Shown here: positions 1 through 64,000 of the stretch, in pieces
Position numbering within the stretch: the stretch's first letter is position 1
Layout: each line of letters begins with the position of its first letter
Source: Streptomyces sp. WM6386
GTDB lineage: Bacteria; Actinomycetota; Actinomycetes; Streptomycetales; Streptomycetaceae
Length of the DNA stretch: 64,000 bases
Direction: 5' to 3'
NCBI RefSeq assembly: GCF_000972385.1
Contig: NZ_JXTE01000004.1
Span: 1 to 64,000, forward strand
Notes under the pieces: generated by a model
Told to the model about the DNA's origin: nothing
The model's input: only the letters and a program-made list of their open reading frames with translations
The model's database searches: none
Made by a program: the position numbers and the translations under genes

Positions 1-357
1 ACCGGAGATCACCAGGTCGTAGCCGGCCTTCTCGATCGCCTTCGCCAGCACCAGCGAGGTGCCGATCGCGTCCGTGCCGTGCAGGTCGTCGTCCTCGACG
101 TGGACCGCCTTGTCGGCGCCCATGGACAGCGCCTTGCGCAGCGCGTCCTTGGCGTCCTCCGGACCGACCGTCAGGACGGTGATCTCGGCGTCATCGGCCT
201 CATCGGCGATCTGCAGGGCCTGCTCGACCGCGTACTCGTCCAGCTCGGAGAGCAGACCGTCCACATCGTCACGGTCGACGGTCAGGTCAGCGGCGAAGTG
301 CCGGTCGCCGGTGGCGTCCGGCACGTACTTCACGGTCACAACTATCTTGAGACTCAC
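1..357 (-). CDS. etfB: Electron transfer flavoprotein beta subunit (N-terminal part)
   Basis: EtfB carries electrons from acyl-CoA dehydrogenases toward the quinone pool as the beta half of the ETF heterodimer. The reading frame opens with GTG at 357 behind AGAGGAG and gives MSLKIVVTVKYVPDATGDRHF, with the family segment VLTVGPEDAKDALRKALSMG near residues 80-100. It runs off the window start, so about 119 residues are visible; etfA would be expected just outside. It is the last visible gene of the CoA-transferase/GntR transcription unit (37 nt gap to the GntR stop), which suggests that the island performs acyl-CoA oxidation. Confidence 0.92.
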   Translation of the reverse strand, partial: MSLKIVVTVKYVPDATGDRHFAADLTVDRDDVDGLLSELDEYAVEQALQIADEADDAEITVLTVGPEDAKDALRKALSMGADKAVHVEDDDLHGTDAIGTSLVLAKAIEKAGYDLVISG

Positions 358-394
358 GGCAATTGCTCCTCTTTCGACAGTTCGGCATACGGCG

Positions 395-1141
395 TCACCG
401 GCCGCTGCGCCGCAGCCGTACGCGGTACGAGTAGTGCTCGGGCAGAAAGTGACTGATCGCCAGCTCGACGAGTTGTCCGGCGACCGACTGGTAGACCCGG
501 TCGATGCGCAGCAGCGCGCGGCCCGGTTCGCAGCCGAGGTGTCCGGCGAGTTCGGGGGTGGCCTCCGCGACCGTGATGCTCTGCTCGGCCTCGGCGATCG
601 GTTCGGGCAGCCGGCCGTCGAGGAAGCCGATGACGGTGGAGGCGCTGGGGGTGCCGGGCTCGGTGAGTTCGGGGACCGACTCCAGCAACTGGCCGACGGC
701 GGGCGGCAGGGAGACCGCGGTGTGGCAGAACGCGGTGTCCTCGTGCAGCCGGACGAAGGCCAGCTTGTGCACCCGGTCGGTGTGCAGGCCCAGTCGCCCG
801 GCCGCGTCGACGTCGACGCGTCGGTGCAGGGGCGTGACGACCCGCATACGGGTGTCGATGGACAGGCCCATCAGGTCGTCCACCGAGCCGAATTGGCGCA
901 GATACTGCTCGTCGCGGGGCGTGGCGAAGGTGCCGCGCCCCGGCACCCGGTGGACCAGCCCTTCCGCCACCAGGTCCTGGAAGGCCCGGCGCACGGTCTG
1001 CCGGCTGATTCCGTAGTGCTCGGCGAGCTGGGCCTCCGTCGGCAGCCGTACCCCCTCGGGGTAGTCGTGCCGCAGGATCGCGGTGCGCAGTTCGCGGGCG
1101 AGCTTCAGGTAGGTGCTCTCACGCTGTGGTTGCTCGAGCAT
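395..1141 (-). CDS. GntR-family (HutC/UTRA type) transcriptional regulator
   Basis: A 248-residue repressor or activator. Residues 9-75 form the GntR winged helix (LPTEAQLAEHYGISRQTVRR, then GLVHRVPGRGTF), followed by a UTRA-like effector domain ending at ISHFLPEHYSYRVRLRRSGR. An upstream in-frame extension overlaps the CoA-transferase and lacks typical composition, so ATG 1141 is preferred. It sits between a CoA-transferase gene (16 nt gap) and etfB. The effector is probably an acid or CoA thioester of the local pathway; this is inference. The ATTTG-N6-CAAAT palindrome at the CoA-transferase promoter is a possible target. Confidence 0.88.
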   Translation of the reverse strand: MLEQPQRESTYLKLARELRTAILRHDYPEGVRLPTEAQLAEHYGISRQTVRRAFQDLVAEGLVHRVPGRGTFATPRDEQYLRQFGSVDDLMGLSIDTRMRVVTPLHRRVDVDAAGRLGLHTDRVHKLAFVRLHEDTAFCHTAVSLPPAVGQLLESVPELTEPGTPSASTVIGFLDGRLPEPIAEAEQSITVAEATPELAGHLGCEPGRALLRIDRVYQSVAGQLVELAISHFLPEHYSYRVRLRRSGR

Positions 1142-1157
1142 CGACGTCGCCCCGTCG

Positions 1158-2348
1158 TCAGACGACGCCGTCGGCGCGCAGCGCCTCGATGTCGTCGCGG
1201 CTGTGGCCGAGCCCGGTGAGGATCGCGTCGGTGTGCTCGCCCACCGCCGGCACGGGGTCCATGCGGGCGGGCAGCCCCGCCAGGTCGGCCGGCGGCAGCA
1301 GTGCCTGCACGGTGGCGCCCGGTACACCCACCTCGCGCCAGCGGCCACGGGCGGCCAGCACGGGGTGGTCGAGGAATGCGGCGATGTCGTTGACACCGGC
1401 GCAGGCGATGCCGATGTCCTCCAGGTCCTTGAGGATCTCCTCGGCGTCGGAGCGCGCACAGCGCTCGGCGACGACGGCGTTGATCTCCTCGCGGTGGGCG
1501 ACACGGTCGGAGCCGGTGGCGAAGCGCGGGTCGGTGGTCAGCTCGGGATCGCCGAGGAACTCCGCGCACAGCACGGCCCACTCGCGCTCGTTCTGGATGG
1601 AGAACAGCACGTCCTTGCCGTCGGCGGACCTGAAGGTGCCGTAGGGGGCGATGGTGGCGTGCTGGGTGCCCAGGCGTGGGGGCTGCCTGCCGCCGTACTG
1701 CGTGTAATTGGCTGGCTGGCCCATCCACTCGGCCAGTGCCTCGAAGAGGGACACCTCCACCGGGTGGGCCGTGCCCGTGGTGGCGCGTGTGTACAGGGCG
1801 GTCAGGACGCCGCTGTAGGCGTACATCCCGGCGGCGATGTCGGCTACCGAGATGCCGACCCGCGCGGTCTCCTGCGGGGTTCCGGTCAGGGAGACCAGGC
1901 CGGTCTGGCACTGCACCAGCAGGTCGTAGGACTTGCGGTCGGCCCATGGTCCGTCGGTGCCGTATCCGGAGATCGTGCACGGGATGAGCCGTGGCCGGCG
2001 CTCGGTGAGTGTGCCGGTGTCGAGGCCGAGGCGGTCGACGGCGCCGGGGGCGAGGTTCTGCATGAAGACGTCGGCGTCGTCGAGGAGCCGGTGCAGGATC
2101 TCCAGGCCGCGCGGATCCTTGAGGTCCAGGGTGAGGGATTCCTTCGAGCGGTTCAGCCAGACGAAATAGCTGGAGTGACCGTGGACGGTCGTGTCGTACC
2201 GCCGCGCGAAGTCACCGCCGCCCGGCCGCTCCACCTTGATGATCCGGGCGCCGAGGTCGGCCAGCTGCCGGGTGGCGTAGGGGGCGGCCACCGCCTGCTC
2301 CAGGCTGACGACCGTGATCCCGGACAGAGGAAGCTTCGGGACGCTCAT
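1158..2348 (-). CDS. Class III CoA-transferase (CaiB/BaiF family)
   Basis: 396-residue formyl-CoA-transferase-type enzyme that moves CoA between carboxylic acids. Seen: GITVVSLEQAVAAPYATRQL near the N terminus, the conserved CoA/Asp region PGAVDRLGLD near residue 110 and GYGTDGPWADRKSYDLLVQ in the middle, all typical of CaiB/BaiF. The start was set at ATG 2348 because the first conserved strand follows directly; a possible extension to 2396 would run through the promoter. No Shine-Dalgarno sequence precedes it, while a promoter ends 8 nt upstream, so the mRNA is probably leaderless. A second family member lies at 10190-11404. The substrate is unknown. Confidence 0.9.
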   Translation of the reverse strand: MSVPKLPLSGITVVSLEQAVAAPYATRQLADLGARIIKVERPGGGDFARRYDTTVHGHSSYFVWLNRSKESLTLDLKDPRGLEILHRLLDDADVFMQNLAPGAVDRLGLDTGTLTERRPRLIPCTISGYGTDGPWADRKSYDLLVQCQTGLVSLTGTPQETARVGISVADIAAGMYAYSGVLTALYTRATTGTAHPVEVSLFEALAEWMGQPANYTQYGGRQPPRLGTQHATIAPYGTFRSADGKDVLFSIQNEREWAVLCAEFLGDPELTTDPRFATGSDRVAHREEINAVVAERCARSDAEEILKDLEDIGIACAGVNDIAAFLDHPVLAARGRWREVGVPGATVQALLPPADLAGLPARMDPVPAVGEHTDAILTGLGHSRDDIEALRADGVV

Positions 2349-2355
2349 ATGGCCT

Positions 2356-2386
2356 ATTTGTACGGCCAAATCGAGGACACTGTCAA
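2356..2386 (-). promoter_or_regulatory. SigA-type promoter with overlapping palindrome, CoA-transferase
   Basis: Reading the minus strand: consensus -35 TTGACA (2386-2381), 18 nt spacer, -10 TACAAA (2362-2357), then 8 nt to the ATG at 2348, which implies a leaderless transcript. A perfect inverted repeat ATTTG-N6-CAAAT (2356-2371) covers the -10 region, well placed for repression, perhaps by the co-transcribed GntR protein. Confidence 0.65.
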
Positions 2387-2486
2387 AGTGATCCAAGTCA
2401 TGTGCGCGTGGTCATGTGTACGCACCGGGCCAGCGCCTGCGGGCAGGGAGGAAGGACCGCCGGTCCCCCCTCCTCACCCCGCGTGA

Positions 2487-2753
2487 TCAGGACTGGCGGC
2501 TCGGATGGCACAGCACCATCACTGCGCGGGCGACGAGTTCGCCGGCGCCGCCGAGCTCCTGCCGGTAGCGGTCCGTCATCTCCCGTACGGTCTCCGCGAA
2601 CTCGGGATCGACGGCGCGGGCGCGCGCGGGGGGAGGCAGTTCCTGCGCCATGGCGCGGCGACGGGCGAGGAGGGTGATGATCTCCTCGTCGAGACGCTCT
2701 ATACGGTCCGGTGACGGGTCCGCCGTCAGGTCGGCGGTGCTGTTCGTCGTCAC
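2487..2753 (-). CDS. Chorismate-mutase-like protein (AroQ fold)
   Basis: A small all-helical protein of 88 residues. RIERLDEEIITLLARRRAMA is the classic first helix of AroQ-type chorismate mutases, followed by a second helix around FAETVREMTDRYRQELG. GTG 2753 was chosen because GGAGA lies about 8 nt upstream. It is third in the unit amidohydrolase - acyl-CoA ligase - this gene (38 nt gap after the ligase). Stand-alone AroQ domains convert chorismate to prephenate, but the catabolic setting could mean recruitment to another reaction; a true role in aromatic amino acid synthesis is not indicated by the neighbours. Confidence 0.75.
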   Translation of the reverse strand: MTTNSTADLTADPSPDRIERLDEEIITLLARRRAMAQELPPPARARAVDPEFAETVREMTDRYRQELGGAGELVARAVMVLCHPSRQS

Positions 2754-2791
2754 AATGAATCTCCGTTCTCCCGCGGGTGACGCGACGGGCC

Positions 2792-4225
2792 TCATCGCAG
2801 TTGGTCCTTCAACACCTTGCCCGTGGCGCCGATCGGCAACTCCTCCCGGAACTCCACGGATCGGGGCACCTTGTAACCGGCCATGCGTTCCCGGCTCCAG
2901 GCGATCAGCTCCTGCGCCGACACCCGGCCGTGCCGTACGACGAAGGCCTTGCCCACCTGACCCATCCGCGTGTCGGGGACGCCCACCACCGCGGCCTGGG
3001 CGACCGCCGGGTGCTGGAGCAGGAAGCCCTCGATCTCGGCGGGGTAGGCGTTGAAGCCGCCCACCACGAACATGTCCTTCTTCCGGCCGACGATCCTGAG
3101 CCGTCCCCGGTCGTCGAGCGTGCCGAGGTCACCGGTGTGCAGCCAGCCGTCAGGGTCGATCGCCTCGGCCGTCGCCGCGGGGTCGTCGAGGTAGCCGAGC
3201 ATGACGCTGTAGCCGCGCACCAGCACCTCGCCGTCGTCGGCGATACAGACCTCCAGACCGTCGCAGGGGAGGCCGACGGTCGTGGCGATCTCCTCGAAGG
3301 AGTCGCCGGAACGGGATGCCGTGACCGTGCCGGCCTCGGTGAGGCCGTAACCGGTCATGATCGTCCGGAAGGGCAGTTCGCTTCTGATCCGGCGGATGAG
3401 CTCCACGGGGATGTCCGCCGACCCGGTCACCGCCGCCCGCAGCGACGACAGGTCCCGGCCGCCCGTCGCCTCCGCCTCCAGGAGGCAGTGGTAGAGCGTG
3501 GGCGGGCCGGGCAGCATCGTCACCCGTTCGCGTTCGACCAGGTCGAGCACGTGGTCCACGTCGAAGACCGGCACCGGGAGGATGGTCGCGCCCCGGATCA
3601 GGGAGGCGATACAGCCCGCCTTCCAGCCGAACATGTGGAAGAACGGGTTGACGATCAGATAGCGGTCGCCCTCGCGCAGGTCCGCCAGCTCGCACCACTC
3701 CGCGAACAGCCGAAGGTTCTGCGCGTGGCTCATCAGGACGCCCTTGGGGCGGCCCGTCGTCCCCGAGGTGAAGATGATGTCGGAGAGGTCCGATCCGCTC
3801 ACCTCGCACTCGTACGGTGGTCCGCTCGCGAGGAAGTCCGACTTCAGGTCGATCACCGGCACGCCGGGCGGCCCGGTGAACTCCAGGCCCAAAAAGCCCT
3901 GTTGGACGAGCAGGGCCTTCACTCCGCCCCGTACGACGATGTCGTGCGCCTCGTCCGCCTTGAACCGGGTGTTGACCGGCACCAGCACCCCGCCGGCGGC
4001 GAGCAGGCCGAATCCCGCGACGAGCCACTCCGCGGAGTTGGGCGCCCAGATCGCCACCCGGTCGCCCTTTTCCACCCCCAGTGCCTTGAAGGCTCCCGCC
4101 GCTTTCCGTACCCGCTCGGCGAGTTCGGCGAAGGTGAGCCGCAGCGGGCCGTCGACGACCGCTTCGGCGTCACCGAAGCGGTCGGCGGCGGTGAGCACCA
4201 TCCGGGGGATGGACTCCCAGGTCAT
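2792..4225 (-). CDS. Acyl-CoA synthetase (class I adenylate-forming ligase)
   Basis: 477 residues. Activates a carboxylic acid to acyl-AMP and then acyl-CoA. All family motifs are visible: IIFTSGTTGRPKGVL (P-loop), GYGLTEAGT, GWLHTGDLG with the ribose-binding Asp, GRKKDMFVVGGFNAYPAEIE in the hinge, and the C-terminal lysine in ATGKVLKDQL. The start ATG overlaps the amidohydrolase stop by 4 bp (ATGA), indicating translational coupling. A second, more distant ligase is at 5439-7001, so the island may activate two different acids or intermediates. Substrate unknown; closest in feel to FadD/cyclohexanecarboxylate-type ligases. Confidence 0.92.
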   Translation of the reverse strand: MTWESIPRMVLTAADRFGDAEAVVDGPLRLTFAELAERVRKAAGAFKALGVEKGDRVAIWAPNSAEWLVAGFGLLAAGGVLVPVNTRFKADEAHDIVVRGGVKALLVQQGFLGLEFTGPPGVPVIDLKSDFLASGPPYECEVSGSDLSDIIFTSGTTGRPKGVLMSHAQNLRLFAEWCELADLREGDRYLIVNPFFHMFGWKAGCIASLIRGATILPVPVFDVDHVLDLVERERVTMLPGPPTLYHCLLEAEATGGRDLSSLRAAVTGSADIPVELIRRIRSELPFRTIMTGYGLTEAGTVTASRSGDSFEEIATTVGLPCDGLEVCIADDGEVLVRGYSVMLGYLDDPAATAEAIDPDGWLHTGDLGTLDDRGRLRIVGRKKDMFVVGGFNAYPAEIEGFLLQHPAVAQAAVVGVPDTRMGQVGKAFVVRHGRVSAQELIAWSRERMAGYKVPRSVEFREELPIGATGKVLKDQLR

Positions 4226-5400
4226 GCGGGGATCAGCCGGGCCAGATTGCCGCCCATGATCTTGGCCTGGTCGGGCACGGCCAGCCCCTGGATGGCGTTG
4301 ACGTACGAGGTCGGCTGGGACAGGCCCTCGGGGTGCGGGTAGTCCGAGCCGAACAGGATGCGGTCGACGCCGATGAGGTCGACAAGGCCGCCCAGGTCCT
4401 CCTCGTAGAACGGGCTGACGTGGATGCTGTTCTTCACGGCCTCCACCGGGTCGCCGAGGAACTCGTTCGGCATCTTCTTGTGGACGTCGGCGAGTTGGTC
4501 GAGCAGCGGGGCCACCCACGAGGAGCCGTTCTCGATGAGGGCGATCTTCAGCTCGGGGAAGCGGAACAGCGCGCCGTGGCACACCCACGCGGCCACCGCG
4601 TCCTGGATCGGCCGCCATTCCGAGACCGTACGGAAGGCGTTGGGCTTGAACGGCAGCATCTCGCCCCGGCCGCCCTCCCAGTCGCTCGTGTACCTCGCGT
4701 AGCCGCTGTCGGAGGAGTGCATCGCGACCAGGACCCCGGTCTCCACGACCCGCTTCCAGAAGGGGTCGAACTCCTCCAGCGCGAACGAGCGCGAGCCGCC
4801 GTGCCCCGGCACCGGGGCCGGGCGGATGAGTACGGCCTTCGCGCCGCGCTCCACCGCCCAGTCGAGCTCGGCGATCGCCTTCTCGACGATCGGCAGGGTG
4901 ATCACGGGCGTGGTGAGGATCCGGTCCTTGTAGTTGAACGACCAGGTCTCGTACAACCACTCGTTGAGCGAGTGGATCACCGCGTGGATCAGCTCCGGGT
5001 GATGCCGCATCCGCTCCTCGATGAGACTCGCGAGCGTCGGGAACATCAGCGTCCGCTGTACGCCGAGTTCGTCCAGCAGCTCAAGGCGCGGGCCCGGTTC
5101 ACGGAACGCCGGGATCGAGCGCATCGGGTCGCCGAAGATCTCCCGGCGTGACTTGCCGTCGGGGTTGCCGACCCGGAAGTACTCCTCCATCGCGCCCGGG
5201 CGGGCGACGACCTCGAAGGTCGGGTTAGGGATGTACTCGCTGATCCGGCCCAGGATCGCGATCTTCGTACGGCCGTTGACCTGTACGTACTGGATCGCGC
5301 CCTCGTACTCCTTGGGGAGGTGCTTCGTCAGCGCCTCCTCGGTCTCGTACAGGTGGTTGTCCGCGTCGAAGAGCGGATACGGCAGCGCACGCGACGTCAT
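4222..5400 (-). CDS. Amidohydrolase-2 family metal-dependent hydrolase/decarboxylase
   Basis: 392 residues, TIM-barrel amidohydrolase of the ACMSD/resorcylate-decarboxylase branch. FDADNHLYE near residue 11 holds the first metal ligands, a histidine follows in LVAMHSSDSG, and the late Asp lies in ILFGSDYPHPEG. A perfect AAGGAGG site precedes ATG 5400. Members of this branch decarboxylate aromatic acids or hydrolyse C-N/C-C bonds, and they are common in actinobacterial clusters with P450, lipid-transfer-like thiolase and CoA-transferase genes. It is coupled by ATGA overlap to the downstream ligase, so its product is plausibly the acid that is CoA-activated (inference). Confidence 0.88.
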   Translation of the reverse strand: MTSRALPYPLFDADNHLYETEEALTKHLPKEYEGAIQYVQVNGRTKIAILGRISEYIPNPTFEVVARPGAMEEYFRVGNPDGKSRREIFGDPMRSIPAFREPGPRLELLDELGVQRTLMFPTLASLIEERMRHHPELIHAVIHSLNEWLYETWSFNYKDRILTTPVITLPIVEKAIAELDWAVERGAKAVLIRPAPVPGHGGSRSFALEEFDPFWKRVVETGVLVAMHSSDSGYARYTSDWEGGRGEMLPFKPNAFRTVSEWRPIQDAVAAWVCHGALFRFPELKIALIENGSSWVAPLLDQLADVHKKMPNEFLGDPVEAVKNSIHVSPFYEEDLGGLVDLIGVDRILFGSDYPHPEGLSQPTSYVNAIQGLAVPDQAKIMGGNLARLIPA

Positions 5401-5409
5401 GAGACCCTC

Positions 5410-5437
5410 CTTGGCGAATTGCGAGAATCATATTCTC
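5410..5437. promoter_or_regulatory. Candidate operator upstream of the amidohydrolase unit
   Basis: The 38-bp gap between two minus-strand genes contains the perfect palindrome GAGAATCATATTCTC (5423-5437). Positions 5410-5428 also match 12 of 19 positions of the stronger sites at 7052 and 12876 (conserved right half GAGAAT). Likely the same repressor, with an internal promoter for the genes at 5400-2487. Confidence 0.5.
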
Positions 5438-5438
5438 A

Positions 5439-7001
5439 TCATGTGCGTACGGCAATGTCCTGCCGGAGTCGGAACTTCTGGACCTTGCCGCTCGCGGTCC
5501 TCGGGAAGTCGGTGACGCCGTGCAGCTCCTCGGGCCACTTCTGCCTGGCCAGGCCGGAGTTGTCGAGGTGGGCGCGCATCTCGTCGAGGCCGGGGAGGCG
5601 ATGGCCGGGCAGCATGCGCAGGACGGCGGCGGCGTGTTCGCCGAGCCGGGCGTCGGGGGCGGCGACCACCGCGGCCTCCGCGACGCCGGGCAGGGTGAGG
5701 AGGACTTCCTCGACCTCCAGGGCGCTGACGTTCTCGCCGCCGCGGATGATGATGTCGGACTTGCGATCGGTGATCGTGAGATAGCCGTCCTCGTCGAGGA
5801 CGCCGACGTCACCGGTGTGGTACCAGCCCTCCTCGTCGAAGAACCGCTCGGTCAGGGCCGGATCGGTGTAGCCGAGGCAGAGGTCCGGGCCGCGGCTGAG
5901 TACTTCGCCGTCCTCGGCCAGACGTACCTCCACGCCCGGCCGCGCGTCCCCGTCCGTGAAGAGGCGCTTGGCCTCCGGGGCGTCGAACCGTGACGACGTG
6001 ACCGAGGGGTGCTCGGTGCTCCCGTAGGACCGGAAGACGTGCACCCCGAGACCGGCCAGACGGGTCGTGACCGCCGCCGGGACCGACGAACCGCCCAGCC
6101 CCGCGTACCTCATGTGCCGCAGATGGGCCCGGGTGAAGTCGGGGTGGTCGAGCAGGCTCGTCACGTAATAGGGGGCGCCGCCGCCGATGTGGAGGTTGTG
6201 CCGGGTCATCAACTCCAGTGCCTGGCCCGGGTCCCACACGTCGGTGAGATGGACCGGGGAGCCCTCCAGGACCGGGATGAGGAAGGCGTTCACCATGCCG
6301 ATGAAGTGGCCGACCGGGGCCGCGGTGAGCTGATGGCCGCGGTCGGGCGGGTAGCTCGCGGTGAGCTGACGGGTCTCGTGGCCGAGCGTCTGGTGGCTGT
6401 GGACCACGCCCTTCGGGTCGCGGGTCGTGCCCGAGGTGAAGGCGATGAGGGCGGGGCCCGTCGGATCGGCGGGCAGGGCGGCGGGGAGCGGGGTGGCGCT
6501 CAGCAGGTCGTCGAAGTCCTCGACGCGCGGCTCCCGTCGCGTGGCACCGCCCACCACGCCGACCACGGGCACGTCCGCGCACAGGTCGGCCCGGAACTCC
6601 AGCCTGCCGAACCGCTCGGCGGCCACGAAGGCCTTCGGCTTCACCGCTTCGAGGATGTACCCGACCTCCTTGCGCCCGTAGAAGTGGACGATCGGCACGA
6701 CGGCCGCACCGAGAAACGCCGAGGCCCAGAACACCGCCGCGGCCTCCATCCAGTTGGGCAACTGGAAGGCGACGGTGTCGCCGGGACCCACGCCCCGCTC
6801 GCGCAGTCCGCTCGCCAGACGGCGCGCGACCTGCTCGACGTCATGGAACGTTCCGGACCAGGGGCGGACGGCCGAGTGCACCCGGAACTCGGCGCCGGGC
6901 GCAGCCGCGAGGCCTCGTGCGAGCAGGTCCCCGATCGTGTCCCGGGTCCACCAGCCCTCTGCCTCGTAGCGCTTGGCCAACTCTGCGGGGATCCTTCGCA
7001 T
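5439..7001 (-). CDS. AMP-dependent acyl/aryl-CoA ligase
   Basis: 520 residues of the class I ligase fold, resembling cyclohexanecarboxylate-CoA ligases (AliA type). Motifs: LIAFTSGTTRDPKGVVHSH, SYGSTEHPSVTSS, GWYHTGDVG, DRKSDIIIRGGENVSALEVE and the catalytic lysine in TASGKVQKFRLR. ATG 7001 has GGGAGGTAG 8 nt upstream and begins MRRIPAELAKRYEAEGWW, typical for this subgroup; an upstream extension to 7046 lacks support. Transcribed divergently from the enoyl-CoA hydratase across a 94-bp region with the operator at 7052-7070. Confidence 0.92.
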   Translation of the reverse strand: MRRIPAELAKRYEAEGWWTRDTIGDLLARGLAAAPGAEFRVHSAVRPWSGTFHDVEQVARRLASGLRERGVGPGDTVAFQLPNWMEAAAVFWASAFLGAAVVPIVHFYGRKEVGYILEAVKPKAFVAAERFGRLEFRADLCADVPVVGVVGGATRREPRVEDFDDLLSATPLPAALPADPTGPALIAFTSGTTRDPKGVVHSHQTLGHETRQLTASYPPDRGHQLTAAPVGHFIGMVNAFLIPVLEGSPVHLTDVWDPGQALELMTRHNLHIGGGAPYYVTSLLDHPDFTRAHLRHMRYAGLGGSSVPAAVTTRLAGLGVHVFRSYGSTEHPSVTSSRFDAPEAKRLFTDGDARPGVEVRLAEDGEVLSRGPDLCLGYTDPALTERFFDEEGWYHTGDVGVLDEDGYLTITDRKSDIIIRGGENVSALEVEEVLLTLPGVAEAAVVAAPDARLGEHAAAVLRMLPGHRLPGLDEMRAHLDNSGLARQKWPEELHGVTDFPRTASGKVQKFRLRQDIAVRT

Positions 7002-7051
7002 GTGCCTGCTACCTCCCGTACGGTGCGGCTCCGACCGGCGGCGCATACGCT

Positions 7052-7070
7052 ATTCTCGGATTTGGAGAAT
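7052..7070. promoter_or_regulatory. Operator ATTCTC-N7-GAGAAT between divergent genes
   Basis: Perfect 6-bp inverted repeat with central GGATTTG. It lies 51 bp from the ligase start (7001) and 26 bp from the hydratase start (7096), so one bound dimer could control both. It shares TTCTCGGATT and GAGAA with the site at 12876-12894. Confidence 0.65.
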
Positions 7071-7095
7071 GCCAATATCCCTCGGGGGGAATCAC

Positions 7096-7815
7096 GTGAT
7101 TGACCTCGAACTGGACGACGGCCTGGCCGTCCTCACGATCGACCGCCCGCACGCCCGCAACGCCATCTCGCTCGACACCATGGGCGAGTTGGAGAAGGCG
7201 CTCGACGCGGCGGAGGGTGCGCGGGCACTGGTGGTCAAGGGCGCCGGAGAGCGGGCGTTCGTCTCCGGGGGAGACCTCAAGGAACTCGCCGCGATCCGCA
7301 CCGAGGACGAGGCGGTCGCGATGGCCCGGCGGATGCGGGGCGTCTGCGACCGCATCGCCGCCTTCCCCGGACCCGTTGTCGCCGCGCTCAACGGACATGC
7401 CCTGGGCGGCGGGGCCGAGGTCGCCGTGGCCGCCGACATCCGGGTCGCCGCGGACGACATCAGGATCGGCTTCAACCAGGTGACTCTGGAGATCATGCCC
7501 GCGTGGGGCGGTGCGGAGCGGCTGGCCGCGCTGGTGGGGCGGGGGAGGGCGCTGATGCTCGCGGGGAGCGGAGCCGTACTCGACGCCGCGGAGGCGCAGC
7601 GCCTCGGACTCGTCGACCAGGTGATTGCCCGCGCCGCTTTCGAAGAAGGCTGGCGTGCCCTGGCCAGATCCCTCGCGACGGTTCCAGCCGGTGAGGTCAA
7701 GCGTGTTGTCTCCGACGGCACTTCGGCCGACGATGCGGTACGCGCTTTCGCTCGGCTGTGGGTGGCCGACGCGCACTGGTCGGCGGCGGAACGGCTACTG
7801 GCACGCGGAAAGTGA
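7096..7815 (+). CDS. Enoyl-CoA hydratase/isomerase family protein
   Basis: 239-residue crotonase-fold enzyme acting on CoA thioesters. Visible: HARNAISLDTMGELEKAL, the oxyanion-hole segments AFVSGGDLKELA and ALNGHALGGGAEVAVAADIR, and an acidic residue in FNQVTLEIMPAWGGAERL at the usual catalytic position. GTG 7096 is preceded by a GGGGGGA purine run and begins MIDLELDDGLAVLTIDRPHA; longer in-frame starts overlap the divergent ligase. Single-gene unit opposite the ligase, in keeping with hydration or isomerisation of the acyl-CoA that the ligase makes. Confidence 0.9.
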   Translation: MIDLELDDGLAVLTIDRPHARNAISLDTMGELEKALDAAEGARALVVKGAGERAFVSGGDLKELAAIRTEDEAVAMARRMRGVCDRIAAFPGPVVAALNGHALGGGAEVAVAADIRVAADDIRIGFNQVTLEIMPAWGGAERLAALVGRGRALMLAGSGAVLDAAEAQRLGLVDQVIARAAFEEGWRALARSLATVPAGEVKRVVSDGTSADDAVRAFARLWVADAHWSAAERLLARGK

Positions 7816-7956
7816 CGCGCCCCGCGAAGGCCTGGGACGCGCTCCTACGCACCAACCAGTTCGCCTGCACATGGTCTTCCTGGCCTCGGCCCTGTCCTCC
7901 TACGTCACCGGCACCCCTCCACTCCGACGCCGGCACCCACGCCTCGTCGGGGTGGT

Positions 7957-8544
7957 TCAAATGGCCGGGGTCGGAGTGGGCGAACCATGCCCCGACGCAT
8001 CTGGTCGAGGACCGGCAAGCTCCACGGTGAGGCGCATCCGGACGTAGTGCCCGTCACCCGGACCGGGCCGCCGGTGCCCGTCGGGCCGCCAGCCGTGCCG
8101 GGCATAGAAGCCCTGGGCCCGGCTGTTGCGCTCCCAGGCCTCCAGCACCCCGGCCGTCAAGGACGCGTCCCGAAGGTGCCGCACGAACGCCGCGTGCAGC
8201 CGGGCGCCGATCCCCTGTCCCCAAGAACCCGGGCGGACGTGGATCTGGTACAGCTGCCCGGCGGCCGCGGCGTCCATATCGGCGTCATGTGGTGGCCCCA
8301 TCGCCAGGACGCCCACCAGCTCGGCCTCCCGTACGGCGCACAGGACCGTCTTGGAGTCGTTGCGCACGGCGCGCAGCCACATCTCCCGCCGCCCGGACCA
8401 TGCCTCAGGTGAGGTGAGCTCCGGCTCGCACCATCCGCCCGCCTCGTAGTACGCGGCACGCGCCCACGTGTGCAGATCGGTGATGGCGTCCAGGTCGGCG
8501 AGGCCCGCGGGGCGCAGCGAGGTGGTCACGCGTGTACGACGCAC
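7957..8544 (-). CDS. GNAT-family N-acetyltransferase
   Basis: About 195 residues. The acetyl-CoA pyrophosphate loop is clear in IHVRPGSWGQGIGARLHAAF, followed by AWERNSRAQGFYARHGWRPDG, the standard GNAT C-terminal strands. GTG 8544 and GTG 8529 are both possible starts; GAGGTG lies close to the first. Located 24 nt after the SDR stop, so it may be the distal gene of the 12849-7957 unit. Its substrate is not indicated and it may be unrelated to the catabolic pathway. Confidence 0.85.
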   Translation of the reverse strand: MRRTRVTTSLRPAGLADLDAITDLHTWARAAYYEAGGWCEPELTSPEAWSGRREMWLRAVRNDSKTVLCAVREAELVGVLAMGPPHDADMDAAAAGQLYQIHVRPGSWGQGIGARLHAAFVRHLRDASLTAGVLEAWERNSRAQGFYARHGWRPDGHRRPGPGDGHYVRMRLTVELAGPRPDASGHGSPTPTPAI

Positions 8545-8568
8545 ACACCTCGCCGCGCAGTTCCCGCC

Positions 8569-9330
8569 TCAGGTGTTGCGCCCCCCGTTCACCCCGATCA
8601 CCTGCCCGGTGACGTACCCGGCCTCCTCGGACACCAGGAAGGAACACGCGGCGGCGATGTCCTCCGGTCGCCCGGCCCGCCGTACCGGAGTCAGCTCGGC
8701 GTGATGGTCCACCGAGCCGCCCAGCAGTCCGCGCTCCTCCGAGGCCCGCAACATGGGGGTGTCCACGAACCCCGGAGGGATCGTGTTCACCGTGATGCCC
8801 GCCGGGCCGAGCTCCAGGGCCAGCGACTTGGTGAGGCCGATGAGACCGGCCTTCGAGGCGACGTAGTGGGCCATGTACTGCTGGCCCGACTGGGCGCTGG
8901 AGGAGGAGATATTGACGATGCGGCCCCAGCCCGCGTCCTTCATGCCGGGCACGACGGCCTGGCAGAAGTAGAACGGGCCGTTGAGGTTCACGGCCATGAT
9001 CCGGTTCCAGGACTCGTCGGTGATCTTCAGAAAGCCCTGGGTGGCGGACACCCCGGCATTGTTGACCAGGACGAGCGCCGGCCCGCCCAGCGTCTCCCGC
9101 ACCCGCCGTACGGCGTCGTCCACCTGCGCACGGTCCGACACGTCGACCCCGCCGAGGGCGACCGCCTCGTGCCCCTTGCGGCGGGCCTCCTCGGCCACCC
9201 GCTCGGCCGCCTCCGTGTCGATGTCGAGGACGGCGGTCGCGAAACCGTCCTCGGCGAGCCGGTGCGCGATGGCCCGCCCGATGCCCGAACCGCCGCCCGT
9301 GACCAGGGCGGTACGCCGCTCCCCGGTCAC
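8569..9330 (-). CDS. Short-chain dehydrogenase/reductase (FabG-like)
   Basis: 253 residues. Rossmann motif TGGGSGIGRA (11-20), VNNAGVS, catalytic ISSSSAQSGQQYMAHYVASK (Ser, YxxxK) and the C-terminal YVTGQVIGVNGG. The GTG start overlaps the dioxygenase stop by 4 bp. Probably oxidises a hydroxyacyl-CoA or alcohol of the pathway with NAD(P). Fourth gene of the unit aldehyde dehydrogenase - CoA-transferase - dioxygenase - SDR. Confidence 0.92.
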   Translation of the reverse strand: MTGERRTALVTGGGSGIGRAIAHRLAEDGFATAVLDIDTEAAERVAEEARRKGHEAVALGGVDVSDRAQVDDAVRRVRETLGGPALVLVNNAGVSATQGFLKITDESWNRIMAVNLNGPFYFCQAVVPGMKDAGWGRIVNISSSSAQSGQQYMAHYVASKAGLIGLTKSLALELGPAGITVNTIPPGFVDTPMLRASEERGLLGGSVDHHAELTPVRRAGRPEDIAAACSFLVSEEAGYVTGQVIGVNGGRNT

Positions 9331-10163
9331 GCGACGAGCTCCTCGCCCGCGAGGGAGGTGCGGTGCATGAGCCGGGAGGAGGCCTCGCCGTAGGGCAGGG
9401 CGCGGTGCAGCATGCCGGTGTTGTCCCAGATGACGAGGTCGCCCCGGCGCCAGCGGTGGCGGAGGGTGAACTCCGGCCGTGTCGCGCGGTCCAGGAGGTC
9501 GTCCAGAAGCGCACGGCCCTCGGCGGCCGGGCGGCCGACGACCTCGCCCGCCGTGGCTCCGATGAGGAGGGACCTGCGGCCACCGGCCCGGGTCCAGACG
9601 AGCGGCTGCTCGCGCGAAGGGTTGCGGTCCCAGGCGGCCCGTTCCCTCGGCGACGGATCGGGGGTGACGAGCAGTTGGGAGGCCGCGAAGCCGTGCACGA
9701 CCCGCAGGCCGTCGAGCTCCGCCTTCTCGGTGTCCGACATCGCCTCGTACGCGGCGAACGTGTTGGCGAACTCCGTGTCGCCACCTCCGTCGTCCGGTAC
9801 CTGGCGTGCCGTCAGAAGTGTGGCCTTGTTGGGCACTTCGTCCGTCGTCCCGTCGATGTGCCAGTGAAAGGTGCCCTCGCGACAGGCGGCCAGCGGACTC
9901 TTCGAGGGGTCGCGGGTGATGCGCTGGATCTCGCAGTGCGTCGGATGGCCGCCCAGGGGAAGCGGTACGACCTGTCCGAGGAGCCGGCTGAAGGCCACCA
10001 GGTCGTCATCGCCGATGTGCGCCTCGCGGTAGATCACGACCCCCCGTCGGTCCAGGGCTGCCCGGCACTCCTCGGCGACTTGCCTGTCGACCAGCCTGTC
10101 CCCGACCAGTGCGGTGATCTCGACGCCGGTGGTCGGGGTGATGTCGGAGACGGTGACTGTCAT
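9327..10163 (-). CDS. TauD/TfdA-family 2-oxoglutarate-dependent dioxygenase
   Basis: 278 residues. Fe(II) ligands of the facial triad appear as HxD at His102/Asp104 (FHWHIDGTTDE) and His253 (DNTGMLHRAL), and the 2-oxoglutarate arginine lies in SSRLMHRTS (264-268). ATG 10163 follows AAAGGGAA; a longer reading frame runs into the CoA-transferase. The family hydroxylates unactivated carbons, as in taurine or 2,4-D degradation. Here it is co-transcribed with CoA-transferase and SDR genes, so it may hydroxylate or cleave a side chain of the pathway substrate. Confidence 0.9.
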   Translation of the reverse strand: MTVTVSDITPTTGVEITALVGDRLVDRQVAEECRAALDRRGVVIYREAHIGDDDLVAFSRLLGQVVPLPLGGHPTHCEIQRITRDPSKSPLAACREGTFHWHIDGTTDEVPNKATLLTARQVPDDGGGDTEFANTFAAYEAMSDTEKAELDGLRVVHGFAASQLLVTPDPSPRERAAWDRNPSREQPLVWTRAGGRRSLLIGATAGEVVGRPAAEGRALLDDLLDRATRPEFTLRHRWRRGDLVIWDNTGMLHRALPYGEASSRLMHRTSLAGEELVA

Positions 10164-10189
10164 GCACGTTCCCTTTCTGTGACGAGGAC

Positions 10190-11404
10190 TCAGGTCACCG
10201 CTCCCGCGGCCTTGAGCGCGAGGATGCGGTCCCAGTCCAGGCCGAGCTCCAGGAGGATCTCCTCGGTCTGGGCCGCGAACTCCGGTGCCGGACCGCTCGG
10301 TTGCGGAGCCTCGACGTCGAACTGCACCGGACTCGCCGCCAGTTCCAGCGCCCCGGCCCGCACGACGTACTCGTTGGCCCGCACCTGCGCGTCGCCGCCC
10401 ACCTGCAGGGAGTCCTGCACCGGAGCCCAGGGCCCGGCCAGCGTCGCGAAGCGCTCGGTCCACTCGGCCAGGGGGCGGCCCGCGATCACCTCGCGCAGGA
10501 TCTTGACCGCCTCCTCGGTGTGCGCGGCGATGTCCGGGGCGGTGGCGAAGCGCGGGTCCTCGGCCAGTTCGGGCCGGTCGATGTGGCGGCACACATCGGC
10601 CCAGAACTTGCCGGGCTGCATCATCACGAAGGCGAGATGGCGGTCGTCGGCCGTGCGGTACAGCCCGGACAGCGGGTTGGTGGGGGAGCCGTGTCCGCCC
10701 GCGGGCGGCGCGATCATCGGCCGCTCCAGGTGGAGCGACAGGGCGATCCCGTGGCCCATCGCCCAGACGCCGCTGCCCAGCAGGGAGACGTCCACGACCG
10801 GTGCCTCGCCCGTGCGCTCGCGCTGGAGCAGGGCCGCCGCGATGCCGCCGGCGAGGTTGGTGCCGGAGATGGTGTCGCCGTAGGCCGGTCCGGGCGGCGG
10901 GATCATCCCCTCGATGCCGGGCGGGGTGAGGCTGGCGGCCGTGCCGGCCCGGGCCCAGAAGGCGGTCATGTCGTAGCCGCCCTTCTCCGCCTCCCGGCCG
11001 CGCGGGCCGAGCGCGCTGCCCCGGGCGTAGACGATCCGCGGGTTCACCTCCCGGATGTCGTCCACGTCGATCCCGAACTTCCGCCGGGCCGAGGGCAGCA
11101 AACTCGTCAGGAACACGTCCGAGCGGCGGGCCAGGTCGTACAGCACCTCCCGGCCCTCGGGCCGCGCCATGTCGAGGCCGATACTGCGCTTGCCCCGGTT
11201 GGCGTGCTCGACGTTGGGGTTGGGATCACCCTCGACCTTGAACGTGCCGGTCTGCCTCAGACCGCGCTGCGGATCGCCGTTGACCGCGTGCTCCACCTTG
11301 ACGACGTCGGCGCCCCAGTCGGCGAGGACGGCACCGGCGGACGGCACGAAGCCGTACATCGCGACCTCGAGAACCCGTATGCCACTCAGAGGTCCGGCGC
11401 TCAT
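10190..11404 (-). CDS. Class III CoA-transferase (CaiB/BaiF family), second copy
   Basis: 404 residues. GIRVLEVAMYGFVPSAGAVL, NRGKRSIGLDMARPEGREVL and GLYRTADDRHLAFVM match CaiB/BaiF proteins of the alpha-methylacyl-CoA racemase/CoA-transferase group. ATG 11404 overlaps the aldehyde dehydrogenase stop by 4 bp; the region upstream in the same frame is antisense-like in composition. Together with the gene at 1158-2348 it gives the island two CoA-transferases in addition to two ligases, which suggests recycling of CoA between pathway acids. Substrate not deducible. Confidence 0.9.
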   Translation of the reverse strand: MSAGPLSGIRVLEVAMYGFVPSAGAVLADWGADVVKVEHAVNGDPQRGLRQTGTFKVEGDPNPNVEHANRGKRSIGLDMARPEGREVLYDLARRSDVFLTSLLPSARRKFGIDVDDIREVNPRIVYARGSALGPRGREAEKGGYDMTAFWARAGTAASLTPPGIEGMIPPPGPAYGDTISGTNLAGGIAAALLQRERTGEAPVVDVSLLGSGVWAMGHGIALSLHLERPMIAPPAGGHGSPTNPLSGLYRTADDRHLAFVMMQPGKFWADVCRHIDRPELAEDPRFATAPDIAAHTEEAVKILREVIAGRPLAEWTERFATLAGPWAPVQDSLQVGGDAQVRANEYVVRAGALELAASPVQFDVEAPQPSGPAPEFAAQTEEILLELGLDWDRILALKAAGAVT

Positions 11405-12849
11405 ACGACCACCGCCCCGAAGGTCTTGCGCTCCATGAACTCCTCCAGCCCGTCCACGCCCTTCTCCCGCCCGATGCCCGACTGCTTGTAGCCGCCGAAG
11501 GGTGTGTCGGAGAAGAAGTAGTTGCCGCCGTTGATGCTGATCGTGCCCGTGCGGATGCGCCGGGCCAGGGCGATCGCCCGTTCCTGGTCGGCGCTGTGGA
11601 CCGCGCCGGACAGGCCGTACACCGAGTCGTTGGCGATCCGGACCGCGTCGTCCTCGTCGTCGTACGGGACGATGGCGAGGACCGGACCGAAGACCTCTTC
11701 CTGTGCCAGCTCGCTCGTCGGGTCCACGCCGGTGAGGAGCGTCGGCGTGTAGAAGAAGCCCGGGTCCATCCGCTCGCCGCCGGTCACCAGCGTCGCGCCC
11801 GCCTCGACGGCCCGCCGGACCATGCCGTCGACCTTGTCGCGCTGCCGCTCGCTGATCAGCGGGCCCATATAGGTGCGGGGGTGTGCGGGATCGCCGTACC
11901 GCACCCGCTCCAGCGCGGACGCGACCTGCTCGGCGATCGCGTCGTGGTGCGCGCGCGGCACCAGCATCCGCGAGGTGATCGCACAACTCTGGCCCGCGTG
12001 CAGACAGATCATGTACGCCGCGTACATCGAGGCGGCCGCGAAGTCGGCGTCGTCGAGGACGATCAGGGCCGACTTGCCGCCGAGTTCGAGGAAGACCCGC
12101 TTCACGGTGCCGCTCGCGGCGGCCATGATGCGGCGGCCGGTCGCGGTGGACCCGGTGAAGCTGACCATGTCGACGTCCGCGTGGGCGGTGAGCAGCTCAC
12201 CGACGGTCGCGTCGGACGAGGTCAGTACGTTCACCACGCCCGCCGGGATGTCCGTGTGCTCCGCGATCAGCTCGCCCAGGGCGAGGGTGATCAGCGGGGT
12301 GTCCGGGGCGCCCTTGAGGACGACCGTGCAGCCCGCGGCGAGCGCCGGGGCCAGCTTCGCCAGGGCGAGTTGGGTGGGGTAGTTGTACGGGACGATCGCG
12401 GCGAGGACCCCGCCGGCCTCCTTCTCCACCCAGCGGCGGTGCCGCTGACCCAGGTACTCGACGACGCCGAGATCCTCGGTCAGGGGGTGGGTCTTGAGGA
12501 GGTCCGCGTAGTAGCGGACCAGGCCTACCGGCTCGTCGAGCTGCTGGCTGTGCGTGAGCATCCGGGGCGCGCCGACCTCGGCGATGGTCAACTCCCGCAG
12601 CTCCTCCAGGTGTTCGGTGAGCGCGGTGTGGAGCTGGCCGAGGCAGTGGATGCGGAACTCGGTGTCGGTGGACCAGTGCGTGGTGTCGAACGCGCGGCGG
12701 GCGGCCGCGACGGCGGCCTCGGCCTGCTCGGCGGTGGCGTCGGGGGCGTGGCCGAGCAGGCCGCCGGTGGTGGGGTTGAGCGTGGCGAACGTCCGGTCGG
12801 CCTCGACGAGCCGCCCGTCGATGAGCAGCCGCCTGTCCGGGGGTGGCAT
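11401..12849 (-). CDS. NAD(P)-dependent aldehyde dehydrogenase
   Basis: 482 residues of the ALDH superfamily. Conserved elements: PYN (Asn156), FTGSTATGRRI (cofactor), Glu255 in FLELGGKSA and the nucleophile Cys289 in HAGQSCAITSR; C-terminal FGGYKQSGIGREKG. ATG 12849 has AAGGGGACGGG upstream; the 24-residue extension to 12921 would read through the operator. First gene of a four- or five-gene minus unit. Probably oxidises an aldehyde from a dioxygenase, P450 or aldolase step to an acid. Confidence 0.92.
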   Translation of the reverse strand: MPPPDRRLLIDGRLVEADRTFATLNPTTGGLLGHAPDATAEQAEAAVAAARRAFDTTHWSTDTEFRIHCLGQLHTALTEHLEELRELTIAEVGAPRMLTHSQQLDEPVGLVRYYADLLKTHPLTEDLGVVEYLGQRHRRWVEKEAGGVLAAIVPYNYPTQLALAKLAPALAAGCTVVLKGAPDTPLITLALGELIAEHTDIPAGVVNVLTSSDATVGELLTAHADVDMVSFTGSTATGRRIMAAASGTVKRVFLELGGKSALIVLDDADFAAASMYAAYMICLHAGQSCAITSRMLVPRAHHDAIAEQVASALERVRYGDPAHPRTYMGPLISERQRDKVDGMVRRAVEAGATLVTGGERMDPGFFYTPTLLTGVDPTSELAQEEVFGPVLAIVPYDDEDDAVRIANDSVYGLSGAVHSADQERAIALARRIRTGTISINGGNYFFSDTPFGGYKQSGIGREKGVDGLEEFMERKTFGAVVV

Positions 12850-12875
12850 CCCGTCCCCTTCCCGATGGAAATGGC

Positions 12876-12894
12876 GTTCTCGGATTGAGAGAAC
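12876..12894. promoter_or_regulatory. Operator GTTCTC-N7-GAGAAC upstream of the ALDH unit
   Basis: Perfect 6-bp inverted repeat with central GGATTGA, 26 bp upstream of the ALDH start. Nearly identical to the site at 7052-7070 (shared TTCTCGGATT and GAGAA). Confidence 0.65.
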
Positions 12895-13008
12895 AGTACA
12901 GGGGCCCAACTTTCGCGTCACGACCCCGGTCTGGATCGGTCACGCATGTCACGTGCTGACACAAAGTCGCCACCCGGACCTTCCGGGTACTGCAGATTTG
13001 AAAGTATG

Positions 13009-13027
13009 GTTCTCGCATTCGGAAGGG
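13009..13027. promoter_or_regulatory. Degenerate copy of the same operator, plus-strand unit
   Basis: GTTCTCGCATTCGGAAGGG agrees with the strong sites over TTCTCG, ATT and GGA but its right half is weak. It lies 25 bp before the first start of the 13053-20266 operon, on the other side of the divergent region from 12876-12894. Confidence 0.4.
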
Positions 13028-13035
13028 AGATTCTT

Positions 13036-13056
13036 GTGATCCGGGTTGGAACGTGA
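13036..13056 (+). other. Six-codon upstream ORF overlapping the next start
   Basis: GTG at 13036 follows GGAAGGGAG at good spacing and encodes MIRVGT before TGA (13054-13056), which overlaps GTG 13053 of the next gene (GTGA). Its residues resemble the true N terminus MTRVG. Either a coupling leader peptide or a relic of a small duplication of the start region. Confidence 0.35.
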
Positions 13057-13850
13057 CGCGCGTCGGGCTCGTAGGAGCCGGCCGCATGGGACGCCCCATG
13101 ATCCGCAGACTCGCCGAGGCGGGACACGCGGTGTGTGTCCTGGGCCGGTCGGCCGATTCCCGTGCCGCCCTCGCCCAGGAGTCGGCCCGAGTGGTGGGCC
13201 GGGTCGCCGAGGTCGGCGAAGGCGCCGATGTCGTACTGGTCTGCGTCCACACCGACGCACAGGTGCGTGAAGTCTGCCTCGGCAGCGGCCTGTTGGAGAC
13301 TCTGCCGACCGGCGCCGTCCTCGTCGTGCACACCACCGGCGACCCGCACACCGTCGAGGAGATCGCACAACGCGGCATCGACGTGATCGACGCCCCCGTC
13401 AGCGGCGGCCCGCCCGACGTCGCCGCCGGTCACCTCACCCTCTTCGTGGGCGGCGCCGACGACACCGTCGCCCGCGTCCGCCCCGTCCTGCGCAGCTACG
13501 GCGACCCGGTGCTGCATGTCGGCCCGCTGGGCGCGGGACAGCGCGTGAAGCTCGTCAACAACACCGTCTTCGCCGCCCAGATCGGACTGCTCTCGCACGC
13601 GGCCCGGCTCGGCGCACAACTCGGCCTGGACGAACGGCTCCTGCTGAACGCCCTCACCCACGGCAGCGCGTCGAGCCGCGCACTGGCCGGAGTCGTACGC
13701 CGTGGCTCGGTCGCCGAATTCGCCCGGTCCACGGCCGAGTTCCTCGGCAAGGACCTCGATGTCGTCCGTGCGGTCACAGCCGAACTCGGCGCCGATCTCG
13801 GCGCACTGGCCCAGGTGCTCGACGCGGCGACGCCCGCGAGCACGCCCTGA
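13053..13850 (+). CDS. NAD-binding 3-hydroxyisobutyrate dehydrogenase-like reductase
   Basis: 265 residues, beta-hydroxyacid dehydrogenase family. N-terminal Rossmann motif VGLVGAGRMGRPMIRRL, substrate loop DAPVSGGPPDV near residue 115, and the catalytic-lysine helix GAGQRVKLVNNTVF. The native Shine-Dalgarno for GTG 13053 is weak (TTGGA), while a strong one serves the six-codon ORF that ends on this start, so translation may be coupled. First gene of the plus operon. A paralogue closes the same operon at 19448-20266, perhaps for two hydroxyacid steps. Confidence 0.88.
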   Translation: MTRVGLVGAGRMGRPMIRRLAEAGHAVCVLGRSADSRAALAQESARVVGRVAEVGEGADVVLVCVHTDAQVREVCLGSGLLETLPTGAVLVVHTTGDPHTVEEIAQRGIDVIDAPVSGGPPDVAAGHLTLFVGGADDTVARVRPVLRSYGDPVLHVGPLGAGQRVKLVNNTVFAAQIGLLSHAARLGAQLGLDERLLLNALTHGSASSRALAGVVRRGSVAEFARSTAEFLGKDLDVVRAVTAELGADLGALAQVLDAATPASTP

Positions 13851-13917
13851 CCCCATCGACCTGCGGCGCCCATGGGCGTCCCCGAACCAACCGACCGACA
13901 ACGTAAGGACACCACCC

Positions 13918-14778
13918 ATGGGACGAGTTGAGGGCAAGGTCGCGTTCATCACCGGCGCCGCTCGCGGGCAGGGCCGCAGCCACGCCGTACGCCTCGCCGA
14001 GGAGGGCGCCGACATCATCGCGGTGGACCTGTGCCGCGACTACGAGACCGTCGGCTATCCGATGGCCACCCCCGAGGACCTCAAGGAGACGGTCCGCCTG
14101 GTCGAGGAGCAGGGCCGCCGTGTCGTCGCCCGCCAGGCCGACGTACGGGACGTGGCACAACTGCGCGAGGCGCTGGAGGCCGGGATCGCCGAACTCGGCG
14201 GTCTGGACATCGTGGTGGCCCAGGCCGGGATCGCCCCCCTGCGTGGCGAACCCAAGCTCCAGGCCTGGTGCGACGCGATCGACGTCGACCTGATCGGCAG
14301 CATCAACGCCATCCAGATCTCCCTTCCGCACCTGCGCGAGGGCGCCTCCGTGATCGCCACCGGCTCCACCGCCGCCCTCATGGAGCACGGCATCGTCGAC
14401 ACCCCCGGCTCCAACCCGGGCGGCTCCGGCTACGTCTACGCCAAGCGCGCCCTGTCGGAGTACATCCACGAACTCGCCCGCAACCTCGCCCCGTTGAAGC
14501 AGCGCGCCAACGTCGTCCATCCCACCAACGTGGACACCCGGATGCTCCAGAGCGAGCCGATGTACAAGTCCTTCCGCCCCGACCTCGAACACCCCACGCG
14601 CGAGGACGCCGAGCCCGTGTTCGCCGTACAGCAGGCCATGCCGATCGCCTACGTCGAGCCGGAGGACATCAGCAACGCCGTGCTCTTCCTCGCCTCCGAC
14701 GAGGCCCGTTACATCACCGGCACCCAACTTCGCGTCGACGCCGGCGGATACCTCAAGTGGTACGACTGGCGCCGCTGA
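13918..14778 (+). CDS. SDR oxidoreductase of the mycofactocin-coupled type
   Basis: 286 residues. The opening GKVAFITGAARGQGRSHAVR, followed by ADIIAVD and the insertion YPMATPEDLKETVRLVEEQG, is the hallmark of SDRs with a non-exchangeable nicotinamide that pass electrons to mycofactocin. Catalytic Tyr172 and Lys176 lie in GYVYAKRAL. ATG 13918 was chosen from the family-typical N terminus MGRVEGKVAFIT. It is followed 36 nt later by a ferredoxin and a P450, so it probably oxidises an alcohol produced by the P450. No mycofactocin synthesis genes are in this window. Confidence 0.85.
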   Translation: MGRVEGKVAFITGAARGQGRSHAVRLAEEGADIIAVDLCRDYETVGYPMATPEDLKETVRLVEEQGRRVVARQADVRDVAQLREALEAGIAELGGLDIVVAQAGIAPLRGEPKLQAWCDAIDVDLIGSINAIQISLPHLREGASVIATGSTAALMEHGIVDTPGSNPGGSGYVYAKRALSEYIHELARNLAPLKQRANVVHPTNVDTRMLQSEPMYKSFRPDLEHPTREDAEPVFAVQQAMPIAYVEPEDISNAVLFLASDEARYITGTQLRVDAGGYLKWYDWRR

Positions 14779-14814
14779 GCGTCAGGGACAACAGAATCGA
14801 CAGGGAGGCAAGCC

Positions 14815-15006
14815 GTGAAGGTCCGCGTCGATCCGGAGCGCTGCCAGGGCCACACGCTCTGCTGGATGACCGCTCCGAAGGCGTTCCAGCTGGACGAGGT
14901 GGACGGCCACTCCTCGGCCGTCAGCGAGGACGTACCGGCCGATCAGGAAGAGGACGTGCGGGAAGCCGTGCACTCGTGCCCGGAAAGGGCCATCCAGATC
15001 TTCTGA
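14815..15006 (+). CDS. Small ferredoxin, P450 partner, CxxHxxC type
   Basis: 63 residues. Cluster ligands Cys10, Cys16 and Cys55 (CP) are present, but the usual second cysteine is His13 (CQGHTLC), a variant known among actinobacterial P450-linked 3Fe-4S/4Fe-4S ferredoxins. GTG 14815 follows AGGGAGG. Located 13 nt before the P450 gene, so it very likely delivers electrons to it. Confidence 0.9.
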   Translation: MKVRVDPERCQGHTLCWMTAPKAFQLDEVDGHSSAVSEDVPADQEEDVREAVHSCPERAIQIF

Positions 15007-15019
15007 AGGGAAAGGTCCC

Positions 15020-16384
15020 ATGAGCGAGGCCGCGAGCGGCGACGACCGCAGGAAACACCAGGTGCACTTCGACCGGCACACCCCCGAGTACCGCCACCGG
15101 TTCGAGGAGATCACCCACGAGTTGCACGCCAAGTGCCCCATCGCCTGGACCGACACCCACGGCGGCCACTGGGTCGCCAGCGGCAACCGCGAGGTCTTCG
15201 AACTGGCCCGGTCCGCCGAGTTCCTCTCCAACGACCATGACGTCAAGGGGGAGCGGCGCGGCTACAAGGGCATCACCATCCCCTCGCCGCCACGTGCGCG
15301 TGAAGTCCAGGGCGGTTTCCTGGAGATGGATCCGCCGGAGCAGCGCCACTACCGGCAGACCCTGAACCCGTATCTCTCCCCGGCCGCGGTCGGCCGCTGG
15401 GTGCCCTTCGTGGACGAGGTGGTGCGCGCCTGCCTCGACGAGAAGATCGAGCAGGGGCGGATCGACTTCGTCGACGACCTCGCCAACATCGTGCCGGCCG
15501 TCCTCACCCTGGCGATGATGGGCATCCCGCTGAAGGACTGGACCGTCTACAACGAACCGGCCCATGCCTCGGTCTACACTCCGCCCAACTCGCCCGACAT
15601 GCCACGCGTCGCCGAGATGAGCCGGAACATGGGGATGGGCCTGTACAAGGCCATCCAGGAGATCCGCCAGAACCGCCGGCCGGGACTGATCGACGCGCTC
15701 GTGCACGCCGACATCAACGGCAGCACCCCGCCCGACGAGGAACTGACCGGTGTCCTGGCCCTGCTCATCGGCGGCGGCTTCGACACCACGACCGCCCTCA
15801 CCGCACACGCCCTGGAGTGGCTCGGCGAGAACCCCGAGGACCGCGACCGGCTCAGCCGCGAGCGGGACAGCCTGCTGGACTCCGCCACCGAGGAGTTCCT
15901 GCGCTTCTACGCGCCCGCCCCCGGGGACGGCCGTACCATCTCCGCCGACTGCGAGATCGCCGGTCAGCGCTTCGAGGAGGGCGAACGCCTCTGGCTGTCC
16001 TGGGCGATGGCCAACCGCGACCCGTCCGTCTTCCCCGATCCCGACCGCGTCGACCTCGAACGCAAGGGCAACCGGCACAGCAGCTTCGGCCTCGGCATCC
16101 ACCGCTGCATCGGCTCCAACGTCGCCCGTACGGTGTTCAAGCGCATGGTCACGGCGGTGCTGGACCGCATGCCCGACTACCGCTGCGACCCCGACGCCAG
16201 CGTCCACTACGAGACCATCGGCATCATCCAGGGCATGCGCCACCTCCCGGCCGGCTTCACCCCCGGCAAGCGCCTGGGGCCCTCGCTGGAGGAGACCCTG
16301 GAGATCCTCCAGAAGGCGTGCGACGAACAGCGCCTCGCCGAGCCCGTCACCGTCCGCACGGGCCGGGCGAACATCGCCCGCTGA
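15020..16384 (+). CDS. Cytochrome P450 monooxygenase
   Basis: 454 residues. The I-helix oxygen-activation motif GGGFDTT is at 251-257, ExxR at 292-295 (EEFLR) and the heme loop FGLGIHRCIG with axial Cys363. LEMDPPEQRHYRQTLNPYLS (101-120) is the substrate-side region typical of bacterial class I P450s. ATG 15020 follows GAAGGGAAAGG. A slightly long C terminus (residues 420-454) extends past the family core. The position after a ferredoxin and an SDR, and before a DUF35-thiolase fusion, suggests hydroxylation of an alicyclic, terpenoid or steroid-like acid; the substrate is unknown. Confidence 0.93.
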   Translation: MSEAASGDDRRKHQVHFDRHTPEYRHRFEEITHELHAKCPIAWTDTHGGHWVASGNREVFELARSAEFLSNDHDVKGERRGYKGITIPSPPRAREVQGGFLEMDPPEQRHYRQTLNPYLSPAAVGRWVPFVDEVVRACLDEKIEQGRIDFVDDLANIVPAVLTLAMMGIPLKDWTVYNEPAHASVYTPPNSPDMPRVAEMSRNMGMGLYKAIQEIRQNRRPGLIDALVHADINGSTPPDEELTGVLALLIGGGFDTTTALTAHALEWLGENPEDRDRLSRERDSLLDSATEEFLRFYAPAPGDGRTISADCEIAGQRFEEGERLWLSWAMANRDPSVFPDPDRVDLERKGNRHSSFGLGIHRCIGSNVARTVFKRMVTAVLDRMPDYRCDPDASVHYETIGIIQGMRHLPAGFTPGKRLGPSLEETLEILQKACDEQRLAEPVTVRTGRANIAR

Positions 16385-16399
16385 GAGGGAGGACACCCA

Positions 16400-18043
16400 G
16401 TGGCCGGACCCCCAGGACGTCCCCTGCCCCAACTCACCGACCAGAACGAGTTCTTCTGGACGGCGGGGGCGGACGGACGGCTGCGGATCCAGGAGTGCAC
16501 CTCGTGTGCCTCCCTGATCCACCCGCCCCAACCCGTGTGCCGCCACTGCCGCGGCCACGACCTGGGCGTACGGACCGTCTCAGGCCACGCCACCCTCATC
16601 GGCTTCACCGTCAACCACCGCTTCGGCCTGCCCGGCCTCCCCGCCCCGTACGTCGTCGCCCAGGTCGCGCTGGAGGAGGACGACCGCGTCCGGCTCACCA
16701 CCAACGCGGTCGAGTGCGACCCCGACGACCTGGTCCTGGGCATGCGGATGGAGGTCGTCTTCGAGCAGGCCGGAGCGGTGTGGCTGCCGCTGTTCCGCCC
16801 CGCGGCAGAACAGGGCGAGCCGGCGCCGCTGCCCGAGGACGAAGTCACCCCGCGGACAAGGCCGATGCCGACCACCGAGAAGTTCGAGGACAAGGTCGCC
16901 CTCACCGGCATCGGCAGCTCGCGCCTGGGCCGTCGCCTGCTGGTTCCCCCGCTCTCCCTCACCGTCGAGGCCTGTGAGCAGGCGGTCGCCGACGCCGGTC
17001 TCACCTTCGACGACATCGACGGCCTGGCCACCTACCCCGGCGCGGGCCCTTTCGGCGGCTTCGCCGAGGGCGGCATCACGGCCCTGGAGTCCGCCCTCGA
17101 CATCCGCCCCACCTGGCACAACGGCGGCGGCGAGACCTTTGGCCCGGGCGGCTCCCTCATCGCCGCGATGCTGGCCGTGGCCGGCGGACTGGCCCGGCAT
17201 GTGCTCTGCTTCCGGACCCTGTGGGAGGCGTCGTACGGCGAACTCGTCAAGCGCGGCAGGCTCCAGCCGCCGAGCAGCCCGGACGCCGGCTGGCTCAAGC
17301 CCTTCGGCGCGACCTCCGCCGCCCACACGCTGGCCCAGAACGCCCAGCGCCACTTCCACAAGTACGGCACCACCCGCGAGACCCTCGGCTGGATCGCCCT
17401 CAACCAGCGCGCCAACGCCGCCCTCCACCCGACGGCGATCTACCGCGACCCGATGACGATGGACGACTACCTCGAAGCCCGGCCCATCACCACCCCGTTC
17501 GGCCTCTACGACTGCGACGTCCCCTGCGACGGAGCCGTGGCCGTCGTCGTGTCGCACGTCGACACTGCCCGGGACCTCGCCAAGCCGCCCGTCCTCGTCG
17601 AGGCCGTCGGCACCCGGATCACCGAGCGCCTCGAATGGGACCAGAGCACCCTCACCCACGAACCCCAGGTCATCGGCCAGTCGGCCCATCTGTGGACCCG
17701 CACCTCGCTCGGCCCCGACGACGTCGACGTGGCCGAGCTCTACGACGGCTTCACCTTCAACTGCCTGTCCTGGATAGAGGCGTTGGGCTTCTGCGGCATC
17801 GGCGAGGCGAAGGACTTCCTGGACGGAGGAAAGAACATCGCCCGCGACGGCGTACTGCCCCTGAACACCCACGGCGGCCAGCTCTCCCACGGACGCACCC
17901 ACGGCATGGGGCTCGTCCAGGAGGCGATCGTCCAACTGCGCGGCGAGGCGGGCCCACGCCAGGTGCCCGGCGCGCGCGTCGCCGTGGTCAGCTCCGGAGG
18001 GCTCACCCCCAGCGGAGTCCTTCTCCTCAGGACGGACACGTGA
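16400..18043 (+). CDS. DUF35 (zinc ribbon/OB-fold) - thiolase fusion protein
   Basis: 547 residues with two parts. Residues 1-150 are DUF35: zinc ribbon Cys33, Cys36, Cys47, Cys50, then an OB-fold (FTVNHRFGLPGLPAPYVVAQ). Residues about 160-547 are a lipid-transfer-protein-type thiolase (VALTGIGSSRLG, AELYDGFTFNCLSWIEALGF, LNTHGGQLSHGRTHGMGLVQ). The usual nucleophilic cysteine of the N-terminal half is not evident (GGGETFGPGG), as in Ltp2-like retro-aldolases. In steroid catabolism, Ltp2 needs a separate DUF35 domain; here both are one chain. Likely cleaves a C-C bond in a beta-hydroxy- or beta-keto-acyl-CoA. A benzoylsuccinyl-CoA-thiolase-like role is an alternative. Confidence 0.85.
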   Translation: MAGPPGRPLPQLTDQNEFFWTAGADGRLRIQECTSCASLIHPPQPVCRHCRGHDLGVRTVSGHATLIGFTVNHRFGLPGLPAPYVVAQVALEEDDRVRLTTNAVECDPDDLVLGMRMEVVFEQAGAVWLPLFRPAAEQGEPAPLPEDEVTPRTRPMPTTEKFEDKVALTGIGSSRLGRRLLVPPLSLTVEACEQAVADAGLTFDDIDGLATYPGAGPFGGFAEGGITALESALDIRPTWHNGGGETFGPGGSLIAAMLAVAGGLARHVLCFRTLWEASYGELVKRGRLQPPSSPDAGWLKPFGATSAAHTLAQNAQRHFHKYGTTRETLGWIALNQRANAALHPTAIYRDPMTMDDYLEARPITTPFGLYDCDVPCDGAVAVVVSHVDTARDLAKPPVLVEAVGTRITERLEWDQSTLTHEPQVIGQSAHLWTRTSLGPDDVDVAELYDGFTFNCLSWIEALGFCGIGEAKDFLDGGKNIARDGVLPLNTHGGQLSHGRTHGMGLVQEAIVQLRGEAGPRQVPGARVAVVSSGGLTPSGVLLLRTDT

Positions 18044-18939
18044 ACCACAGCTCCCTCGCCATCGACGGCATCCCCCTGTCGTACCGGGCGAGTTGGGCCC
18101 CGCTGCCGCGCGCCGTCGTCCTCGCCCTGCACGGCGGCGGCACCGACTCCGCGTACTTCGACTGCCCGGGCCGCCCCTCGCTGTCGTTGCTGCGGACGGC
18201 TCCGGCGCTCGGCTTCACGGTGATCGCCCTCGACCGGCCGGGCTACGGCACCTCCCACGCCCACCAGGAGAAGGTGACCGACTCGGTCCACCGCGTCGAA
18301 CTGACCTACGCGGCCCTTGACCTGCTGCTCGCCTCCCGCCCGCACGGCGCGGGCGTCTTCCTCATGGCGCACTCGGCGGGCAGTGAACTGGCCATCCGCA
18401 TGGCGGCCGAGGAGCGTGGCGGTGCCCTGCTGGGGCTGGAGGTCGCCGGGACCGGACGGGAACACCATCCGCGCTTCACCGAGCGCTGGGCGCACCACGG
18501 GGAGCTGGGCATCCGTCGGCCGGCGCGCGGCCGGATGCGCGATCTGCTGTGGGGACCCAGCCATCTGTACCCGGCCGACGTCTTCGGCGGGACGGCCATC
18601 GGCGCCCCCTCGCCCGCCTACGAGGCCCAGGCGCGTGACTGGGTACGGGAGTTGCCCGAGCTGGCCGCCCGGGTGCGCGTCCCCGTGCACTACACCCTCG
18701 GCGACCACGAGGCGGTGTGGAGTCCCGGTGAGCGGGCGCTGAAGGACTTCGCCTCGGTGTTCACTTCGTCACCTCGCGTCAGGGTTCACGAACAACCTGA
18801 CAGTGGCCACAATCTGAGCCTGGGTCACTCGGCCCGGGCTTACCACCTCGGAGTCCTGTCGTTCGCCGAGGAGTGCGCGGTGTTCCGCGAGAACGCGCGC
18901 CCCGAGGGCGTCGACTCCTCGCAGGGAAGGGCGGGTTGA
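18040..18939 (+). CDS. Alpha/beta hydrolase
   Basis: 299 residues. Fold landmarks: LALHGGGTDSAYFDC (oxyanion), nucleophile elbow MAHSAGSELAIRMA, acid in LGDHEAVW and His in DSGHNLSLGHSAR. GTG 18040 overlaps the fusion-protein stop by 4 bp; the longer frame upstream lies within the thiolase gene and is ruled out. Possibly a thioesterase, lactonase or C-C hydrolase for the pathway, judged only by position. Confidence 0.88.
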   Translation: MNHSSLAIDGIPLSYRASWAPLPRAVVLALHGGGTDSAYFDCPGRPSLSLLRTAPALGFTVIALDRPGYGTSHAHQEKVTDSVHRVELTYAALDLLLASRPHGAGVFLMAHSAGSELAIRMAAEERGGALLGLEVAGTGREHHPRFTERWAHHGELGIRRPARGRMRDLLWGPSHLYPADVFGGTAIGAPSPAYEAQARDWVRELPELAARVRVPVHYTLGDHEAVWSPGERALKDFASVFTSSPRVRVHEQPDSGHNLSLGHSARAYHLGVLSFAEECAVFRENARPEGVDSSQGRAG

Positions 18940-18944
18940 GCGCC

Positions 18945-19448
18945 ATGGACGACTTCGCGCTGCTGCTGATACGGCTGGTCCTGGGCGTCGTGATGATCGC
19001 GCACGGCCTGAACCACTGGCGCGGCGGCGGCCGGATCGAGGGCACCGCCCGCTGGTTCACCGGCCTGGGCCTGCGCAACGGCACACTGCAGGCCTGGATG
19101 AGCGTCGTCACCGAGATCGGCGCCGGAGCGCTCCTGGTGCTCGGCCTGTTCACGCCGCTGGCCTGCGCGGCCGTCGTCTCGGTGATGCTCGTCGCGGGTC
19201 TGCTCGCCCACCGTCGCAACGGCTTCTTCGTCTTCAAGGAGGGCTACGAGTACGTCCTCACCCTCGCCGTGGTCGCCCTGGCGCTGGCCGTACTGGGACC
19301 GGGCGGTGTGTCGGTGGACGAGGCGAGCGGCATCGACGTCACCGGTTGGGCCGGCGGCGTCCTCGCCCTGGGCGTCGCCGCGCTGGCGACGGCGGGACTG
19401 CTCGCCGTGTTCTGGCGCCCTGAACCCCCCGAGCAGGAGGCAAGCTGA
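18945..19448 (+). CDS. DoxX-family integral membrane protein
   Basis: 167 residues with four predicted membrane helices (LLIRLVLGVVMIAHGLNHW; EIGAGALLVLGLFTPLACAA; TLAVVALALAVLG; VLALGVAALATAGLLAVFW). HGLNHW and the short glycine-rich first helix are typical of DoxX/DoxD. DoxD is a subunit of thiosulfate:quinone oxidoreductase in archaea, but in actinobacteria the role is mostly unknown. It starts just after the hydrolase stop and its stop overlaps the next ATG (TGATG), so it belongs to the operon. Confidence 0.85.
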   Translation: MDDFALLLIRLVLGVVMIAHGLNHWRGGGRIEGTARWFTGLGLRNGTLQAWMSVVTEIGAGALLVLGLFTPLACAAVVSVMLVAGLLAHRRNGFFVFKEGYEYVLTLAVVALALAVLGPGGVSVDEASGIDVTGWAGGVLALGVAALATAGLLAVFWRPEPPEQEAS

Positions 19449-20266
19449 TGCGAGTCGGATTCATCGGTCTGGGCAGCCAGGGCGCCCCCATGGCCCGGCG
19501 GATCGTGGACGCGGGATTCGAGACCACTGTCTGGGCGCGACGGCCCGCCACCCTGCTCCCCTTCGAGGACACCCCCGCGAAGCGTGCCGGGTCCCCCGCC
19601 GAACTGGCGTCGGTCAGCGACCTGGTCTGCGTGTGCGTCGTCGGCGACGCCGACGTGGAGGAGGTCCTCACCGGAGGGGCCGGCGTCCTGTCGGGCCTGC
19701 GCCGGGGCGGGGTCGTCGCCGTGCACAGCACCGTCCACCCCGACACCTGCCGCCGCCTCGCCGACATCGCCCGCACCCACGGGGTCACGCTCATCGACGC
19801 ACCCGTCAGCGGCGGCGGACCGGCCGCGGCGGAGGGGAGGCTGGTGGTGATGGCCGGGGGAGAGCAGGGCACCGTCGCCTACTGCCGCCCGGTCTTCGAG
19901 ACCTACGGCGACCCGGTCGTCCACATGGGCCCGCTGGGGTCCGGACAGGTGGCCAAGCTCCTCAACAACGTCCTGTTCACCGCCCACCTCGCCACCGCCG
20001 CGAGCACCCTCGCCCTCGGCCGGGACCTGGCCGTCGACCCCGCCGCCCTGGCCCGCGTCATCTCCCACGGCAGCGGCAGGAGCTTCGCCCTGGACCGGGT
20101 CACCGCCGCGGGCGGCACCCTCGACCGGCTGGCCGCCCGCGCCGGACCGCTGCTCCGCAAGGACGTCCGCCTGCTGACCGACGTCGCCACGACCGCGCAG
20201 GCGTCCACGGGGGTCGTCACCTCGGCCGCGCAGGAGGCACTGGCGCTCATGAACCAGCTGCGCTGA
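19448..20266 (+). CDS. NAD(P)-binding 3-hydroxyisobutyrate dehydrogenase-like protein
   Basis: 272 residues, same family as the gene at 13053. Rossmann motif VGFIGLGSQGAPMARRI, loop DAPVSGGGPAAAEG and catalytic-lysine helix GSGQVAKLLNNVLF. ATG 19448 overlaps the DoxX stop. Last gene of the plus operon. Similarity to the 13053 product is moderate, so this is an old duplication or separate recruitment rather than a recent copy. Probably oxidises a beta-hydroxyacid or reduces a semialdehyde. Confidence 0.88.
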   Translation: MRVGFIGLGSQGAPMARRIVDAGFETTVWARRPATLLPFEDTPAKRAGSPAELASVSDLVCVCVVGDADVEEVLTGGAGVLSGLRRGGVVAVHSTVHPDTCRRLADIARTHGVTLIDAPVSGGGPAAAEGRLVVMAGGEQGTVAYCRPVFETYGDPVVHMGPLGSGQVAKLLNNVLFTAHLATAASTLALGRDLAVDPAALARVISHGSGRSFALDRVTAAGGTLDRLAARAGPLLRKDVRLLTDVATTAQASTGVVTSAAQEALALMNQLR

Positions 20267-20324
20267 GCCGCGAAACCCGGTGGTCGGCGCCTCGACGCCA
20301 CCGGTAGGGTCGCCGCGTTCCGAT

Positions 20325-20376
20325 CGATCACGCATATCGATCACGCACCTCGACCACGCACCTCGACCACGTACGG
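20325..20376. repeat. Four tandem 13-bp units before the 20389 gene
   Basis: Units start with cgatcacgcatat, cgatcacgcacct, cgaccacgcacct and cgaccacgtacgg, back to back and ending 12 bp before the start codon. They fill most of the 122-bp intergenic gap. Function unknown; could be a slippage product or a repeated protein site. Confidence 0.7.
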
Positions 20377-20388
20377 AGCGCGACCCCC

Positions 20389-20742
20389 ATGACCAGCCCC
20401 CGACCGACGACGACCCTCTGGCGCCCCACCGGCCCCGTCGAGCTGGATCTGGTCCGCGAGCTGAACTGGCGTGCCTGGCCGCCCCGGCTGCCCGAGCAGC
20501 CGATCTTCTACCCCGTCCTGAACGAGGACTACGCCGTGAAGATCGCCCGGGACTGGAACGTCAAGCACGACGGCGCCGGCTTCGTGACCCGCTTCGAGGT
20601 CGACTCCGACTTCCTGCGCCGCTTCCCCGTCCAGCAGGCGGGCGGCGAGACGATCCTGGAGCTGTGGGTGCCGGCCGAGGAGCTCGACGAGTTCAACGCG
20701 CACATCGTCGGCGAGATCGAGGTCGTCCACGAGTTCCGGTGA
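20389..20742 (+). CDS. Conserved small protein, ADP-ribosylation/crystallin J1-like
   Basis: 117 residues, no signal peptide or membrane segment. The segments PRLPEQPIFYPVLNEDYAVK and VKHDGAGFVTRFEVDSDFL occur in a widespread Streptomyces family that is usually labelled ADP-ribosylation/crystallin J1, a label with little experimental support. Function therefore unknown. GGAG lies about 11 nt before ATG 20389. The gene converges on the PucR-type regulator with an 11-bp gap. Confidence 0.8.
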   Translation: MTSPRPTTTLWRPTGPVELDLVRELNWRAWPPRLPEQPIFYPVLNEDYAVKIARDWNVKHDGAGFVTRFEVDSDFLRRFPVQQAGGETILELWVPAEELDEFNAHIVGEIEVVHEFR

Positions 20743-20753
20743 CGGGACCGCGT

Positions 20754-21740
20754 CTACGAGCGGGCCAAGTGGCGCATCGTCAGGGCCAGTTGCAGCCTGA
20801 ACCGGTCCTGCGGGGTGCGCACGGGCCAGCCCAGCAGATGCTCGGCGTGCGCCAGCCGGTCCTGGAGAGTCGAATGGTGCACGTTGATCTCCGCGGCGGC
20901 CGCCCGCAGACTCGCCGTCGACGCGACGGCGTGCAGCGTGACCAGGAGCCACGGCGTCGCCGCGGCCGCGGACTCCAACGCGATGACGTCGGGCGGGGGT
21001 TCGGCCCCCGGGACGACGAGATCGGCGAGGAGAGCCGTGCCGCCCAGCTCGTCGGCGTACACCACACGCTGACCGGGATCCTGCGCGGAGCCCTCGGCGG
21101 TGAACCGCAACGCGGTGCGCGCGGCGGTCCAGGAGCGCGGCAGGTCGAGCACGGGCACGGCGGGGCCCAGCCCCAGGCGCCCGGCGGGAAGTTCCGCACC
21201 GTGCTGCTCGGGCACGATCCGGGGCAGGCCGTCGGCGGCGGCCACGGCGCGCGCGGGCACCGCCGCGTCGAGGCCCAGGCGCCGCGCCGCGTGCAGCCGG
21301 GCCGGTTGCGGGGCCGTGGCGTCGAGCAGTGTCTCCATCAGAGCCGGATCGTCGACCGGGACCCTGCCGCGGGTGCGGTCGAGGACGAGCCGCACGGCAC
21401 CGGCGGCCCGTTCCAGGATCACGGCGTCCACCACGCTGGGCTCGGCCGCCCGCTCCAGCCACAGCGAGGGCACCCCGCCGGGCGCCAGCGCCGCCGACGG
21501 CCAGGCCGGATCCGGTGGCAGATCCGAGTCGCGGCGCGTGCCGTCGGCCTCCACCCGCACCTGCACCCGCCGGTCCGCGTCGACGAGCCGCGCGGGCACC
21601 CCGGCCAGTACGGCCGCCCCGCGCACCAGCGCCTCCAGACCGGCCCGTGACTCGGCCAGCCGGTCGAAGTAGGCGATCACCTGGACGGCGGCACCGGCGT
21701 CCGGGTCCAGCGCGGTCAGGCGCCCGGCCAGCTCTTTCAT
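20754..21740 (-). CDS. PucR/CdaR-type helix-turn-helix regulator
   Basis: 328 residues. The C terminus has the PucR-type winged helix: SLRAAAAEINVHHSTLQDRL followed by HLLGWPVRTPQDRFRLQLAL. The N-terminal 250 residues show no recognised ligand domain but resemble other Streptomyces CdaR-like regulators. ATG 21740 was chosen; no clear Shine-Dalgarno is present and the start could lie further upstream. The adjacent esterase gene (21826-22800, same strand) is a possible target. Confidence 0.8.
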   Translation of the reverse strand: MKELAGRLTALDPDAGAAVQVIAYFDRLAESRAGLEALVRGAAVLAGVPARLVDADRRVQVRVEADGTRRDSDLPPDPAWPSAALAPGGVPSLWLERAAEPSVVDAVILERAAGAVRLVLDRTRGRVPVDDPALMETLLDATAPQPARLHAARRLGLDAAVPARAVAAADGLPRIVPEQHGAELPAGRLGLGPAVPVLDLPRSWTAARTALRFTAEGSAQDPGQRVVYADELGGTALLADLVVPGAEPPPDVIALESAAAATPWLLVTLHAVASTASLRAAAAEINVHHSTLQDRLAHAEHLLGWPVRTPQDRFRLQLALTMRHLARS

Positions 21741-21825
21741 GGGTCCATGGTGCGCTATGCGGGGCGCGGCTGGGGAGCCCCGCGGCGCACACCGGGCACC
21801 ATCCGATGGGAGCCGTGCCGTACGG

Positions 21826-22800
21826 TCACGCGTCGAGAAGCCTGCGCAGCCAGTCCAGATGCGCAGCCCGTGTCCGCTGGGACAGCGCCGCCTGCGGGGC
21901 GAAACCGTCGAAGCCGTGGAAGCCGCCCGGCCACACATGCAGCTCGGCGATGCCGCCGGCCTGCCAGATCCGCGAGGCGTAGGCGACGACCTCGTCCCGG
22001 AACGTCTCCGCGGAACCCACGTCCAGGAACGCCGGGGGCAGCCCGGTCAGGTCCTCGGCGCGGGCCGGCGCCGCGTACGCGGGCACGTCCGGGCCACCGC
22101 GAAGGTCGCCGAGCAGCGCCGTCCAGCCGGTCTCGTTGGCCGTCCGGTCCCAGACACCCAGGCCCGCCATCTGGTGCGAGGACGGGGTGTCGTTGCGGTC
22201 GTCCAGCATCGGGCACATCAGCACCTGGCCGATCGGACGCGGCCCCTGACGGTCCCGGGTGAGCAGGGCGAGGGCCGCGCACAGTCCGCCGCCCGCACTG
22301 GCGCCCGCGAGGACGATCCGCTCCGGGTCGACGCCCAGCTCCCCGGCGTGCTCCGCCGTCCACACCAGACCGGCGTACACATCCTCGATCTGCGCGGGAT
22401 ACGGGTCCTCCGGGGCCAGCCGGTACTCCACCGACACCACGACGGCGTCCAGCTCCTTCGCCCAGGCCAGCGCCACGTCCACGCCCACCCGGTTGGTGCC
22501 GAGGACCATGCCGCCGCCGTGCACGTGATAGACGACGGGCCGCGGACCCGCGGCCGAGGGCACGGTGGGGCGGCAGATCAGCAGCGAAATCTCGGGGGCG
22601 TCCTCGGGACCCGGCACCACGCGGTCCTCGACCTTGAAGAAACCGTCGAGCGTCAGGTCCAGCTCGGCCAGCATCTGGATGCCGGGGCCCTGACGTATCT
22701 GCTCGATGTCCTGCGGGGTCATCCCCGGGGAGATGAACTCCTTGATCAGTTCCAGGGCTCCGGCAAGTTCCGGGTCGAACGGCGGCGGCACCAGGGTCAT
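21826..22800 (-). CDS. Hormone-sensitive-lipase-family esterase (alpha/beta hydrolase)
   Basis: 324 residues. Contains the HSL signature HVHGGGMVLGT, VSVEYRLAPEDPYPAQIED, the nucleophile elbow GASAGGGL, and a C-terminal Asp/His pair around DVGSAETFRDE and GGFHGFDGF. GAGGAGAAG sits at ideal distance from ATG 22800. Hydrolyses small carboxyl esters; the natural substrate is not indicated. Transcribed away from TerC and toward the PucR-type gene (85 bp gap). Confidence 0.92.
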   Translation of the reverse strand: MTLVPPPFDPELAGALELIKEFISPGMTPQDIEQIRQGPGIQMLAELDLTLDGFFKVEDRVVPGPEDAPEISLLICRPTVPSAAGPRPVVYHVHGGGMVLGTNRVGVDVALAWAKELDAVVVSVEYRLAPEDPYPAQIEDVYAGLVWTAEHAGELGVDPERIVLAGASAGGGLCAALALLTRDRQGPRPIGQVLMCPMLDDRNDTPSSHQMAGLGVWDRTANETGWTALLGDLRGGPDVPAYAAPARAEDLTGLPPAFLDVGSAETFRDEVVAYASRIWQAGGIAELHVWPGGFHGFDGFAPQAALSQRTRAAHLDWLRRLLDA

Positions 22801-22856
22801 GTCTTCTCCTCTACGCGGGAACGCGGCGGCTCATGCCGACATGATTCGCGCCCTGC

Positions 22857-22907
22857 CCGCCGTCCGGGATTCCGCCGTCCGGCGGAACCTGCCCGCCGTC
22901 CGGCGGG
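22857..22907. repeat. Repeated CCGCCGTCCGG with two perfect hairpins
   Basis: Three close copies of CCGCCGTCCGG. The last two form hairpins: TTCCGCC-GTCC-GGCGGAA (22870-22887) and CCCGCC-GTCC-GGCGGG (22892-22907). They lie between two divergent genes (esterase and terC), so they are unlikely to be ordinary terminators and may be a regulatory or mobile small repeat. Confidence 0.6.
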
Positions 22908-23026
22908 TGGCACCGGCGTGACCTGGGACCTTGCCATGTCATGACCCTTTGTTCACCTGTCAGGGGTGGAAGGGATCAGAAGCTGAGACAACCCTGTGAA
23001 GGCCCCACACGTACCAGGAGTAACAA

Positions 23027-23983
23027 GTGAACGTGTCCCTCTCCGTCTGGCTGTTGACGGTAGCCGCCCTGTGCGTGCTCGTCGCCATCGACTTCTTCAT
23101 CGGCCGCAAGCCCCACGACGTGTCGATCAAGGAAGCCGGCATCTGGACGGTCGTCTGGGTCGTGCTGGCCTGTCTCTTCGGCATCGGTCTGCTGATCTTC
23201 AGCGGCGGAAAGCCGGCCGGTGAGTTCTTCGCCGGGTTCATCACCGAGAAGTCGCTGAGCGTCGACAACCTCTTCGTCTTCGTCCTGATCATGGCGAAGT
23301 TCGCGGTGCCCTCGCAGTACCAGCAGCGGGTCCTCATGGTCGGCGTACTGCTGGCCCTGGTGCTGCGCGCCGGGTTCATCGCGGCCGGCGCGGCGATCAT
23401 CTCCACGTTCTCCTGGGTCTTCTACATCTTCGGTGCCTTCCTGATCTGGACCGCCTGGAAGCTCGTCCAGGACGCCCGCAAGGACGAGCACGAGGAGGAG
23501 TACCAGGAGAACAAGCTCCTCAAGATGGTCGAGCGGCGCTTCGGCGTGGCCGACCGCTACCACGGCACCAAGCTGTGGATCGAGGAGAACGGCAAGCGGG
23601 TCATGACCCCGATGCTGGTCGTCATGCTCGCGATCGGCTCCACCGACGTGCTGTTCGCGCTCGACTCCATCCCCGCCATCTACGGCCTCACCGAGGACCC
23701 GTACATCGTCTTCACGGCGAACGCGTTCGCGCTGATGGGTCTGCGCCAGCTGTACTTCCTCATCGGCGGTCTGCTGAAGAGGCTCGTCCACCTCAGCTAC
23801 GGCCTGTCGATCATCCTCGGCTTCATCGGCGTCAAGCTGGTGCTGCACGCCCTGCACGAGTCCGGCGTCCATGTGCCCGAGATCAGCATCCCCTTCTCGC
23901 TCGGCTTCATCGTGCTGGTCCTCGCCGTCACGACCTTCACGAGCCTGAGGGCCTCCAGGAAGCAGGAGGAGCGGGTCTCCTAG
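23027..23983 (+). CDS. TerC/Alx-family integral membrane protein
   Basis: 318 residues with about nine membrane helices. The TerC signature is clear: FITEKSLSVDNLFVFVLIMA near residue 72 and IGSTDVLFALDSIPAIYGLT near residue 205, each with the acidic residues thought to bind metal. The family exports manganese in other bacteria and is linked with tellurite resistance. GTG 23027 follows CAGGAG. A monocistronic gene, with no recognisable manganese riboswitch in the 226-bp upstream region. Confidence 0.93.
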   Translation: MNVSLSVWLLTVAALCVLVAIDFFIGRKPHDVSIKEAGIWTVVWVVLACLFGIGLLIFSGGKPAGEFFAGFITEKSLSVDNLFVFVLIMAKFAVPSQYQQRVLMVGVLLALVLRAGFIAAGAAIISTFSWVFYIFGAFLIWTAWKLVQDARKDEHEEEYQENKLLKMVERRFGVADRYHGTKLWIEENGKRVMTPMLVVMLAIGSTDVLFALDSIPAIYGLTEDPYIVFTANAFALMGLRQLYFLIGGLLKRLVHLSYGLSIILGFIGVKLVLHALHESGVHVPEISIPFSLGFIVLVLAVTTFTSLRASRKQEERVS

Positions 23984-23992
23984 CCGAGCCTC

Positions 23993-24023
23993 TTGACTTC
24001 GAGAGCGCTCGAAGATCTAGCGT
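23993..24023 (+). promoter_or_regulatory. Promoter with palindromic operator before the LLM gene
   Basis: A -35-like TTGACT (23993-23998) and a Streptomyces-type -10 TAGCGT (24018-24023) flank the inverted repeat CTTCGAG-AGCG-CTCGAAG (23997-24014, 7-bp perfect arms). An operator in the spacer suggests repression by a dimeric regulator; none is encoded next to it. Confidence 0.5.
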
Positions 24024-24062
24024 CACCTGGGTCGGTTACGACCTTGGTGAACGGAGACGGCC

Positions 24063-24944
24063 ATGCGCGTGGGCGTGCACATCAACCGGTTCGACCATCC
24101 CGGGGGAGGGCCCGCGCTCGGCGCCGAACTCGCCGCCGCGGGCGACGCCGCCGAGGCCGCGGGCCTGAGCTGGCTGTCGGTGATGGACCACTACTTCCAG
24201 ATGGAGTTCAACGACCGGGCCGAGGACCCCATGCTGGAGGCCTACACGACCCTCGGCTATCTCGCGGCCCGCACCTCGACGGTCCAGCTCAGCGCCTTGG
24301 TCACCGGGGTGTCGTACCGGCACCCCGGACTGCTCGCCAAGATCGCCACCACGCTCGACGTCCTGTCCGGAGGCCGGGCCACCCTCGGGATCGGCGCCGC
24401 CTGGTACGACCGGGAGCACGCGGGCCTCGGCGTGCCGTTCCCGCCGGTCGCCGAGCGCTTCGAGCGGCTGGAGGAGACCCTGCGGATCTGTCTGCAGATG
24501 TGGGACCCGGAAGCGAACGGCCCCTTCGAGGGCAAGCACTACCGGCTCGCCGAGACGTTGTCCGTACCGGCCCCGGTCAGCGACCCGCGCCCCGAGATCA
24601 TGATCGGCGGAGGCGGCGAGAAGAAGACGCTGCGGCTGGTCGCCCGCTACGGCGACGCCTGCAACCTGTTCACCACCACACCCGAGGAGGTCGCGCACAA
24701 GCTCGACGTCCTGCGCGGCCACTGCGACACCGAGGGCCGCGACTACGACGCGATCCGCAAGACCGTCGCCTACTCCGGGGACCCGCTCACCACCGGTGAC
24801 CTCGACGCCTTCACCCAGGACATCACGGGCTACACCAAGCTCGGCATCGACACCGTGATCCTCTCCCCGCGCACGGGGGAGCCGGCGGCGTTCATCGAGC
24901 GGTTCGCGGCCCCCGCCGTTCAGCGGCTGGCGGGACTCGACTGA
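24063..24944 (+). CDS. LLM-class F420-dependent oxidoreductase
   Basis: 293-residue luciferase-like TIM barrel. MRVGVHINRF opens the barrel, WLSVMDHYFQ carries the conserved active-site region, and LDVLSGGRATLGIGAAWYDREH is the signature of F420-dependent LLM reductases. ACGGAGACGG precedes ATG 24063. Reduces or oxidises small organic molecules with F420; substrate unknown. Its 3' end overlaps the convergent zinc-ribbon gene by 25 bp. Confidence 0.9.
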   Translation: MRVGVHINRFDHPGGGPALGAELAAAGDAAEAAGLSWLSVMDHYFQMEFNDRAEDPMLEAYTTLGYLAARTSTVQLSALVTGVSYRHPGLLAKIATTLDVLSGGRATLGIGAAWYDREHAGLGVPFPPVAERFERLEETLRICLQMWDPEANGPFEGKHYRLAETLSVPAPVSDPRPEIMIGGGGEKKTLRLVARYGDACNLFTTTPEEVAHKLDVLRGHCDTEGRDYDAIRKTVAYSGDPLTTGDLDAFTQDITGYTKLGIDTVILSPRTGEPAAFIERFAAPAVQRLAGLD

Positions 24945-25153
24945 GGGACGGCGGGCCCGCTGCGGGAGACGATCCGCATCCCGCGGTCGTCGACCACACG
25001 CACCTGCAGCGAGCCGCAGCCGCAGCGGGTCCACACCGTGCGGCCCGCCGCGGTGGCGTGCCGGGACACCACCTGGAAGGGCTCGGCGCCGTCCGGCCAT
25101 CCGCAGTGCGGGCAGACGGTGCCGGCCATGGTCGTGCCGGTCGGGCTGGTCAT
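24920..25153 (-). CDS. Small zinc-ribbon protein
   Basis: 77 residues. Cys-x2-Cys (VCPHCGW) and a C-terminal RCGCGSLQVRVVD give a likely one-zinc ribbon. GAGGAG lies 6 nt before ATG 25153. Function unknown. The reading frame and RBS are convincing even though its last 25 bp overlap the convergent LLM gene. Divergent from the LysR gene. Confidence 0.7.
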   Translation of the reverse strand: MTSPTGTTMAGTVCPHCGWPDGAEPFQVVSRHATAAGRTVWTRCGCGSLQVRVVDDRGMRIVSRSGPAVPQSSPASR

Positions 25154-25267
25154 GGGGACTCCTCGTACGTGGTGGATGGTTGACCGTCGCGACACAACCA
25201 GGGTGCAGCGCATGCTTCGTACACGTCCAGGTTGACTTTCCGGACCTCACCTTGAAGCGTGGACTTC

Positions 25268-26173
25268 ATGATTGATCTGCGTCGGCTCCACGTCCTGCGC
25301 GCGGTCGCGCACTACGGCACGGTCACCGCGGCCGCCCGCGCCCTGCACTTCACCCCGTCCGCCGCCTCCCAGCAGATCCGCCAGCTCGCCCGCGACCTCG
25401 GCGTCGACCTCCTGGAACCACAGGGCCGGGGGATCCGTCTCACCCCGGCGGCCGAGAGCCTGCTGGCGCACGCCGACGCCATCCAGGCCCGCTGGGAACA
25501 GGCGGAACTCGATCTGCGCGCCGAACGAGGCGCGCCCGGCGGGCCGTTGCGGGTGAGCGGCTACCCGGTGGCGATCTCGGTGCTGCTGGCGCCGATGGCG
25601 GTGCGGCTGCAGGAGCGGTACCCGCGGCTGAGCGTGCGGATCCAGGAGGCGGATGTGCCGGAGAGCTTCGATCTGCTCTTCGAGGGCGAGACCGACCTCG
25701 CGATCGTGGAGGCCACCCCGCACAACCCGCCGCTGAACGACGTCCGCTTCGACCAACAGCCGCTGCTGGACGACCCGTTCGACCTCGTCGTGCCCGCGGG
25801 TCATCCGCTGGCCGGGCGCGAGCTGGTCGGCCTCTCGGAAGCGGCGCACGAGGACTGGATCGCCCCGATGCCGGAGAGCCCCTGCCGCCCGCACATCATC
25901 TCCGCGTGCGCGGAGGCCGGGTTCAGCCCCGCGGTGGTGCACCACGCCGTGGACTGGAACGTCACGGCCCATCTCGTCGCCCACCGGCTCGGCGTCGCGC
26001 TGATCCCGCGCCTCGCCCAACTCGCCCCGCACCTGCCCGTCACGCGGGTGCCCTGCACCGGCAACCCGCACCGCAAGCTGCTCACCTGCACGCGGCGCGC
26101 CGGACGTGAACGTCCCGCGGTCGAGGCCGCGTTGACGCAGCTGCGGGAGCTGGCGTCCACCGCTGTGGCCTGA
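25268..26173 (+). CDS. LysR-family transcriptional regulator
   Basis: 301 residues. N-terminal winged helix (VTAAARALHFTPSAASQQIR) and a C-terminal periplasmic-binding-like effector domain with DLLFEGETDLAIVEATPHNP and HLVAHRLGVALIPRLAQL. ATG 25268 (MIDLRRLHVLRAV) is the family-typical start; GTG 25259 is possible. LysR proteins usually control a divergent gene, here the small zinc-ribbon ORF, but the real target could be elsewhere. Confidence 0.92.
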   Translation: MIDLRRLHVLRAVAHYGTVTAAARALHFTPSAASQQIRQLARDLGVDLLEPQGRGIRLTPAAESLLAHADAIQARWEQAELDLRAERGAPGGPLRVSGYPVAISVLLAPMAVRLQERYPRLSVRIQEADVPESFDLLFEGETDLAIVEATPHNPPLNDVRFDQQPLLDDPFDLVVPAGHPLAGRELVGLSEAAHEDWIAPMPESPCRPHIISACAEAGFSPAVVHHAVDWNVTAHLVAHRLGVALIPRLAQLAPHLPVTRVPCTGNPHRKLLTCTRRAGRERPAVEAALTQLRELASTAVA

Positions 26174-26206
26174 GCGTTGTCAGTGCCGTTCGGCATCATG
26201 GGGATC

Positions 26207-26857
26207 ATGAGTCGCAACATCAGCTACAACACCGCCGACCAGAACGACATCATCGGCTTCCTCGGCGCCGGCGAACTGACGAAGGACCAGCAGCGCATCC
26301 TCGGCAACGTCCGCAAGTACGCCGAGGCGCACCAGGCCGACCTCGAACGGCAGGGCGTCGACTGGGGACTGACCATCCCCGAGGCGCTGGACCACCTCAT
26401 AGCGGGCCGCGCCGACTCGGACGCCGAGTGCGCGGGCAACGCCTACTACACCGCCCTGCAGAAGATCATCGACAGGAACGGCAGCGACCCGTACCAGCTG
26501 GGCACCTTCTCCAAGCCCTCGACCTTCTTCGGGCTGATGGACGACGAGCTGCGCCGCCTCGGCGTCCCCGCGGACCTGCTGCCGGGCGACTTCCTGTTCG
26601 CCGGTCCGCCCGACGGCATCCCGTTCCCCATCCCGTGTCCGGTGGACGGCACCCCGGACATCGGCCGCCTGCCGCTGGCCAGGGCGAAGCCCGCCGCGGA
26701 CGCCTACCGCGCCGTCCTGGACCGCGTCGACAGCGCCTTCTCCCACGAGCTCGGGCAGCTCGCCGGACAGCTGGAGTTCGAGCACGACGAGTGGCGGTCC
26801 GCGCAGTCGATCGACTGGTACAGCCAGGACACGATCTTCTTCTCGATCACAGGCTGA
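26207..26857 (+). CDS. Conserved hypothetical protein (DUF7691-like)
   Basis: 216 residues, soluble, acidic. I recognise the pattern SYNTADQNDIIGFLGAGELT, DWGLTIPEALDHLIAGRADS and the C-terminal DWYSQDTIFFSITG from a Streptomyces-wide family, probably DUF7691; no function is known. ATG 26207 follows GGGGATC; a second ATG-led extension from 26177 is less likely. Ends at a strong hairpin terminator shared with the convergent FMN reductase. Confidence 0.8.
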   Translation: MSRNISYNTADQNDIIGFLGAGELTKDQQRILGNVRKYAEAHQADLERQGVDWGLTIPEALDHLIAGRADSDAECAGNAYYTALQKIIDRNGSDPYQLGTFSKPSTFFGLMDDELRRLGVPADLLPGDFLFAGPPDGIPFPIPCPVDGTPDIGRLPLARAKPAADAYRAVLDRVDSAFSHELGQLAGQLEFEHDEWRSAQSIDWYSQDTIFFSITG

Positions 26858-26910
26858 ACCGTCATGCGGGCGTGAGGTCGTGCGGGCGTGAGGTCGTACG
26901 GGCACGAGAA

Positions 26911-26941
26911 AGGGGCCGGAGCTCCGTGAGCTCCGGCCCCT
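26911..26941. terminator. Bidirectional intrinsic-type hairpin
   Basis: AGGGGCCGGAGCT, 5-nt loop CCGTG, then the exact complement: a 13-bp perfect stem in the 100-bp gap between the convergent genes ending at 26857 and 26958. Confidence 0.85.
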
Positions 26942-26957
26942 CGCCGCGAGGAGATGA

Positions 26958-27521
26958 TCAGGCGGCAGCGGTCTCGCCGGCGTGACCGTGCACACGGGCG
27001 ATGACCTCGGTCAGCTGCGCGGCGACCTCGGCGTCGTCGGCCGGGTGGGTCTCGGCGAAACGGACCACGGAACCGGGGATGGAGAGCTTGACGTCCTCCA
27101 GCACCGTGGCGCCGGCGATGCCCAGCGCCTTGCGGGTCTCGTCCTGCGCCCACACGCCACCGAACTGGCCGAACGCGGTGCCGACCACGGCGGCCGGCTT
27201 GCCGCCGAAGGCACCGGCGCCGTACGGGCGGGACAGCCAGTCGATGGCGTTCTTCAGGACGGCCGGGATGGTGCCGTTGTACTCGGGGGAGAAGAGCAGG
27301 AAGCCGTCGGCGGCCTGGGCGGCCTCACGCAGCTTGGCGGCCGGGGCCGGGACGCTGCCCTCGACGTCGATGTCCTCGTTGTAGAACGGGATCTCGGCCA
27401 GGCCCTCGTAGAGCTCGACACTCGCACCCTCGGGAGCGAACTTGACGGCCGCCTCGGCCAGTTGGCGGTTGTGCGAACCGGCGCGAAGGCTGCCGACGAG
27501 CGCAAGGATGCGAACAGACAT
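26958..27521 (-). CDS. NADPH-dependent FMN reductase (quinone/azo reductase type)
   Basis: 187 residues, flavodoxin-like. The FMN phosphate loop is ALVGSLRAGSHNRQLAEAA (residues 6-24), and FLLFSPEYNGTIPAVLKNAI is the family signature (SPEYNG). TTGGAG precedes ATG 27521. Transfers hydride from NADPH to FMN, quinones or chromate-like acceptors. Divergent from a TetR gene with two operator palindromes between them, so it is probably induced by an electrophile sensed by that TetR. Confidence 0.92.
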   Translation of the reverse strand: MSVRILALVGSLRAGSHNRQLAEAAVKFAPEGASVELYEGLAEIPFYNEDIDVEGSVPAPAAKLREAAQAADGFLLFSPEYNGTIPAVLKNAIDWLSRPYGAGAFGGKPAAVVGTAFGQFGGVWAQDETRKALGIAGATVLEDVKLSIPGSVVRFAETHPADDAEVAAQLTEVIARVHGHAGETAAA

Positions 27522-27557
27522 GTGAACTCCAAAATGCTGAAACAGTGCCGTCACAAT

Positions 27558-27608
27558 ACGGACCGAGGTCCGTTTAACTTCTATCACCCTAACCGGACCG
27601 CGGTCCAG
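27558..27608. promoter_or_regulatory. Two TetR operators between FMN reductase and TetR
   Basis: ACGGACC-GA-GGTCCGT (27558-27573, perfect 7-bp arms) and GGACC-GC-GGTCC (27595-27606). Centres are 35 bp apart. The second overlaps the position expected for the -35 of the TetR gene, whose -10-like TACGCT (27626-27631) lies 6 nt before its ATG. Confidence 0.75.
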
Positions 27609-27637
27609 TTTCATTCCCGATGCTTTACGCTGTCGTC

Positions 27638-28300
27638 ATGTCCGCCTCTCTGCCGCCGTTTCCCAGGCCTCAGGAACCTGCGGGTGAGGCCGAGTTGCTG
27701 CAGCTCGGCGCACCCGAGGAGGAGCCCTGCCTGCGCGCCGACGCCGCGCGCAACCGGGCCCGGCTGCTGGAGGCGGCCGCCCGGCTGATCGCCGAGCACG
27801 GTGCCGCCGGGGTCACGATGGAGGCGGTGGCCGCCGCAGCCCAGGTCGGCAAGGGAACCGTCTTCCGCCGCTTCGGCGACCGCACCGGCCTGCTGATGGC
27901 GCTGCTTGACCACTCGGCGAAGAAGCTGCAGGAGGACTTCCTGGGCGGCCCGCCGCCCCTGGGTCCCGGGGCGCCGCCCCTGGAACGGCTGCGGGCGTTC
28001 GGCGTGGCGGTGCTGTGCCGCACGGCCGAGCAGCTGGACCTCCACCTCGCCGCCGAGCCGGAGCCCACCCGCCGGTTCTTCCATCCGTCGCACCGCGCGC
28101 TCACCATGCACGTCACGGTCCTGCTGCGCCAGATCGTGCCGGACGCCGACTGCGAACTGCTGGCGCGGACGCTGCTCGGGTATCTCGACCCCGCCCTGAT
28201 CCACCACCTGACCAGGGAGTGCGGGATGCCGATGGAGCGCCTCGAAGCCGGTTGGGCCGATCTGGTGGCCCGCGTGACAGGCACCGGGGCGACCCACTGA
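27638..28300 (+). CDS. TetR-family transcriptional regulator
   Basis: 220 residues. DNA-binding helices at about 38-80: RLLEAAARLIAEHGAAGVTM, AAAAQVGKGTVFRRFGDRTG. The C-terminal ligand domain is divergent. ATG 27638 has no Shine-Dalgarno but a -10-like TACGCT 6 nt upstream, consistent with leaderless mRNA. Likely represses itself and the divergent FMN reductase through the paired GGACC/GGTCC palindromes. Confidence 0.92.
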   Translation: MSASLPPFPRPQEPAGEAELLQLGAPEEEPCLRADAARNRARLLEAAARLIAEHGAAGVTMEAVAAAAQVGKGTVFRRFGDRTGLLMALLDHSAKKLQEDFLGGPPPLGPGAPPLERLRAFGVAVLCRTAEQLDLHLAAEPEPTRRFFHPSHRALTMHVTVLLRQIVPDADCELLARTLLGYLDPALIHHLTRECGMPMERLEAGWADLVARVTGTGATH

Positions 28301-28327
28301 GAGGCGACTCGTACAGGTTCTGCAAAG

Positions 28328-29374
28328 ATGCGTCACGTCATGGTGCAGATACCGAAAACGCCCGCCCCCGCGTCGCCCGCACCGCGCTCCGTACCCACGA
28401 GCGCCGATGTGGCCCGTCTGGCCGGCGTCTCGCGCGCGACCGTCTCCTACGTCCTCAACAACACCAGCGCCGTCCGGATCAGTGAGCCCACCCGCCGCCG
28501 TGTCCACGAGGCCGCCAAGGAACTCGGATACGTGCCGCACGCGGCCGCCCGCAGCCTGCGCGCCGGACACAGCCGCCTGGTCCTGATGCCCGCCCCGACC
28601 ATCCCCGTCGGCCGGCTCTACGGCCAGTTCATCAACGAACTCCAGTGGGCCCTCAGCCGCCTCGACTACACCGTCGTGCAGCACGGCAGCGTCGGACTGC
28701 ACGGCGACGAGGCCGCCCGCGCCTGGGCCGAACTCCGCCCGGTCGCCGTCCTGGTGCCCGGCGCCGGGCTCGGCCCGAAGGGCGTCGCGGTCCTCAAGCG
28801 TTCCGGCGCCCGCGCCGTCGTCACCCTCGGCCCCGAGTCCGTCGAGGGCGCCCACGCCCTGCTCATGGACCACCGGGCCGTCGGCCACAGTGCCGCCCGG
28901 CACCTGTGCGGGAGCGGCCGGCGCCACATCGGCGTCGTCGTCCCCGAGGAGCCGGGCCTGGAGGCCTTCTCCCTGCCCCGTCTCGAAGGCGTGCGCCGCG
29001 CCCTGCACGGCACCCACGCCACCATGACCCCGCTGCCCCTCGCCCACACGGAGGAGGCCGCCGCCCAACTCGCCGCCCGCTGGCGTGAACTCGGTCTCGA
29101 CGCCGTGTTCGCGTACAACGACGAGTACGCGATGCTGCTGATGCGCGCCCTTCAGGACCAGGGGATCGACGTACCCGGTGAGACGGCGGTGATCGGCGCC
29201 GACGACCTGATGCTCGGCCGCCTTCTGCGGCCCAGGCTGAGCACGGTCCACCTGGAGCTGCCCTCCGGCCGAGACCTCGCCGAGCTGGTCGACCGGGCGG
29301 TGCGCGACCCCGGCGCCGTGCCCGAGACGCACAAGGTGCTGGGAGCGACGGTGGTGCACCGCGAGTCCAGCTGA
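28328..29374 (+). CDS. LacI-family transcriptional regulator
   Basis: 348 residues. HTH at 24-45 (TSADVARLAGVSRATVSYVL), hinge helix PHAAARSLRAGHS, then a periplasmic-binding-type domain ending VIGADDLMLGRLLRPRLSTV. ATG 28328 or ATG 28340 could be the start. It lies directly upstream of pobA (39 bp gap), so control of 4-hydroxybenzoate hydroxylation is plausible, although known pobA regulators are of other families. Confidence 0.9.
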   Translation: MRHVMVQIPKTPAPASPAPRSVPTSADVARLAGVSRATVSYVLNNTSAVRISEPTRRRVHEAAKELGYVPHAAARSLRAGHSRLVLMPAPTIPVGRLYGQFINELQWALSRLDYTVVQHGSVGLHGDEAARAWAELRPVAVLVPGAGLGPKGVAVLKRSGARAVVTLGPESVEGAHALLMDHRAVGHSAARHLCGSGRRHIGVVVPEEPGLEAFSLPRLEGVRRALHGTHATMTPLPLAHTEEAAAQLAARWRELGLDAVFAYNDEYAMLLMRALQDQGIDVPGETAVIGADDLMLGRLLRPRLSTVHLELPSGRDLAELVDRAVRDPGAVPETHKVLGATVVHRESS

Positions 29375-29413
29375 GAGTCTGAGCCTCAGGCTGTCTCTCA
29401 CGGAAGGCGTGCC

Positions 29414-30592
29414 ATGCGCACGACGGTCGGCATCATCGGCGGCGGCCCCGCCGGACTGCTCCTCGCCCGCCTGCTGCACCGCGCGGGCATCGACTGTGTC
29501 GTCCTGGAGGCCAGGACGCGCGAGTACGTCGAACAGCGCCAGCGTGCCGGAATGCTGGAGCAGGGCACGGTCGACGCCCTGCGCGAGTGCGGCGCGGCCG
29601 AGCGACTGGAGGCGCAGGGTCTGGTCCACCAGGGCATCGAGCTACGCTTCGACCGGGAACGCCACCACATCGACTTCCCGGTCCTCACCGGCGGTCGCAC
29701 CGTCACCATCTACGCCCAGACCGAGATCGTGAAGGATCTCGTGGCCCTCCAACTGGCCGACGGGCCACCGCTGTTGTTCGAGGCGCCGGCACTCGCGATC
29801 GAGAAGCCGGAGTCCACGGCACCGGTCGTGCGGTTCGTGCACGAGGGTCGCGAACAGACCCTGAGCTGCGACTGGGTCGTCGGCTGCGACGGCTTCCACG
29901 GCATCGCCCGCGACACCTTCCCCACGGAGGTGAGCCGGGCCCACGAGCACGACTACCCGTACTCCTGGCTGGGGATCCTCGCCGATGTCGCCCCGTCCTG
30001 CGACGAGTTGATCTACGCCCGCGGCGAGCGCGGCTTCGCCCTGCACAGCATGCGCTCACCGCATGTGTCACGCCTGTACCTACAGGTCCCGAACGACACC
30101 GACCCGGACGACTGGTCCGACGACCGCATCTGGGACGAACTCGCCGCCCGCTTCGCCATCGACGCCGACTGGAGCCTGCGCCGCGGCCCGATCACCGCCA
30201 AGTCCGTGACCCCGATGCGCAGTTACGTCCACGAACCGATGCGTCACGGACGGCTCCTGCTGGCCGGAGACGCCGCCCACATCGTCCCGCCCACCGGCGC
30301 CAAGGGCCTCAACCTCGCGGTGTCCGACGTGCGCCTGCTCGGCCGCGCCTTCACCGAGCTGCGTCGCACCGGTTCCGAGCAACTCCTGGACACCTACTCG
30401 CAGTCGTGCCTCGCCCGCGTCTGGCAGGCGACCCGATTCTCGTACGAGATGACGACGATGCTGCACACCCGGCCCGACGCGGACCCCTTCGAGCACCGAC
30501 TGCAGCTCGCGCGGCTGCGCCGGATCACCGCATCCCGGCACGCCGCCGCCGAACTGGCCGCGAACTACACGGGACTTCCCCTCCAGTGGTGA
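29414..30592 (+). CDS. pobA: 4-Hydroxybenzoate 3-monooxygenase
   Basis: 392 residues, FAD-dependent group A hydroxylase converting 4-hydroxybenzoate to protocatechuate with NAD(P)H and O2. GIIGGGPAGLLLARLLHRAG binds FAD, VGCDGFHGIARD is the DG motif, and GDAAHIVPPTGAKGLNLAVS is the second FAD/substrate motif, almost as in Pseudomonas PobA. RQRAGMLEQGTVDAL is also diagnostic. GGAAGG precedes ATG 29414. No protocatechuate ring-cleavage genes are adjacent. The cupin at 49217 may make 4-hydroxybenzoate. Confidence 0.95.
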   Translation: MRTTVGIIGGGPAGLLLARLLHRAGIDCVVLEARTREYVEQRQRAGMLEQGTVDALRECGAAERLEAQGLVHQGIELRFDRERHHIDFPVLTGGRTVTIYAQTEIVKDLVALQLADGPPLLFEAPALAIEKPESTAPVVRFVHEGREQTLSCDWVVGCDGFHGIARDTFPTEVSRAHEHDYPYSWLGILADVAPSCDELIYARGERGFALHSMRSPHVSRLYLQVPNDTDPDDWSDDRIWDELAARFAIDADWSLRRGPITAKSVTPMRSYVHEPMRHGRLLLAGDAAHIVPPTGAKGLNLAVSDVRLLGRAFTELRRTGSEQLLDTYSQSCLARVWQATRFSYEMTTMLHTRPDADPFEHRLQLARLRRITASRHAAAELAANYTGLPLQW

Positions 30593-30628
30593 GCCCCACC
30601 GGGATGCGGCGCCTCAACAGCCTTACGG

Positions 30629-31015
<387 letters not shown>

Positions 31016-31060
31016 GGCGTGAATCCCTCTTCCTGATGTCGGGGCGAAGCCGTCGTCGCA

Positions 31061-31086
31061 AACACGGCAGGCCGAGTAGGTATTCC
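31061..31086 (-). promoter_or_regulatory. SigR-type promoter of the thioredoxin gene
   Basis: Reading the minus strand: GGAAT (31086-31082), exactly 18 nt, then GTT (31063-31061), matching the Streptomyces SigR consensus GGGAAT-N18-GTT apart from the outermost G. The start would be about 40 nt before ATG 31015. Thioredoxins are classic SigR targets. Confidence 0.75.
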
Positions 31087-31136
31087 GCGCACGTACCCAT
31101 GTGGCTTGAGCGCACACCACCCACCAGACTGACCCC

Positions 31137-32564
31137 ATGACGGAAACGGAATCCATCGCGCACACCACCTACGACGTAGTGGTTCTCGGTGCCGGGCCCG
31201 TGGGGGAGAACGTCGCCGACCGCACCCGCGCGGCCGGCCTCTCCACCGCGGTCGTGGAGAGCGAGCTGGTCGGCGGCGAGTGCTCCTACTGGGCCTGTAT
31301 GCCCAGCAAGGCCCTGCTGCGCCCGGTCATCGCCCAGGCCGACGCCCGACGCCTGCCCGGTCTCGCACCCGCCGTGCAGGGCCCCCTCGACACGGCCGCG
31401 GTCCTCGCACGACGGGACGAGTACACCTCCCACTGGAAGGACGACGGCCAGGTCCGCTGGATCGAGGGCATCGGCGCCGACCTCTACCGCGGCCACGGCC
31501 GCCTCACCGGTCCACGCACGGTCACCGTGGGCGACAAGACCCTCACCGCCCGGCATGCCGTCGTCGTCAGCACCGGCACCCGCGCCGTCCTGCCCGACCT
31601 TCCCGGACTCGACGAGATCAAGCCCTGGACCAGCAGGGAGGCCACCAGTGCCAAGGCCGCGCCCGGCCGGCTGGTCGTGGTCGGCGGCGGGGTCGTCGCC
31701 ACCGAGATGGCCGCCGCCTGGCAGGCCCTCGGCTCCCGGGTCACCCTCCTGGTCCGCGGCAAGGGCCTGCTGAACCGCATGGAGCCCTTCGCCGGCGAAC
31801 TGGTCCACGAGGGCCTCACCGAGGCGGGCGCCGACGTCCGCACCGGCACCTCGGTCGCCTCGGTCACCCGGGAGAAAGGCACCGTCGTGGTCGTCACCGA
31901 CGCCGGCGACCGCATCGAGGCCGACGAGATCCTCTTCGCCACCGGACGGGCCCCGCGCACCGACGACATCGGCCTCGACACCGTCGGCCTGGAACCCGGC
32001 TCCTGGCTGGACGTCGACGACAGCCTCCGCGTCACCGGCAACGACTGGCTCTACGCCGTCGGCGACGTCAACCACCGCGCCCTCCTCACCCACCAGGGCA
32101 AGTACCAGGCCCGGATCGCGGGCGCCGCCATCGCCGCACGTGCCTCCGGCGTCCCCCTGCTGGAGACCGACCCCTGGGGCGCGCACGCCGCGACCGCCGA
32201 CCACTCCGCCGTACCCCAGGTCGTCTTCACCGACCCGGAGGCCGCCGCCGTCGGCCTCTCCCTGGCCGAGGCCGAACAGGCGGGCCACCGGGTCCGTGCC
32301 GTCGACTACGAGCTCGGCAACGTCTCCGGCGCGAGCCTGTACGGCGACGGCTACCGGGGCCGCGCCCGCATGGTCGTGGACCTGGAGCGCGAGATCCTCC
32401 TCGGCGTCACCTTCGTCGGCCCGGGCGTCGGCGAACTCATCCACTCCGCCACCGTCGCCGTCGCCGGAGAGGTACCGATCAGCAGGCTGTGGCACGCCGT
32501 GCCGTCCTATCCGACGATCAGCGAGGTGTGGCTGCGGCTGCTGGAGAGCTACCGCGACAACTGA
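31137..32564 (+). CDS. Pyridine nucleotide-disulfide oxidoreductase (class I flavoprotein)
   Basis: 475 residues. FAD motif VVVLGAGPVGENVADRTR, redox-active GGECSYWACMPSKALLRP (two cysteines five apart as in lipoamide/mercuric reductases, but with SYWA between them), NAD motif VVVGGGVVATEMAAAW, FAD motif LYAVGDVNHRALLTHQGKYQ, and C-terminal HAVPSYPTISEVW in place of the usual HAHPTLSE. Substrate unknown. No clear RBS before ATG 31137. Divergent from thioredoxin, which hints at a role in thiol redox balance. Confidence 0.9.
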   Translation: MTETESIAHTTYDVVVLGAGPVGENVADRTRAAGLSTAVVESELVGGECSYWACMPSKALLRPVIAQADARRLPGLAPAVQGPLDTAAVLARRDEYTSHWKDDGQVRWIEGIGADLYRGHGRLTGPRTVTVGDKTLTARHAVVVSTGTRAVLPDLPGLDEIKPWTSREATSAKAAPGRLVVVGGGVVATEMAAAWQALGSRVTLLVRGKGLLNRMEPFAGELVHEGLTEAGADVRTGTSVASVTREKGTVVVVTDAGDRIEADEILFATGRAPRTDDIGLDTVGLEPGSWLDVDDSLRVTGNDWLYAVGDVNHRALLTHQGKYQARIAGAAIAARASGVPLLETDPWGAHAATADHSAVPQVVFTDPEAAAVGLSLAEAEQAGHRVRAVDYELGNVSGASLYGDGYRGRARMVVDLEREILLGVTFVGPGVGELIHSATVAVAGEVPISRLWHAVPSYPTISEVWLRLLESYRDN

Positions 32565-32573
32565 GGCTGGTGC

Positions 32574-32972
32574 TCACGCGGGCGTGAGCAGCTCCAGGTA
32601 GTCCTCGTGCCACAGGTCCTCCTCGGACTCCGGGAGAAGCAGCACCCGGTCCGGGCGCAGCGCCCGCACGTCCGGGGTGTCCCGGCCCGCCAGAATCCGC
32701 AACAGGGTCGTCTTTCCCGCTCCGTTGGGCCCGAGCACGACCAGGCGGCTGCCCCGGTCGACGGCCAGATCGACGCCCGCAAGGACGCGATGGTCGCCGT
32801 AGGACTTCGTCAGGCCGATCGCGGCCAGCGGGATCCTGCCGCAGGGCGCCGGCTCGGGCAGCCGGATCCTTGCCACCCTGTCGGCCCGCCGCACCGGGTC
32901 GAGGTCACCGAGCAGCCGGTCGGCGCGCCGGGCCATGTTCTTCGCGGCCGTCGCCGTCGACAGGGTCCTCAG
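32574..32972 (-). pseudogene. ABC-F ATPase remnant
   Basis: The frame after a TAG (32973-32975) contains the ABC-F inter-domain linker [20 protein letters not shown] and the start of the second ATPase domain with Walker [16 protein letters not shown], then jumps to a C-terminal tail ([20 protein letters not shown]). The first ATPase domain, the second signature motif and Walker B are missing. Thus both ends of a roughly 540-residue protein survive only in part, with an internal deletion. Ends 9 bp from the convergent reductase gene. Confidence 0.8.
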
Positions 32973-33064
32973 CTAGGAAATTCGGGGCGTCGACATGCGG
33001 TCACGGTAAGGGAGGCGCACGGGTCGGCGCCTCCGATTTTCGGTTACGGCAGTTCGCAGCCCGG

Positions 33065-33709
33065 CTACGGCAGTGCGAAGCCCAGCGACTCGGCGGCCTC
33101 CGCCGGCGTCGGCTGCGCCCATCGTTCCGCCATCGCCTGGCCCGAGGACAGCGACCGCAGCTCCGCCCGGTCGAGGTAGAGCAGGCCGTCGAGGTGATCG
33201 GTCTCGTGCTGCACGATCCGCGCCGGCCACCCGGAGAACACCTCGTCCACCGCACGCCCGTGCTCGTCCTCGCCCGTCAGCCGCACCTCGGCGTGGCGCG
33301 CCACGACCGCCTGCCAGCCCGGCACGCTCAGACAGCCCTCGAAGAACCCGGCACGCGCGGTACCGACCGCCTCGTACGACGGATTGACCAGCACCCGGAA
33401 CGGCTGCGGCACCCGTCCGCGCGCCACCCTGATCTCGTCCGGCACCGGCGCCGGGTCCTCGATCACCGCGATCCGCAGAGGTACGCCGACCTGCGGAGCC
33501 GCCAGGCCCACGCCCGGCGCCGCGTGCATGGTGACGCGCAGCGCCTCGACGAACCGGGCCAGCAGCGCGGAGTCCAGCTGTCCTTCGAACCGCTCGGTGC
33601 CGCGTCGCAGCACCGGATCACCGGCCGCCACGATCGGCAGCGGGCCGTCGCCCGCCAGGAGTTCCTCGACCAGCCCGGCAAGGGGCGCGTGATGACGGGG
33701 AGTTGCCAT
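33065..33709 (-). CDS. def: Peptide deformylase
   Basis: 214 residues. All three motifs are present: GVGLAAPQVG (66-75), EGCLSVPG with metal ligand Cys126, and HETDHLDG with His168, Glu169 and His172. Removes the formyl group from nascent N termini. ATG 33709 gives MATPRHHAPLAGLVEELLAG; the ten-residue extension lacks an RBS. Streptomyces have several def genes; this stand-alone one, not next to fmt, is probably an accessory copy. Confidence 0.95.
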   Translation of the reverse strand: MATPRHHAPLAGLVEELLAGDGPLPIVAAGDPVLRRGTERFEGQLDSALLARFVEALRVTMHAAPGVGLAAPQVGVPLRIAVIEDPAPVPDEIRVARGRVPQPFRVLVNPSYEAVGTARAGFFEGCLSVPGWQAVVARHAEVRLTGEDEHGRAVDEVFSGWPARIVQHETDHLDGLLYLDRAELRSLSSGQAMAERWAQPTPAEAAESLGFALP

Positions 33710-33848
33710 CGCGCCAGGATGCCATGCCGCCCTGCGCACCCTTGTGTGACGCAGACCACTTCAATCCTCGGGAACTCGAGGACCTCTTCCCCCGACTACT
33801 GGACCGGTACAGCCGAGAAACGTCCCCTGCCCCAGAAAAGAACCGCCG

Positions 33849-35246
33849 ATGACCTCCGCTCTCACGAGGACCACGGACGAGGCCCAGAAAGCCGCCGATC
33901 CGATGCCGTCACGCAGCAGTTGGGCGCCGCTCCGCCCCCTGTTGCTGCGCCTGCATTTCTACGCCGGACTGCTCGTCGCGCCGTTCCTTCTCGTGGCCGC
34001 CTGCACCGGACTCCTCTACGCCGCTTCCTTCCAGGCCGAGAAGATCGTCTACGCCGACGAGATGACCGTGTCCCAGGTGGGTGACACCAAGCTGCCCATC
34101 TCCGAGCAGGTCACCGCCGCCCGCGAGGCCCACCCCGAGGGCACCGTCGCGGCCGTCCGCCCCTCCCCGCAGGACGACGCGACGACCCGGGTCCTGCTGT
34201 CCGGCGTCAAGGGCGTCGACGCCGACCACACCCTCGCCGTCTTCGTCGACCCGTACACCGCCGAGGTCGAAGGCGCCCTCGAACAGTACGGCTCGACCGG
34301 CGCGCTGCCCCTGCGCACCTGGATCTCCGGGCTCCACCGCAATCTGCACCTCGGCGAGACCGGACGCCTCTACAGCGAGTTCGCGGCGAGCTGGCTGTGG
34401 GTGATCGCGAGCGCCGGCCTGGTGATGTGGTTCACCCGCCGCCGGGCCCAGCGCAAGCTGCGCGGGACCAGCGGGCGGCGCCGCACCCTGGGCCTGCACG
34501 GCGGCGTCGGCGCGTGGGCCGCTGCCGGGTTCCTCTTCCTGTCGGTGACCGGTCTGACCTGGTCCACCTACGCCGGCGCCAACATCGACGTACTGCGCAC
34601 CTCGCTGCACCAGGCCACGCCGTCGATCTCCGCGAGCGCAGGCGGCGACCACTCCGGGCACGGCGCGTCCACCTCGGCCGGGGACGCCGAGCACGGCGTC
34701 GGCCTCGACAAGATCCTGGCGGCGGCGCGGGCCGAGGGACTCGGCGACCCGGTCGAGATCGTCCCACCCGCCGACGCCGCGTCGACGTACGTGGTGAAGC
34801 AGGTGGGGCGCAGCTACCCCACGAAGCAGGACGCGGTGGCCGTCGACCCGACCACCGGCGAGGTCACCGACGTGCTGCGGTTCGCCGACCACCCGGTCCT
34901 CGCCAAGCTGACCCGCTGGGGCATCGACCTGCACACGGGCGTCCTGTTCGGCCTGGTCAACCAGATCGCCCTGATGCTGCTCGCGCTCTCTCTGATCCTG
35001 TTGATCGTGTGGGGCTACCGGATGTGGTGGCAGCGCGGCCGCGGTTCTGCCTTCGGCCGTCCGATCCCGCGCGGGGTCTGGCAGAAGGTGCCCCCGCTGG
35101 TCCTGCTGCCGTGCGTGGCGGCCATCGCGGTCCTCGGGTACTACGTCCCGCTCCTCGGCATTCCGCTGGCCGCGTTCATCGTCGTCGACATCGTCCTCGG
35201 CGAGATCGGCCACCGGCGGGGGAAGCGCGCCGACGCGGCGGCCTGA
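33849..35246 (+). CDS. PepSY-associated transmembrane protein
   Basis: 465 residues with four to six membrane helices: LHFYAGLLVAPFLLVAACTG (about 36-55), WLWVIASAGLVMWF, AAGFLFLSVTGLTWSTYAG, IALMLLALSLILLIVWGYRM and LVLLPCVAAIAVLGYYVPLL. PepSY-like domains lie in the extracytoplasmic loops (TLAVFVDPYTAEVEGALEQY; DAVAVDPTTGEVTDVLRF). A His-rich loop GGDHSGHGAS may bind metal. Relatives occur with iron-siderophore or copper uptake as putative membrane reductases. The upstream RBS is weak. Confidence 0.88.
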   Translation: MTSALTRTTDEAQKAADPMPSRSSWAPLRPLLLRLHFYAGLLVAPFLLVAACTGLLYAASFQAEKIVYADEMTVSQVGDTKLPISEQVTAAREAHPEGTVAAVRPSPQDDATTRVLLSGVKGVDADHTLAVFVDPYTAEVEGALEQYGSTGALPLRTWISGLHRNLHLGETGRLYSEFAASWLWVIASAGLVMWFTRRRAQRKLRGTSGRRRTLGLHGGVGAWAAAGFLFLSVTGLTWSTYAGANIDVLRTSLHQATPSISASAGGDHSGHGASTSAGDAEHGVGLDKILAAARAEGLGDPVEIVPPADAASTYVVKQVGRSYPTKQDAVAVDPTTGEVTDVLRFADHPVLAKLTRWGIDLHTGVLFGLVNQIALMLLALSLILLIVWGYRMWWQRGRGSAFGRPIPRGVWQKVPPLVLLPCVAAIAVLGYYVPLLGIPLAAFIVVDIVLGEIGHRRGKRADAAA

Positions 35247-35263
35247 CCGTACGGCACAGCACA

Positions 35264-35292
35264 GGGCCCGGTTCCGTGACGGAACCGGGCCC
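35264..35292. terminator. Bidirectional hairpin terminator
   Basis: GGGCCCGGTTCCG, loop TGA, then its exact complement (13-bp stem) between the convergent genes ending at 35246 and 35305. Confidence 0.85.
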
Positions 35293-35304
35293 CTGCTGTC
35301 GTGC

Positions 35305-35652
35305 TCAGAGCGTGTCGAAGTCGCCCGCGAGCGCGGAGGCGAGGCGGATGTGCGGCTCGGCCTCCTGGTGCCGCCCCTGCCGCTCCAGTGTGCGGCCCAG
35401 CATCAGACGGGCGTACTGCTCCACCGGGTCACGCTCCACGATGATGCGCAACTCGGTCTCCGCGCGCCGCAGTTGGGCCGAGTGGTAGTAGGAGCGGGCC
35501 AGCAGCAGCCGCGGTCCGGTCTGCTCCGGCACCTCCTCGACCAGCCCGTCCAGGACGCGCGCCGCGGCGGCGTAGTCCTTGGCGTCGAAGAACATCCGCG
35601 CGCGCTCCCAGCGCTCCGCCGGTGTTCCGTGGTCGTAGTACGTCATCTCCAC
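35305..35652 (-). CDS. Small tetratricopeptide-repeat protein
   Basis: 115 residues. About three TPR units: RWERARMFFDAKDYAAAARV, RLLLARSYYHSAQLRRAETE and YARLMLGRTLERQGRHQEAE. GTG 35652 is 5 nt from a perfect AAGGAGG; ATG 35646 is the alternative. Likely a protein-protein scaffold. Its start is 49 bp downstream of the MarR-like gene stop, so the three genes 36636-35305 may form one unit. Confidence 0.85.
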   Translation of the reverse strand: MEMTYYDHGTPAERWERARMFFDAKDYAAAARVLDGLVEEVPEQTGPRLLLARSYYHSAQLRRAETELRIIVERDPVEQYARLMLGRTLERQGRHQEAEPHIRLASALAGDFDTL

Positions 35653-35701
35653 TCTGACCTCCTTCGAGGCCGTCAACGGAGAGAGTTGGTTCAATATTCC
35701 A

Positions 35702-36148
35702 CTACTTGCTGAGCGTCGCGAGCTCGGCGTCGGCCCGGTCGGCGATGAGGGACAGCACGCGTCCGGCGACGGCGAGATCCTCCGTCGGGATGCCGTCGTA
35801 GATCCGGGCCGTGATGGGTGCGGTCTCGGTGGACGTCCGGTCGTACAGCTCCTGCCCGGCGTCCGTGATCCGCACCAGCGACGGCTCCAGGGGGGCCAGC
35901 AGCTCCGCGGCGATCAGCTCGTCGACCACGGCATGGGCCTCCGCGGCGCCGATCTTCAGCGAGCCGACGACGCTGTCGACGAGATGGCCCCGCTCGACCG
36001 GTCCGTCGGCGACGGCCGCGACCCGCAGGGTGACGGACTGCTGGAACGTCACGCCGTGGCGGGCCAGTACCCGCTCCAGGACGCCGCGGGCCGCGTAGTG
36101 GGCCAGGGCTATGACGCGGGGGTTGAGCAGGGGAGTGGTGGTGGTCAT
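35702..36148 (-). CDS. MarR-like winged-helix regulator
   Basis: 148 residues. Predicted helices around QQSVTLRVAAVADGPVERGH and a wing near LLAPLEPSLVRITDAGQELY, as in Streptomyces MarR-like proteins. AAGGAGCAGTC precedes ATG 36148, which overlaps the upstream MarR stop by 4 bp. The two adjacent regulators are probably co-translated and could act together. Confidence 0.8.
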   Translation of the reverse strand: MTTTTPLLNPRVIALAHYAARGVLERVLARHGVTFQQSVTLRVAAVADGPVERGHLVDSVVGSLKIGAAEAHAVVDELIAAELLAPLEPSLVRITDAGQELYDRTSTETAPITARIYDGIPTEDLAVAGRVLSLIADRADAELATLSK

Positions 36149-36636
36149 GACTGCTCCTTGTCGGGCCCGCCGGTGACGGCGAGCGGATCCAGAGGTGCGT
36201 CGAGCAGGGTCACGAGGTCGTGCCTGAAGTCCCGGGTGCGCTCGCTGTCCTGGCCGCCGAACGGTGCCAGCAGCTGCTCCAGGAGCCCCTGGACGACCTC
36301 GATGGCCTGCCGGGTCGTGTCGCTGCCCTCCTCGGTGAGGGCCAGTTGCACGGCGCGTGGGTCGCGTGGGTCGCGGGTGCGTTCCAGGAGGCCCGCGGAC
36401 TCCAGTGAGCGCGCCAGCTTGGACACGTACAGGGGCTCGAGGCCCACGTGGTCGGCGAGGCGCCGCTGACTGGGGCGTTCACCGGCACGCTGCATGCCGT
36501 ACAAGGATGCGACCAGCGAGTACTGCGCATGGGTGAGCCCCAGCGGAGCCATCGCGCGGTCCACCGCGGTCCGCCACTTCATCGACAGTCGCCACACCAG
36601 GAAGCCGGGTGTCGCCTTCTCGGAACCCTCACTCAT
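36145..36636 (-). CDS. MarR-family transcriptional regulator
   Basis: 163 residues. HTH RRLADHVGLEPLYVSKLARS with wing ERTRDPRDPRAVQLALTEEG. ATG 36636 is 7 nt from a TAGTGT -10 hexamer and lacks an RBS, so it is probably translated from a leaderless mRNA. The direct repeat upstream is the likely autoregulatory site. Divergent from pirin. Confidence 0.92.
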   Translation of the reverse strand: MSEGSEKATPGFLVWRLSMKWRTAVDRAMAPLGLTHAQYSLVASLYGMQRAGERPSQRRLADHVGLEPLYVSKLARSLESAGLLERTRDPRDPRAVQLALTEEGSDTTRQAIEVVQGLLEQLLAPFGGQDSERTRDFRHDLVTLLDAPLDPLAVTGGPDKEQS

Positions 36637-36643
36637 GGCAAAC

Positions 36644-36676
36644 ACACTACATGGCTACTATGTACATGGCTACTAT
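36644..36676 (-). promoter_or_regulatory. MarR promoter with two direct repeats TACATGGCTACTAT
   Basis: Two identical 14-bp copies (36648-36661, 36663-36676) with 15-bp period. The minus-strand -10 TAGTGT (36649-36644) overlaps the first copy. The junction also forms the palindrome ATGTACAT. Candidate binding site of the MarR regulator, between it and pirin. Confidence 0.6.
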
Positions 36677-36710
36677 TTTTCGAACGAGCCGGGACGGCCG
36701 GGGCGACGGA

Positions 36711-36740
36711 CTGACGGGACGCCACTCGCGGGTCTAGGTT
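36711..36740 (+). promoter_or_regulatory. Leaderless-type promoter of the pirin gene
   Basis: CTGACG (36711-36716), 18-nt spacer, TAGGTT (36735-36740), then 7 nt to ATG 36748 without a Shine-Dalgarno. Confidence 0.55.
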
Positions 36741-36747
36741 GGGCGCC

Positions 36748-37713
36748 ATGAGCAATCTTGATCGCGAGGCGGCTCCCGCTCTGTGCGGCGGCCGCGGCTT
36801 CGTGGTGGCGGAGCCCGTTCGCGAACTCCTCAGCCCGCGCACCGTCAGGCTCGGCGAGTCCACCGAGGTCCGCCGGCTGCTGCCCAACCTGGGGCGCCGC
36901 ATGGTCGGCGCATGGTGCTTCGTCGACCACTACGGCCCCGACGACATCGCCGACGAGCCCGGTATGCAGGTGCCGCCCCACCCGCACATGGGCCTGCAGA
37001 CGGTGAGCTGGCTGCACCAGGGCGAGGTGCTGCACCGCGACTCGACCGGCAGCCTCCAGACGATCCACCCGCGCGAGCTGGGCCTGATGACCTCCGGACG
37101 GGCCATCAGCCACTCCGAGGAGAGCCCCAAGTCGCACGCCCGCTACCTCCACGGCGCCCAGCTGTGGGTGGCCCTCCCCGACAGCCACCGCCACACCGAC
37201 CCGCACTTCGAGCACCACGCCGAACTGCCGGTCGTCACCGCACCCGGCCTCTCGGCCACCCTGATCCTCGGCGCCCTCGATGGCGCGACCTCGCCCGGAA
37301 CGACGTACACCCCCATCGTCGGCGCCGACCTGACCCTCGCCCGTGGCGCGGACGTACGCCTCCCGCTGGAACCGGACTTCGAGTACGCCGTGCTGTCCAT
37401 GTCCGGCGAGGCGCGGGTGGACGGCGTTCCGGTCCTGCCCGGCTCCATGCTCTACCTCGGCTGCGGCCGCACCGAACTGCCGCTGCGCGCCGAGTCGGAG
37501 GCCTCCCTGATGCTCCTGGGCGGTGAGCCGTTCGAGGAAGAGCTCATCATGTTCTGGAACTGGATCGGGCGGTCCCAGGAAGAGATCGTGCAGGCCCGTC
37601 GGGACTGGATGGAAGGGCGGCGATTCGGTGAGGTGAAGGGGTACGACGGTGCTCCGCTACCGGCCCCGGAACTACCGCCTGTGCCGTTGAAGGCGCGCGG
37701 CAGACTGCGCTGA
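36748..37713 (+). CDS. Pirin-family protein
   Basis: 321 residues, bicupin. The metal-binding histidines lie in PPHPHMGLQTVSWLHQGEVL with the later HSEESP segment, as in pirin/quercetinase-like proteins. FVDHYGPDDIADEPGMQVPP is diagnostic. Some pirins are quercetin dioxygenases, others redox-responsive regulators. Divergent from a MarR gene and plausibly under its control. ATG 36748 follows a promoter by 7 nt. Confidence 0.92.
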   Translation: MSNLDREAAPALCGGRGFVVAEPVRELLSPRTVRLGESTEVRRLLPNLGRRMVGAWCFVDHYGPDDIADEPGMQVPPHPHMGLQTVSWLHQGEVLHRDSTGSLQTIHPRELGLMTSGRAISHSEESPKSHARYLHGAQLWVALPDSHRHTDPHFEHHAELPVVTAPGLSATLILGALDGATSPGTTYTPIVGADLTLARGADVRLPLEPDFEYAVLSMSGEARVDGVPVLPGSMLYLGCGRTELPLRAESEASLMLLGGEPFEEELIMFWNWIGRSQEEIVQARRDWMEGRRFGEVKGYDGAPLPAPELPPVPLKARGRLR

Positions 37714-37765
37714 CCTGCTGGACTGTCAAAGGAGACGATGCGGATCTTCCCCCATCAGCGGCCGA

Positions 37766-37796
37766 CGGTCACCGCTGCGTCGGCAGTCGGTGACCG
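37766..37796. terminator. Hairpin terminator between pirin and the metallo-hydrolase
   Basis: CGGTCACCG-CTGC, loop GTCG, GCAG-T-CGGTGACCG: 13 base pairs with one bulged T, in the 100-bp convergent gap. Confidence 0.75.
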
Positions 37797-37813
37797 GCCT
37801 GTTGTCGTGGAGA

Positions 37814-38893
37814 TCAGCAGCAGCCTGCCGTATGCACGCTTGTGGCAGCCATCGTCGTCGCCGTGGGGGTGGCGGCCTCCTGATCCTGGGCGATGCGGCC
37901 GCGCAGCATGGTTTCCACGATCTTCATGAAGCGCTGTGCTGCCGGGGTGCCCACGACGAACGGGTTCTCGCGTCCGTTCGGCGCACTGCGCAACTTCTCC
38001 ATACGCTCCAGGCCGTAGTCGGCGAAGCCGTGGTTGCTGAGTTCGACGTCGACGCCGGCCCGCCTCATCCGGGAGGCGAAGGTGAGGGCGGAGGAGAGGT
38101 AGAGCTCCTTGTTCGTGGTGGCGGCGGGCGGGTTGGTCCCGCCCCACAGCATCGCGGTGTGGGCGCGGCCCCGCCAACGGGCCGGGAAGACGGGCGAGAC
38201 GGTGCCGGGTGTGTGACCCGGCGTGCGGTGGAGCGTCACGGTGGTACCGCCCAGCGTCAGCTTCTGGCCGTCGGCGATGTCCAGGTCACGGGTGGGTGCG
38301 TTGGCCGGGTTGGTGGAGGCGACGAGGTCCCAGTCGGCCGGGGCCATCATGACCCGGGTGCCGTACTGGTCGGCCAGGTACTGGGCGCCGCCGAAGTGGT
38401 CGCCGTGGCCGTGGGTGACCACGACGTACTTGATCTTCGAGGGATCGGCCCCCAGGCTGCGCAGTCCCGGGACGATGTACTGCTCCGCCTCGTCCGGATT
38501 GTTGAGGGCGTCGATGAGGATGATGCCGGCCGGGGTGAGGATCGCCGTGGCGGACACGAATCCGACGCTGAGCACGGCGACGTTGTCGAAGATCCGCAGT
38601 GGTGCCGGAGCGGGGGGCCTCGGCGGGGTGTAACCGGCGGTGAGCGCGCTCACGATGCTCTTGAGGTTCGGGGTGTCTCCGGCCAGTTCGGCGGCCCGGT
38701 CGAAGTAGTCCTGCGCGGTGGGATCCGCGGCCGCCGAGGTCTCGGCGGAGGCGCGTTCGGGCAGCAGCGCCGCAGTGCCGACGGTGACCGCCGCGGCGGC
38801 GCCGAACTGCCACAGGCGGCGACGCGTCAGGGCTCCGTGGGGGCGGCCTTCGGTCGATGCCCGGCGGATGGGGTCGGTCTGCGGCTCGTTCAT
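37814..38893 (-). CDS. Exported metallo-beta-lactamase-fold hydrolase (Tat substrate)
   Basis: 359 residues. Tat signal peptide with twin arginines in LTRRRLWQFGAAAAVTVGTA (22-41) and cleavage near ASA-ETS (50). Zinc motif THGHGDH (160-166), later GHTPGTVSP, and a C-terminal His in NHGFADYG. AAGGAGCCCCC precedes ATG 38893. Fold members hydrolyse esters, lactones or thioesters; the role outside the membrane is unknown. A possible lipid anchor is absent. The C-terminal tail is low complexity (Ala/Thr). Confidence 0.88.
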   Translation of the reverse strand: MNEPQTDPIRRASTEGRPHGALTRRRLWQFGAAAAVTVGTAALLPERASAETSAAADPTAQDYFDRAAELAGDTPNLKSIVSALTAGYTPPRPPAPAPLRIFDNVAVLSVGFVSATAILTPAGIILIDALNNPDEAEQYIVPGLRSLGADPSKIKYVVVTHGHGDHFGGAQYLADQYGTRVMMAPADWDLVASTNPANAPTRDLDIADGQKLTLGGTTVTLHRTPGHTPGTVSPVFPARWRGRAHTAMLWGGTNPPAATTNKELYLSSALTFASRMRRAGVDVELSNHGFADYGLERMEKLRSAPNGRENPFVVGTPAAQRFMKIVETMLRGRIAQDQEAATPTATTMAATSVHTAGCC

Positions 38894-38979
38894 GGGGGCT
38901 CCTTGAAATGTGGGGAGGTGGGGGTGGCGGGACCGGCCGCCCGTCGCGGGCGTGGGCTGGGTCGCCGGTCCGAGATTTC

Positions 38980-40320
38980 TCAGGCGGTCACAACCGCCTG
39001 CTTGTCCTTCTCGCCGGCTTCGGCGTCGCTCAGCGGCGCATCCTGGCGTTCCTTCAGGAAGAAGGTGACGGCGAGCCCGATCACCGTCACCGCCGCGAGA
39101 TAGACGGCGACCGAGTACACGGTGCCGGTGCTGGACTGCAGGGTTTCGGCGATCATCGGCGCGAAGGCGCCGCCGAGTACGGCTCCGATGGCGTAGGACA
39201 GTGCCGCACCGGTGTACCGGACCGCGGTGGGGTACAGCTCCGCGAACAGTGCGGCCTGTGGCCCGTAGGTGAGTCCGAGGCCGACGCTGTAGAGGACGAG
39301 CGCCACCACGATGAGCCCCCCGTTCGCCGTGTTGAGCAGTGCGAAGAACGGGAACATCCAGGCGAGTTGGATGACGAAGCCGATGCGGTAGACGCGCAGG
39401 CGCCCGATCCGGTCGGACAACCGGCCGCCCGCCAGGGTGCTGGCCAGCCAGCCGACCGCGGCGACCATCACGCAGATGAGGATCACCGTCGGATCCATGT
39501 CCAGATGGTTCACGGAGTAACTCTGGACATAGCCGCCGGTGGTCATGTAGCCGACGGCGTTGTTGGCGGCGAAGAGCAGGGCGCCGGCCACGACGAGCGG
39601 CCAGTGGTGTTTGAACAGGGTGGCTATCGGTGCCTGGGACCGCTTCCCGGACTCCTTCAGTTCGCGGTAGACGGGGCTCTCCTCGACCTTACGGCGGATG
39701 ACGAAACCGGCGGCGACGAGGACCACGCTGAGCAGGAAGGGGATGCGCCAGCCCCAGGCGAGGAACTGGTCGTCCGTGGTGAGGGCGGTGACGGCCGCCA
39801 GGGCGCCGTTGGCCAGCAAAAGACCCAGCGGTGCACCGAGTTGGGGGTAGGAACCGAACCTGCCGCGCTGGCCCGGCGGTGCGTGCTCCACGGAGATCAG
39901 CGCGGCGCCGCCCCACTCGCCGCCGGCGGACAGGCCCTGGAGGATCCTCAGGAGGACGAGGATGACCGGGGCGCTCATGCCGATGGAGGCGGACGACGGC
40001 ACGAGGCCGATCAGGGTGGTGGAGACGCCCATGAGCAGCAGGGTGGCGATCAGCATCGCGCGGCGGCCGAGCCGGTCACCGAGGTGTCCGGCGAGCGCTG
40101 CTCCGACCGGTCGGAAGAAGAAGCTGATGCCGATGGTCGCGAAGGAGATGACCAGCGAGTCCTCGCCGAGCCCGTCGAAGAACCGGCTGCTGAACACCAG
40201 TCCGGTGCACAGGGCGTAGATGAAGAAGTCGTACCACTCGATGGTGGTGCCCGCCATGGCGGCGAGCGCGACGGTGCGGTGCTGACCGCGGGTGCCGGAT
40301 GTCTGAGCGGATGGGGACAT
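38980..40320 (-). CDS. MFS transporter, metabolite:H+ symporter (ShiA/ProP-like)
   Basis: 446 residues, 12 membrane helices. MHS signatures: GTTIEWYDFFIYALCTGLVF (24-43), GHLGDRLGRRAMLI and RILQGLSAGGEWGGAALISV. A proton symporter for organic acids such as shikimate, proline or aromatic acids. It precedes the class II aldolase, PucR and ring-cleavage genes, so uptake of the aromatic growth substrate is likely. Start ATG 40320; 54 bp separate it from the aldolase stop. Confidence 0.92.
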   Translation of the reverse strand: MSPSAQTSGTRGQHRTVALAAMAGTTIEWYDFFIYALCTGLVFSSRFFDGLGEDSLVISFATIGISFFFRPVGAALAGHLGDRLGRRAMLIATLLLMGVSTTLIGLVPSSASIGMSAPVILVLLRILQGLSAGGEWGGAALISVEHAPPGQRGRFGSYPQLGAPLGLLLANGALAAVTALTTDDQFLAWGWRIPFLLSVVLVAAGFVIRRKVEESPVYRELKESGKRSQAPIATLFKHHWPLVVAGALLFAANNAVGYMTTGGYVQSYSVNHLDMDPTVILICVMVAAVGWLASTLAGGRLSDRIGRLRVYRIGFVIQLAWMFPFFALLNTANGGLIVVALVLYSVGLGLTYGPQAALFAELYPTAVRYTGAALSYAIGAVLGGAFAPMIAETLQSSTGTVYSVAVYLAAVTVIGLAVTFFLKERQDAPLSDAEAGEKDKQAVVTA

Positions 40321-40374
40321 GGGGAGTGTCCGATCGTCGTCGGGTCGTCGTCGGCCCGGGGGAGCGGGAGGGTG

Positions 40375-41154
40375 TCAGACGGCGTAGTCGGGGGCGATGC
40401 GGTCGATCCTGCGGCGCAGGGCGTCGAACAGGGTCCTGCCCGCCTCCGTACGGTCGCCCATCTGGAAGGACTCCTTGGTGGAGCGCACCGCCGCCTCCCG
40501 GCTCACCGGGGTCAGCGGCTGCCCGGCCTGCTGGGCGGCGAGCTGGATCTCGCAGGCGCGTTGCAGGGTCCACAGGGCGGCGAAAGCCGCGGGGACGGTC
40601 GGACCCACCGCCAGCAGGCCGTGGTTGCGCAGGATCATCAGGTCGCGGTCACCGAGGTCGGCCACCAGGCGTGGCTTCTCCTCCGGGTCGACGGTGATGC
40701 CCTCGAAGTCGTGGTAAGCGACCATGTCGTGCAGTTGGGCGGCGTAGAAGTTGTCCGGGTCCAGGCCGTCGCGCAGACAGGCGACCCCGGTGCCGGCGGT
40801 GGTGTGCGTGTGCATGATGCAGTGCGCGTCAGGCCGGTTGGCGTGGATCACCGAGTGGATGAGCAGTCCTGCCTCGTTGACCGGCCAGTCGGAGTCCGAC
40901 AGAAGGTTGCCGTCGAGATCGATCTTCACCAGGTTCGAGGCGGTGACCTCGTCGTACATCAGGCCGAACGGATTGATCAGCAGGTGTCCCTCCTCGCCGG
41001 GCACCCGGACGGTGATGTGGTTGAAGACCATCTCCACCCATCCCAGATGGTGGAAGACGCGGTAGCAGGCGGCCAGTTCGAGCCGCGCCCGCCACTCGGC
41101 CTCGCTCATGCGGGCCGGTTTCGCGGTGCTGGTCGGGGTGTCCAGAACGGTCAC
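40375..41154 (-). CDS. Class II aldolase/adducin-family protein
   Basis: 259 residues. Zinc ligands in HCIMHTHTTAGTGVACL and a later His in LRNHGLLAVG; phosphate/substrate loop LLINPFGLMYDEVTASNLVK. AAGGAGCACGG positions the start at GTG 41154. Relatives include fuculose-phosphate aldolase and decarboxylases acting on 3-keto-acids. Not homologous to HpaI, so its relation to the meta-pathway is unclear; it is grouped with an MHS permease. Confidence 0.88.
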   Translation of the reverse strand: MTVLDTPTSTAKPARMSEAEWRARLELAACYRVFHHLGWVEMVFNHITVRVPGEEGHLLINPFGLMYDEVTASNLVKIDLDGNLLSDSDWPVNEAGLLIHSVIHANRPDAHCIMHTHTTAGTGVACLRDGLDPDNFYAAQLHDMVAYHDFEGITVDPEEKPRLVADLGDRDLMILRNHGLLAVGPTVPAAFAALWTLQRACEIQLAAQQAGQPLTPVSREAAVRSTKESFQMGDRTEAGRTLFDALRRRIDRIAPDYAV

Positions 41155-41293
41155 TGCCGTGCTCCTTGATCGCTGCGTGGGCATCGCCGGTGCCGGGCGA
41201 CGGCCTCGGTGTCCAGGAGCATGGGTGCGCGACCGCTCGGGAGCCAATGTCGGGATCGACAGTGAATCCGGCCGGGTGGTGTCCGATGCGACA

Positions 41294-42916
41294 TCAGTCG
41301 GGCGTCGTCGGCTCCGACTGGCGGGCAAGCGCCGTCAGTTCGAGTGTCAGCAGCAGGCGCCGCGTCGGATCGGCGAGCGATACGTCGAAGAGTTGCTCGG
41401 CCCGGCGCAGCCGCAGCCGCAACGTGTTCTGGTGGATGTGCAACTCGTCGCTGGCCGCGGCGACGTCTCCGAAGTGCCGCAGATAGGTGAGCAGCGTGGC
41501 GCAGTAGTCGGTGGCGTGTTCGGCGTCGTGTGACCGCAGACGTTCCGCGACACCGGTGCGCAGCTCGGCGTCCTCGCGTACGGCGCCGACGAGCCGCCGC
41601 AGCACCAGCTCCGGCCGCAGGTCCTCGGCGTGGTAGGCGCCAGGGCCGGCGCACTGCTCGCGGAGGTGGCCGAGCGCGGCGTCGATGTCGCGGCGGGCCG
41701 CGACCAGGGCGGAAGCCGTTCCGATGACGGGGGAGTCGACCGCCGTGAACGACCGGTGCAGGCTGTGCCGGACCCGGTCCAGAAGGTGGTCCAGCAGGAC
41801 CCCGGTGGACACGGAGCCGGAACCGGGGGTCGGCAGCAGGACGTAGACGCGGTCATCGAGGAGGGCCGCCGCCGGTTCGTACCCGAGAGAGCGGCCGTCG
41901 AGGACGGCCAGGTCCAGGGTCCGCAGCAGAGCGGCGCGGCGGCGAGCCGCGGTGCCCGCTTCCCACGACGTCTCGCTGCCGCGCGCCCCTGCGGCCTCGG
42001 CCAGCCCGACCAGCACGGCGGGAAGGCGGACACCGCCGGGTGAGTCGCCCTGCCCCGACCTGCCCTCCAGCGCGTGACGCAGGGCGCGGTCGCGGCTCTC
42101 CTGGTCGGCGTCGACCTGGCGGCGCAGCGCCAGCATGTGCAGCGCCGCGACCCGGGCCGCCTCCTGCAGGGTGGGCCCGCAGTCGGTGGCCGCGGCCTCG
42201 TCGGGGAACGCGGCCCACAGGGAACCGAGGACGTCCTCGCCCGCCCTGATGACCACGGCCGTGCGCGGCAGGTCGCCGGGCCGGTGCCGGCGTACGACCG
42301 TGTCGCTCACCCACACCTCTCGGTCCAGGTGATCGGCGAGCGCGTCTTCGGGCACCCGCCTGCCCAGGATCCCGCGTCGCCGGGTCTCGTCGATGGGCTG
42401 GTCGGGCAGGTTCGAGTAGGCGACCACCACCTGCTGGGTGTCCATGATCGCGACGGCGCCGCCGACGATTCCGGCGACCGCGTTGGCCAGGGAGAACAGG
42501 TCGCCGCCCGTCGCCCCGCCGCCCGGTTCGGCAACCGTCTCGCGTGCGGCCAGGATGGTCGTGATCAGACGTTGCACGCGCGTCCAGGGCACTTGCGGAT
42601 CGACGGCCAGGACGGGGACGCCGGTCTCGCCGACCTGCGCCGACATCTCCGGCGGCGGGGGAGTGGGGCACTTGACGGCGAGGGCGCAGGAATTGTCCGC
42701 GGCCGTTCGCAGAGCCGTGCCCAACGCGTCCCGGTCGGCGATGTGCAGACCGACCCCGAGCAACAGGTGCCCGGGCGCGATGGTCCCGAGCGCCTCCGGG
42801 CAGTCCAGCAACTCGGCGCCGCTGACGCGCCATTCACCACCGCCCCCGTCCGACAGCAGGCTGATGACACCGCCTCGCAGGGCCCCGACAAGCTGATCGA
42901 GAGACATCGCGGTCAT
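41294..42916 (-). CDS. PucR-family transcriptional regulator
   Basis: 540 residues. N-terminal PucR domain (about 1-125), a GAF-like middle (SLANAVAGIVGGAVAIMDTQ) and the C-terminal HTH (DVAAASDELHIHQNTLRLRL, RAEQLFDVSLADPTRRLLL). GGGAGGGTCGGC precedes ATG 42916. PucR regulators respond to purine, amino-acid or aromatic metabolites. Divergent from the ketopantoate-reductase-like gene, with a long inverted-repeat operator between them; probably the pathway regulator. Confidence 0.92.
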   Translation of the reverse strand: MTAMSLDQLVGALRGGVISLLSDGGGGEWRVSGAELLDCPEALGTIAPGHLLLGVGLHIADRDALGTALRTAADNSCALAVKCPTPPPPEMSAQVGETGVPVLAVDPQVPWTRVQRLITTILAARETVAEPGGGATGGDLFSLANAVAGIVGGAVAIMDTQQVVVAYSNLPDQPIDETRRRGILGRRVPEDALADHLDREVWVSDTVVRRHRPGDLPRTAVVIRAGEDVLGSLWAAFPDEAAATDCGPTLQEAARVAALHMLALRRQVDADQESRDRALRHALEGRSGQGDSPGGVRLPAVLVGLAEAAGARGSETSWEAGTAARRRAALLRTLDLAVLDGRSLGYEPAAALLDDRVYVLLPTPGSGSVSTGVLLDHLLDRVRHSLHRSFTAVDSPVIGTASALVAARRDIDAALGHLREQCAGPGAYHAEDLRPELVLRRLVGAVREDAELRTGVAERLRSHDAEHATDYCATLLTYLRHFGDVAAASDELHIHQNTLRLRLRRAEQLFDVSLADPTRRLLLTLELTALARQSEPTTPD

Positions 42917-42930
42917 GCCGACCCTCCCTT

Positions 42931-42984
42931 CGAGTGATGTCGGAATCTACATCACTCGATCTGTGCGGGTGTAGGTGCCGACAT
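42931..42984. promoter_or_regulatory. Compound operator between PucR and the catabolic operon
   Basis: Two layers are visible. CGAGTGATGT-N8-ACATCACTCG (42931-42958) is a perfect 10-bp inverted repeat. ATGTCGGAATCTACA (42937-42951) is also repeated inverted as TGTAGGTGCCGACAT (42970-42984), matching at 13 of 15 positions. The block lies 14 bp from the PucR start. Confidence 0.75.
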
Positions 42985-43068
42985 TGTTGTGGTCCCGCCC
43001 CGCGGCGCATGCTCCCTGCGAACGGCCACACCGGCCCATGGACCCACCCGAAAAGGAGGTGCGACGGC

Positions 43069-44145
43069 GTGTCGCATCCGCTCGCATCCCCACCGCCCGG
43101 CCGGCCACCCCGGATCACCGTCGTGGGGCCGGGTGCCGTCGGCGCCACCCTCGCCGGGGCGTTCGCCGCATCGGGTGCCGAAGTCTCTCTGCTCGGACGG
43201 CCCGGGCCGCACCTCGACGCGATCGCCGCCCGGGGGCTCCTGCTGCGCGGCCGGGAAACGGGAGTCGGCCGGGAAACGGGAGTCGGCCGGGAAACGGGAG
43301 TCGAGGTCCGGTACCGCTTCCCCACGGCGTACGACGCCGGGCGGCTCCCCGTCCCGGACCTGGCCGTCCTCTGCGTCAAGAGCCAGCACCTCCTTCCGGC
43401 CGCCCGCTCCCTGCGGACCTGGCTCGACCAGCACGGCACGGATGTGCTGGTCGTGGCCAACGGAGTGCCCTGGTGGCTGCTGTCCACCGTCGAACGCGCC
43501 GGGGATGACGCCGTACTGCGATCCGTCGACCCCGACGGGGAACTCCTGCGACTCCTGCCCCCTGAGCGGGTGATGTCCGGTGTGGCGCACTTCAGCAGCG
43601 CTGTCGAAGGACCGGGCCGGGTGACGCACCTCAGCGGTGACAGGCTGATCATCGGCGACCCGGCAGGCGGGATCTCGGACCGTGTCCACCGGTGCGCAGC
43701 GGCCCTCTCCGCAGGGCCCGTCCACGCGGAACCCAGCGCGGACATCCGCCGGGACAGCTGGGAAAAGCTGCTGGGCAACGTCAACCTCAACCCCGTCAGC
43801 GCACTCACCGGTGCCACCGTCCTCGACATCCTCGACGACCCGGACGTACGGCACATCTGCGCCGCCATGTTCGACGAGACGGCGGCCGTGGGTACGGCAT
43901 TGGGCATCGAGAGCGCCATGACGGCAGATGACCGGCTGGACATCGCCCGCAAGCTCGGCGCGTTCCGCACCTCCATGCTGCAGGACGCGGACCGGGGCCG
44001 CCCCCTCGAACTCGACGCGATCGTCGGTGCCGTACGCGAACTCGCGCGCCGCACCGGTGTCCCGTCCCCCACCCTCGACGCGCTCCACGGACTGCTCGCC
44101 CTGCGCGAGCGGGTCCGCGGCCGCGGCGAGACGCCCGACAGCTGA
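43069..44145 (+). CDS. Ketopantoate reductase (ApbA/PanE) family protein
   Basis: 358 residues. Rossmann motif VVGPGAVGATLAGAFAASGA, LAVLCVKSQHL, VVANGVPWWLLS (NGV for the usual NG motif) and the catalytic helix WEKLLGNVNLNPVSALTGAT. AAAGGAGGTG fixes GTG 43069. A three-fold RETGVG repeat sits near residues 61-78. Family members reduce alpha-ketoacids; first in the meta-cleavage operon, so it is probably not a pantothenate enzyme. Confidence 0.88.
   Translation: MSHPLASPPPGRPPRITVVGPGAVGATLAGAFAASGAEVSLLGRPGPHLDAIAARGLLLRGRETGVGRETGVGRETGVEVRYRFPTAYDAGRLPVPDLAVLCVKSQHLLPAARSLRTWLDQHGTDVLVVANGVPWWLLSTVERAGDDAVLRSVDPDGELLRLLPPERVMSGVAHFSSAVEGPGRVTHLSGDRLIIGDPAGGISDRVHRCAAALSAGPVHAEPSADIRRDSWEKLLGNVNLNPVSALTGATVLDILDDPDVRHICAAMFDETAAVGTALGIESAMTADDRLDIARKLGAFRTSMLQDADRGRPLELDAIVGAVRELARRTGVPSPTLDALHGLLALRERVRGRGETPDS
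43249..43302 (+). repeat. Three perfect tandem 18-bp copies inside the reductase gene
   Basis: Unit GGCCGGGAAACGGGAGTC, three times with no mismatch, adding six residues per copy (G-R-E-T-G-V) to a surface-loop region. Identical copies indicate recent expansion. Confidence 0.95.
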
Positions 44146-44155
44146 AGGAGCCCCA

Positions 44156-45616
44156 ATGCCACATCCCTTGGGGAACACCCCATCGAAGATCATCGCCGTC
44201 CATCTCAACTTCCGCAGCCGCGCCAAGGAGCGCGGCCGGACCCCCGCTCATCCCTCCTACTTCCTGAAGCCGCCGTCGTCGCTGGCCGGTACCCAGGAGG
44301 CGATCGTCAGGCCGCGGGGCTGCCGGCTCATGGGCTTCGAAGGTGAGATCGCCCTCGTCATCGGTGCGCGCGCCCGACGCGTGCGGCCCGAGGACGGGTG
44401 GCGCCACGTGCGCTGGGTGACCGCCGCCAACGACGCGGGCGTCTACGACCTGCGGTACGCCGACCGCGGCTCCAACCTGCGCTCCAAAGGCGCGGACGGC
44501 TTCACCCCGATCGGTCCAAGGCTGCTGGACGCCACCGAACTCGACCCCGACGCACTGCGGTTGAGGACCTGGGTCAACGGTGAGCTCGCCCAGGACGACA
44601 CGACCGACTCGCTGCTGTTCCCCTTCGGGGAGCTGATCGCGGACCTGTCCCGGCTTCTCACCCTGGAACCCGGCGATGTGATCCTCACCGGCACCCCGGC
44701 CGGCGCCTCGGTCGTCCAGCCGGGCGACGTGGTCGAAGTCGAGGTCAGTGACGGCCGGTTGAGCACAGGAGTGCTGCGCAACCCGGTCGCCGACGCCGAT
44801 CACGACCTGGAGCCGTGGGGCGCGCAGCCCAGAACGGACCGGGCCGAGGAGGAGTCGGCGTACGGACCCTCTGACGAGCCCCCTCCGCTGCTGGGCGAAA
44901 GCCTCGCCGGCGGTCTCCGCTCGGTGGCCGTGGCGACGATCAGCGCGCAACTGCGGAAGCGCGGTCTGCCGCACATGTCGATCGACGCGGTACACCCCGC
45001 CACGCCCGGCACCCGCATGGTGGGCGTCGCGCACACCCTGCGCTATCTGCCCCTGCGCGAGGACCTGTTCGAGCAGTACGGCACCGGAATGAACGCCCAG
45101 AAGCGGGCGATCGAGGAGCTCCGCCCCGGACACGTGCTGGTGATGGACGCCCGGCGGGACACCTCCGCCGGAACCCTGGGCGACATCCTCGCCCTGCGCG
45201 CCCAGCGGCGCGGCGCGGCCGGGATCGTGACCGACGGAGGACTGCGGGACGGCGCGGCCGTAGCCGCCCTCGGACTGCCCGTGTTCCACGGCGGAGCCCA
45301 CCCGTCGGTGCTCGGCCGCCGCCACGTCCCCTGGGACACCGGGGTACCGGTCGCCTGCGGCGGGGCGCTCGTCCAGCCCGGCGACCTGATCGTGGGCGAC
45401 GACGACGGCGTGGTCGTCGTACCCCCCGACCTCGCCACCGAGTTGGTCGCCGACTGCCGGGAGCAGGAGCGTCAGGAGCGGTTCGTCACCGAGCAGGTGC
45501 GGGCCGGGGCGAGCGTCGACGGGCTGTACCCGCTGGGGCCGACGTGGCGTGAGCAGTACCGCACCTGGTGCGCCAAGAACGCCGCACAGAACGACATCGA
45601 AGGAGAACAGGCGTGA
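44156..45616 (+). CDS. Fumarylacetoacetate-hydrolase-family/RraA-like fusion protein
   Basis: 486 residues in two parts. Residues 1-225 are FAH fold: SYFLKPPSSLAG, metal-binding GFEGEIALVIG, WVTAANDAGVYDLR and GDVILTGTPAGAS. Residues about 250-470 are RraA-like: HPATPGTRMVGVAHTLRYLP, GHVLVMDARRDTSAGTLGDI, GIVTDGGLRDGAAVAALGL and IVGDDDGVVVVPPDL. FAH members include HpaG isomerase/decarboxylases; RraA members include oxaloacetate decarboxylase and HMG aldolase. GAAGGAG precedes ATG 44156. The fusion may combine two successive steps. Confidence 0.9.
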   Translation: MPHPLGNTPSKIIAVHLNFRSRAKERGRTPAHPSYFLKPPSSLAGTQEAIVRPRGCRLMGFEGEIALVIGARARRVRPEDGWRHVRWVTAANDAGVYDLRYADRGSNLRSKGADGFTPIGPRLLDATELDPDALRLRTWVNGELAQDDTTDSLLFPFGELIADLSRLLTLEPGDVILTGTPAGASVVQPGDVVEVEVSDGRLSTGVLRNPVADADHDLEPWGAQPRTDRAEEESAYGPSDEPPPLLGESLAGGLRSVAVATISAQLRKRGLPHMSIDAVHPATPGTRMVGVAHTLRYLPLREDLFEQYGTGMNAQKRAIEELRPGHVLVMDARRDTSAGTLGDILALRAQRRGAAGIVTDGGLRDGAAVAALGLPVFHGGAHPSVLGRRHVPWDTGVPVACGGALVQPGDLIVGDDDGVVVVPPDLATELVADCREQERQERFVTEQVRAGASVDGLYPLGPTWREQYRTWCAKNAAQNDIEGEQA

Positions 45617-46539
45617 AGTTCCGCAGCGACCCGTCCACCATCCGGGGTTCGATCGCCCCGGTCATCACCCCCTTCACCGCCGAGGGGTCGGTCGACCACG
45701 ACAGTCTGGCCGGGTTGATCAGTTTCCAGCTGGAGTCGGGTTCGCACGGCATCTCGCTGGGCGGCTCGACCGGGGAGCCGAGCGCGCAGAGCGTCGCAGA
45801 ACGGATCGCCGGGATGCGTACCGCGGTAGAGGTGATCGCCGACCGGGTGCCGTTCCTGCCCGGCACCGGCTCGCACAAGCTCGACGAGACTCTCGAACTG
45901 ACCGCCGCCGCACGCGAGTTGGGCGCGGACGCGGCTCTGGTCATCACCCCGTACTACGCGCGCCCCACCCAGGAGGCGCTCTACACCTGGTACGCCACGG
46001 TGGCCCGGGAGTTCCCGGATCTGCCGATCGTCGCCTACAACGTGCCCTCGCGCACAGCCGTTGACATCGCGCCGGAGACGGTGAAGCGGCTGTTCACCGA
46101 CTTCGAGAACTTCGTCGGGGTCAAGGAGACGACCAAGGACTTCGAGCACTTCTCCCGCGTGCTGCACGCCTGCGGACGCTCGCTGCTGGTGTGGTCCGGC
46201 ATCGAGCTGCTGTGCCTGCCCCTGCTGGCGCTCGGCGGCACCGGCTTCGTCTCCGCCGTGGCCAACCTGGCGCCGACCGCGGTGGCGCGGATGTACGAGC
46301 TGTGGGAGGCGGGCGACTTCGAGGCCGCCCGCGACCTGCACTACCGGCTGCACCCGCTCGTCGACCTGCTGTTCGTGGAGACCAATCCGGCACCCGCCAA
46401 ATGGGTCCTCGCCCAGCAGGGCCGCATCGCCTCCGCCCACGTCCGCCCGCCGCTGACGACACCTACCGAGGCGGGCCTGACGAGGATCCGGGCGCTGCTG
46501 ACCGAGGGCGGCGACCTGACCGCACAGATCGGAGCATGA
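45613..46539 (+). CDS. DapA-superfamily class I aldolase
   Basis: 308 residues, TIM barrel. Schiff-base Lys171 in VGVKETTKD, Tyr142 in AYNVPSRT and the GGSTGE loop (50-55, pyruvate carboxylate site). GTG 45613 overlaps the FAH-RraA stop (GTGA) with AAGGAG upstream. True DapA makes dihydrodipicolinate, but superfamily members also split 4-hydroxy-2-keto acids. Between FAH and HpaE/HpaD genes it probably replaces HpaI in releasing pyruvate (inference). Confidence 0.9.
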   Translation: MKFRSDPSTIRGSIAPVITPFTAEGSVDHDSLAGLISFQLESGSHGISLGGSTGEPSAQSVAERIAGMRTAVEVIADRVPFLPGTGSHKLDETLELTAAARELGADAALVITPYYARPTQEALYTWYATVAREFPDLPIVAYNVPSRTAVDIAPETVKRLFTDFENFVGVKETTKDFEHFSRVLHACGRSLLVWSGIELLCLPLLALGGTGFVSAVANLAPTAVARMYELWEAGDFEAARDLHYRLHPLVDLLFVETNPAPAKWVLAQQGRIASAHVRPPLTTPTEAGLTRIRALLTEGGDLTAQIGA

Positions 46540-46541
46540 CC

Positions 46542-48035
46542 ATGAGCGTCGAGAACAGCATCGAGAACCTGCCGCCCGTCATCCAGCACTGGATCGGAGG
46601 CGAGTTGGTCGACAGCGCCGACGGGCGGACGTTCCCCGTGGCCGATCCGGTGACCAACACGCCCTACGCCCGGGCCGCGCGCGGAGCGAGGGCCGACGTC
46701 GACCGGGCGGTGGCCGCCGCCCGGTCCGCCTTTCCCGCCTGGTCGTCTCTGGGCAGCCGGGAGCGAGCCAACGTGCTGGTCAGGATCGCGGACGCGGTCG
46801 AGGCCCGCCACGAGCGGCTGGCGTCCTTCGAGTCGTACGACACCGGGCTCCCCATCACCCAGGCCCGCGGCCAGGCCCGGCGCGCCGCCGAGAACTTCCG
46901 CTATTTCGCCGATGTGATCGTCGCCCTCGGCGAGGAGGCCTTCCGGCAGGGTGACGAGCAGTTCAGTTACGTGGTGCGCACGCCGGTCGGCGTGGCCGGA
47001 CTGATCACACCGTGGAACACCCCCTTCATGCTGGAGAGCTGGAAACTGGCCCCGGCCCTGGCCTCCGGCTGCACGCTGATCCTCAAGCCCGCCGAGTGGA
47101 CCCCGCTGTCGGCCTCACTGTGGCCGGAGATCCTCGCCGAGGCCGGAGTGCCCGACGGGGTGGTCAACATCGTGCACGGCATCGGCGAGGAGGCCGGTCA
47201 GGCACTGGTCGACCACCCGGACGTACCGCTGATCTCCTTCACCGGCTCCACCGACACCGGCCGCCACATCATCCGCTCCAGCGCCCAGCACCTGAAGACC
47301 ACCTCGATGGAGCTGGGCGGCAAGTCCCCGGCCGTCGTCTTCGCGGACGCCGACCTCGAAGCGGCCCTCGACTCGGTCGTCTTCGGGGTGTTCTCCCTCA
47401 ACGGCGAGCGCTGCACGGCCGGTTCACGGATCCTCGTGGAGCGGCCGGTGTACGAGGAGTTCACCCGCCGTCTGGCGGAGCGCGCGGACGCCGTCCGGGT
47501 CGGGCCGCCCTCCGACCCCGCCACCGAGGTGGGCGCACTGGTCCACCCCGAGCACTACGCACGCGTCCTGAACTACGTCGAGATCGGCAAGAAGGAGGCC
47601 CGCCTCGTCGCCGGCGGCACCCGGCCCGCACACCTGGCCGACGGCAACTACCTCCAGCCGACCGTCTTCGCGGACGTCGAGCGGGACGCCCGGATCTTCC
47701 AGGAGGAGATCTTCGGCCCGGTCGTCGCCGTCGCCCCCTTCGACGACGAGTCCGAGGCCATCGAGCTGGCCAACGCCACCCAGTTCGGCCTCGCCGCCTA
47801 CATCTGGACCTCGGACCTCAAGCGCGGCCATCGCATCGCCCACGCCGTCGAGTCCGGCATGGTCTGGATCAACTCCCACAACGTACGGGACCTGCGCACC
47901 CCCTTCGGCGGCGTCAAGGCCTCCGGCGTCGGCCGTGAAGGCGGTGCGCACTCCATCGACTTCTACACCGAGTCGAAGATCGTCCATGTCGCCCTGGGCG
48001 ATGTCCACACCCCTCGCTTCGGAGCCGCCCGATGA
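46542..48035 (+). CDS. hpaE: Aldehyde dehydrogenase, HpaE-like
   Basis: 497 residues. Asn159 (TPWN), cofactor FTGSTDTGRHI, Glu257 (MELGGKS) and nucleophile Cys291 (NGERCTAGSR). The closest match in pattern is 5-carboxymethyl-2-hydroxymuconate semialdehyde dehydrogenase. ATG 46542 is 7 nt from GGAG; ATG 46536 overlaps the previous stop and is possible. It is coupled by ATGA overlap to the dioxygenase that would make its substrate. Confidence 0.9.
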   Translation: MSVENSIENLPPVIQHWIGGELVDSADGRTFPVADPVTNTPYARAARGARADVDRAVAAARSAFPAWSSLGSRERANVLVRIADAVEARHERLASFESYDTGLPITQARGQARRAAENFRYFADVIVALGEEAFRQGDEQFSYVVRTPVGVAGLITPWNTPFMLESWKLAPALASGCTLILKPAEWTPLSASLWPEILAEAGVPDGVVNIVHGIGEEAGQALVDHPDVPLISFTGSTDTGRHIIRSSAQHLKTTSMELGGKSPAVVFADADLEAALDSVVFGVFSLNGERCTAGSRILVERPVYEEFTRRLAERADAVRVGPPSDPATEVGALVHPEHYARVLNYVEIGKKEARLVAGGTRPAHLADGNYLQPTVFADVERDARIFQEEIFGPVVAVAPFDDESEAIELANATQFGLAAYIWTSDLKRGHRIAHAVESGMVWINSHNVRDLRTPFGGVKASGVGREGGAHSIDFYTESKIVHVALGDVHTPRFGAAR

Positions 48036-49042
48036 CCACCGCGCACCCGGACGCCCCGGACGTCATCCGCTCCGCCTACGCACAGTTGGCCGTCACCGAC
48101 CTCGCCGCATCCCGCTGGTTCTGGGTCGACATGCTCGGTTTCCACGTCCAGTACGAGGATGCCGGCACTCTGTGCCTGCGCGGCACCGACGAGTTGACCC
48201 ACCACTCCCTCGTCCTGCGCCGGGGCGAGCTCGCCGCCCTCGACCACATCGCCTACCGGGTGCGCACCCCCGAGGACATCGACAAGGCGGAGAGGTTCTT
48301 CCGTCAACTCGGCCGCCCGGTACGGCGCATCCCGAAAGGGGAGGGTACGCCCGGTGTCGGCGACGCCGTTCGCGTCATCGACCCGCTCGGCTTCCCCGTC
48401 GAGTTCTTCCACGACATCGAGCACGCCGAGCGGTTGATCCAGCGCTACGACCTGCGCCACGGCGCCGAGGTGGCCCGCCTGGACCACTTCAACATCTGCA
48501 CCCCGGACATACCCGCCGCCTACGCCCACTACAAGTCACTGGGTTTCGGCTGCTCGGAGACCATCGAGGGCGACGAGCACGAGCTGTACGCGGCCTGGAT
48601 GTACCGCAAACAGACCGTCCACGACGTCGCCTTCACCTGCGGCGCCGGGCCCCGCCTGCACCACCTGGGCGTAGCCACCCACGAGTCCCACCAAGTCCTG
48701 CGCGCCGCGGACCTCTTCGGCTCGCTCCGCAAGGAACACCACATCGAACGCGGCCCGGGACGACACGGCGTCTCCAACGCCTTCTACCTCTACCTGCGTG
48801 ATCCCGACGGGCACCGGGTCGAGATCTACACCTCCGACTACTACACCGGCGACCCCGACCACGAGACGTACCGCTGGAACGTCCACGACGACCGCCGCCG
48901 CGACTTCTGGGGCAACGCCGTCATCGAGTCCTGGTACAAGGAGGCCACCCCCGTCCTCGGCCTCGACGGGAGCCCACATCTCGTCTCCGACGCCGTACTG
49001 GACGAGTCCGCCGTGCAGGTCGGCGCGGACGGCCTCGGCTGA
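48032..49042 (+). CDS. hpaD: 3,4-Dihydroxyphenylacetate 2,3-dioxygenase-like extradiol enzyme
   Basis: 336 residues, type I (VOC) extradiol dioxygenase. Metal ligands His152 (LDHFN), His211 (LHHLGVA) and Glu264 (VEIYTSDYY) are spaced exactly as H155/H214/E267 of the Brevibacterium fuscum and Arthrobacter enzymes; acid-base His197, His245 and Tyr254 are also kept. ERGPGRHGVSNAFYLYLRDP is nearly identical to them. Cleaves homoprotocatechuate or a similar side-chain catechol. ATG overlaps the hpaE-like stop. Confidence 0.93.
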   Translation: MTTAHPDAPDVIRSAYAQLAVTDLAASRWFWVDMLGFHVQYEDAGTLCLRGTDELTHHSLVLRRGELAALDHIAYRVRTPEDIDKAERFFRQLGRPVRRIPKGEGTPGVGDAVRVIDPLGFPVEFFHDIEHAERLIQRYDLRHGAEVARLDHFNICTPDIPAAYAHYKSLGFGCSETIEGDEHELYAAWMYRKQTVHDVAFTCGAGPRLHHLGVATHESHQVLRAADLFGSLRKEHHIERGPGRHGVSNAFYLYLRDPDGHRVEIYTSDYYTGDPDHETYRWNVHDDRRRDFWGNAVIESWYKEATPVLGLDGSPHLVSDAVLDESAVQVGADGLG

Positions 49043-49116
49043 CCCGCCGACGTACGGGGGCGCCACCTCGGTGTGCCCACCCCCGACAGCAACCGCCTCC
49101 TCGTCGCGACGTCCCG

Positions 49117-49132
49117 ATGTCCGGAATCTGCA
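49117..49132. promoter_or_regulatory. Possible second PucR-type half-site
   Basis: ATGTCCGGAATCTGCA in the 174-bp gap before the cupin gene matches the ATGTCGGAATCTACA repeat of 42937-42951 with one inserted C and one substitution. Confidence 0.35.
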
Positions 49133-49216
49133 AGCGCTGAGGTCTGCCACGGGAAAGACGGCACCGGCCGCTCGGGGATTCACTCCGGTAAGTCCGCGAC
49201 GAGAGAGGCCATTCAC

Positions 49217-49750
49217 ATGCCCGACATGCCCGCCGGAGAGTTCTGGAAGGACCTCAGGCCGATCGAGAACTCCTTCCGCCCCGACGCCCTTCCCGAGGTC
49301 TATCTGTCCAAGGTGGCCACGGACGACGACCGCTATTACGTGCCCTTCACCGAGACCGTCGGCTCGCGCCCGCTGTGGATCAACGTCAAGGACAACAGCT
49401 GGGCCGACATCCTGCGGGCCAAGGAGGCGGGGCTGGTCAACCGGCACTACCACCCGCACGAGGTGTTCGCGTACACGATCTCCGGCAAGTGGGGCTACCT
49501 GGAGCGGCCCTGGACGGCGACCGCGGGCGACTTCGTCTACGAGGCGCCGGGCGAGGGGCACACGCTGGTCGCCTACGACAGCGACGAGCCGATGAAGGTG
49601 TTCTTCATCGTCAAGGGCCCGCTGATCTGGCTGGACGAGAACGGCGATCCCGACGGCTTCTTCGACGTGCACGACTACATCAAGATGTGCCGCGAGCACT
49701 ACGAGAAGGCCGGGATCGGCGCCGACTACGTCAACTCCCTGTTCCGCTGA
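49217..49750 (+). CDS. Cupin-domain dioxygenase, 2,4'-dihydroxyacetophenone dioxygenase-like
   Basis: 177 residues, one cupin. Metal ligands in NRHYHPHEVFAYTISGKWGY and later EGHTLVAY. The family label fits 2,4'-dihydroxyacetophenone dioxygenase, which gives 4-hydroxybenzoate and formate. GAGAGAGG lies 8 nt before ATG 49217. It is separated from hpaD by a 174-bp gap that holds a possible operator, so it may have its own promoter. If correct, pobA at 29414 could handle its product. Confidence 0.82.
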   Translation: MPDMPAGEFWKDLRPIENSFRPDALPEVYLSKVATDDDRYYVPFTETVGSRPLWINVKDNSWADILRAKEAGLVNRHYHPHEVFAYTISGKWGYLERPWTATAGDFVYEAPGEGHTLVAYDSDEPMKVFFIVKGPLIWLDENGDPDGFFDVHDYIKMCREHYEKAGIGADYVNSLFR

Positions 49751-49782
49751 GCCGCGGCGCGCCCCGACCGATCGAGACCGCC

Positions 49783-49878
49783 ATGACCGACACCACCGTC
49801 GCGCCGGACAACCGCACGGCCGACCGGTGCGAGCCCCGTCTCGTCGCCCTCTTCATGACCGCCGGACACGTCGCATGA
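49783..49878 (+). CDS. 31-residue small ORF coupled to the alcohol dehydrogenase
   Basis: ATG 49783 gives MTDTTVAPDNRTADR and ends in GHVA at TGA 49876-49878, which overlaps the next ATG (ATGA). No RBS is evident (GAGACCGCC). It could be a leader peptide for coupling or the remnant of a truncated gene. Confidence 0.35.
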   Translation: MTDTTVAPDNRTADRCEPRLVALFMTAGHVA

Positions 49879-50912
49879 GGGCGGCCGTCTGGCACGGAGC
49901 CCTGGATGTCCGCGTCGAGGACGTGCCGGTGACACCACCCGGCCCCGGCGAGGTGACGATCGAGGTCGCCTACTGCGGGATCTGCGGCAGCGACCTGCAC
50001 GAGTACACCGACGGGCCGCACGCCATTCCCGTGGGCGACCCGCACCCGGAGTCCGGCGTGGCGGCTCCGATCGTCCTGGGACACGAGTTCTGCGGCACCG
50101 TCACCGAGGTGGGCGACGGTGTCACCGCCGTCGTCCCGGGCGACCGTGTGGCAGTGGAGCCGCACTACCGTTGCGGCACCTGCCCGCGGTGCCTCGCCGG
50201 GGACTACAACATCTGCCGGCATTTCGGGTTCGCCGGGCTCATGGGACATGGCGGATTGGCTGAGCACGCCACGGTGCCCGCGTACATGCTGCACCGGCTG
50301 CCCGAGTCGGTCTCCCTGGAACAGGCGGCGGTGTTCGAGCCGGCCGCCGTCGCCCTGCACGCGGTGCGGCGGGCCCGGATCCGCCCCGGCGAGACCGTCG
50401 CCGTGCTCGGCCTGGGCCCGATCGGGCTGCTCGTGACGCAGCTCGCGGCCCGTCATGGCGCCGGGCGCATCGTCACCGCCGACCGGACTTCGGCCCGCCG
50501 CGAGCTGGCGCTGCGTCTGGGTGCCACCGAGACCGGCGCGGACCTCGTCGACGTGGCCGCAGGCGAGGGAGCGGACGTGGCGTTCGAGGCGGTCGGCTCC
50601 GAGGACACCCTGCGTGCCTGTCTGGCCGCCACCCGACGCGGCGGGCGGGTGATGTTCCTCGGCCTGACCGGCACGGTCCGCCTGGACGCCTTCGCGCTGG
50701 TGAACAACGAGCACACGATCACGACCAGTGTGGGATACCGCGACGCCTATCCCGAACTGATCCGCATGGTGGCCGAGGGAGGCGTGGACCTGGCGGGGAT
50801 CGTCACCTCCACCATCCCCCTGGAACACGTGGTACGTGACGGATTCGAGGCAGTGCTGCGCGGAGAGGATCAGGTCAAAGTGCTGGTACGACCGGGGGAG
50901 CAGCGTCCGTGA
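49875..50912 (+). CDS. Zinc-dependent alcohol dehydrogenase (MDR, butanediol-dehydrogenase-like)
   Basis: 345 residues. Catalytic zinc: CGICGSDLHEY and GHEFCGTV; structural zinc: CGTCPRCLAGDYNIC; NAD motif LGLGPIGLLVTQLAARHGA. Typical of (R,R)-butanediol or L-threonine-type dehydrogenases. ATG 49875 overlaps a 31-codon ORF. Followed by an SDR remnant. Probably oxidises a hydroxy-ketone or alcohol intermediate feeding the cupin dioxygenase (inference). Confidence 0.9.
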   Translation: MRAAVWHGALDVRVEDVPVTPPGPGEVTIEVAYCGICGSDLHEYTDGPHAIPVGDPHPESGVAAPIVLGHEFCGTVTEVGDGVTAVVPGDRVAVEPHYRCGTCPRCLAGDYNICRHFGFAGLMGHGGLAEHATVPAYMLHRLPESVSLEQAAVFEPAAVALHAVRRARIRPGETVAVLGLGPIGLLVTQLAARHGAGRIVTADRTSARRELALRLGATETGADLVDVAAGEGADVAFEAVGSEDTLRACLAATRRGGRVMFLGLTGTVRLDAFALVNNEHTITTSVGYRDAYPELIRMVAEGGVDLAGIVTSTIPLEHVVRDGFEAVLRGEDQVKVLVRPGEQRP

Positions 50913-51033
50913 GCGCCCCGGTGAACTGCGCGGGCGTCAGCCGCGACGGCGAGGAGTACGACCTCGCCCGCCGGCCGCCTCGTACGTCACCGGGGCGGTC
51001 GTCCCTGTGGGCGGAGGCTTCCTGACGGTGTGA
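50909..51033 (+). pseudogene. SDR remnant with frameshift and large deletion
   Basis: Begins with GTG overlapping the dehydrogenase stop and reads VNCAGVSRDGEEYDLA (the SDR NNAG region); in another frame it continues ASYVTGAVVPVGGGFLTV and stops, the SDR C terminus. About 200 residues are missing. Remains of a former operon member. Confidence 0.75.
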
Positions 51034-51048
51034 CCTGTCACCTAAGCT
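51019..51048 (+). promoter_or_regulatory. Possible promoter of the AraC gene
   Basis: TTCCTG (51019-51024), 18 nt, TAAGCT (51043-51048). The -10 is good, the -35 poor. Confidence 0.3.
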
Positions 51049-51082
51049 CAGGCACCCCGACCGCATGCCGATGGGAGGTCGC

Positions 51083-52054
51083 GTGTCCGTCCCCTCCCTG
51101 ATCTCCCAGGCCACCACCGAGCACATCGCACCCGCCGAGCGCATCCACTACTGGGAGGACTACAACCGCAGGGCGCTGGTGGGCCTGTCCTGCACCTCCT
51201 ACTCCGAGCAGGGGTTGCTGGCCAGGCAGACCAACATCGAGCTGGGCGGCCTGCGCCTCGCCGACATCGCCGGCAACGCCCACGCCATCGAGCGCAGCCC
51301 GCAGACGGTCAGGTCGGCGCCCAAGGACTCGGTGTTCGCGACTCTCCTGCTCAAGGGAGAGGCGGTGTTCCTGCACGAGAACGGCTGCCTCGCGGCAACC
51401 GCGGGCGAGCTGTTGGTCTACGACACCCGACGGCCGTATCTCTTCGGGTTCTCCTCCTCCATGCGCCAGATCCTGGTGGACGTGCCGCACGACCTGTTCC
51501 CACAGGCGGGCGTGGAAGGCGGGCTGCCCGGGCCGATGCTGTTCGGACGGGGCACGGCGCGGGAGGGCGCGCTCGTGGCCGCGCTGAGCTCCCTGCTCGG
51601 TGGGTTGGCCGCGGCGCGTGGCGGGCCGCCGGATCCGGCCGACGGCGAGGGGGCCCTGCTCGGCCTGCTGAGGCGACTCGCCGAGGAGCGCACGGGAGGG
51701 CGATCGGGATCCGACGCCTACCGGTCGCAGCTCATCGTGGCCGAGGACTACATCGACCGGCATCTGCACGACCCCTGTCTCGGAGCCGTGCAGGTGGCAG
51801 GCGTGATGGGCATCTCGGTACGCCACCTGGGGCGGATCTTCGAGTCGACGGGCACGTCTCCGGCACGGCACATCGTGGAACGGCGCCTGGTCAGGGCGCA
51901 TCAGGAACTCACCGGACCGGGGGCGAGGGAGACCCGGATCGCCGACGTCGCGCACCGGTGGGGGTTCTCCAGTCAGGCCCACTTCGCCCGCCTCTTCCGC
52001 TCCAGATTCGGCCTCACCCCGAGCGAGGCCCGGGAAGCGACGGCATGCGGGTGA
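51083..52054 (+). CDS. AraC-family transcriptional regulator (FeaR-like)
   Basis: 323 residues. An N-terminal AraC-binding-like domain (TSYSEQGLLARQTNIELGGL) is followed by C-terminal double HTH: VQVAGVMGISVRHLGRIFES and IADVAHRWGFSSQAHFARLF. The start was set at GTG 51083 after GGGAGG; ATG 51065 or 51071 are alternatives. FeaR-type proteins activate aromatic amine or phenylacetaldehyde catabolism, so it could regulate the neighbouring alcohol dehydrogenase/cupin genes. Confidence 0.9.
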   Translation: MSVPSLISQATTEHIAPAERIHYWEDYNRRALVGLSCTSYSEQGLLARQTNIELGGLRLADIAGNAHAIERSPQTVRSAPKDSVFATLLLKGEAVFLHENGCLAATAGELLVYDTRRPYLFGFSSSMRQILVDVPHDLFPQAGVEGGLPGPMLFGRGTAREGALVAALSSLLGGLAAARGGPPDPADGEGALLGLLRRLAEERTGGRSGSDAYRSQLIVAEDYIDRHLHDPCLGAVQVAGVMGISVRHLGRIFESTGTSPARHIVERRLVRAHQELTGPGARETRIADVAHRWGFSSQAHFARLFRSRFGLTPSEAREATACG

Positions 52055-52324
52055 TGGTGCACGTATGGGCGACGTCGCCATTGCCGAGGATGAACACACG
52101 GGTGCAGGCGGCCCATGTGTGGCACCAGGAGGGCGAGTTCGCCACCGCCGTCGGCGAGGATCCCGCGCAGGCCCCGTGACCATTCTTGCCGTCATCGGCA
52201 GCTCTTCGGGTCACGGGCGCTCACCGCGCCCGCATCTCCATCGGCCTGCGCACGGGCGGCGCCCCCCTGGCCGGTAGACGTCCGCCACAGCCCGAACGCG
52301 TACTACGGGCCCAGGGCCGTCAAC
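52055..52324. other. Intergenic 270 bp without a convincing gene
   Basis: Only short high-GC frames. A frame from about 52178 reads MTILAVIGSSSGHGR and could be the N terminus of a dead flavin reductase, but the similarity is too short to call. Confidence 0.4.
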
Positions 52325-53017
52325 CTAGGCGGTGCCCGGGCCCGATTGTGAGAGGCGGACCATGGCGCGGTAGAGAGCCGTGGGCTTCGGGGCTTCGGGC
52401 AGTGGGGGGATCGGTGCGTCGGGTGCGGCGTAGGAGCGGAGCATGTGGCCGACGAGGCGGCGCCAGGTGTCGGGGGCGGCGTCGCCGGTGGCGGCGATGA
52501 CGCCGGCGTTGGCCATGAGCAGGATGACGACGTCCTGGTGGGTGAAGTCCTCGCGCAGGTGCCCGGTGTTCTTGGCGCGCGTGATGAGTTCGAGCAGCCG
52601 GTCGTACGCCTCGGCGCGGCGGGCTTCCAGTGCCTTGGCTGTGGGGAAGGTCATGGTCAGGACGTCGGCGAAGCCGCGGTCGGCGGCCTGCATGGCGCAG
52701 ACGGTGTGGAGGTAGCCGGTGAAGCCGCGCCAGGGGTCGGGGTCGGCGAGCGCCGCGGCGACGGCGTCGGCGTAGGCGTCCATGCGGTCGGCGAAGACCG
52801 CGTTGATGAGCTCCTCCCGGGTCGCGAAGCGGCGGCCGAGTGTGGCTTTGCCGACGCCTGCCTCGCGGGCGACGGAGGCCATGGAGGCACCGAGTCCTTC
52901 GGTGGCGTAGAGGCGGCGGGCGGCGGCCAGGATGCGGTCGCGGTTGCGTTCGGCGTCGGCGCGCAGTCCCGTGCCGGGTTGCGGGCACGGTGTCTGGTCG
53001 GAAGGTGGCGAGGTCAT
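52325..53017 (-). CDS. TetR-family regulator (paralogue of 62270-62965)
   Basis: 230 residues. HTH RILAAARRLYATEGLGASMA, SVAREAGVGKATLGRRF. The ligand domain YLHTVCAMQAADRGFADVLT is shared almost word for word with the TetR at 62270. ATG 53017. Upstream AAGTGG-N10 palindromes are the probable operators, lying between it and a decayed oxidoreductase gene. Confidence 0.92.
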   Translation of the reverse strand: MTSPPSDQTPCPQPGTGLRADAERNRDRILAAARRLYATEGLGASMASVAREAGVGKATLGRRFATREELINAVFADRMDAYADAVAAALADPDPWRGFTGYLHTVCAMQAADRGFADVLTMTFPTAKALEARRAEAYDRLLELITRAKNTGHLREDFTHQDVVILLMANAGVIAATGDAAPDTWRRLVGHMLRSYAAPDAPIPPLPEAPKPTALYRAMVRLSQSGPGTA

Positions 53018-53032
53018 GCACCCACTCTACCC

Positions 53033-53100
53033 AAGTGGAACGGGCGGTCCGATTCTATTGCGCGGTGGGCGGCAGTGTAAGTGGGCCGCCTGGCCCACTT
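53033..53100. promoter_or_regulatory. Two AAGTGG-N10 operators upstream of TetR
   Basis: Strong site 53079-53100: AAGTGG-N10-CCACTT, in which the arms extend to 9 bp (AAGTGGGCC/GGCCCACTT). Weaker site 53033-53054: AAGTGG-N10-CCGATT. They sit between the TetR start (53017) and the ATG at 53119. Confidence 0.65.
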
Positions 53101-53118
53101 GCGTGAAAGGGTGTTGTC

Positions 53119-53268
53119 ATGCGTGCTGTCGCGCTCGAATCCGTCCCCTCGGCCCCCGGCCGTGACCGAGGTGGACACCCCTCGCCCGGCGGCCGGCGAA
53201 CGGCTGGTCAAGGTGGCCGCCGCCTCGCTGAACGGCATCGACTTCGCCACCGCCGCCGGCTACACGCA
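53119..53268 (+). pseudogene. N-terminal fragment of an MDR quinone oxidoreductase
   Basis: ATG 53119 reads MRAVALESVPSAP, then one extra C in a run of five (near 53158) shifts the frame; the correct frame continues AVTEVDTPRPAAGERLVKVA and SLNGIDFATAAGYTQ before similarity ends. The remaining roughly 250 residues are absent. Probably the former target gene of the adjacent TetR. Confidence 0.7.
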
Positions 53269-53322
53269 GGCGGCGCGCCGATGCCGCCGGGATCCGACGC
53301 TGACCGGTGAAGGCCGATCCGG

Positions 53323-53967
53323 TCAGGCGGCGGTGCGTTCGCCGACCGTCCGGGCCCATCGCAGGGCCTGGTCGTGTGCGTCGGCCAGGGACGCTTCGTG
53401 CAGCGGGACGAGGGGGGTCATCGCCGGGGTGTGGGGAGCCAGGGTCAGCTCTGGGGTCACCGTGCTCAGATCGAGTCCGAGTGTGTGCGAGTGGCCCAGG
53501 ATCACCTCCAGGGCGGGCATGACGTGGTCCAGGCCGTGGTTGGGGGTGCCGGGGCCGTAGCCGCCACCGCGCGCGGAGATCACGACGGCCGGACGCCCGG
53601 CGACGGGGGAGCCGTTGACGAAGTCCAGGGTGCGGCCCGCGACCATGATCTGGTCCAGCCATGCCTTGAATACGGAGGGCATCGAGAAGTTGTACATCGG
53701 CACGGTGAACAGATAGGCGTCGGCACCGAGGAACTCGTCGATGAGCTCGTCTTGGATCGAGGAGGCCTTGATCTGCTCCGGGGTGTGCTGGGCGGGGTCG
53801 GTGATGCGGGCGGTGATGCCCGCTTCGGTCAGGTGGGGTACGGGCGAGACTGAGAGGTCACGGTGCACGACCGGGCCCTCCCACGCGGCGCGGAGGGTTT
53901 CGGCGACCTGGCGGGAGACCGAGCCGGAGCCCAGGGAAGAGGAGTCGATGTGGAGCAGGTAGGACAT
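53323..53967 (-). CDS. azoR: FMN-dependent NADH-azoreductase
   Basis: 214 residues, flavodoxin-like. HIDSSSLGSGSVSRQVAETL binds FMN phosphate; FTVPMYNFSMPSVFKAWLDQ and ISARGGGYGPGT are AzoR signatures. AAAGG precedes ATG 53967. Reduces azo compounds and quinones with NADH. Converges on the MDR fragment; the junction may be the scar of the deletion that removed the rest of that gene. Confidence 0.92.
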   Translation of the reverse strand: MSYLLHIDSSSLGSGSVSRQVAETLRAAWEGPVVHRDLSVSPVPHLTEAGITARITDPAQHTPEQIKASSIQDELIDEFLGADAYLFTVPMYNFSMPSVFKAWLDQIMVAGRTLDFVNGSPVAGRPAVVISARGGGYGPGTPNHGLDHVMPALEVILGHSHTLGLDLSTVTPELTLAPHTPAMTPLVPLHEASLADAHDQALRWARTVGERTAA

Positions 53968-54255
53968 GGGTGTTGCCTTTCAGTGGGGTGAGGTCCCGGA
54001 TCGCAGCGGGGAACGGATGTGCCCGTGGTGGACCCGGGCAGGTGGAGGCTTCGGCCGCCTGCGCCCCCGGCACATCAGGGTGGCGAAGGCTGGGCCCGAT
54101 ACACGGTGACCCTGTGCTCAGGGGGCGGGGCGCTGGCGTCGGCGCCGTCGACGAGCGAGGTGGGAGGCGATCGACGACGCCCGTGGAGCGGGCTCGATCA
54201 GCCGTGTGGTGACACCGGGGAGCGTGGAGGACGCAAAGCCTGACAGGTGGGTGGA
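53968..54255. other. 288-bp gap without a recognisable gene
   Basis: High GC, no convincing frame on either strand, no clear terminator. Must hold the azoR promoter, which I could not place. Confidence 0.4.
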
Positions 54256-54981
54256 TCAGGCGTGCGTGGCGTGGTCCGCGGGAACCGCGCAACCGTCCGG
54301 TCCACAGAGTGCCGCGTCACTTCCGGCGGCGAGCACGGTCGGGTGGGTCTCGTCCCAGGCCTGGCGCAGGACGCCGAGCAGGGCGTCGGTGTTCTGCGCC
54401 CCGGGAATGCCGTACCGGCCGTCGACCACGATGAACGGCGCGCCGGTGGCCCCCAGCTGCTGCGCCTGCTCCAGCTCGTCCTGCACCTGCTGCCGGTAAC
54501 GGCCCTCGGTGAGCACACGCCGGGTCTTCTCACGCTCCAGGCCGAACTCGTCGGCCAGGTCGAGCAGGTCGTCGAGGCCGAAGACGGGCCGCGCCTGACC
54601 GAAGTAGGCCCGGAAGACACCGTCCCACGCAACGCGGTTCTTGCCCTCGGCCGAAGCGTGGGCGAGGAACTCGTGGGCGAGCCGGGTGTTGCCGACCTGG
54701 TTGTCCAGCACCCGGTAGGGGCTCAGGCCCTCCTGCTCGGCCATCCCCTCGATCTGGCGGGTCGTTGTCTCCAGGCTGGCGTCGGCCAGGCCGTACTTCC
54801 GCAACGTGGCCTCGCGCACGCTGACCGTACTGCCGACGGCGAAACTGTCGCTTATCGGGAACGAGCGGTGGATCACCTCCACCTCGTCGCCGTGCTCGAA
54901 CCGCTCCACGGCGCGGTCCAGGCGATGACTTCCCAGGCCGCACCAGGGGCAGGTGATCTCGGACCAGATCTCGACCTTCAT
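54256..54981 (-). CDS. DsbA-family (FrnE-like) thiol oxidoreductase
   Basis: 241 residues. Redox motif CPWC (Cys11, Cys14) in EIWSEITCPWCGLGSHRLDR, a helical insertion, and the cis-proline strand GATGAPFIVVDGRYGIPGAQ. No signal peptide, so cytoplasmic as FrnE. GGAGG lies 10 nt before ATG 54981. A C-terminal ALCGPDGC adds two cysteines. Divergent from HxlR, its likely regulator. Confidence 0.92.
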   Translation of the reverse strand: MKVEIWSEITCPWCGLGSHRLDRAVERFEHGDEVEVIHRSFPISDSFAVGSTVSVREATLRKYGLADASLETTTRQIEGMAEQEGLSPYRVLDNQVGNTRLAHEFLAHASAEGKNRVAWDGVFRAYFGQARPVFGLDDLLDLADEFGLEREKTRRVLTEGRYRQQVQDELEQAQQLGATGAPFIVVDGRYGIPGAQNTDALLGVLRQAWDETHPTVLAAGSDAALCGPDGCAVPADHATHA

Positions 54982-55090
54982 GACTGACGCACCTCCAATT
55001 CCTACTGTTTGTGCGTAGCATCATGATGGACCAGTATGGAAGGCCGTACAAAAGGCACATCGATGTGTGTGCCGGAGGGGAATGTGCGCC

Positions 55091-55492
55091 ATGGACACCG
55101 CAGACCGTCCTGATGTCGCCGCGGGTCGGGGGCCGTGCGCAGGCATCCCTACCGAGCAGATGGACTTCGTCCGGCAGATCCTGGACCGGGTCGGCGACAA
55201 GTGGAGCATGCTCGTGATCGCCGTCCTGGAGGCCGGCCCTCTGCGCTATACCGAGCTGCAGCGCGAAGTCCCCGGCATCTCCCAGCGGATGCTCACCGTC
55301 ACCGTGCGCCAACTCCAGCAGGACGGCCTGGTGACCCGAACCGCCTACGCGGAGGTGCCGCCGCGCGTGGAGTACGCCCTCACCCCCCTGGGCCGCAGCC
55401 TGCACCATGTCGTCACGTCCCTGATCACCTGGGTCGCGGACCACCAGGGCCAGATCCGCGAACACCGGGCTCACAACGCCACCGCACCCTGA
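55091..55492 (+). CDS. HxlR-family transcriptional regulator
   Basis: 133 residues. RQILDRVGDKWSMLVIAVLE and RYTELQREVPGISQRMLTVT are diagnostic of HxlR; QLQQDGLVTRTAYAEVPPRV forms the wing. ATG 55091 follows GGAGGGG by 10 nt; earlier starts (55067, 55082) are possible. A cysteine near the N terminus (GPCAG) could sense oxidants as in YodB/HypR. TACTG/CAGTA inverted elements lie in the divergent region (55003-55036). Confidence 0.9.
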   Translation: MDTADRPDVAAGRGPCAGIPTEQMDFVRQILDRVGDKWSMLVIAVLEAGPLRYTELQREVPGISQRMLTVTVRQLQQDGLVTRTAYAEVPPRVEYALTPLGRSLHHVVTSLITWVADHQGQIREHRAHNATAP

Positions 55493-55725
55493 TGGCTGAG
55501 ACGGCGCATTTTGCCGTCATGGCGAGCGGGGTTTCTCGTGGCATGACTTGCCGGGACGGATGACTGCCCGGGGGCGTCGGCACAGCGGTCCACGTACTCC
55601 GCCACCGGCGGGCGACCACTGACCATCGCGCGGCCTCAGGCGTGCAACTCCGCGACGTCCCTCGCCTCGGCACGACGAGTCCGTGGACGCCGCGGAGTCC
55701 CTCCGGGCCGGTGGTACTGCGTCCC

Positions 55726-55830
55726 TCACCGCACTTTCAGGACGGTCTTGCCCAGGGCGTGGCCGCCTTCGACCGCGGCGAGAGCCGTCGCTGCCTCGAC
55801 GAAGGGCACGACCTTGCTGACATGGGGGGA
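55726..55830 (-). pseudogene. C-terminal fragment of an MDR oxidoreductase
   Basis: Minus-strand frame reads VSKVVPFVEAATALAAVEGG then HALGKTVLKVR and stop (55726-55728), the C terminus of zinc-type quinone oxidoreductases. Nothing upstream matches. Could be the other end of a rearranged gene or a separate relic. Confidence 0.65.
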
Positions 55831-55867
55831 GGGACTCCCCGTTCTGCGCCACTTGGTCCACGCGACG

Positions 55868-56085
55868 CTAGAGCGTCACGACCGGCTCGCGGTCGAGGAA
55901 GATCGCGTGCTTGTTGTAGAACGCGTCGAGACCCTCGGGGCCGAGTTCACGCCCGTACCCGACTGCTTGACGCCGCCGAACGGCACCCCGAGATCGATGG
56001 TGATGCCGTTGTTGATCGAGACCGTGCCGCTGCGGATCTTGCGTGCGACCTCTCGCGCCGCGCACGACTGCTCGGGCAGTCCGGT
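55868..56085 (-). pseudogene. Aldehyde dehydrogenase C-terminal remnant
   Basis: REVARKIRSGTVSINNG and ITIDLGVPFGGVKQSG are followed, after a 1-bp deletion near 55960, by YGRELGPEGLDAFYNKHAIF and LDREPVVTL with stop at 55868. The catalytic domain is missing. Sequence between 56085 and 56300 has no recognisable gene. Confidence 0.8.
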
Positions 56086-56302
56086 GGTGCCGTCCACTGA
56101 CCGTTGTACGCCTTTGTCGGCGGCCAGTAGAAGACGCACTGGCCGCCGACACACCTTCGAGATGACCCGGACCAGGCCGTCCGCCCAGGTCGACGGATCG
56201 ACCTCGAGCCGTCCCACTGGCGGGGCTGTACGGCGTGGAAGACGCCGGCTCCACCATGGCCAAGATGTTCTCGTCGGGCATTCCGCAAGTCAAAAATAAG
56301 GG

Positions 56303-56338
56303 TTGCCTTACATCGCTAGTACGCTACAGTTTCGTACT
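56303..56338 (+). promoter_or_regulatory. Promoter/operator of a leaderless TetR gene
   Basis: TTGCCT (56303-56308), 17 nt, TACAGT (56326-56331), 7 nt, GTG 56339. The palindrome AGTACG-N9-CGTACT (56318-56338) covers the -10 and the start point and abuts the start codon. Confidence 0.7.
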
Positions 56339-56911
56339 GTGCAATCCCAAGCGAAGATCAGAGAACGCGAACGCCACATCCTCACCGTCGCCGTGGAGCT
56401 GCTCAGCGAGGTCGGCTTCGACCGGCTGACGTTCGACACCATGGCGACCAGGGCGGGCGTGTCCAAGACGACCCTCTACCGACGCTGGCCGACCAAGCAG
56501 GAACTGGTCATCGACGCCGTACGCCGCCGCGTGGACTTCTCCTTCACCGTGCCGGACCAGGGCAGTTTCCGCGCCGACGTCCTGGAAGCGCTGCGGCGGG
56601 TCAGCAACTGGCTCAAGCGGGACGGCGCCATGCTGCGCAACCTCGTGGACGCCATCCGTCGTGACGCGGACCTGCGCGAGGCGACCGAACGTCAGCTCGC
56701 CCAGCCCCTCGACGGCATGTGGGAAGAGGTCATCGACCGGGCCCAGGGCCGTGGGGAGCTGCGCTCGGATGCGGACCTGTCCTGGCTCGGCGAGCTGGCG
56801 CAGGGCGTGCTGATGAATCGGACTCTCGTGGCGGACGTCCCCGTCACCGACGCGTTCCTGGAACGTCTGACGGACGAAATCCTCCTCCCCGCCTTCACAC
56901 ACCCCACCTGA
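56339..56911 (+). CDS. TetR-family transcriptional regulator
   Basis: 190 residues from GTG 56339 (MQSQAKIRERERHILTVAVE). HTH DTMATRAGVSKTTLYRRWPT. C-terminal domain of the TetR_C_11/16 sort (RNLVDAIRRDADLREATERQ). The GTG has no RBS but a well-placed promoter 7 nt upstream. A longer frame from 56303 would include the promoter. Siderophore-interacting and exporter genes follow (23 and 206 bp gaps). Confidence 0.9.
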   Translation: MQSQAKIRERERHILTVAVELLSEVGFDRLTFDTMATRAGVSKTTLYRRWPTKQELVIDAVRRRVDFSFTVPDQGSFRADVLEALRRVSNWLKRDGAMLRNLVDAIRRDADLREATERQLAQPLDGMWEEVIDRAQGRGELRSDADLSWLGELAQGVLMNRTLVADVPVTDAFLERLTDEILLPAFTHPT

Positions 56912-56934
56912 CCCACCCCACCGGGAGAGCCGGC

Positions 56935-57765
56935 ATGCCCCGACACAAGTCACCGACCCGGCGCAGGATGCTCCGCGCCGAGGTCACCCGCACCGTACGC
57001 ACCAGCCCGAGCTTCGTCACCCTCACCGTCCAGGGCCCCGACCTGGCCGACTTCGACCCCATGGGTGTCGACCAGTCATGCCGGTTCTTCTTCCGCCGCG
57101 ACGGCCAGCGGGAACTCGCCATGCCGACCGCCTCGCACAACGGCTGGCTGGCCCAGTTCATGCTCATGCGGCCGGCCGTCCGCCCCTGGGTCCGCCTCTA
57201 CACCGTGCGCGCCTTCCGCCCCGAAGCATGCGAGATGGACATCGAGTTCGTCCTGCACGGCGACCACGAAGATCACGGTGACGCGGGCCCCGCCTCCGCG
57301 TTCGCCCTGCACGCCCGCCCCGGCGACCCGGTCGGGCTGTTCCCCGAAGGAATCGGCTACCTCCCCACCCCGGCCGCCCCGCCCCAGCTGCTCGTCGGCG
57401 ACGAGAGCGCCGTACCGGCTCTGCTGTCCATCCTGGAACAGTCACCGCCCGATCTCACCGCAGACGCCTACCTCGAAGTGCCCACCGGCCGGGACATCCG
57501 ACCCGTCGCGGCACCCACCGGAGTCACCGTCCACTGGCTGCCCCGCGACGACCACGACCACACTGCTGTCCCGGGACAACTGGCCCTGAAGACGGTCACG
57601 TCCTCCTGGAAGCTCCTCCCGGGGCAGCGCGTCTACTGCTGGGTGGCGGGCGAGAGCGGCCTTCCCACAGGTCTGCGGCGCCATCTGGTCAAGGACCAGG
57701 GCGTCCCGAAGTCCGACATCTCCTTCCTCGGCTACTGGAAGCACGGCAAGAGCAGCCCCGGCTGA
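56935..57765 (+). CDS. Siderophore-interacting protein (FAD/NAD(P)H ferric reductase)
   Basis: 276 residues. N-terminal FAD-binding barrel with RLYTVRAFRPEACEMDIEFV (RxYT motif), then NAD-binding VGDESAVPALLSILEQSPPD and a C-terminal VAGESGLPTGLRRHL. ViuB/YqjH-type proteins reduce ferric siderophores in the cytoplasm. CGGGAGAG precedes ATG 56935. Likely co-transcribed with the TetR gene. Confidence 0.92.
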   Translation: MPRHKSPTRRRMLRAEVTRTVRTSPSFVTLTVQGPDLADFDPMGVDQSCRFFFRRDGQRELAMPTASHNGWLAQFMLMRPAVRPWVRLYTVRAFRPEACEMDIEFVLHGDHEDHGDAGPASAFALHARPGDPVGLFPEGIGYLPTPAAPPQLLVGDESAVPALLSILEQSPPDLTADAYLEVPTGRDIRPVAAPTGVTVHWLPRDDHDHTAVPGQLALKTVTSSWKLLPGQRVYCWVAGESGLPTGLRRHLVKDQGVPKSDISFLGYWKHGKSSPG

Positions 57766-57971
57766 GAGGCATCACCTCCCTCCGAATGGCGCCTCCCGCC
57801 TGCCACCGCAAGCGACTCTTCCGCCCCGCACGGCACTCGACGACGTGCCGCCCGCCCTGTGTGCCCATTCCATCCGGGCCGGAAGCGGTTTCGGCATCCG
57901 ACGTCACCGCTTCTCCCTGTCCGGATGACTTTCCCTTCCCGAGCCCTTCGCCCGCCCTTTGGAGTTCTCCC

Positions 57972-59504
57972 ATGTCTGCCGACAGCACCACCATGCCCCC
58001 CGGCCGGCCAGGCACCGACGCGTCCGGGGCTTCCCCGGGCGGCCGGAACCTAGGCCTGGCACTCTTCGTGATCGCCACGGCCCAGCTGATGGTGATCCTC
58101 GACGCCACGATCACCAACATCGCCCTGCCCGCCATCCAGACCGACCTGGGTGTCAGCAACGGGAACCTGGCGTGGATCGTCAACTCCTACGCCCTCGCCT
58201 TCGGCGGGTTGATGCTCCTCGGCGGCAAGGCGGGCGACCTCTTCGGCCGGCGGCGCATGTTCCAGGCAGGCATCGCTGTCTTCACCATCGCCTCGCTGCT
58301 GGGCGGACTCGCCCCGGACGAGAGCCTGTTGATCGGCGCCCGCATCCTCCAGGGCATCGGCGCCGCCCTCGCCGCGCCCAACTCGCTGGCCCTGATCACC
58401 ACGAGCTTCCCGGCCGGCAAGTCACGCAACACGGCCATGGGCGTGTACGCGGCCATGGCAGGCGTCGGCGCCACCGTCGGCCTGCTGCTGGGCGGTGTAC
58501 TGACCGACGCGCTCGACTGGCGCTGGGTGTTCTTCATCAACATCCCCATCGGCCTGGCCGTCCTCGCCGGGACGAAGGCCCTCGTCGAGGCCGAGCGGCA
58601 CCCCGGCCGCCTGGACGTCCCCGGCGCCATCACCGGCACCGGCGGTCTGATAGCCCTCGTCTACGGCATCACGCGCGGCGGCGAACACGGCTGGACGACC
58701 GGCCTGACGCTGGCGTCCTTCGCGACGGCCGCCGTACTCCTGGTGGCGTTCCTGGTCATCCAGGCACGCGCCGCGGACCCGATGATGCCGCTGCGGCTGT
58801 TCAAGGACCGCAACCGCTCCGGCAGCTTCGGCACGATGCTGTTCATCGGTGCGGGCCTGTTCGCCATGTTCTACTTCCTGACGCTCTACATGCAGCTGAT
58901 CCTCGGCTACAGCGCCATCAGGACCGGCTTCGCCTTCCTGCCCTTCACGATAGGCATGGGGACCGCCGCCGGTATGAGCTCCAAGCTGGTCACCCGACTG
59001 TCTCCCCGGCTGATCGCCGGACCGGGCCTGCTGGTCGGCGCGGGCGGCATGCTCTGGTTCGCCGGCCTGGAGCCCGGCTCCTCCTACGCCGGACATCTGC
59101 TGCCGGCGATGTTCGTCACCGCGGTCGGGCTCGGCATGAGCTTCGTCCCGATGACGCTGGGCGCGGTGAGCGGCGTCGACCACCAGGACACCGGTATGGC
59201 CTCGGCGCTCCTGAACACCGCCCAGCAGATCGGAGGGGCACTCGGGCTCGCGGTCCTGTCGACCATCTCCACCTCGGCCGCGAACGACAAGCTGCCCGAT
59301 GCCGCCTCGTCCCTCTTCAGGGGCCAGGCCACCCAGGACCTCCCCTTGGTCGCGAAGGCGGGTGAGGCGCTGACCCACGGCTACACCATGGCCTTCATCG
59401 CCTCGGGCGCCATGTTCCTGGGCGGACTGGCGGTCACCGTCCTGGCCATCAACGCGGGCAAGCAGGACCACACCGAGGGCGCGCCGCCCGTCCACATGGG
59501 CTGA
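57972..59504 (+). CDS. DHA2-family MFS drug/metabolite exporter
   Basis: 510 residues, 14 helices. Motif ILDATITNIALPAIQTDLGV (43-62), GGKAGDLFGRRRMFQAG, antiporter motif GVGATVGLLLGGVLTD and RWVFFINIPIGL, all EmrB/QacA type. TTTGGAG precedes ATG 57972. Effluxes toxic organics or secreted metabolites by proton antiport; perhaps a siderophore exporter given the neighbour (inference). Confidence 0.93.
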   Translation: MSADSTTMPPGRPGTDASGASPGGRNLGLALFVIATAQLMVILDATITNIALPAIQTDLGVSNGNLAWIVNSYALAFGGLMLLGGKAGDLFGRRRMFQAGIAVFTIASLLGGLAPDESLLIGARILQGIGAALAAPNSLALITTSFPAGKSRNTAMGVYAAMAGVGATVGLLLGGVLTDALDWRWVFFINIPIGLAVLAGTKALVEAERHPGRLDVPGAITGTGGLIALVYGITRGGEHGWTTGLTLASFATAAVLLVAFLVIQARAADPMMPLRLFKDRNRSGSFGTMLFIGAGLFAMFYFLTLYMQLILGYSAIRTGFAFLPFTIGMGTAAGMSSKLVTRLSPRLIAGPGLLVGAGGMLWFAGLEPGSSYAGHLLPAMFVTAVGLGMSFVPMTLGAVSGVDHQDTGMASALLNTAQQIGGALGLAVLSTISTSAANDKLPDAASSLFRGQATQDLPLVAKAGEALTHGYTMAFIASGAMFLGGLAVTVLAINAGKQDHTEGAPPVHMG

Positions 59505-59510
59505 CCGCCC

Positions 59511-60407
59511 TCAGCGCACCGAGTCCGTGCACCGGTGGTGAGGGCGAGGACGGACTCGGGTGGGCTGCGGGAGTTCGGACGCGTCCGCCTCCCTCGCCAC
59601 CACGGCGCTGATCCCCGCATCGGCCCCGAGGCGACCGTGCCGCTGGGCATGGGCATCCCCGTCGCCGGCATGGTCCGGCCGACCACCCTCGGCCGCCACA
59701 GCAGCTGCCCGACGGACCTCATGCTCCCGCTGGCAGATGTTCAGTTCCGGTGTTGTGTCTGTCCTTCGCCCAGGACGACGGTGACCGCGCGCTTCGGCCG
59801 GGTCGGTGCGCACCAGGCGGGCGAGGCGGGTCAGCTGGTAGCGGACATCCTGGGTGCTGCCGTCGACGAGTTGATGCGGTCCGCCGGCCACCGCGCTGAC
59901 GAGGATCCGGTCGGTGCGGCCCTCGACCGGGTCGGCGCCGAACATCACGCCGCCGACGGTCGATTCGAGCATGGGCTGCACCAGCACCGCCATTCCGTCC
60001 CCGTCCGGGATCTCCTGCGGCGGGCGCAGCGGTCGTACCCGCCCGGCGGAGTCGAGGACGATCTGCACCGCTTTGGTGAACTCCTCCCAGCCCCGTACAT
60101 CGAGCACCGACTCGAACCGCCCGGCCATCGAGGACTCCTCGGTGTCCTCGTGCGCGGAGGAGGAACGCACGACCAACGCCCGCTCCTGAGGGCCGGCCAG
60201 CGCCCGCCACGCGGAGCGCACCGCGTCCTCACCGACGGGCGCCCAGGGCGCGCGGCCGGCGGGCATCAGCACGAAGCCCGGCAGCACGGGCAGCCCGGCG
60301 ACGGCGGCACGGGCCGGATTGGCGGCTTTCGCACCGGTGGCCGCCGTGTTCTTCGCATGTTCGGCGTCCAGCGGCACGACCGCCAGCGCCGCACCATCGA
60401 ATCCCAT
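59511..60407 (-). pseudogene. Truncated PEP synthase/PPDK-like ATP-binding domain
   Basis: The first about 205 residues match the N-terminal ATP-grasp domain of PEP-synthase-like or rifampicin-phosphotransferase-like enzymes: ALVVRSSSAHEDTEESSMAG, GMAVLVQPMLESTVGGVMFG, ADPVEGRTDRILVSAVAGGP. After about residue 210 (near 59780) homology is lost and the frame ends at 298 residues; the phospho-His and PEP domains are absent. AAGGAG precedes ATG 60407, so a truncated protein may still be made. Confidence 0.65.
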
Positions 60408-60412
60408 GGGCC

Positions 60413-61111
60413 TTACTCCTTCGAAGAGTTGATGAGGTGGATCGGCTCCTGTTCAGGGCGCCGAAAGGCCGCGCCGGAGGCCACCACGGCAGACGGCGAC
60501 GGCGCCCGCACGCTGCCGCGGCGACGCCTGAGGAGCCACCCGAGACCGAACAGCGCCACCGCCACGGCGGCGAGCACGGCCGCGCCGATCGGTCCGGCCG
60601 AGTGCAGGAAGTCGATGGCGGCGGCGCCGGCGAAGTAGCCCAGGAGCACGTTTCCGATCCCCCAGATCAGCGAGGCGACAGTGCTGAAGAGGAAGAAGCG
60701 GCGGTACGGCATGCCGGACGCCCCGGCGGCGAACGGCAGGAAGGTCCGTACGAATCCGATGAACCGGCCCGCGACGAGAGCGGCCCCGCCATGACGCGTC
60801 AGGAAGTCATGGGCCTGGCCGGTCCTGCTGCCGGCTCGTGCCCAGCGGGTCAGCCGGGCGTTCGGGCGTCGCCTGTACCAGCGGCCCAGTGCGTAGCCGA
60901 GACCGTCGCCGGTCATGCCGCCGGTCACGACGAGGGTGGCGAGGAGCACGGGGTTGAGATCGCCCCGGCCCGCGATCGCGGACGCGAGGAGGATGACGGT
61001 CTCGCCGGGCAGCAGCACACCGATGAAGGCGCTGGTCTCGCCCGCCGTCAGGGCGAACACGACGATGTACGACCACCATCCGGCCGTCTCGACCAGAGCA
61101 CCGACGTCCAT
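60413..61111 (-). CDS. DedA-family membrane protein
   Basis: 232 residues with 5-6 membrane helices. SAFIGVLLPGETVILLASAI and GRFIGFVRTFLPFAAGASGM are the DedA signatures with key Glu and Arg residues. The family acts as lipid (undecaprenyl-phosphate/phospholipid) transporters in membrane homeostasis. Sits between two genes with 5-bp gaps, so it is in one operon with 61117-61851 and the truncated gene. Confidence 0.92.
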   Translation of the reverse strand: MDVGALVETAGWWSYIVVFALTAGETSAFIGVLLPGETVILLASAIAGRGDLNPVLLATLVVTGGMTGDGLGYALGRWYRRRPNARLTRWARAGSRTGQAHDFLTRHGGAALVAGRFIGFVRTFLPFAAGASGMPYRRFFLFSTVASLIWGIGNVLLGYFAGAAAIDFLHSAGPIGAAVLAAVAVALFGLGWLLRRRRGSVRAPSPSAVVASGAAFRRPEQEPIHLINSSKE

Positions 61112-61116
61112 GGCCG

Positions 61117-61851
61117 TCAGCCCGCCTGTCGCAGCGGGGCGGGTTCCGGGGTGTCCGTCGGCTCAGGCGCCCGGGTGCGGGGCCGGAACGGCAACACCCG
61201 TCCCCGCGAATCCCTGGCGTGCCAGGCGTTCGTGCCCCCGCGTGCAGGCTTCTCCTTCTCGTTCGGGAGGTGTCCTGCGGCGTACCACGCCAGAAGGGGT
61301 ACGACCACGGACGGCAGCGCTGCGAGCCACAGGTCGCCCCCGGTCGACGCCCCCGTCACGGCCGCGAGCAGCGCGATCAGCAGTACGGCCGCCCGCGGCC
61401 GGGTCTTCGAGGTGGTGGCGAACACCGCCGGCACCATGAGCACGTACCAGCCCGCATGTACGCCGGGCAGCGCCAGGTAGTCACCGAGCAGGGACGCCTC
61501 GCCCACCTGCCCTCCCCGCAGCACGGCGAAGACACCGAGCCCGGCCGTTCCGGAGAACAACAACGCGATGCCAAGGCGCATGTAGACCTGCTGATCCCGC
61601 CGGGCCAGCCAGAGCAGGCTCAGCACCGCCAGGGGCAACGAGGCGAGGGCAAGGATCCAGGTCAGTGCCTGTGCCGCATCGTGGGCGAACGCCGCTCCTC
61701 GCTCCGCCGCGACGGTCCCGTAGGGGCGGAGACGTTCGACGGCGGACGACGTCCAGCCGGCCTCGACCAAGGTCTCCTTACGGACGGACACGGCGAGGAG
61801 ACCGGAATACGCGGCCAGTGTCAGCGCACCGCCTGCCAGGGCAGGTCGCAT
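61117..61851 (-). CDS. Hypothetical integral membrane protein
   Basis: 244 residues, about five hydrophobic segments (ALTLAAYSGLLAVSV; LTWILALASLPLAVLSLLWL; LGIALLFSGTAGLGVFAVL; WYVLMVPAVFATT; AAVLLIALLAAVTGAST) and a charged C-terminal tail rich in Pro/Arg. No known domain seen. ATG 61851 chosen; the RBS is weak and the start could be up to 29 codons earlier. First gene of the DedA unit. Confidence 0.7.
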   Translation of the reverse strand: MRPALAGGALTLAAYSGLLAVSVRKETLVEAGWTSSAVERLRPYGTVAAERGAAFAHDAAQALTWILALASLPLAVLSLLWLARRDQQVYMRLGIALLFSGTAGLGVFAVLRGGQVGEASLLGDYLALPGVHAGWYVLMVPAVFATTSKTRPRAAVLLIALLAAVTGASTGGDLWLAALPSVVVPLLAWYAAGHLPNEKEKPARGGTNAWHARDSRGRVLPFRPRTRAPEPTDTPEPAPLRQAG

Positions 61852-62269
61852 GTACGTACCCCGTGGCGCGGTCCGGCTCGGAATCGGCGTGTGCCGGGAA
61901 CCGCGGGTGCGAAGGCCGCAGGCGGCCATGCAGCTCACCGGGTGCCTGCGGCATCGTGCGCCAAGCTGCTCAGACGCTGCGTCGCGCCATTCCGACGTGG
62001 TACGGACTGGGTCACGGGAGCCTCCTGGTCGGTCAGCGGCGCGTCATTCGGGGCGGGCCGGCTGTCCCTTCTCACTGATCGAGATAAGTGGGCCGGGCGG
62101 TCCATTTATTTCTTGTAGTGGATGTGACGTGCATCACTACCGCGGCTGCGGTGGCAGGTTCAACTGTGTGCCGGCAGTCCCGCGGCTTCCCGCGTCAGGT
62201 GCCGACGCCCCTGTGTGAGGCCGGAGTGGGTGGCGACCCATGGGTTCCCACGACCGCGACGTCCCGAGG
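61852..62269. promoter_or_regulatory. 418-bp gap with an orphan TetR-type operator
   Basis: Contains ATAAGTGG-N10-CCATTTAT (62084-62109), the same AAGTGG-N10-CC pattern as the two sites at 53033-53100. No convincing gene lies next to it: short frames on both strands lack homology. It could be the remnant of a regulated promoter whose gene was lost. Confidence 0.5.
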
Positions 62270-62965
62270 TCAGTTGCTCTTGCCCGGTGTCGGCATCGAG
62301 GTGGCCTGGCCGGCGCGGAGCATGGCCTTGTAGAGGGGTTCGTGCCCGGGTGAGGCGGGCAGGGGGCCGCGCGTCGGGGTCTCGAGGGACTGGATGAGGA
62401 GGGCGACGACGCGTCGCCACGCGTCGGGGGCGGCGTCGCCGGTGGCGTTGACGACGCCGGCGTTGGCCATGTGGATCAGTACCAGGTCCGAGGGGTCGAA
62501 GTCCTCGCGCAGACGGCCGGTGGCCTTGGCGCGGTCGATGAGGCGCAGCATGGCCTCGTACGCCTGGTTGCGGCGTTGCTCCAGGACCTTGGCGGTGGGG
62601 AAGGTCATGGTCAGGACGTCGGCGAAGCCGTTGTCGGCGGCCTGCATGGCGCAGGCGGCCTCGATGTAACCGACGAAGCCGTTCCAGGGGTCGGGGTCCT
62701 CCAGGGCGACGGTGACCGCGTCGGCGTAGGCCTCCATGCGGTCGGAGAAGACGGCGTCGACCAGTTCCTCCTTCGTGGGGAAGCGGCGGAACATGGTGGC
62801 GATGCCCACCCCCGCCACGCGGGCCACGGAGGCCATGGAGGCGTTCAGGCCGTCCCGCGCGAACACCGTGCGCGCAGCGGCGATGATCCGCTCCCGGTTG
62901 CGCTCGGCGTCACTGCGCAGAGGCTGAGTGACGGGAACGTCGGGGTGCTGGGCGCCAGGTGTCAT
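62270..62965 (-). CDS. TetR-family regulator (paralogue of 52325-53017)
   Basis: 231 residues. HTH RIIAAARTVFARDGLNASMA, SVARVAGVGIATMFRRF; ligand domain ACAMQAADNGFADVLTMTFP shared with the TetR at 52325. The recognition helix differs (IATMFRRF against KATLGRRF), fitting different operators. ATG 62965. The intergenic region to DUF805 holds four GGAtNG-N2-CTATCC sites. Confidence 0.92.
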   Translation of the reverse strand: MTPGAQHPDVPVTQPLRSDAERNRERIIAAARTVFARDGLNASMASVARVAGVGIATMFRRFPTKEELVDAVFSDRMEAYADAVTVALEDPDPWNGFVGYIEAACAMQAADNGFADVLTMTFPTAKVLEQRRNQAYEAMLRLIDRAKATGRLREDFDPSDLVLIHMANAGVVNATGDAAPDAWRRVVALLIQSLETPTRGPLPASPGHEPLYKAMLRAGQATSMPTPGKSN

Positions 62966-62984
62966 GCCGGGCAGTCTAGCAATC

Positions 62985-63116
62985 GGATTGCCCTATCCAT
63001 TTATGCCACCGAACTGTGGTCCGGTGATCGGAACGGCCTATCCACTTTCAGTGCTACGCTGGCCATCGGTGAAACGGAGTGGCCTATCCGTATCACAAAA
63101 TGGATAGCTCTATCCA
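62985..63116. promoter_or_regulatory. Array of four operator repeats upstream of the DUF805 gene
   Basis: GGATTG-CC-CTATCC (62985-62998), GGAACG-GC-CTATCC (63030-63043), GGAGTG-GC-CTATCC (63076-63089) and the perfect TGGATAG-CT-CTATCCA (63101-63116). CTATCC is invariant. Spacings are 45, 46 and 26 bp. Confidence 0.75.
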
Positions 63117-63173
63117 ATTTCTGCCCCTGCTGCGACCCCGTGCCCCTCTGACGCTTCTGCGAAAGGATCCGCT

Positions 63174-63551
63174 GTGACCAGCATGTCGTTCACCGACGCG
63201 GTACACACGTGCCTCACTGCCAAGTACGCCACGTTCACCGGTCGCGCCCGCCGCGCGGAGTACTGGTGGTATTCGGTGCTGTACGTGATCGCCACCCTTG
63301 TGATCGTCGGGACCAGCCTCGCGATCGAGGTCCCGCTGCTGAACCTCCTCCTGCTCCCGTTCATCGTGCCCATGCTGACCGTCTCGGTCCGCCGGCTGCA
63401 CGACACCGGCAAGTCCGGCCGACGGATGCTCATCGCCCTGATCCCGGTCGCCGGCCCGGTCATCTACCTCGTCGCCATGACAGTGGACGGCACCCCGGGC
63501 GCCAACCAGTACGGCCCCTCTCCCAAAGCCGTCGCGCATCCCGTCGGCTGA
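63174..63551 (+). CDS. DUF805 membrane protein
   Basis: 125 residues. FTGRARRAEYWWYSVLYVIA and VPMLTVSVRRLHDTGKSGRR are the DUF805 signatures; three or four membrane helices. AAAGGA precedes GTG 63174; ATG 63183 is also possible. Function unknown. The operator array upstream suggests tight repression by the adjacent TetR. Confidence 0.9.
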   Translation: MTSMSFTDAVHTCLTAKYATFTGRARRAEYWWYSVLYVIATLVIVGTSLAIEVPLLNLLLLPFIVPMLTVSVRRLHDTGKSGRRMLIALIPVAGPVIYLVAMTVDGTPGANQYGPSPKAVAHPVG

Positions 63552-63747
63552 GCGGGTCCCGTCGGACGTCGGTCGGCAGCACCAGGGCTCGTCCCCCGAC
63601 GTTTCCTTGGAGGCCACCCGAATGGCGGCTCCCGCTTGACGGGCGGACGATGGAGTGGTGGGGCTCGGCCCCCGCCGGTGCCGCGTGTGGTGGCCGGGAG
63701 ACGGAGACCGGCCCGGCCCGAGCGAGCGGTCTGAAGGGAGCGTCGAC

Positions 63748-64000
63748 ATGCTGGAGATGAAGATCCTCGACAAGCCGGACGAGCGGCGGGACTTCCCCCG
63801 GGGGCATCTGGAAGCCGTCCATCTGACGGGCCTCGACTTCGCTGTGGGGACGTTCGAACCGGGTTGGCGCTGGTCCGAGTCCGTGGCGCCCATCGCGGGG
63901 ACCAGCAGCTGCGAGGTCCACCACAACGGCTATGTGGTCCAGGGCAGGATGCACATCCGCATGGACGACGGCAAGGAGGGCGAGGTGGGCCCGGGCGATG
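63748..64000 (+). CDS. Cupin-domain protein (N-terminal part)
   Basis: ATG 63748 after GAAGGGAG opens MLEMKILDKPDERRDFPRGH and continues with TFEPGWRWSESVAPIAGTSS and HNGYVVQGRMHIRMDDGKEG, the first strands of a small cupin. It runs off the window after 84 codons. The 196-bp gap upstream has no other feature. Confidence 0.75.
   Translation, partial: MLEMKILDKPDERRDFPRGHLEAVHLTGLDFAVGTFEPGWRWSESVAPIAGTSSCEVHHNGYVVQGRMHIRMDDGKEGEVGPGD

Follow-up and report, generated by a model that had tools for sequence, protein, structure and literature searches.

The window analysed here, the first 64,000 nucleotides of contig NZ_JXTE01000004.1 of Streptomyces sp. WM6386, carries a catabolic island with the following genes and predicted operators (operator scores from a matrix trained on another contig, C46, see below; G084 and G122 are relatives of the same genus).

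2792..4225, minus strand: FadD3-family acyl-CoA ligase (NCBIfam PRK07656, 755.6 bits against a cut-off of 657), downstream in the amidohydrolase unit, 84-85% identity in G084/G122
4222..5400, minus strand: amidohydrolase (Amidohydro_2, Pfam PF04909), adjoining operator 1
5423..5437, unstranded: predicted operator 1, perfect 15-mer GAGAATCATATTCTC (28.4 bits, C46-trained matrix), 22 bp upstream of the amidohydrolase start
5439..7001, minus strand: AMP-binding acyl-CoA ligase (Pfam PF00501), adjoining operator 2
7043..7057, unstranded: predicted operator 2a, weak 15-mer GCATACGCTATTCTC (7.7 bits), 41 bp upstream of the ligase start and 22 bp from operator 2b
7065..7079, unstranded: predicted operator 2b, 15-mer GAGAATGCCAATATC (16.1 bits), 16 bp upstream of the enoyl-CoA hydratase start
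7096..7815, plus strand: enoyl-CoA hydratase family protein (Pfam PF00378), divergent from the ligase
10190..11404, minus strand: CoA-transferase family III, CaiB type (Pfam PF02515), downstream of the aldehyde dehydrogenase (ALDH)
11401..12849, minus strand: ALDH (TIGR04284, 661 bits, under the cut-off of 775), adjoining operator 3
12867..12881, unstranded: predicted operator 3a, 15-mer GGAAATGGCGTTCTC (12.7 bits), 17 bp upstream of the ALDH start
12889..12903, unstranded: predicted operator 3b, weak partner GAGAACAGTACAGGG, proposed from sequence and its spacing of 22 bp from 3a; absent from the window matches of at least 7 bits with the C46-trained matrix
13000..13014, unstranded: predicted operator 4, 15-mer GAAAGTATGGTTCTC (13.3 bits), preceding the 3-hydroxyisobutyrate-dehydrogenase-like (HIBADH-like)/SDR/P450 unit
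13053..13850, plus strand: 3-hydroxyisobutyrate-dehydrogenase-like protein (Pfam PF03446, PF14833), first gene of the P450 unit, adjoining operator 4
13924..14778, plus strand: mycofactocin-coupled SDR of the P450 unit (TIGR03971, 348 bits against a cut-off of 300)
15020..16384, plus strand: cytochrome P450; best solved-structure matches P450cin, then CYP125, with P450cam lower
16400..18043, plus strand: ChsH2(DUF35)-Ltp2 type aldolase, both subunits fused in one chain (6ok1_B at residues 10-140, 6ok1_A at 166-542)

The predicted operator unit is the 15-bp palindrome GAGAATnnnATTCTC. An initial annotation made from the window alone had the letters and positions of the sites right, while its motif unit, core and register did not hold. 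ATTCTC-N7-GAGAAT at 7052-7070 and GTTCTC-N7-GAGAAC at 12876-12894 were found in the sequence as it described them, and GAGAATCATATTCTC at 5423-5437 is indeed a perfect palindrome. The N7 arrangement, with TTCTCGGATT as its shared core, could be taken as the functional unit since TTCTC-N7-GAGAA occurs at just these two places in the window and has 14 occurrences genome-wide, compared with 2 in the reversed control; TTCTCGNATTNNNNGAA is found without mismatch in the 9.2 Mb genome solely at the same two places. However, this pattern is the expected product, at their junction, of two 15-mers lying 22 bp apart, and its spacer is not conserved: GGATTTG in the ligase/hydratase gap becomes GCCACTG in G122 and GCAAAAC in G084, the two closest orthologous gaps, where the outer flanks ATACGCTATTCTC (the letters of operator 2a) and GAGAATGCCAATATC are kept. 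The N7 arrangement is present in 3/13 ligase/hydratase gaps, whereas a 15-mer of at least 10 bits is present in 13/13, and we consider the N7 reading very unlikely. The weaker relatives placed at 13009 and 5410 were read in the wrong register, the conserved 15-mers lying at 13000-13014 and 5423-5437. Across 79 sites, the 15-bp unit is frequently accompanied by a second copy at 22 bp (z 8.8), with a smaller second peak at 28 bp (z 4.2, 6 matches).

With a scoring matrix trained solely on six sites of contig C46, the four places of the initial annotation were the top four of the window (28.4, 16.1, 13.3 and 12.7 bits), and the window has five sites of at least 12 bits where 0.63 would be expected. 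The best score per shuffle averaged 12.0 bits over 200 shuffles, with a 99th percentile of 17.9 bits; only the site at 5423 is significant alone, and the three weaker sites (12.7-16.1 bits) were accepted because of their conservation and position. A further match at 60989 (12.66 bits) presumably arose by chance.

Sites at equivalent promoters were then compared in syntenic clusters, whose lack of the motif the initial annotation had named as an outcome that would speak against a regulon; the sites recurred. The amidohydrolase site and those of the ligase/hydratase gap were present in 12/12 other ligase loci (11 further island genomes, two islands in one of them), so that the operator 1 position carries a site in 13/13 ligase loci, our own included. 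For the ALDH and P450-unit sites the comparison covered fewer loci: both recur in G122, and the P450-unit site in G084. At the operator 3a position G122 scores 17.4 bits, and G084, in which the ALDH is missing at that place, has no match of at least 11 bits there. All 15 letters of operator 4 are unchanged in G122 and in G084, where the site scores, flanks included, 13.1 and 11.2 bits, respectively. Of eight mycobacteria-like ALDH-CaiB loci, seven have two sites in the equivalent ALDH/SDR gap, and the eighth (L171, where a P450 replaces the SDR) has no site there. The rows for the hydratase (window 7097), whose query frame was off by one base, were left out of the synteny, class-level TetR-B and mycobacteria-like locus comparisons.

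A random genome-wide frequency, the other outcome named beforehand as adverse, was not what the scan returned: matches concentrate in the C46 cluster and the island. The exact motif has 5 perfect copies in 9.2 Mb, operator 1 among them, against 0 in the control. Of the 8 places with up to one mismatch, 7 map to C46 92-127 kb or to window 5423, and of the 49 places with up to two mismatches (control: 15), 12 are in the C46 80-134 kb stretch or in the window island. Proteins were called present or absent from the best 7, 15, 141 or 14 candidates per genome, depending on the search. The AMP-binding ligase was found in 12 of 199 genus genomes, our own included (best 7 candidates per genome scored). 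An exact copy of the motif is present in 14/199, that is, in all 12 island genomes and in two genomes with a single copy and no island (G028 and G136). The motif and the repressor TetR-B (see below) are each associated with the island at a Fisher p value of 1.6e-17 (199 genomes). The motif is thus a rare and specific tag for island genes, and because 185/199 genomes have no exact copy, it outlines the catabolic gene set across contig breaks. That the sites are chance resemblances in AT-richer intergenic DNA would fit with three of the four window scores, which the best matches in shuffled sequence also reach, but the same promoters carry sites in 13 loci and exact copies are confined to so few genomes that we give this explanation practically no weight. 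The shared regulon proposed for the four units is supported in silico both by this conservation and by the way the motif tracks the island across the 199 genomes.

The regulator had been expected outside the window, encoded by a TetR gene that would itself carry the site. In silico, two such TetR genes were found on C46, a contig joined to the island in relatives. G122 and G084 each have a single contig on which the C46 cluster and the window island run largely colinear; the join is seen by synteny in these relatives, with the contig break and a GntR/CaiB segment between the two parts. C46 gene coordinates are those of the longest GC3-rich frames, without annotation. Judged by sequence, the shared operator, its conservation at equivalent promoters and the physical linkage in relatives place the C46 cluster and the window island in one predicted regulon. 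Regulators encoded in the window were considered as well. The local GntR (395-1141) is an unlikely candidate because it has no match in the syntenic stretches of G122, G084 and G013, and the TetR genes at 27620-28300, 56303-56911 and 62270-62965 were rejected because no window site of at least 13 bits lies beyond 13014.

TetR-B (C46:99641-100339) is the most likely regulator on these sequence comparisons. It was found in 14/199 genomes, comprising 12/12 island genomes and two others (best 14 candidates per genome scored); these two, G011 and G128, have no exact motif copy, the best sites near their TetR-B genes scoring 22.3 and 7.8 bits, respectively. Among 29 class-level TetR-B loci scanned out of 39 matches found, 28 have a site of at least 14 bits within 300 bp upstream. 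A core test found the motif upstream of TetR-B in 41/45 loci; among the island genomes, 11/12 have an upstream core match of 9/10 or better, and G140 has a weaker site (14.9 bits). This bond between motif and TetR-B across genomes also bears on whether the motif is a promoter element for an alternative sigma factor, as its location 16-41 bp upstream of start codons might suggest. The motif is, however, an inverted repeat used in divergent gaps at varying distances from the start, and a sigma factor explanation appears extremely improbable. TetR-B itself has an N-terminal TetR_N helix-turn-helix (PF00440, 38.3 bits, cut-off 24), whose residues QSLRSFY are invariant in 25 close homologues aligned. 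The model of a 93% identical homologue (P0003) has an all-helical TetR fold (mean pLDDT 76), and its 50 listed fold matches are all TetR-family or transcription-regulator entries by description, with no single ligand class standing out in this search. TetR-level NCBIfam matches were all far under their cut-offs.

The second gene, TetR-A (C46:122336-122986), has two sites at its own start with the C46-trained matrix, and its sites lean to a CAGAATnnnATTCTG dialect. It might control the window sites in place of TetR-B, or both might bind: besides its own two sites, both dialects share the core AGAATnnnATTCT, hybrid C/G sites occur at TetR-A promoters, and an exact G-type site lies within the same 20 kb in 7/7 Streptomyces TetR-A loci. 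The outer base speaks against this. It is C in 22/34 TetR-A half-sites and in none of the four window sites, whereas G occupies 81/82 TetR-B half-sites and 8/8 positions of the window sites, the latter count being partly built in because the selecting matrix favours G. TetR-A was moreover detected in 6/12 island genomes (called at E<=1e-15, best 141 candidates per genome scored), in one with an in-frame TGA, and the sites are kept in 12/12. Its non-detection in the other six and the finding of TetR-B led us to reject TetR-A as sole regulator, and we regard the broader possibility, replacement or co-binding, as rather unlikely. A wider proposal, which we put forward tentatively and with less than even confidence, is that TetR-A and TetR-B are divergent paralogues whose related dialects (CAGAATnnnATTCTG and GAGAATnnnATTCTC) would jointly control a supercluster of ~60-70 kb, with partly shared sites (hybrid sites and 21/22-bp tandems), partial conservation from Streptomyces to mycobacteria-like genomes and a terpenoid- or steroid-like substrate. 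The paired sites and two dialects offer a compact case of related TetR repressors sharing or dividing a regulon.

Our preferred explanation as a whole, which we consider likely, is that a single TetR-type repressor, probably TetR-B, recognises all four places as operators with a 15-bp unit. Motif, clustering, conservation at equivalent promoters, spacing and the presence of sites at both TetR genes were all computed directly; binding by TetR-B, repression and the ligand class are inferred. The GAGAATnnnATTCTC unit, often paired with a weaker copy at a distance of 22 (or 21) bp, roughly two helix turns, would control the right-hand portion of a continuous catabolic supercluster, whose left-hand portion, including the regulator genes, lies on C46. 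Without ligand, TetR-B may sit just upstream of the start codons and block transcription, and it would be released from the DNA by a ligand, probably an intermediate of the breakdown pathway (an acyl-CoA or other compound). The motif thereby points to two regulators and several promoters that are open to direct testing.

Autoregulated TetR repressors with a local regulon are a known kind of system; a literature search by motif letters and context showed no description of this operator or gene set among the papers listed. The order P450 - ALDH - SDR - HIBADH, which we take to be that of Rv0766c-Rv0770, occurs in eight mycobacteria-like loci, and GAGAATnnnATTCTC was found in none of the eight (best 0.4-6.6 bits). 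These Rv0768-like loci have a different conserved palindrome, GGACA-N2-TGTCC. A TetR-like ORF precedes the ALDH in 3/8 of them, with a weak match (E 2e-4 to 6e-4) to the model of TetR-A or TetR-B, and no such ORF was detected in the other five. Conversely, no ALDH match lies within 1.5 kb in 29/29 class-level TetR-B loci, and the Rv0767c-type divergent arrangement was not encountered there. Motif X belongs to an autoregulated, Rv0767c-type TetR of mycobacteria and, like the present palindrome, precedes genes for P450, ALDH, SDR and additional TetR proteins within a catabolic regulon (PMC6593523; motif survey PMC4482099). Motif X was provisionally set aside as the same operator because the Rv0768-like loci carry GGACA-N2-TGTCC, a comparison made through the letters of those loci.

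Other TetR repressors resemble the two proteins to varying degrees. KstR and KstR2 are TetR repressors of large actinobacterial steroid regulons, and the letters of the KstR operator differ from GAGAATnnnATTCTC. KstR2 is among the weak PDB sequence matches of TetR-B (6.5e-5), and the NCBIfam KstR model gives TetR-B 24.1 bits against a cut-off of 280, failing the equivalog test. The fold search with the TetR-B model also matched, at E 7e-5 to 5e-4, FadR-type TetR repressors of Bacillus and Thermus, several of them solved with acyl-CoA; identity is 15-23% and TM-scores are modest (~0.5), a likeness at the level of fold class only. The best PDB sequence match of TetR-A is Mce3R (5.9e-8), likewise of TetR type and linked to cholesterol metabolism. 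Mce3R has two TetR units in one chain and binds asymmetric 25-bp sites (PMC11667970), whereas TetR-A is a single TetR with palindromic sites.

Both strong palindromes of the catabolic island, together with GAGAATCATATTCTC, were confirmed where the initial annotation had placed them. Across the 9.2-Mb genome TTCTC-N7-GAGAA occurs at 14 places, compared to 2 for the reversed pattern, while TTCTCGNATTNNNNGAA is found without mismatch only at 7053 and 12877, and with up to two mismatches 226 times on both strands (98 for the control). The decisive pattern is the perfect 15-bp palindrome GAGAATNNNATTCTC, which had been named only in passing. Of its five exact genome copies, four fall at 92-127 kb of contig C46 and the fifth is at window position 5423; allowing one mismatch it occurs at eight places (control 0), seven of them within C46 92-127 kb or the window island, and allowing two at 49 places (control 15), of which 12 lie in C46 or the window island. 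The one place with at most one mismatch outside these regions is C457:10861 (locus L026), on another contig; L026, L116 in genome G136 and L117 in genome G028 are isolated copies outside any recognised island. The C46 region carries the following features:

Features of contig C46 of the WM6386 genome
C46, catabolic genes: acyl-CoA ligase, acyl-CoA dehydrogenases, hydratases, thiolase, ALDH and P450
C46, further genes: Rieske oxygenase, a reductase, and a branched-chain-type ABC transporter
C46:99641-100339, TetR-type regulator gene TetR-B, with an exact site upstream at 100403
C46:122336-122986, TetR-type regulator gene TetR-A, with 15-mers at 122321 and 122342

In both G122 and G084 a single contig holds the genes of C46 together with window genes 2792-20266, in conserved order and with few genes missing (among them TauD in G122, the ALDH at its equivalent place in G084 and a GNAT gene in both). 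Because the window begins at base 1 of its contig, the regulator would lie across a contig edge, and the expectation that it is encoded outside the window was borne out in silico by the candidate TetR genes on C46, contiguous with the island genes in G122 and G084. Three more TetR genes lie in the window (27620-28300, 56303-56911 and 62270-62965), none adjoining a strong 15-mer site. The GntR/CaiB segment at the contig edge (395-2396) is without syntenic counterpart in the G122, G084 and G013 stretches, where GntR had zero matches and CaiB just 33-46% matches at other places; it is possibly a local insertion. The TauD-type dioxygenase (9327-10163) was found in G084, with no match in the G122 and G013 stretches.

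A symmetric 21-bp matrix, trained on six C46 sites alone, was then run over the window. Its top four matches were 5423 before the amidohydrolase (28.4 bits), 7065 in the ligase/hydratase gap (16.1), 13000 before the HIBADH-like/SDR/P450 unit (13.3) and 12867 before the ALDH (12.7), so that the four places assigned to four transcription units stood, although in a different register. The fifth match, at 60989 (12.66 bits), is presumably due to chance. Five window matches reached at least 12 bits compared to 0.63 in first-order shuffles; as shuffled windows (first-order, n=200) gave a mean best score of 12.0 and a 99% value of 17.9, 5423 alone is significant by itself and the other three sites need comparative evidence. 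ATTCTC-N7-GAGAAT did not hold as the unit and is instead the inner face of a pair of 15-mers 22 bp apart (15 + 7). When the surroundings of 79 sites of at least 20 bits (partly de-duplicated, from 14 TetR-A loci and the island stretches) were scored, neighbouring 15-mers proved enriched precisely 22 bp away (z 8.8, 10 matches of at least 8 bits), and seven such matches were 21 bp away. Island stretches of several genomes also gave a lesser peak, at 28 bp (z 4.2, six matches).

The ligase (window 5439-7001; E<=1e-100) was found in 12/199 genus genomes, own included, at 13 loci, two of them in G110. In a check set beforehand, the motif was present at the same positions of these syntenic clusters, with the amidohydrolase and ligase/hydratase sites each reaching at least 10 bits at all 13 loci; the N6/7 arrangement in the ligase/hydratase gap was seen at three (own, G122, G084). 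The ALDH and P450-unit sites were compared in fewer loci: G122 has both (17.4 and 13.1 bits), and G084 has the P450-unit site (11.2 bits) and no site of at least 11 bits at the equivalent ALDH place. Among 30 of the 51 listed ALDH matches examined, eight mycobacteria-like loci have a window-like ALDH-CaiB pair; two sites lie in the ALDH/divergent SDR gap of all seven such loci, and the eighth (L171), in which a P450 replaces the SDR, has no site in the gap.

A second check set beforehand, for random genome-wide frequency of the motif, likewise did not refute the regulon. The exact motif tracks the island in the 199 genomes: it occurs in 14, namely the 12 island genomes, with 2-11 copies apiece, and G028 and G136, which have a single copy each. 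TetR-B (E<=1e-25; protein searches scored the best 7-15 first-look candidates per genome) was likewise found in 14, the 12 island genomes plus G011 and G128. Each association with the island has a Fisher p of 1.6e-17, with genomes treated as independent though related. At class level TetR-B (E<=1e-40) was found in 35/296 genomes (39 matches), and a site of at least 14 bits lies no more than 300 bp upstream in 28 of the 29 further loci scanned, the exception being L146.

For TetR-A, named relatives have a site of at least 15 bits in 20/21 loci, anywhere within up to 20.7 kb, with none in the stretch scanned at L043; a core match directly upstream was found for only 14 of 22 TetR-A genes, own included. 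The two regulators also differ in site dialect, counted on sites selected by their inner ten letters (at least nine matching). Upstream of TetR-B a site is present in 41/45 loci and the outer base is G in 81/82 half-sites, whereas upstream of TetR-A it is C in 22/34 (p 4e-14, counting related sequences as independent, among them eight near-identical TetR-A loci that are either from Streptomyces or the window's own). In the window, all eight sides of the four sites carry G, and the matrix that selected them itself favours G. Given the outer-G dialect and the presence of TetR-B in 12/12 island genomes versus 6/12 for TetR-A (alignment A1, 22 genomes, E<=1e-15, up to 141 candidates scored per genome), TetR-B is, on sequence grounds, the better candidate regulator of the window sites. 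G110:C1 carries two island copies (7.73 Mb and 8.24 Mb), with TetR-B 26-27 kb from each and TetR-A found for one copy only. The G140 relative of TetR-A (L097, G140:C1:91000-91599) has an in-frame TGA; the sites of the G140 island are nevertheless kept.

Start codons follow the 15-mers at a distance of 16-41 bp, and a repressor dimer bound to such a site would block the promoter, the usual mode of TetR proteins. The model of P0003, a homologue 93% identical to TetR-B, has a TetR fold (mean pLDDT 76.4), and among the structures that share its fold are EthR2, RolR and FadR-type repressors solved with acyl-CoA; that the ligand might be an acyl-CoA is only a guess. At 13036-13055 lies a 6-codon frame that begins with a GTG, preceded by purine-rich sequence, and ends in a stop codon overlapping the HIBADH-like gene's start; this frame has 13 codons in G122, and in G084 the GTG runs directly into the protein.

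As for the degraded compound, the window P450 has P450cin and then CYP125 as its top solved-structure matches, with P450cam lower. The single chain of 16400-18043 matches both 6ok1 subunits, ChsH2/DUF35 (residues 10-140) and the lipid-transfer protein Ltp2 (166-542), and is a natural ChsH2-Ltp2 type aldolase fusion. The FadD3-family ligase and the mycofactocin-coupled SDR were both over their cut-offs, and the Rieske oxygenase resembles carnitine and biphenyl oxygenases. From these matches we infer a terpenoid- or steroid-like substrate.

The palindrome family is real, and what it points to, a putative local TetR regulon, is of an ordinary kind; its paired sites and its two dialects add a worthwhile twist. 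A gene order like that around Rv0767c, P450 - ALDH - SDR - HIBADH, was found at eight mycobacteria-like loci, with a TetR-like ORF detected in three; these eight carry GGACA-N2-TGTCC, and no site of the WM6386-type 15-mer was found in them. This agrees with the GAC/GTC enrichment of Rv0767c sites reported in PMC10312376. The closest published system is motif X and the TetR of Rv0767c type described for Mycobacterium sp. VKM Ac-1817D (PMC6593523), which goes back to an earlier motif survey (PMC4482099). The 15-mer spelt out was not found in the open-access literature searched, and as far as these searches go the regulon is new as a member of its kind. In the mycobacteria-like loci L170, L172-L177 and L179, whose genes follow an Rv0768-like order, a pair of palindromes is conserved: TGGACACNTGTCCAAG and CCGGACANNTGTCCAG.
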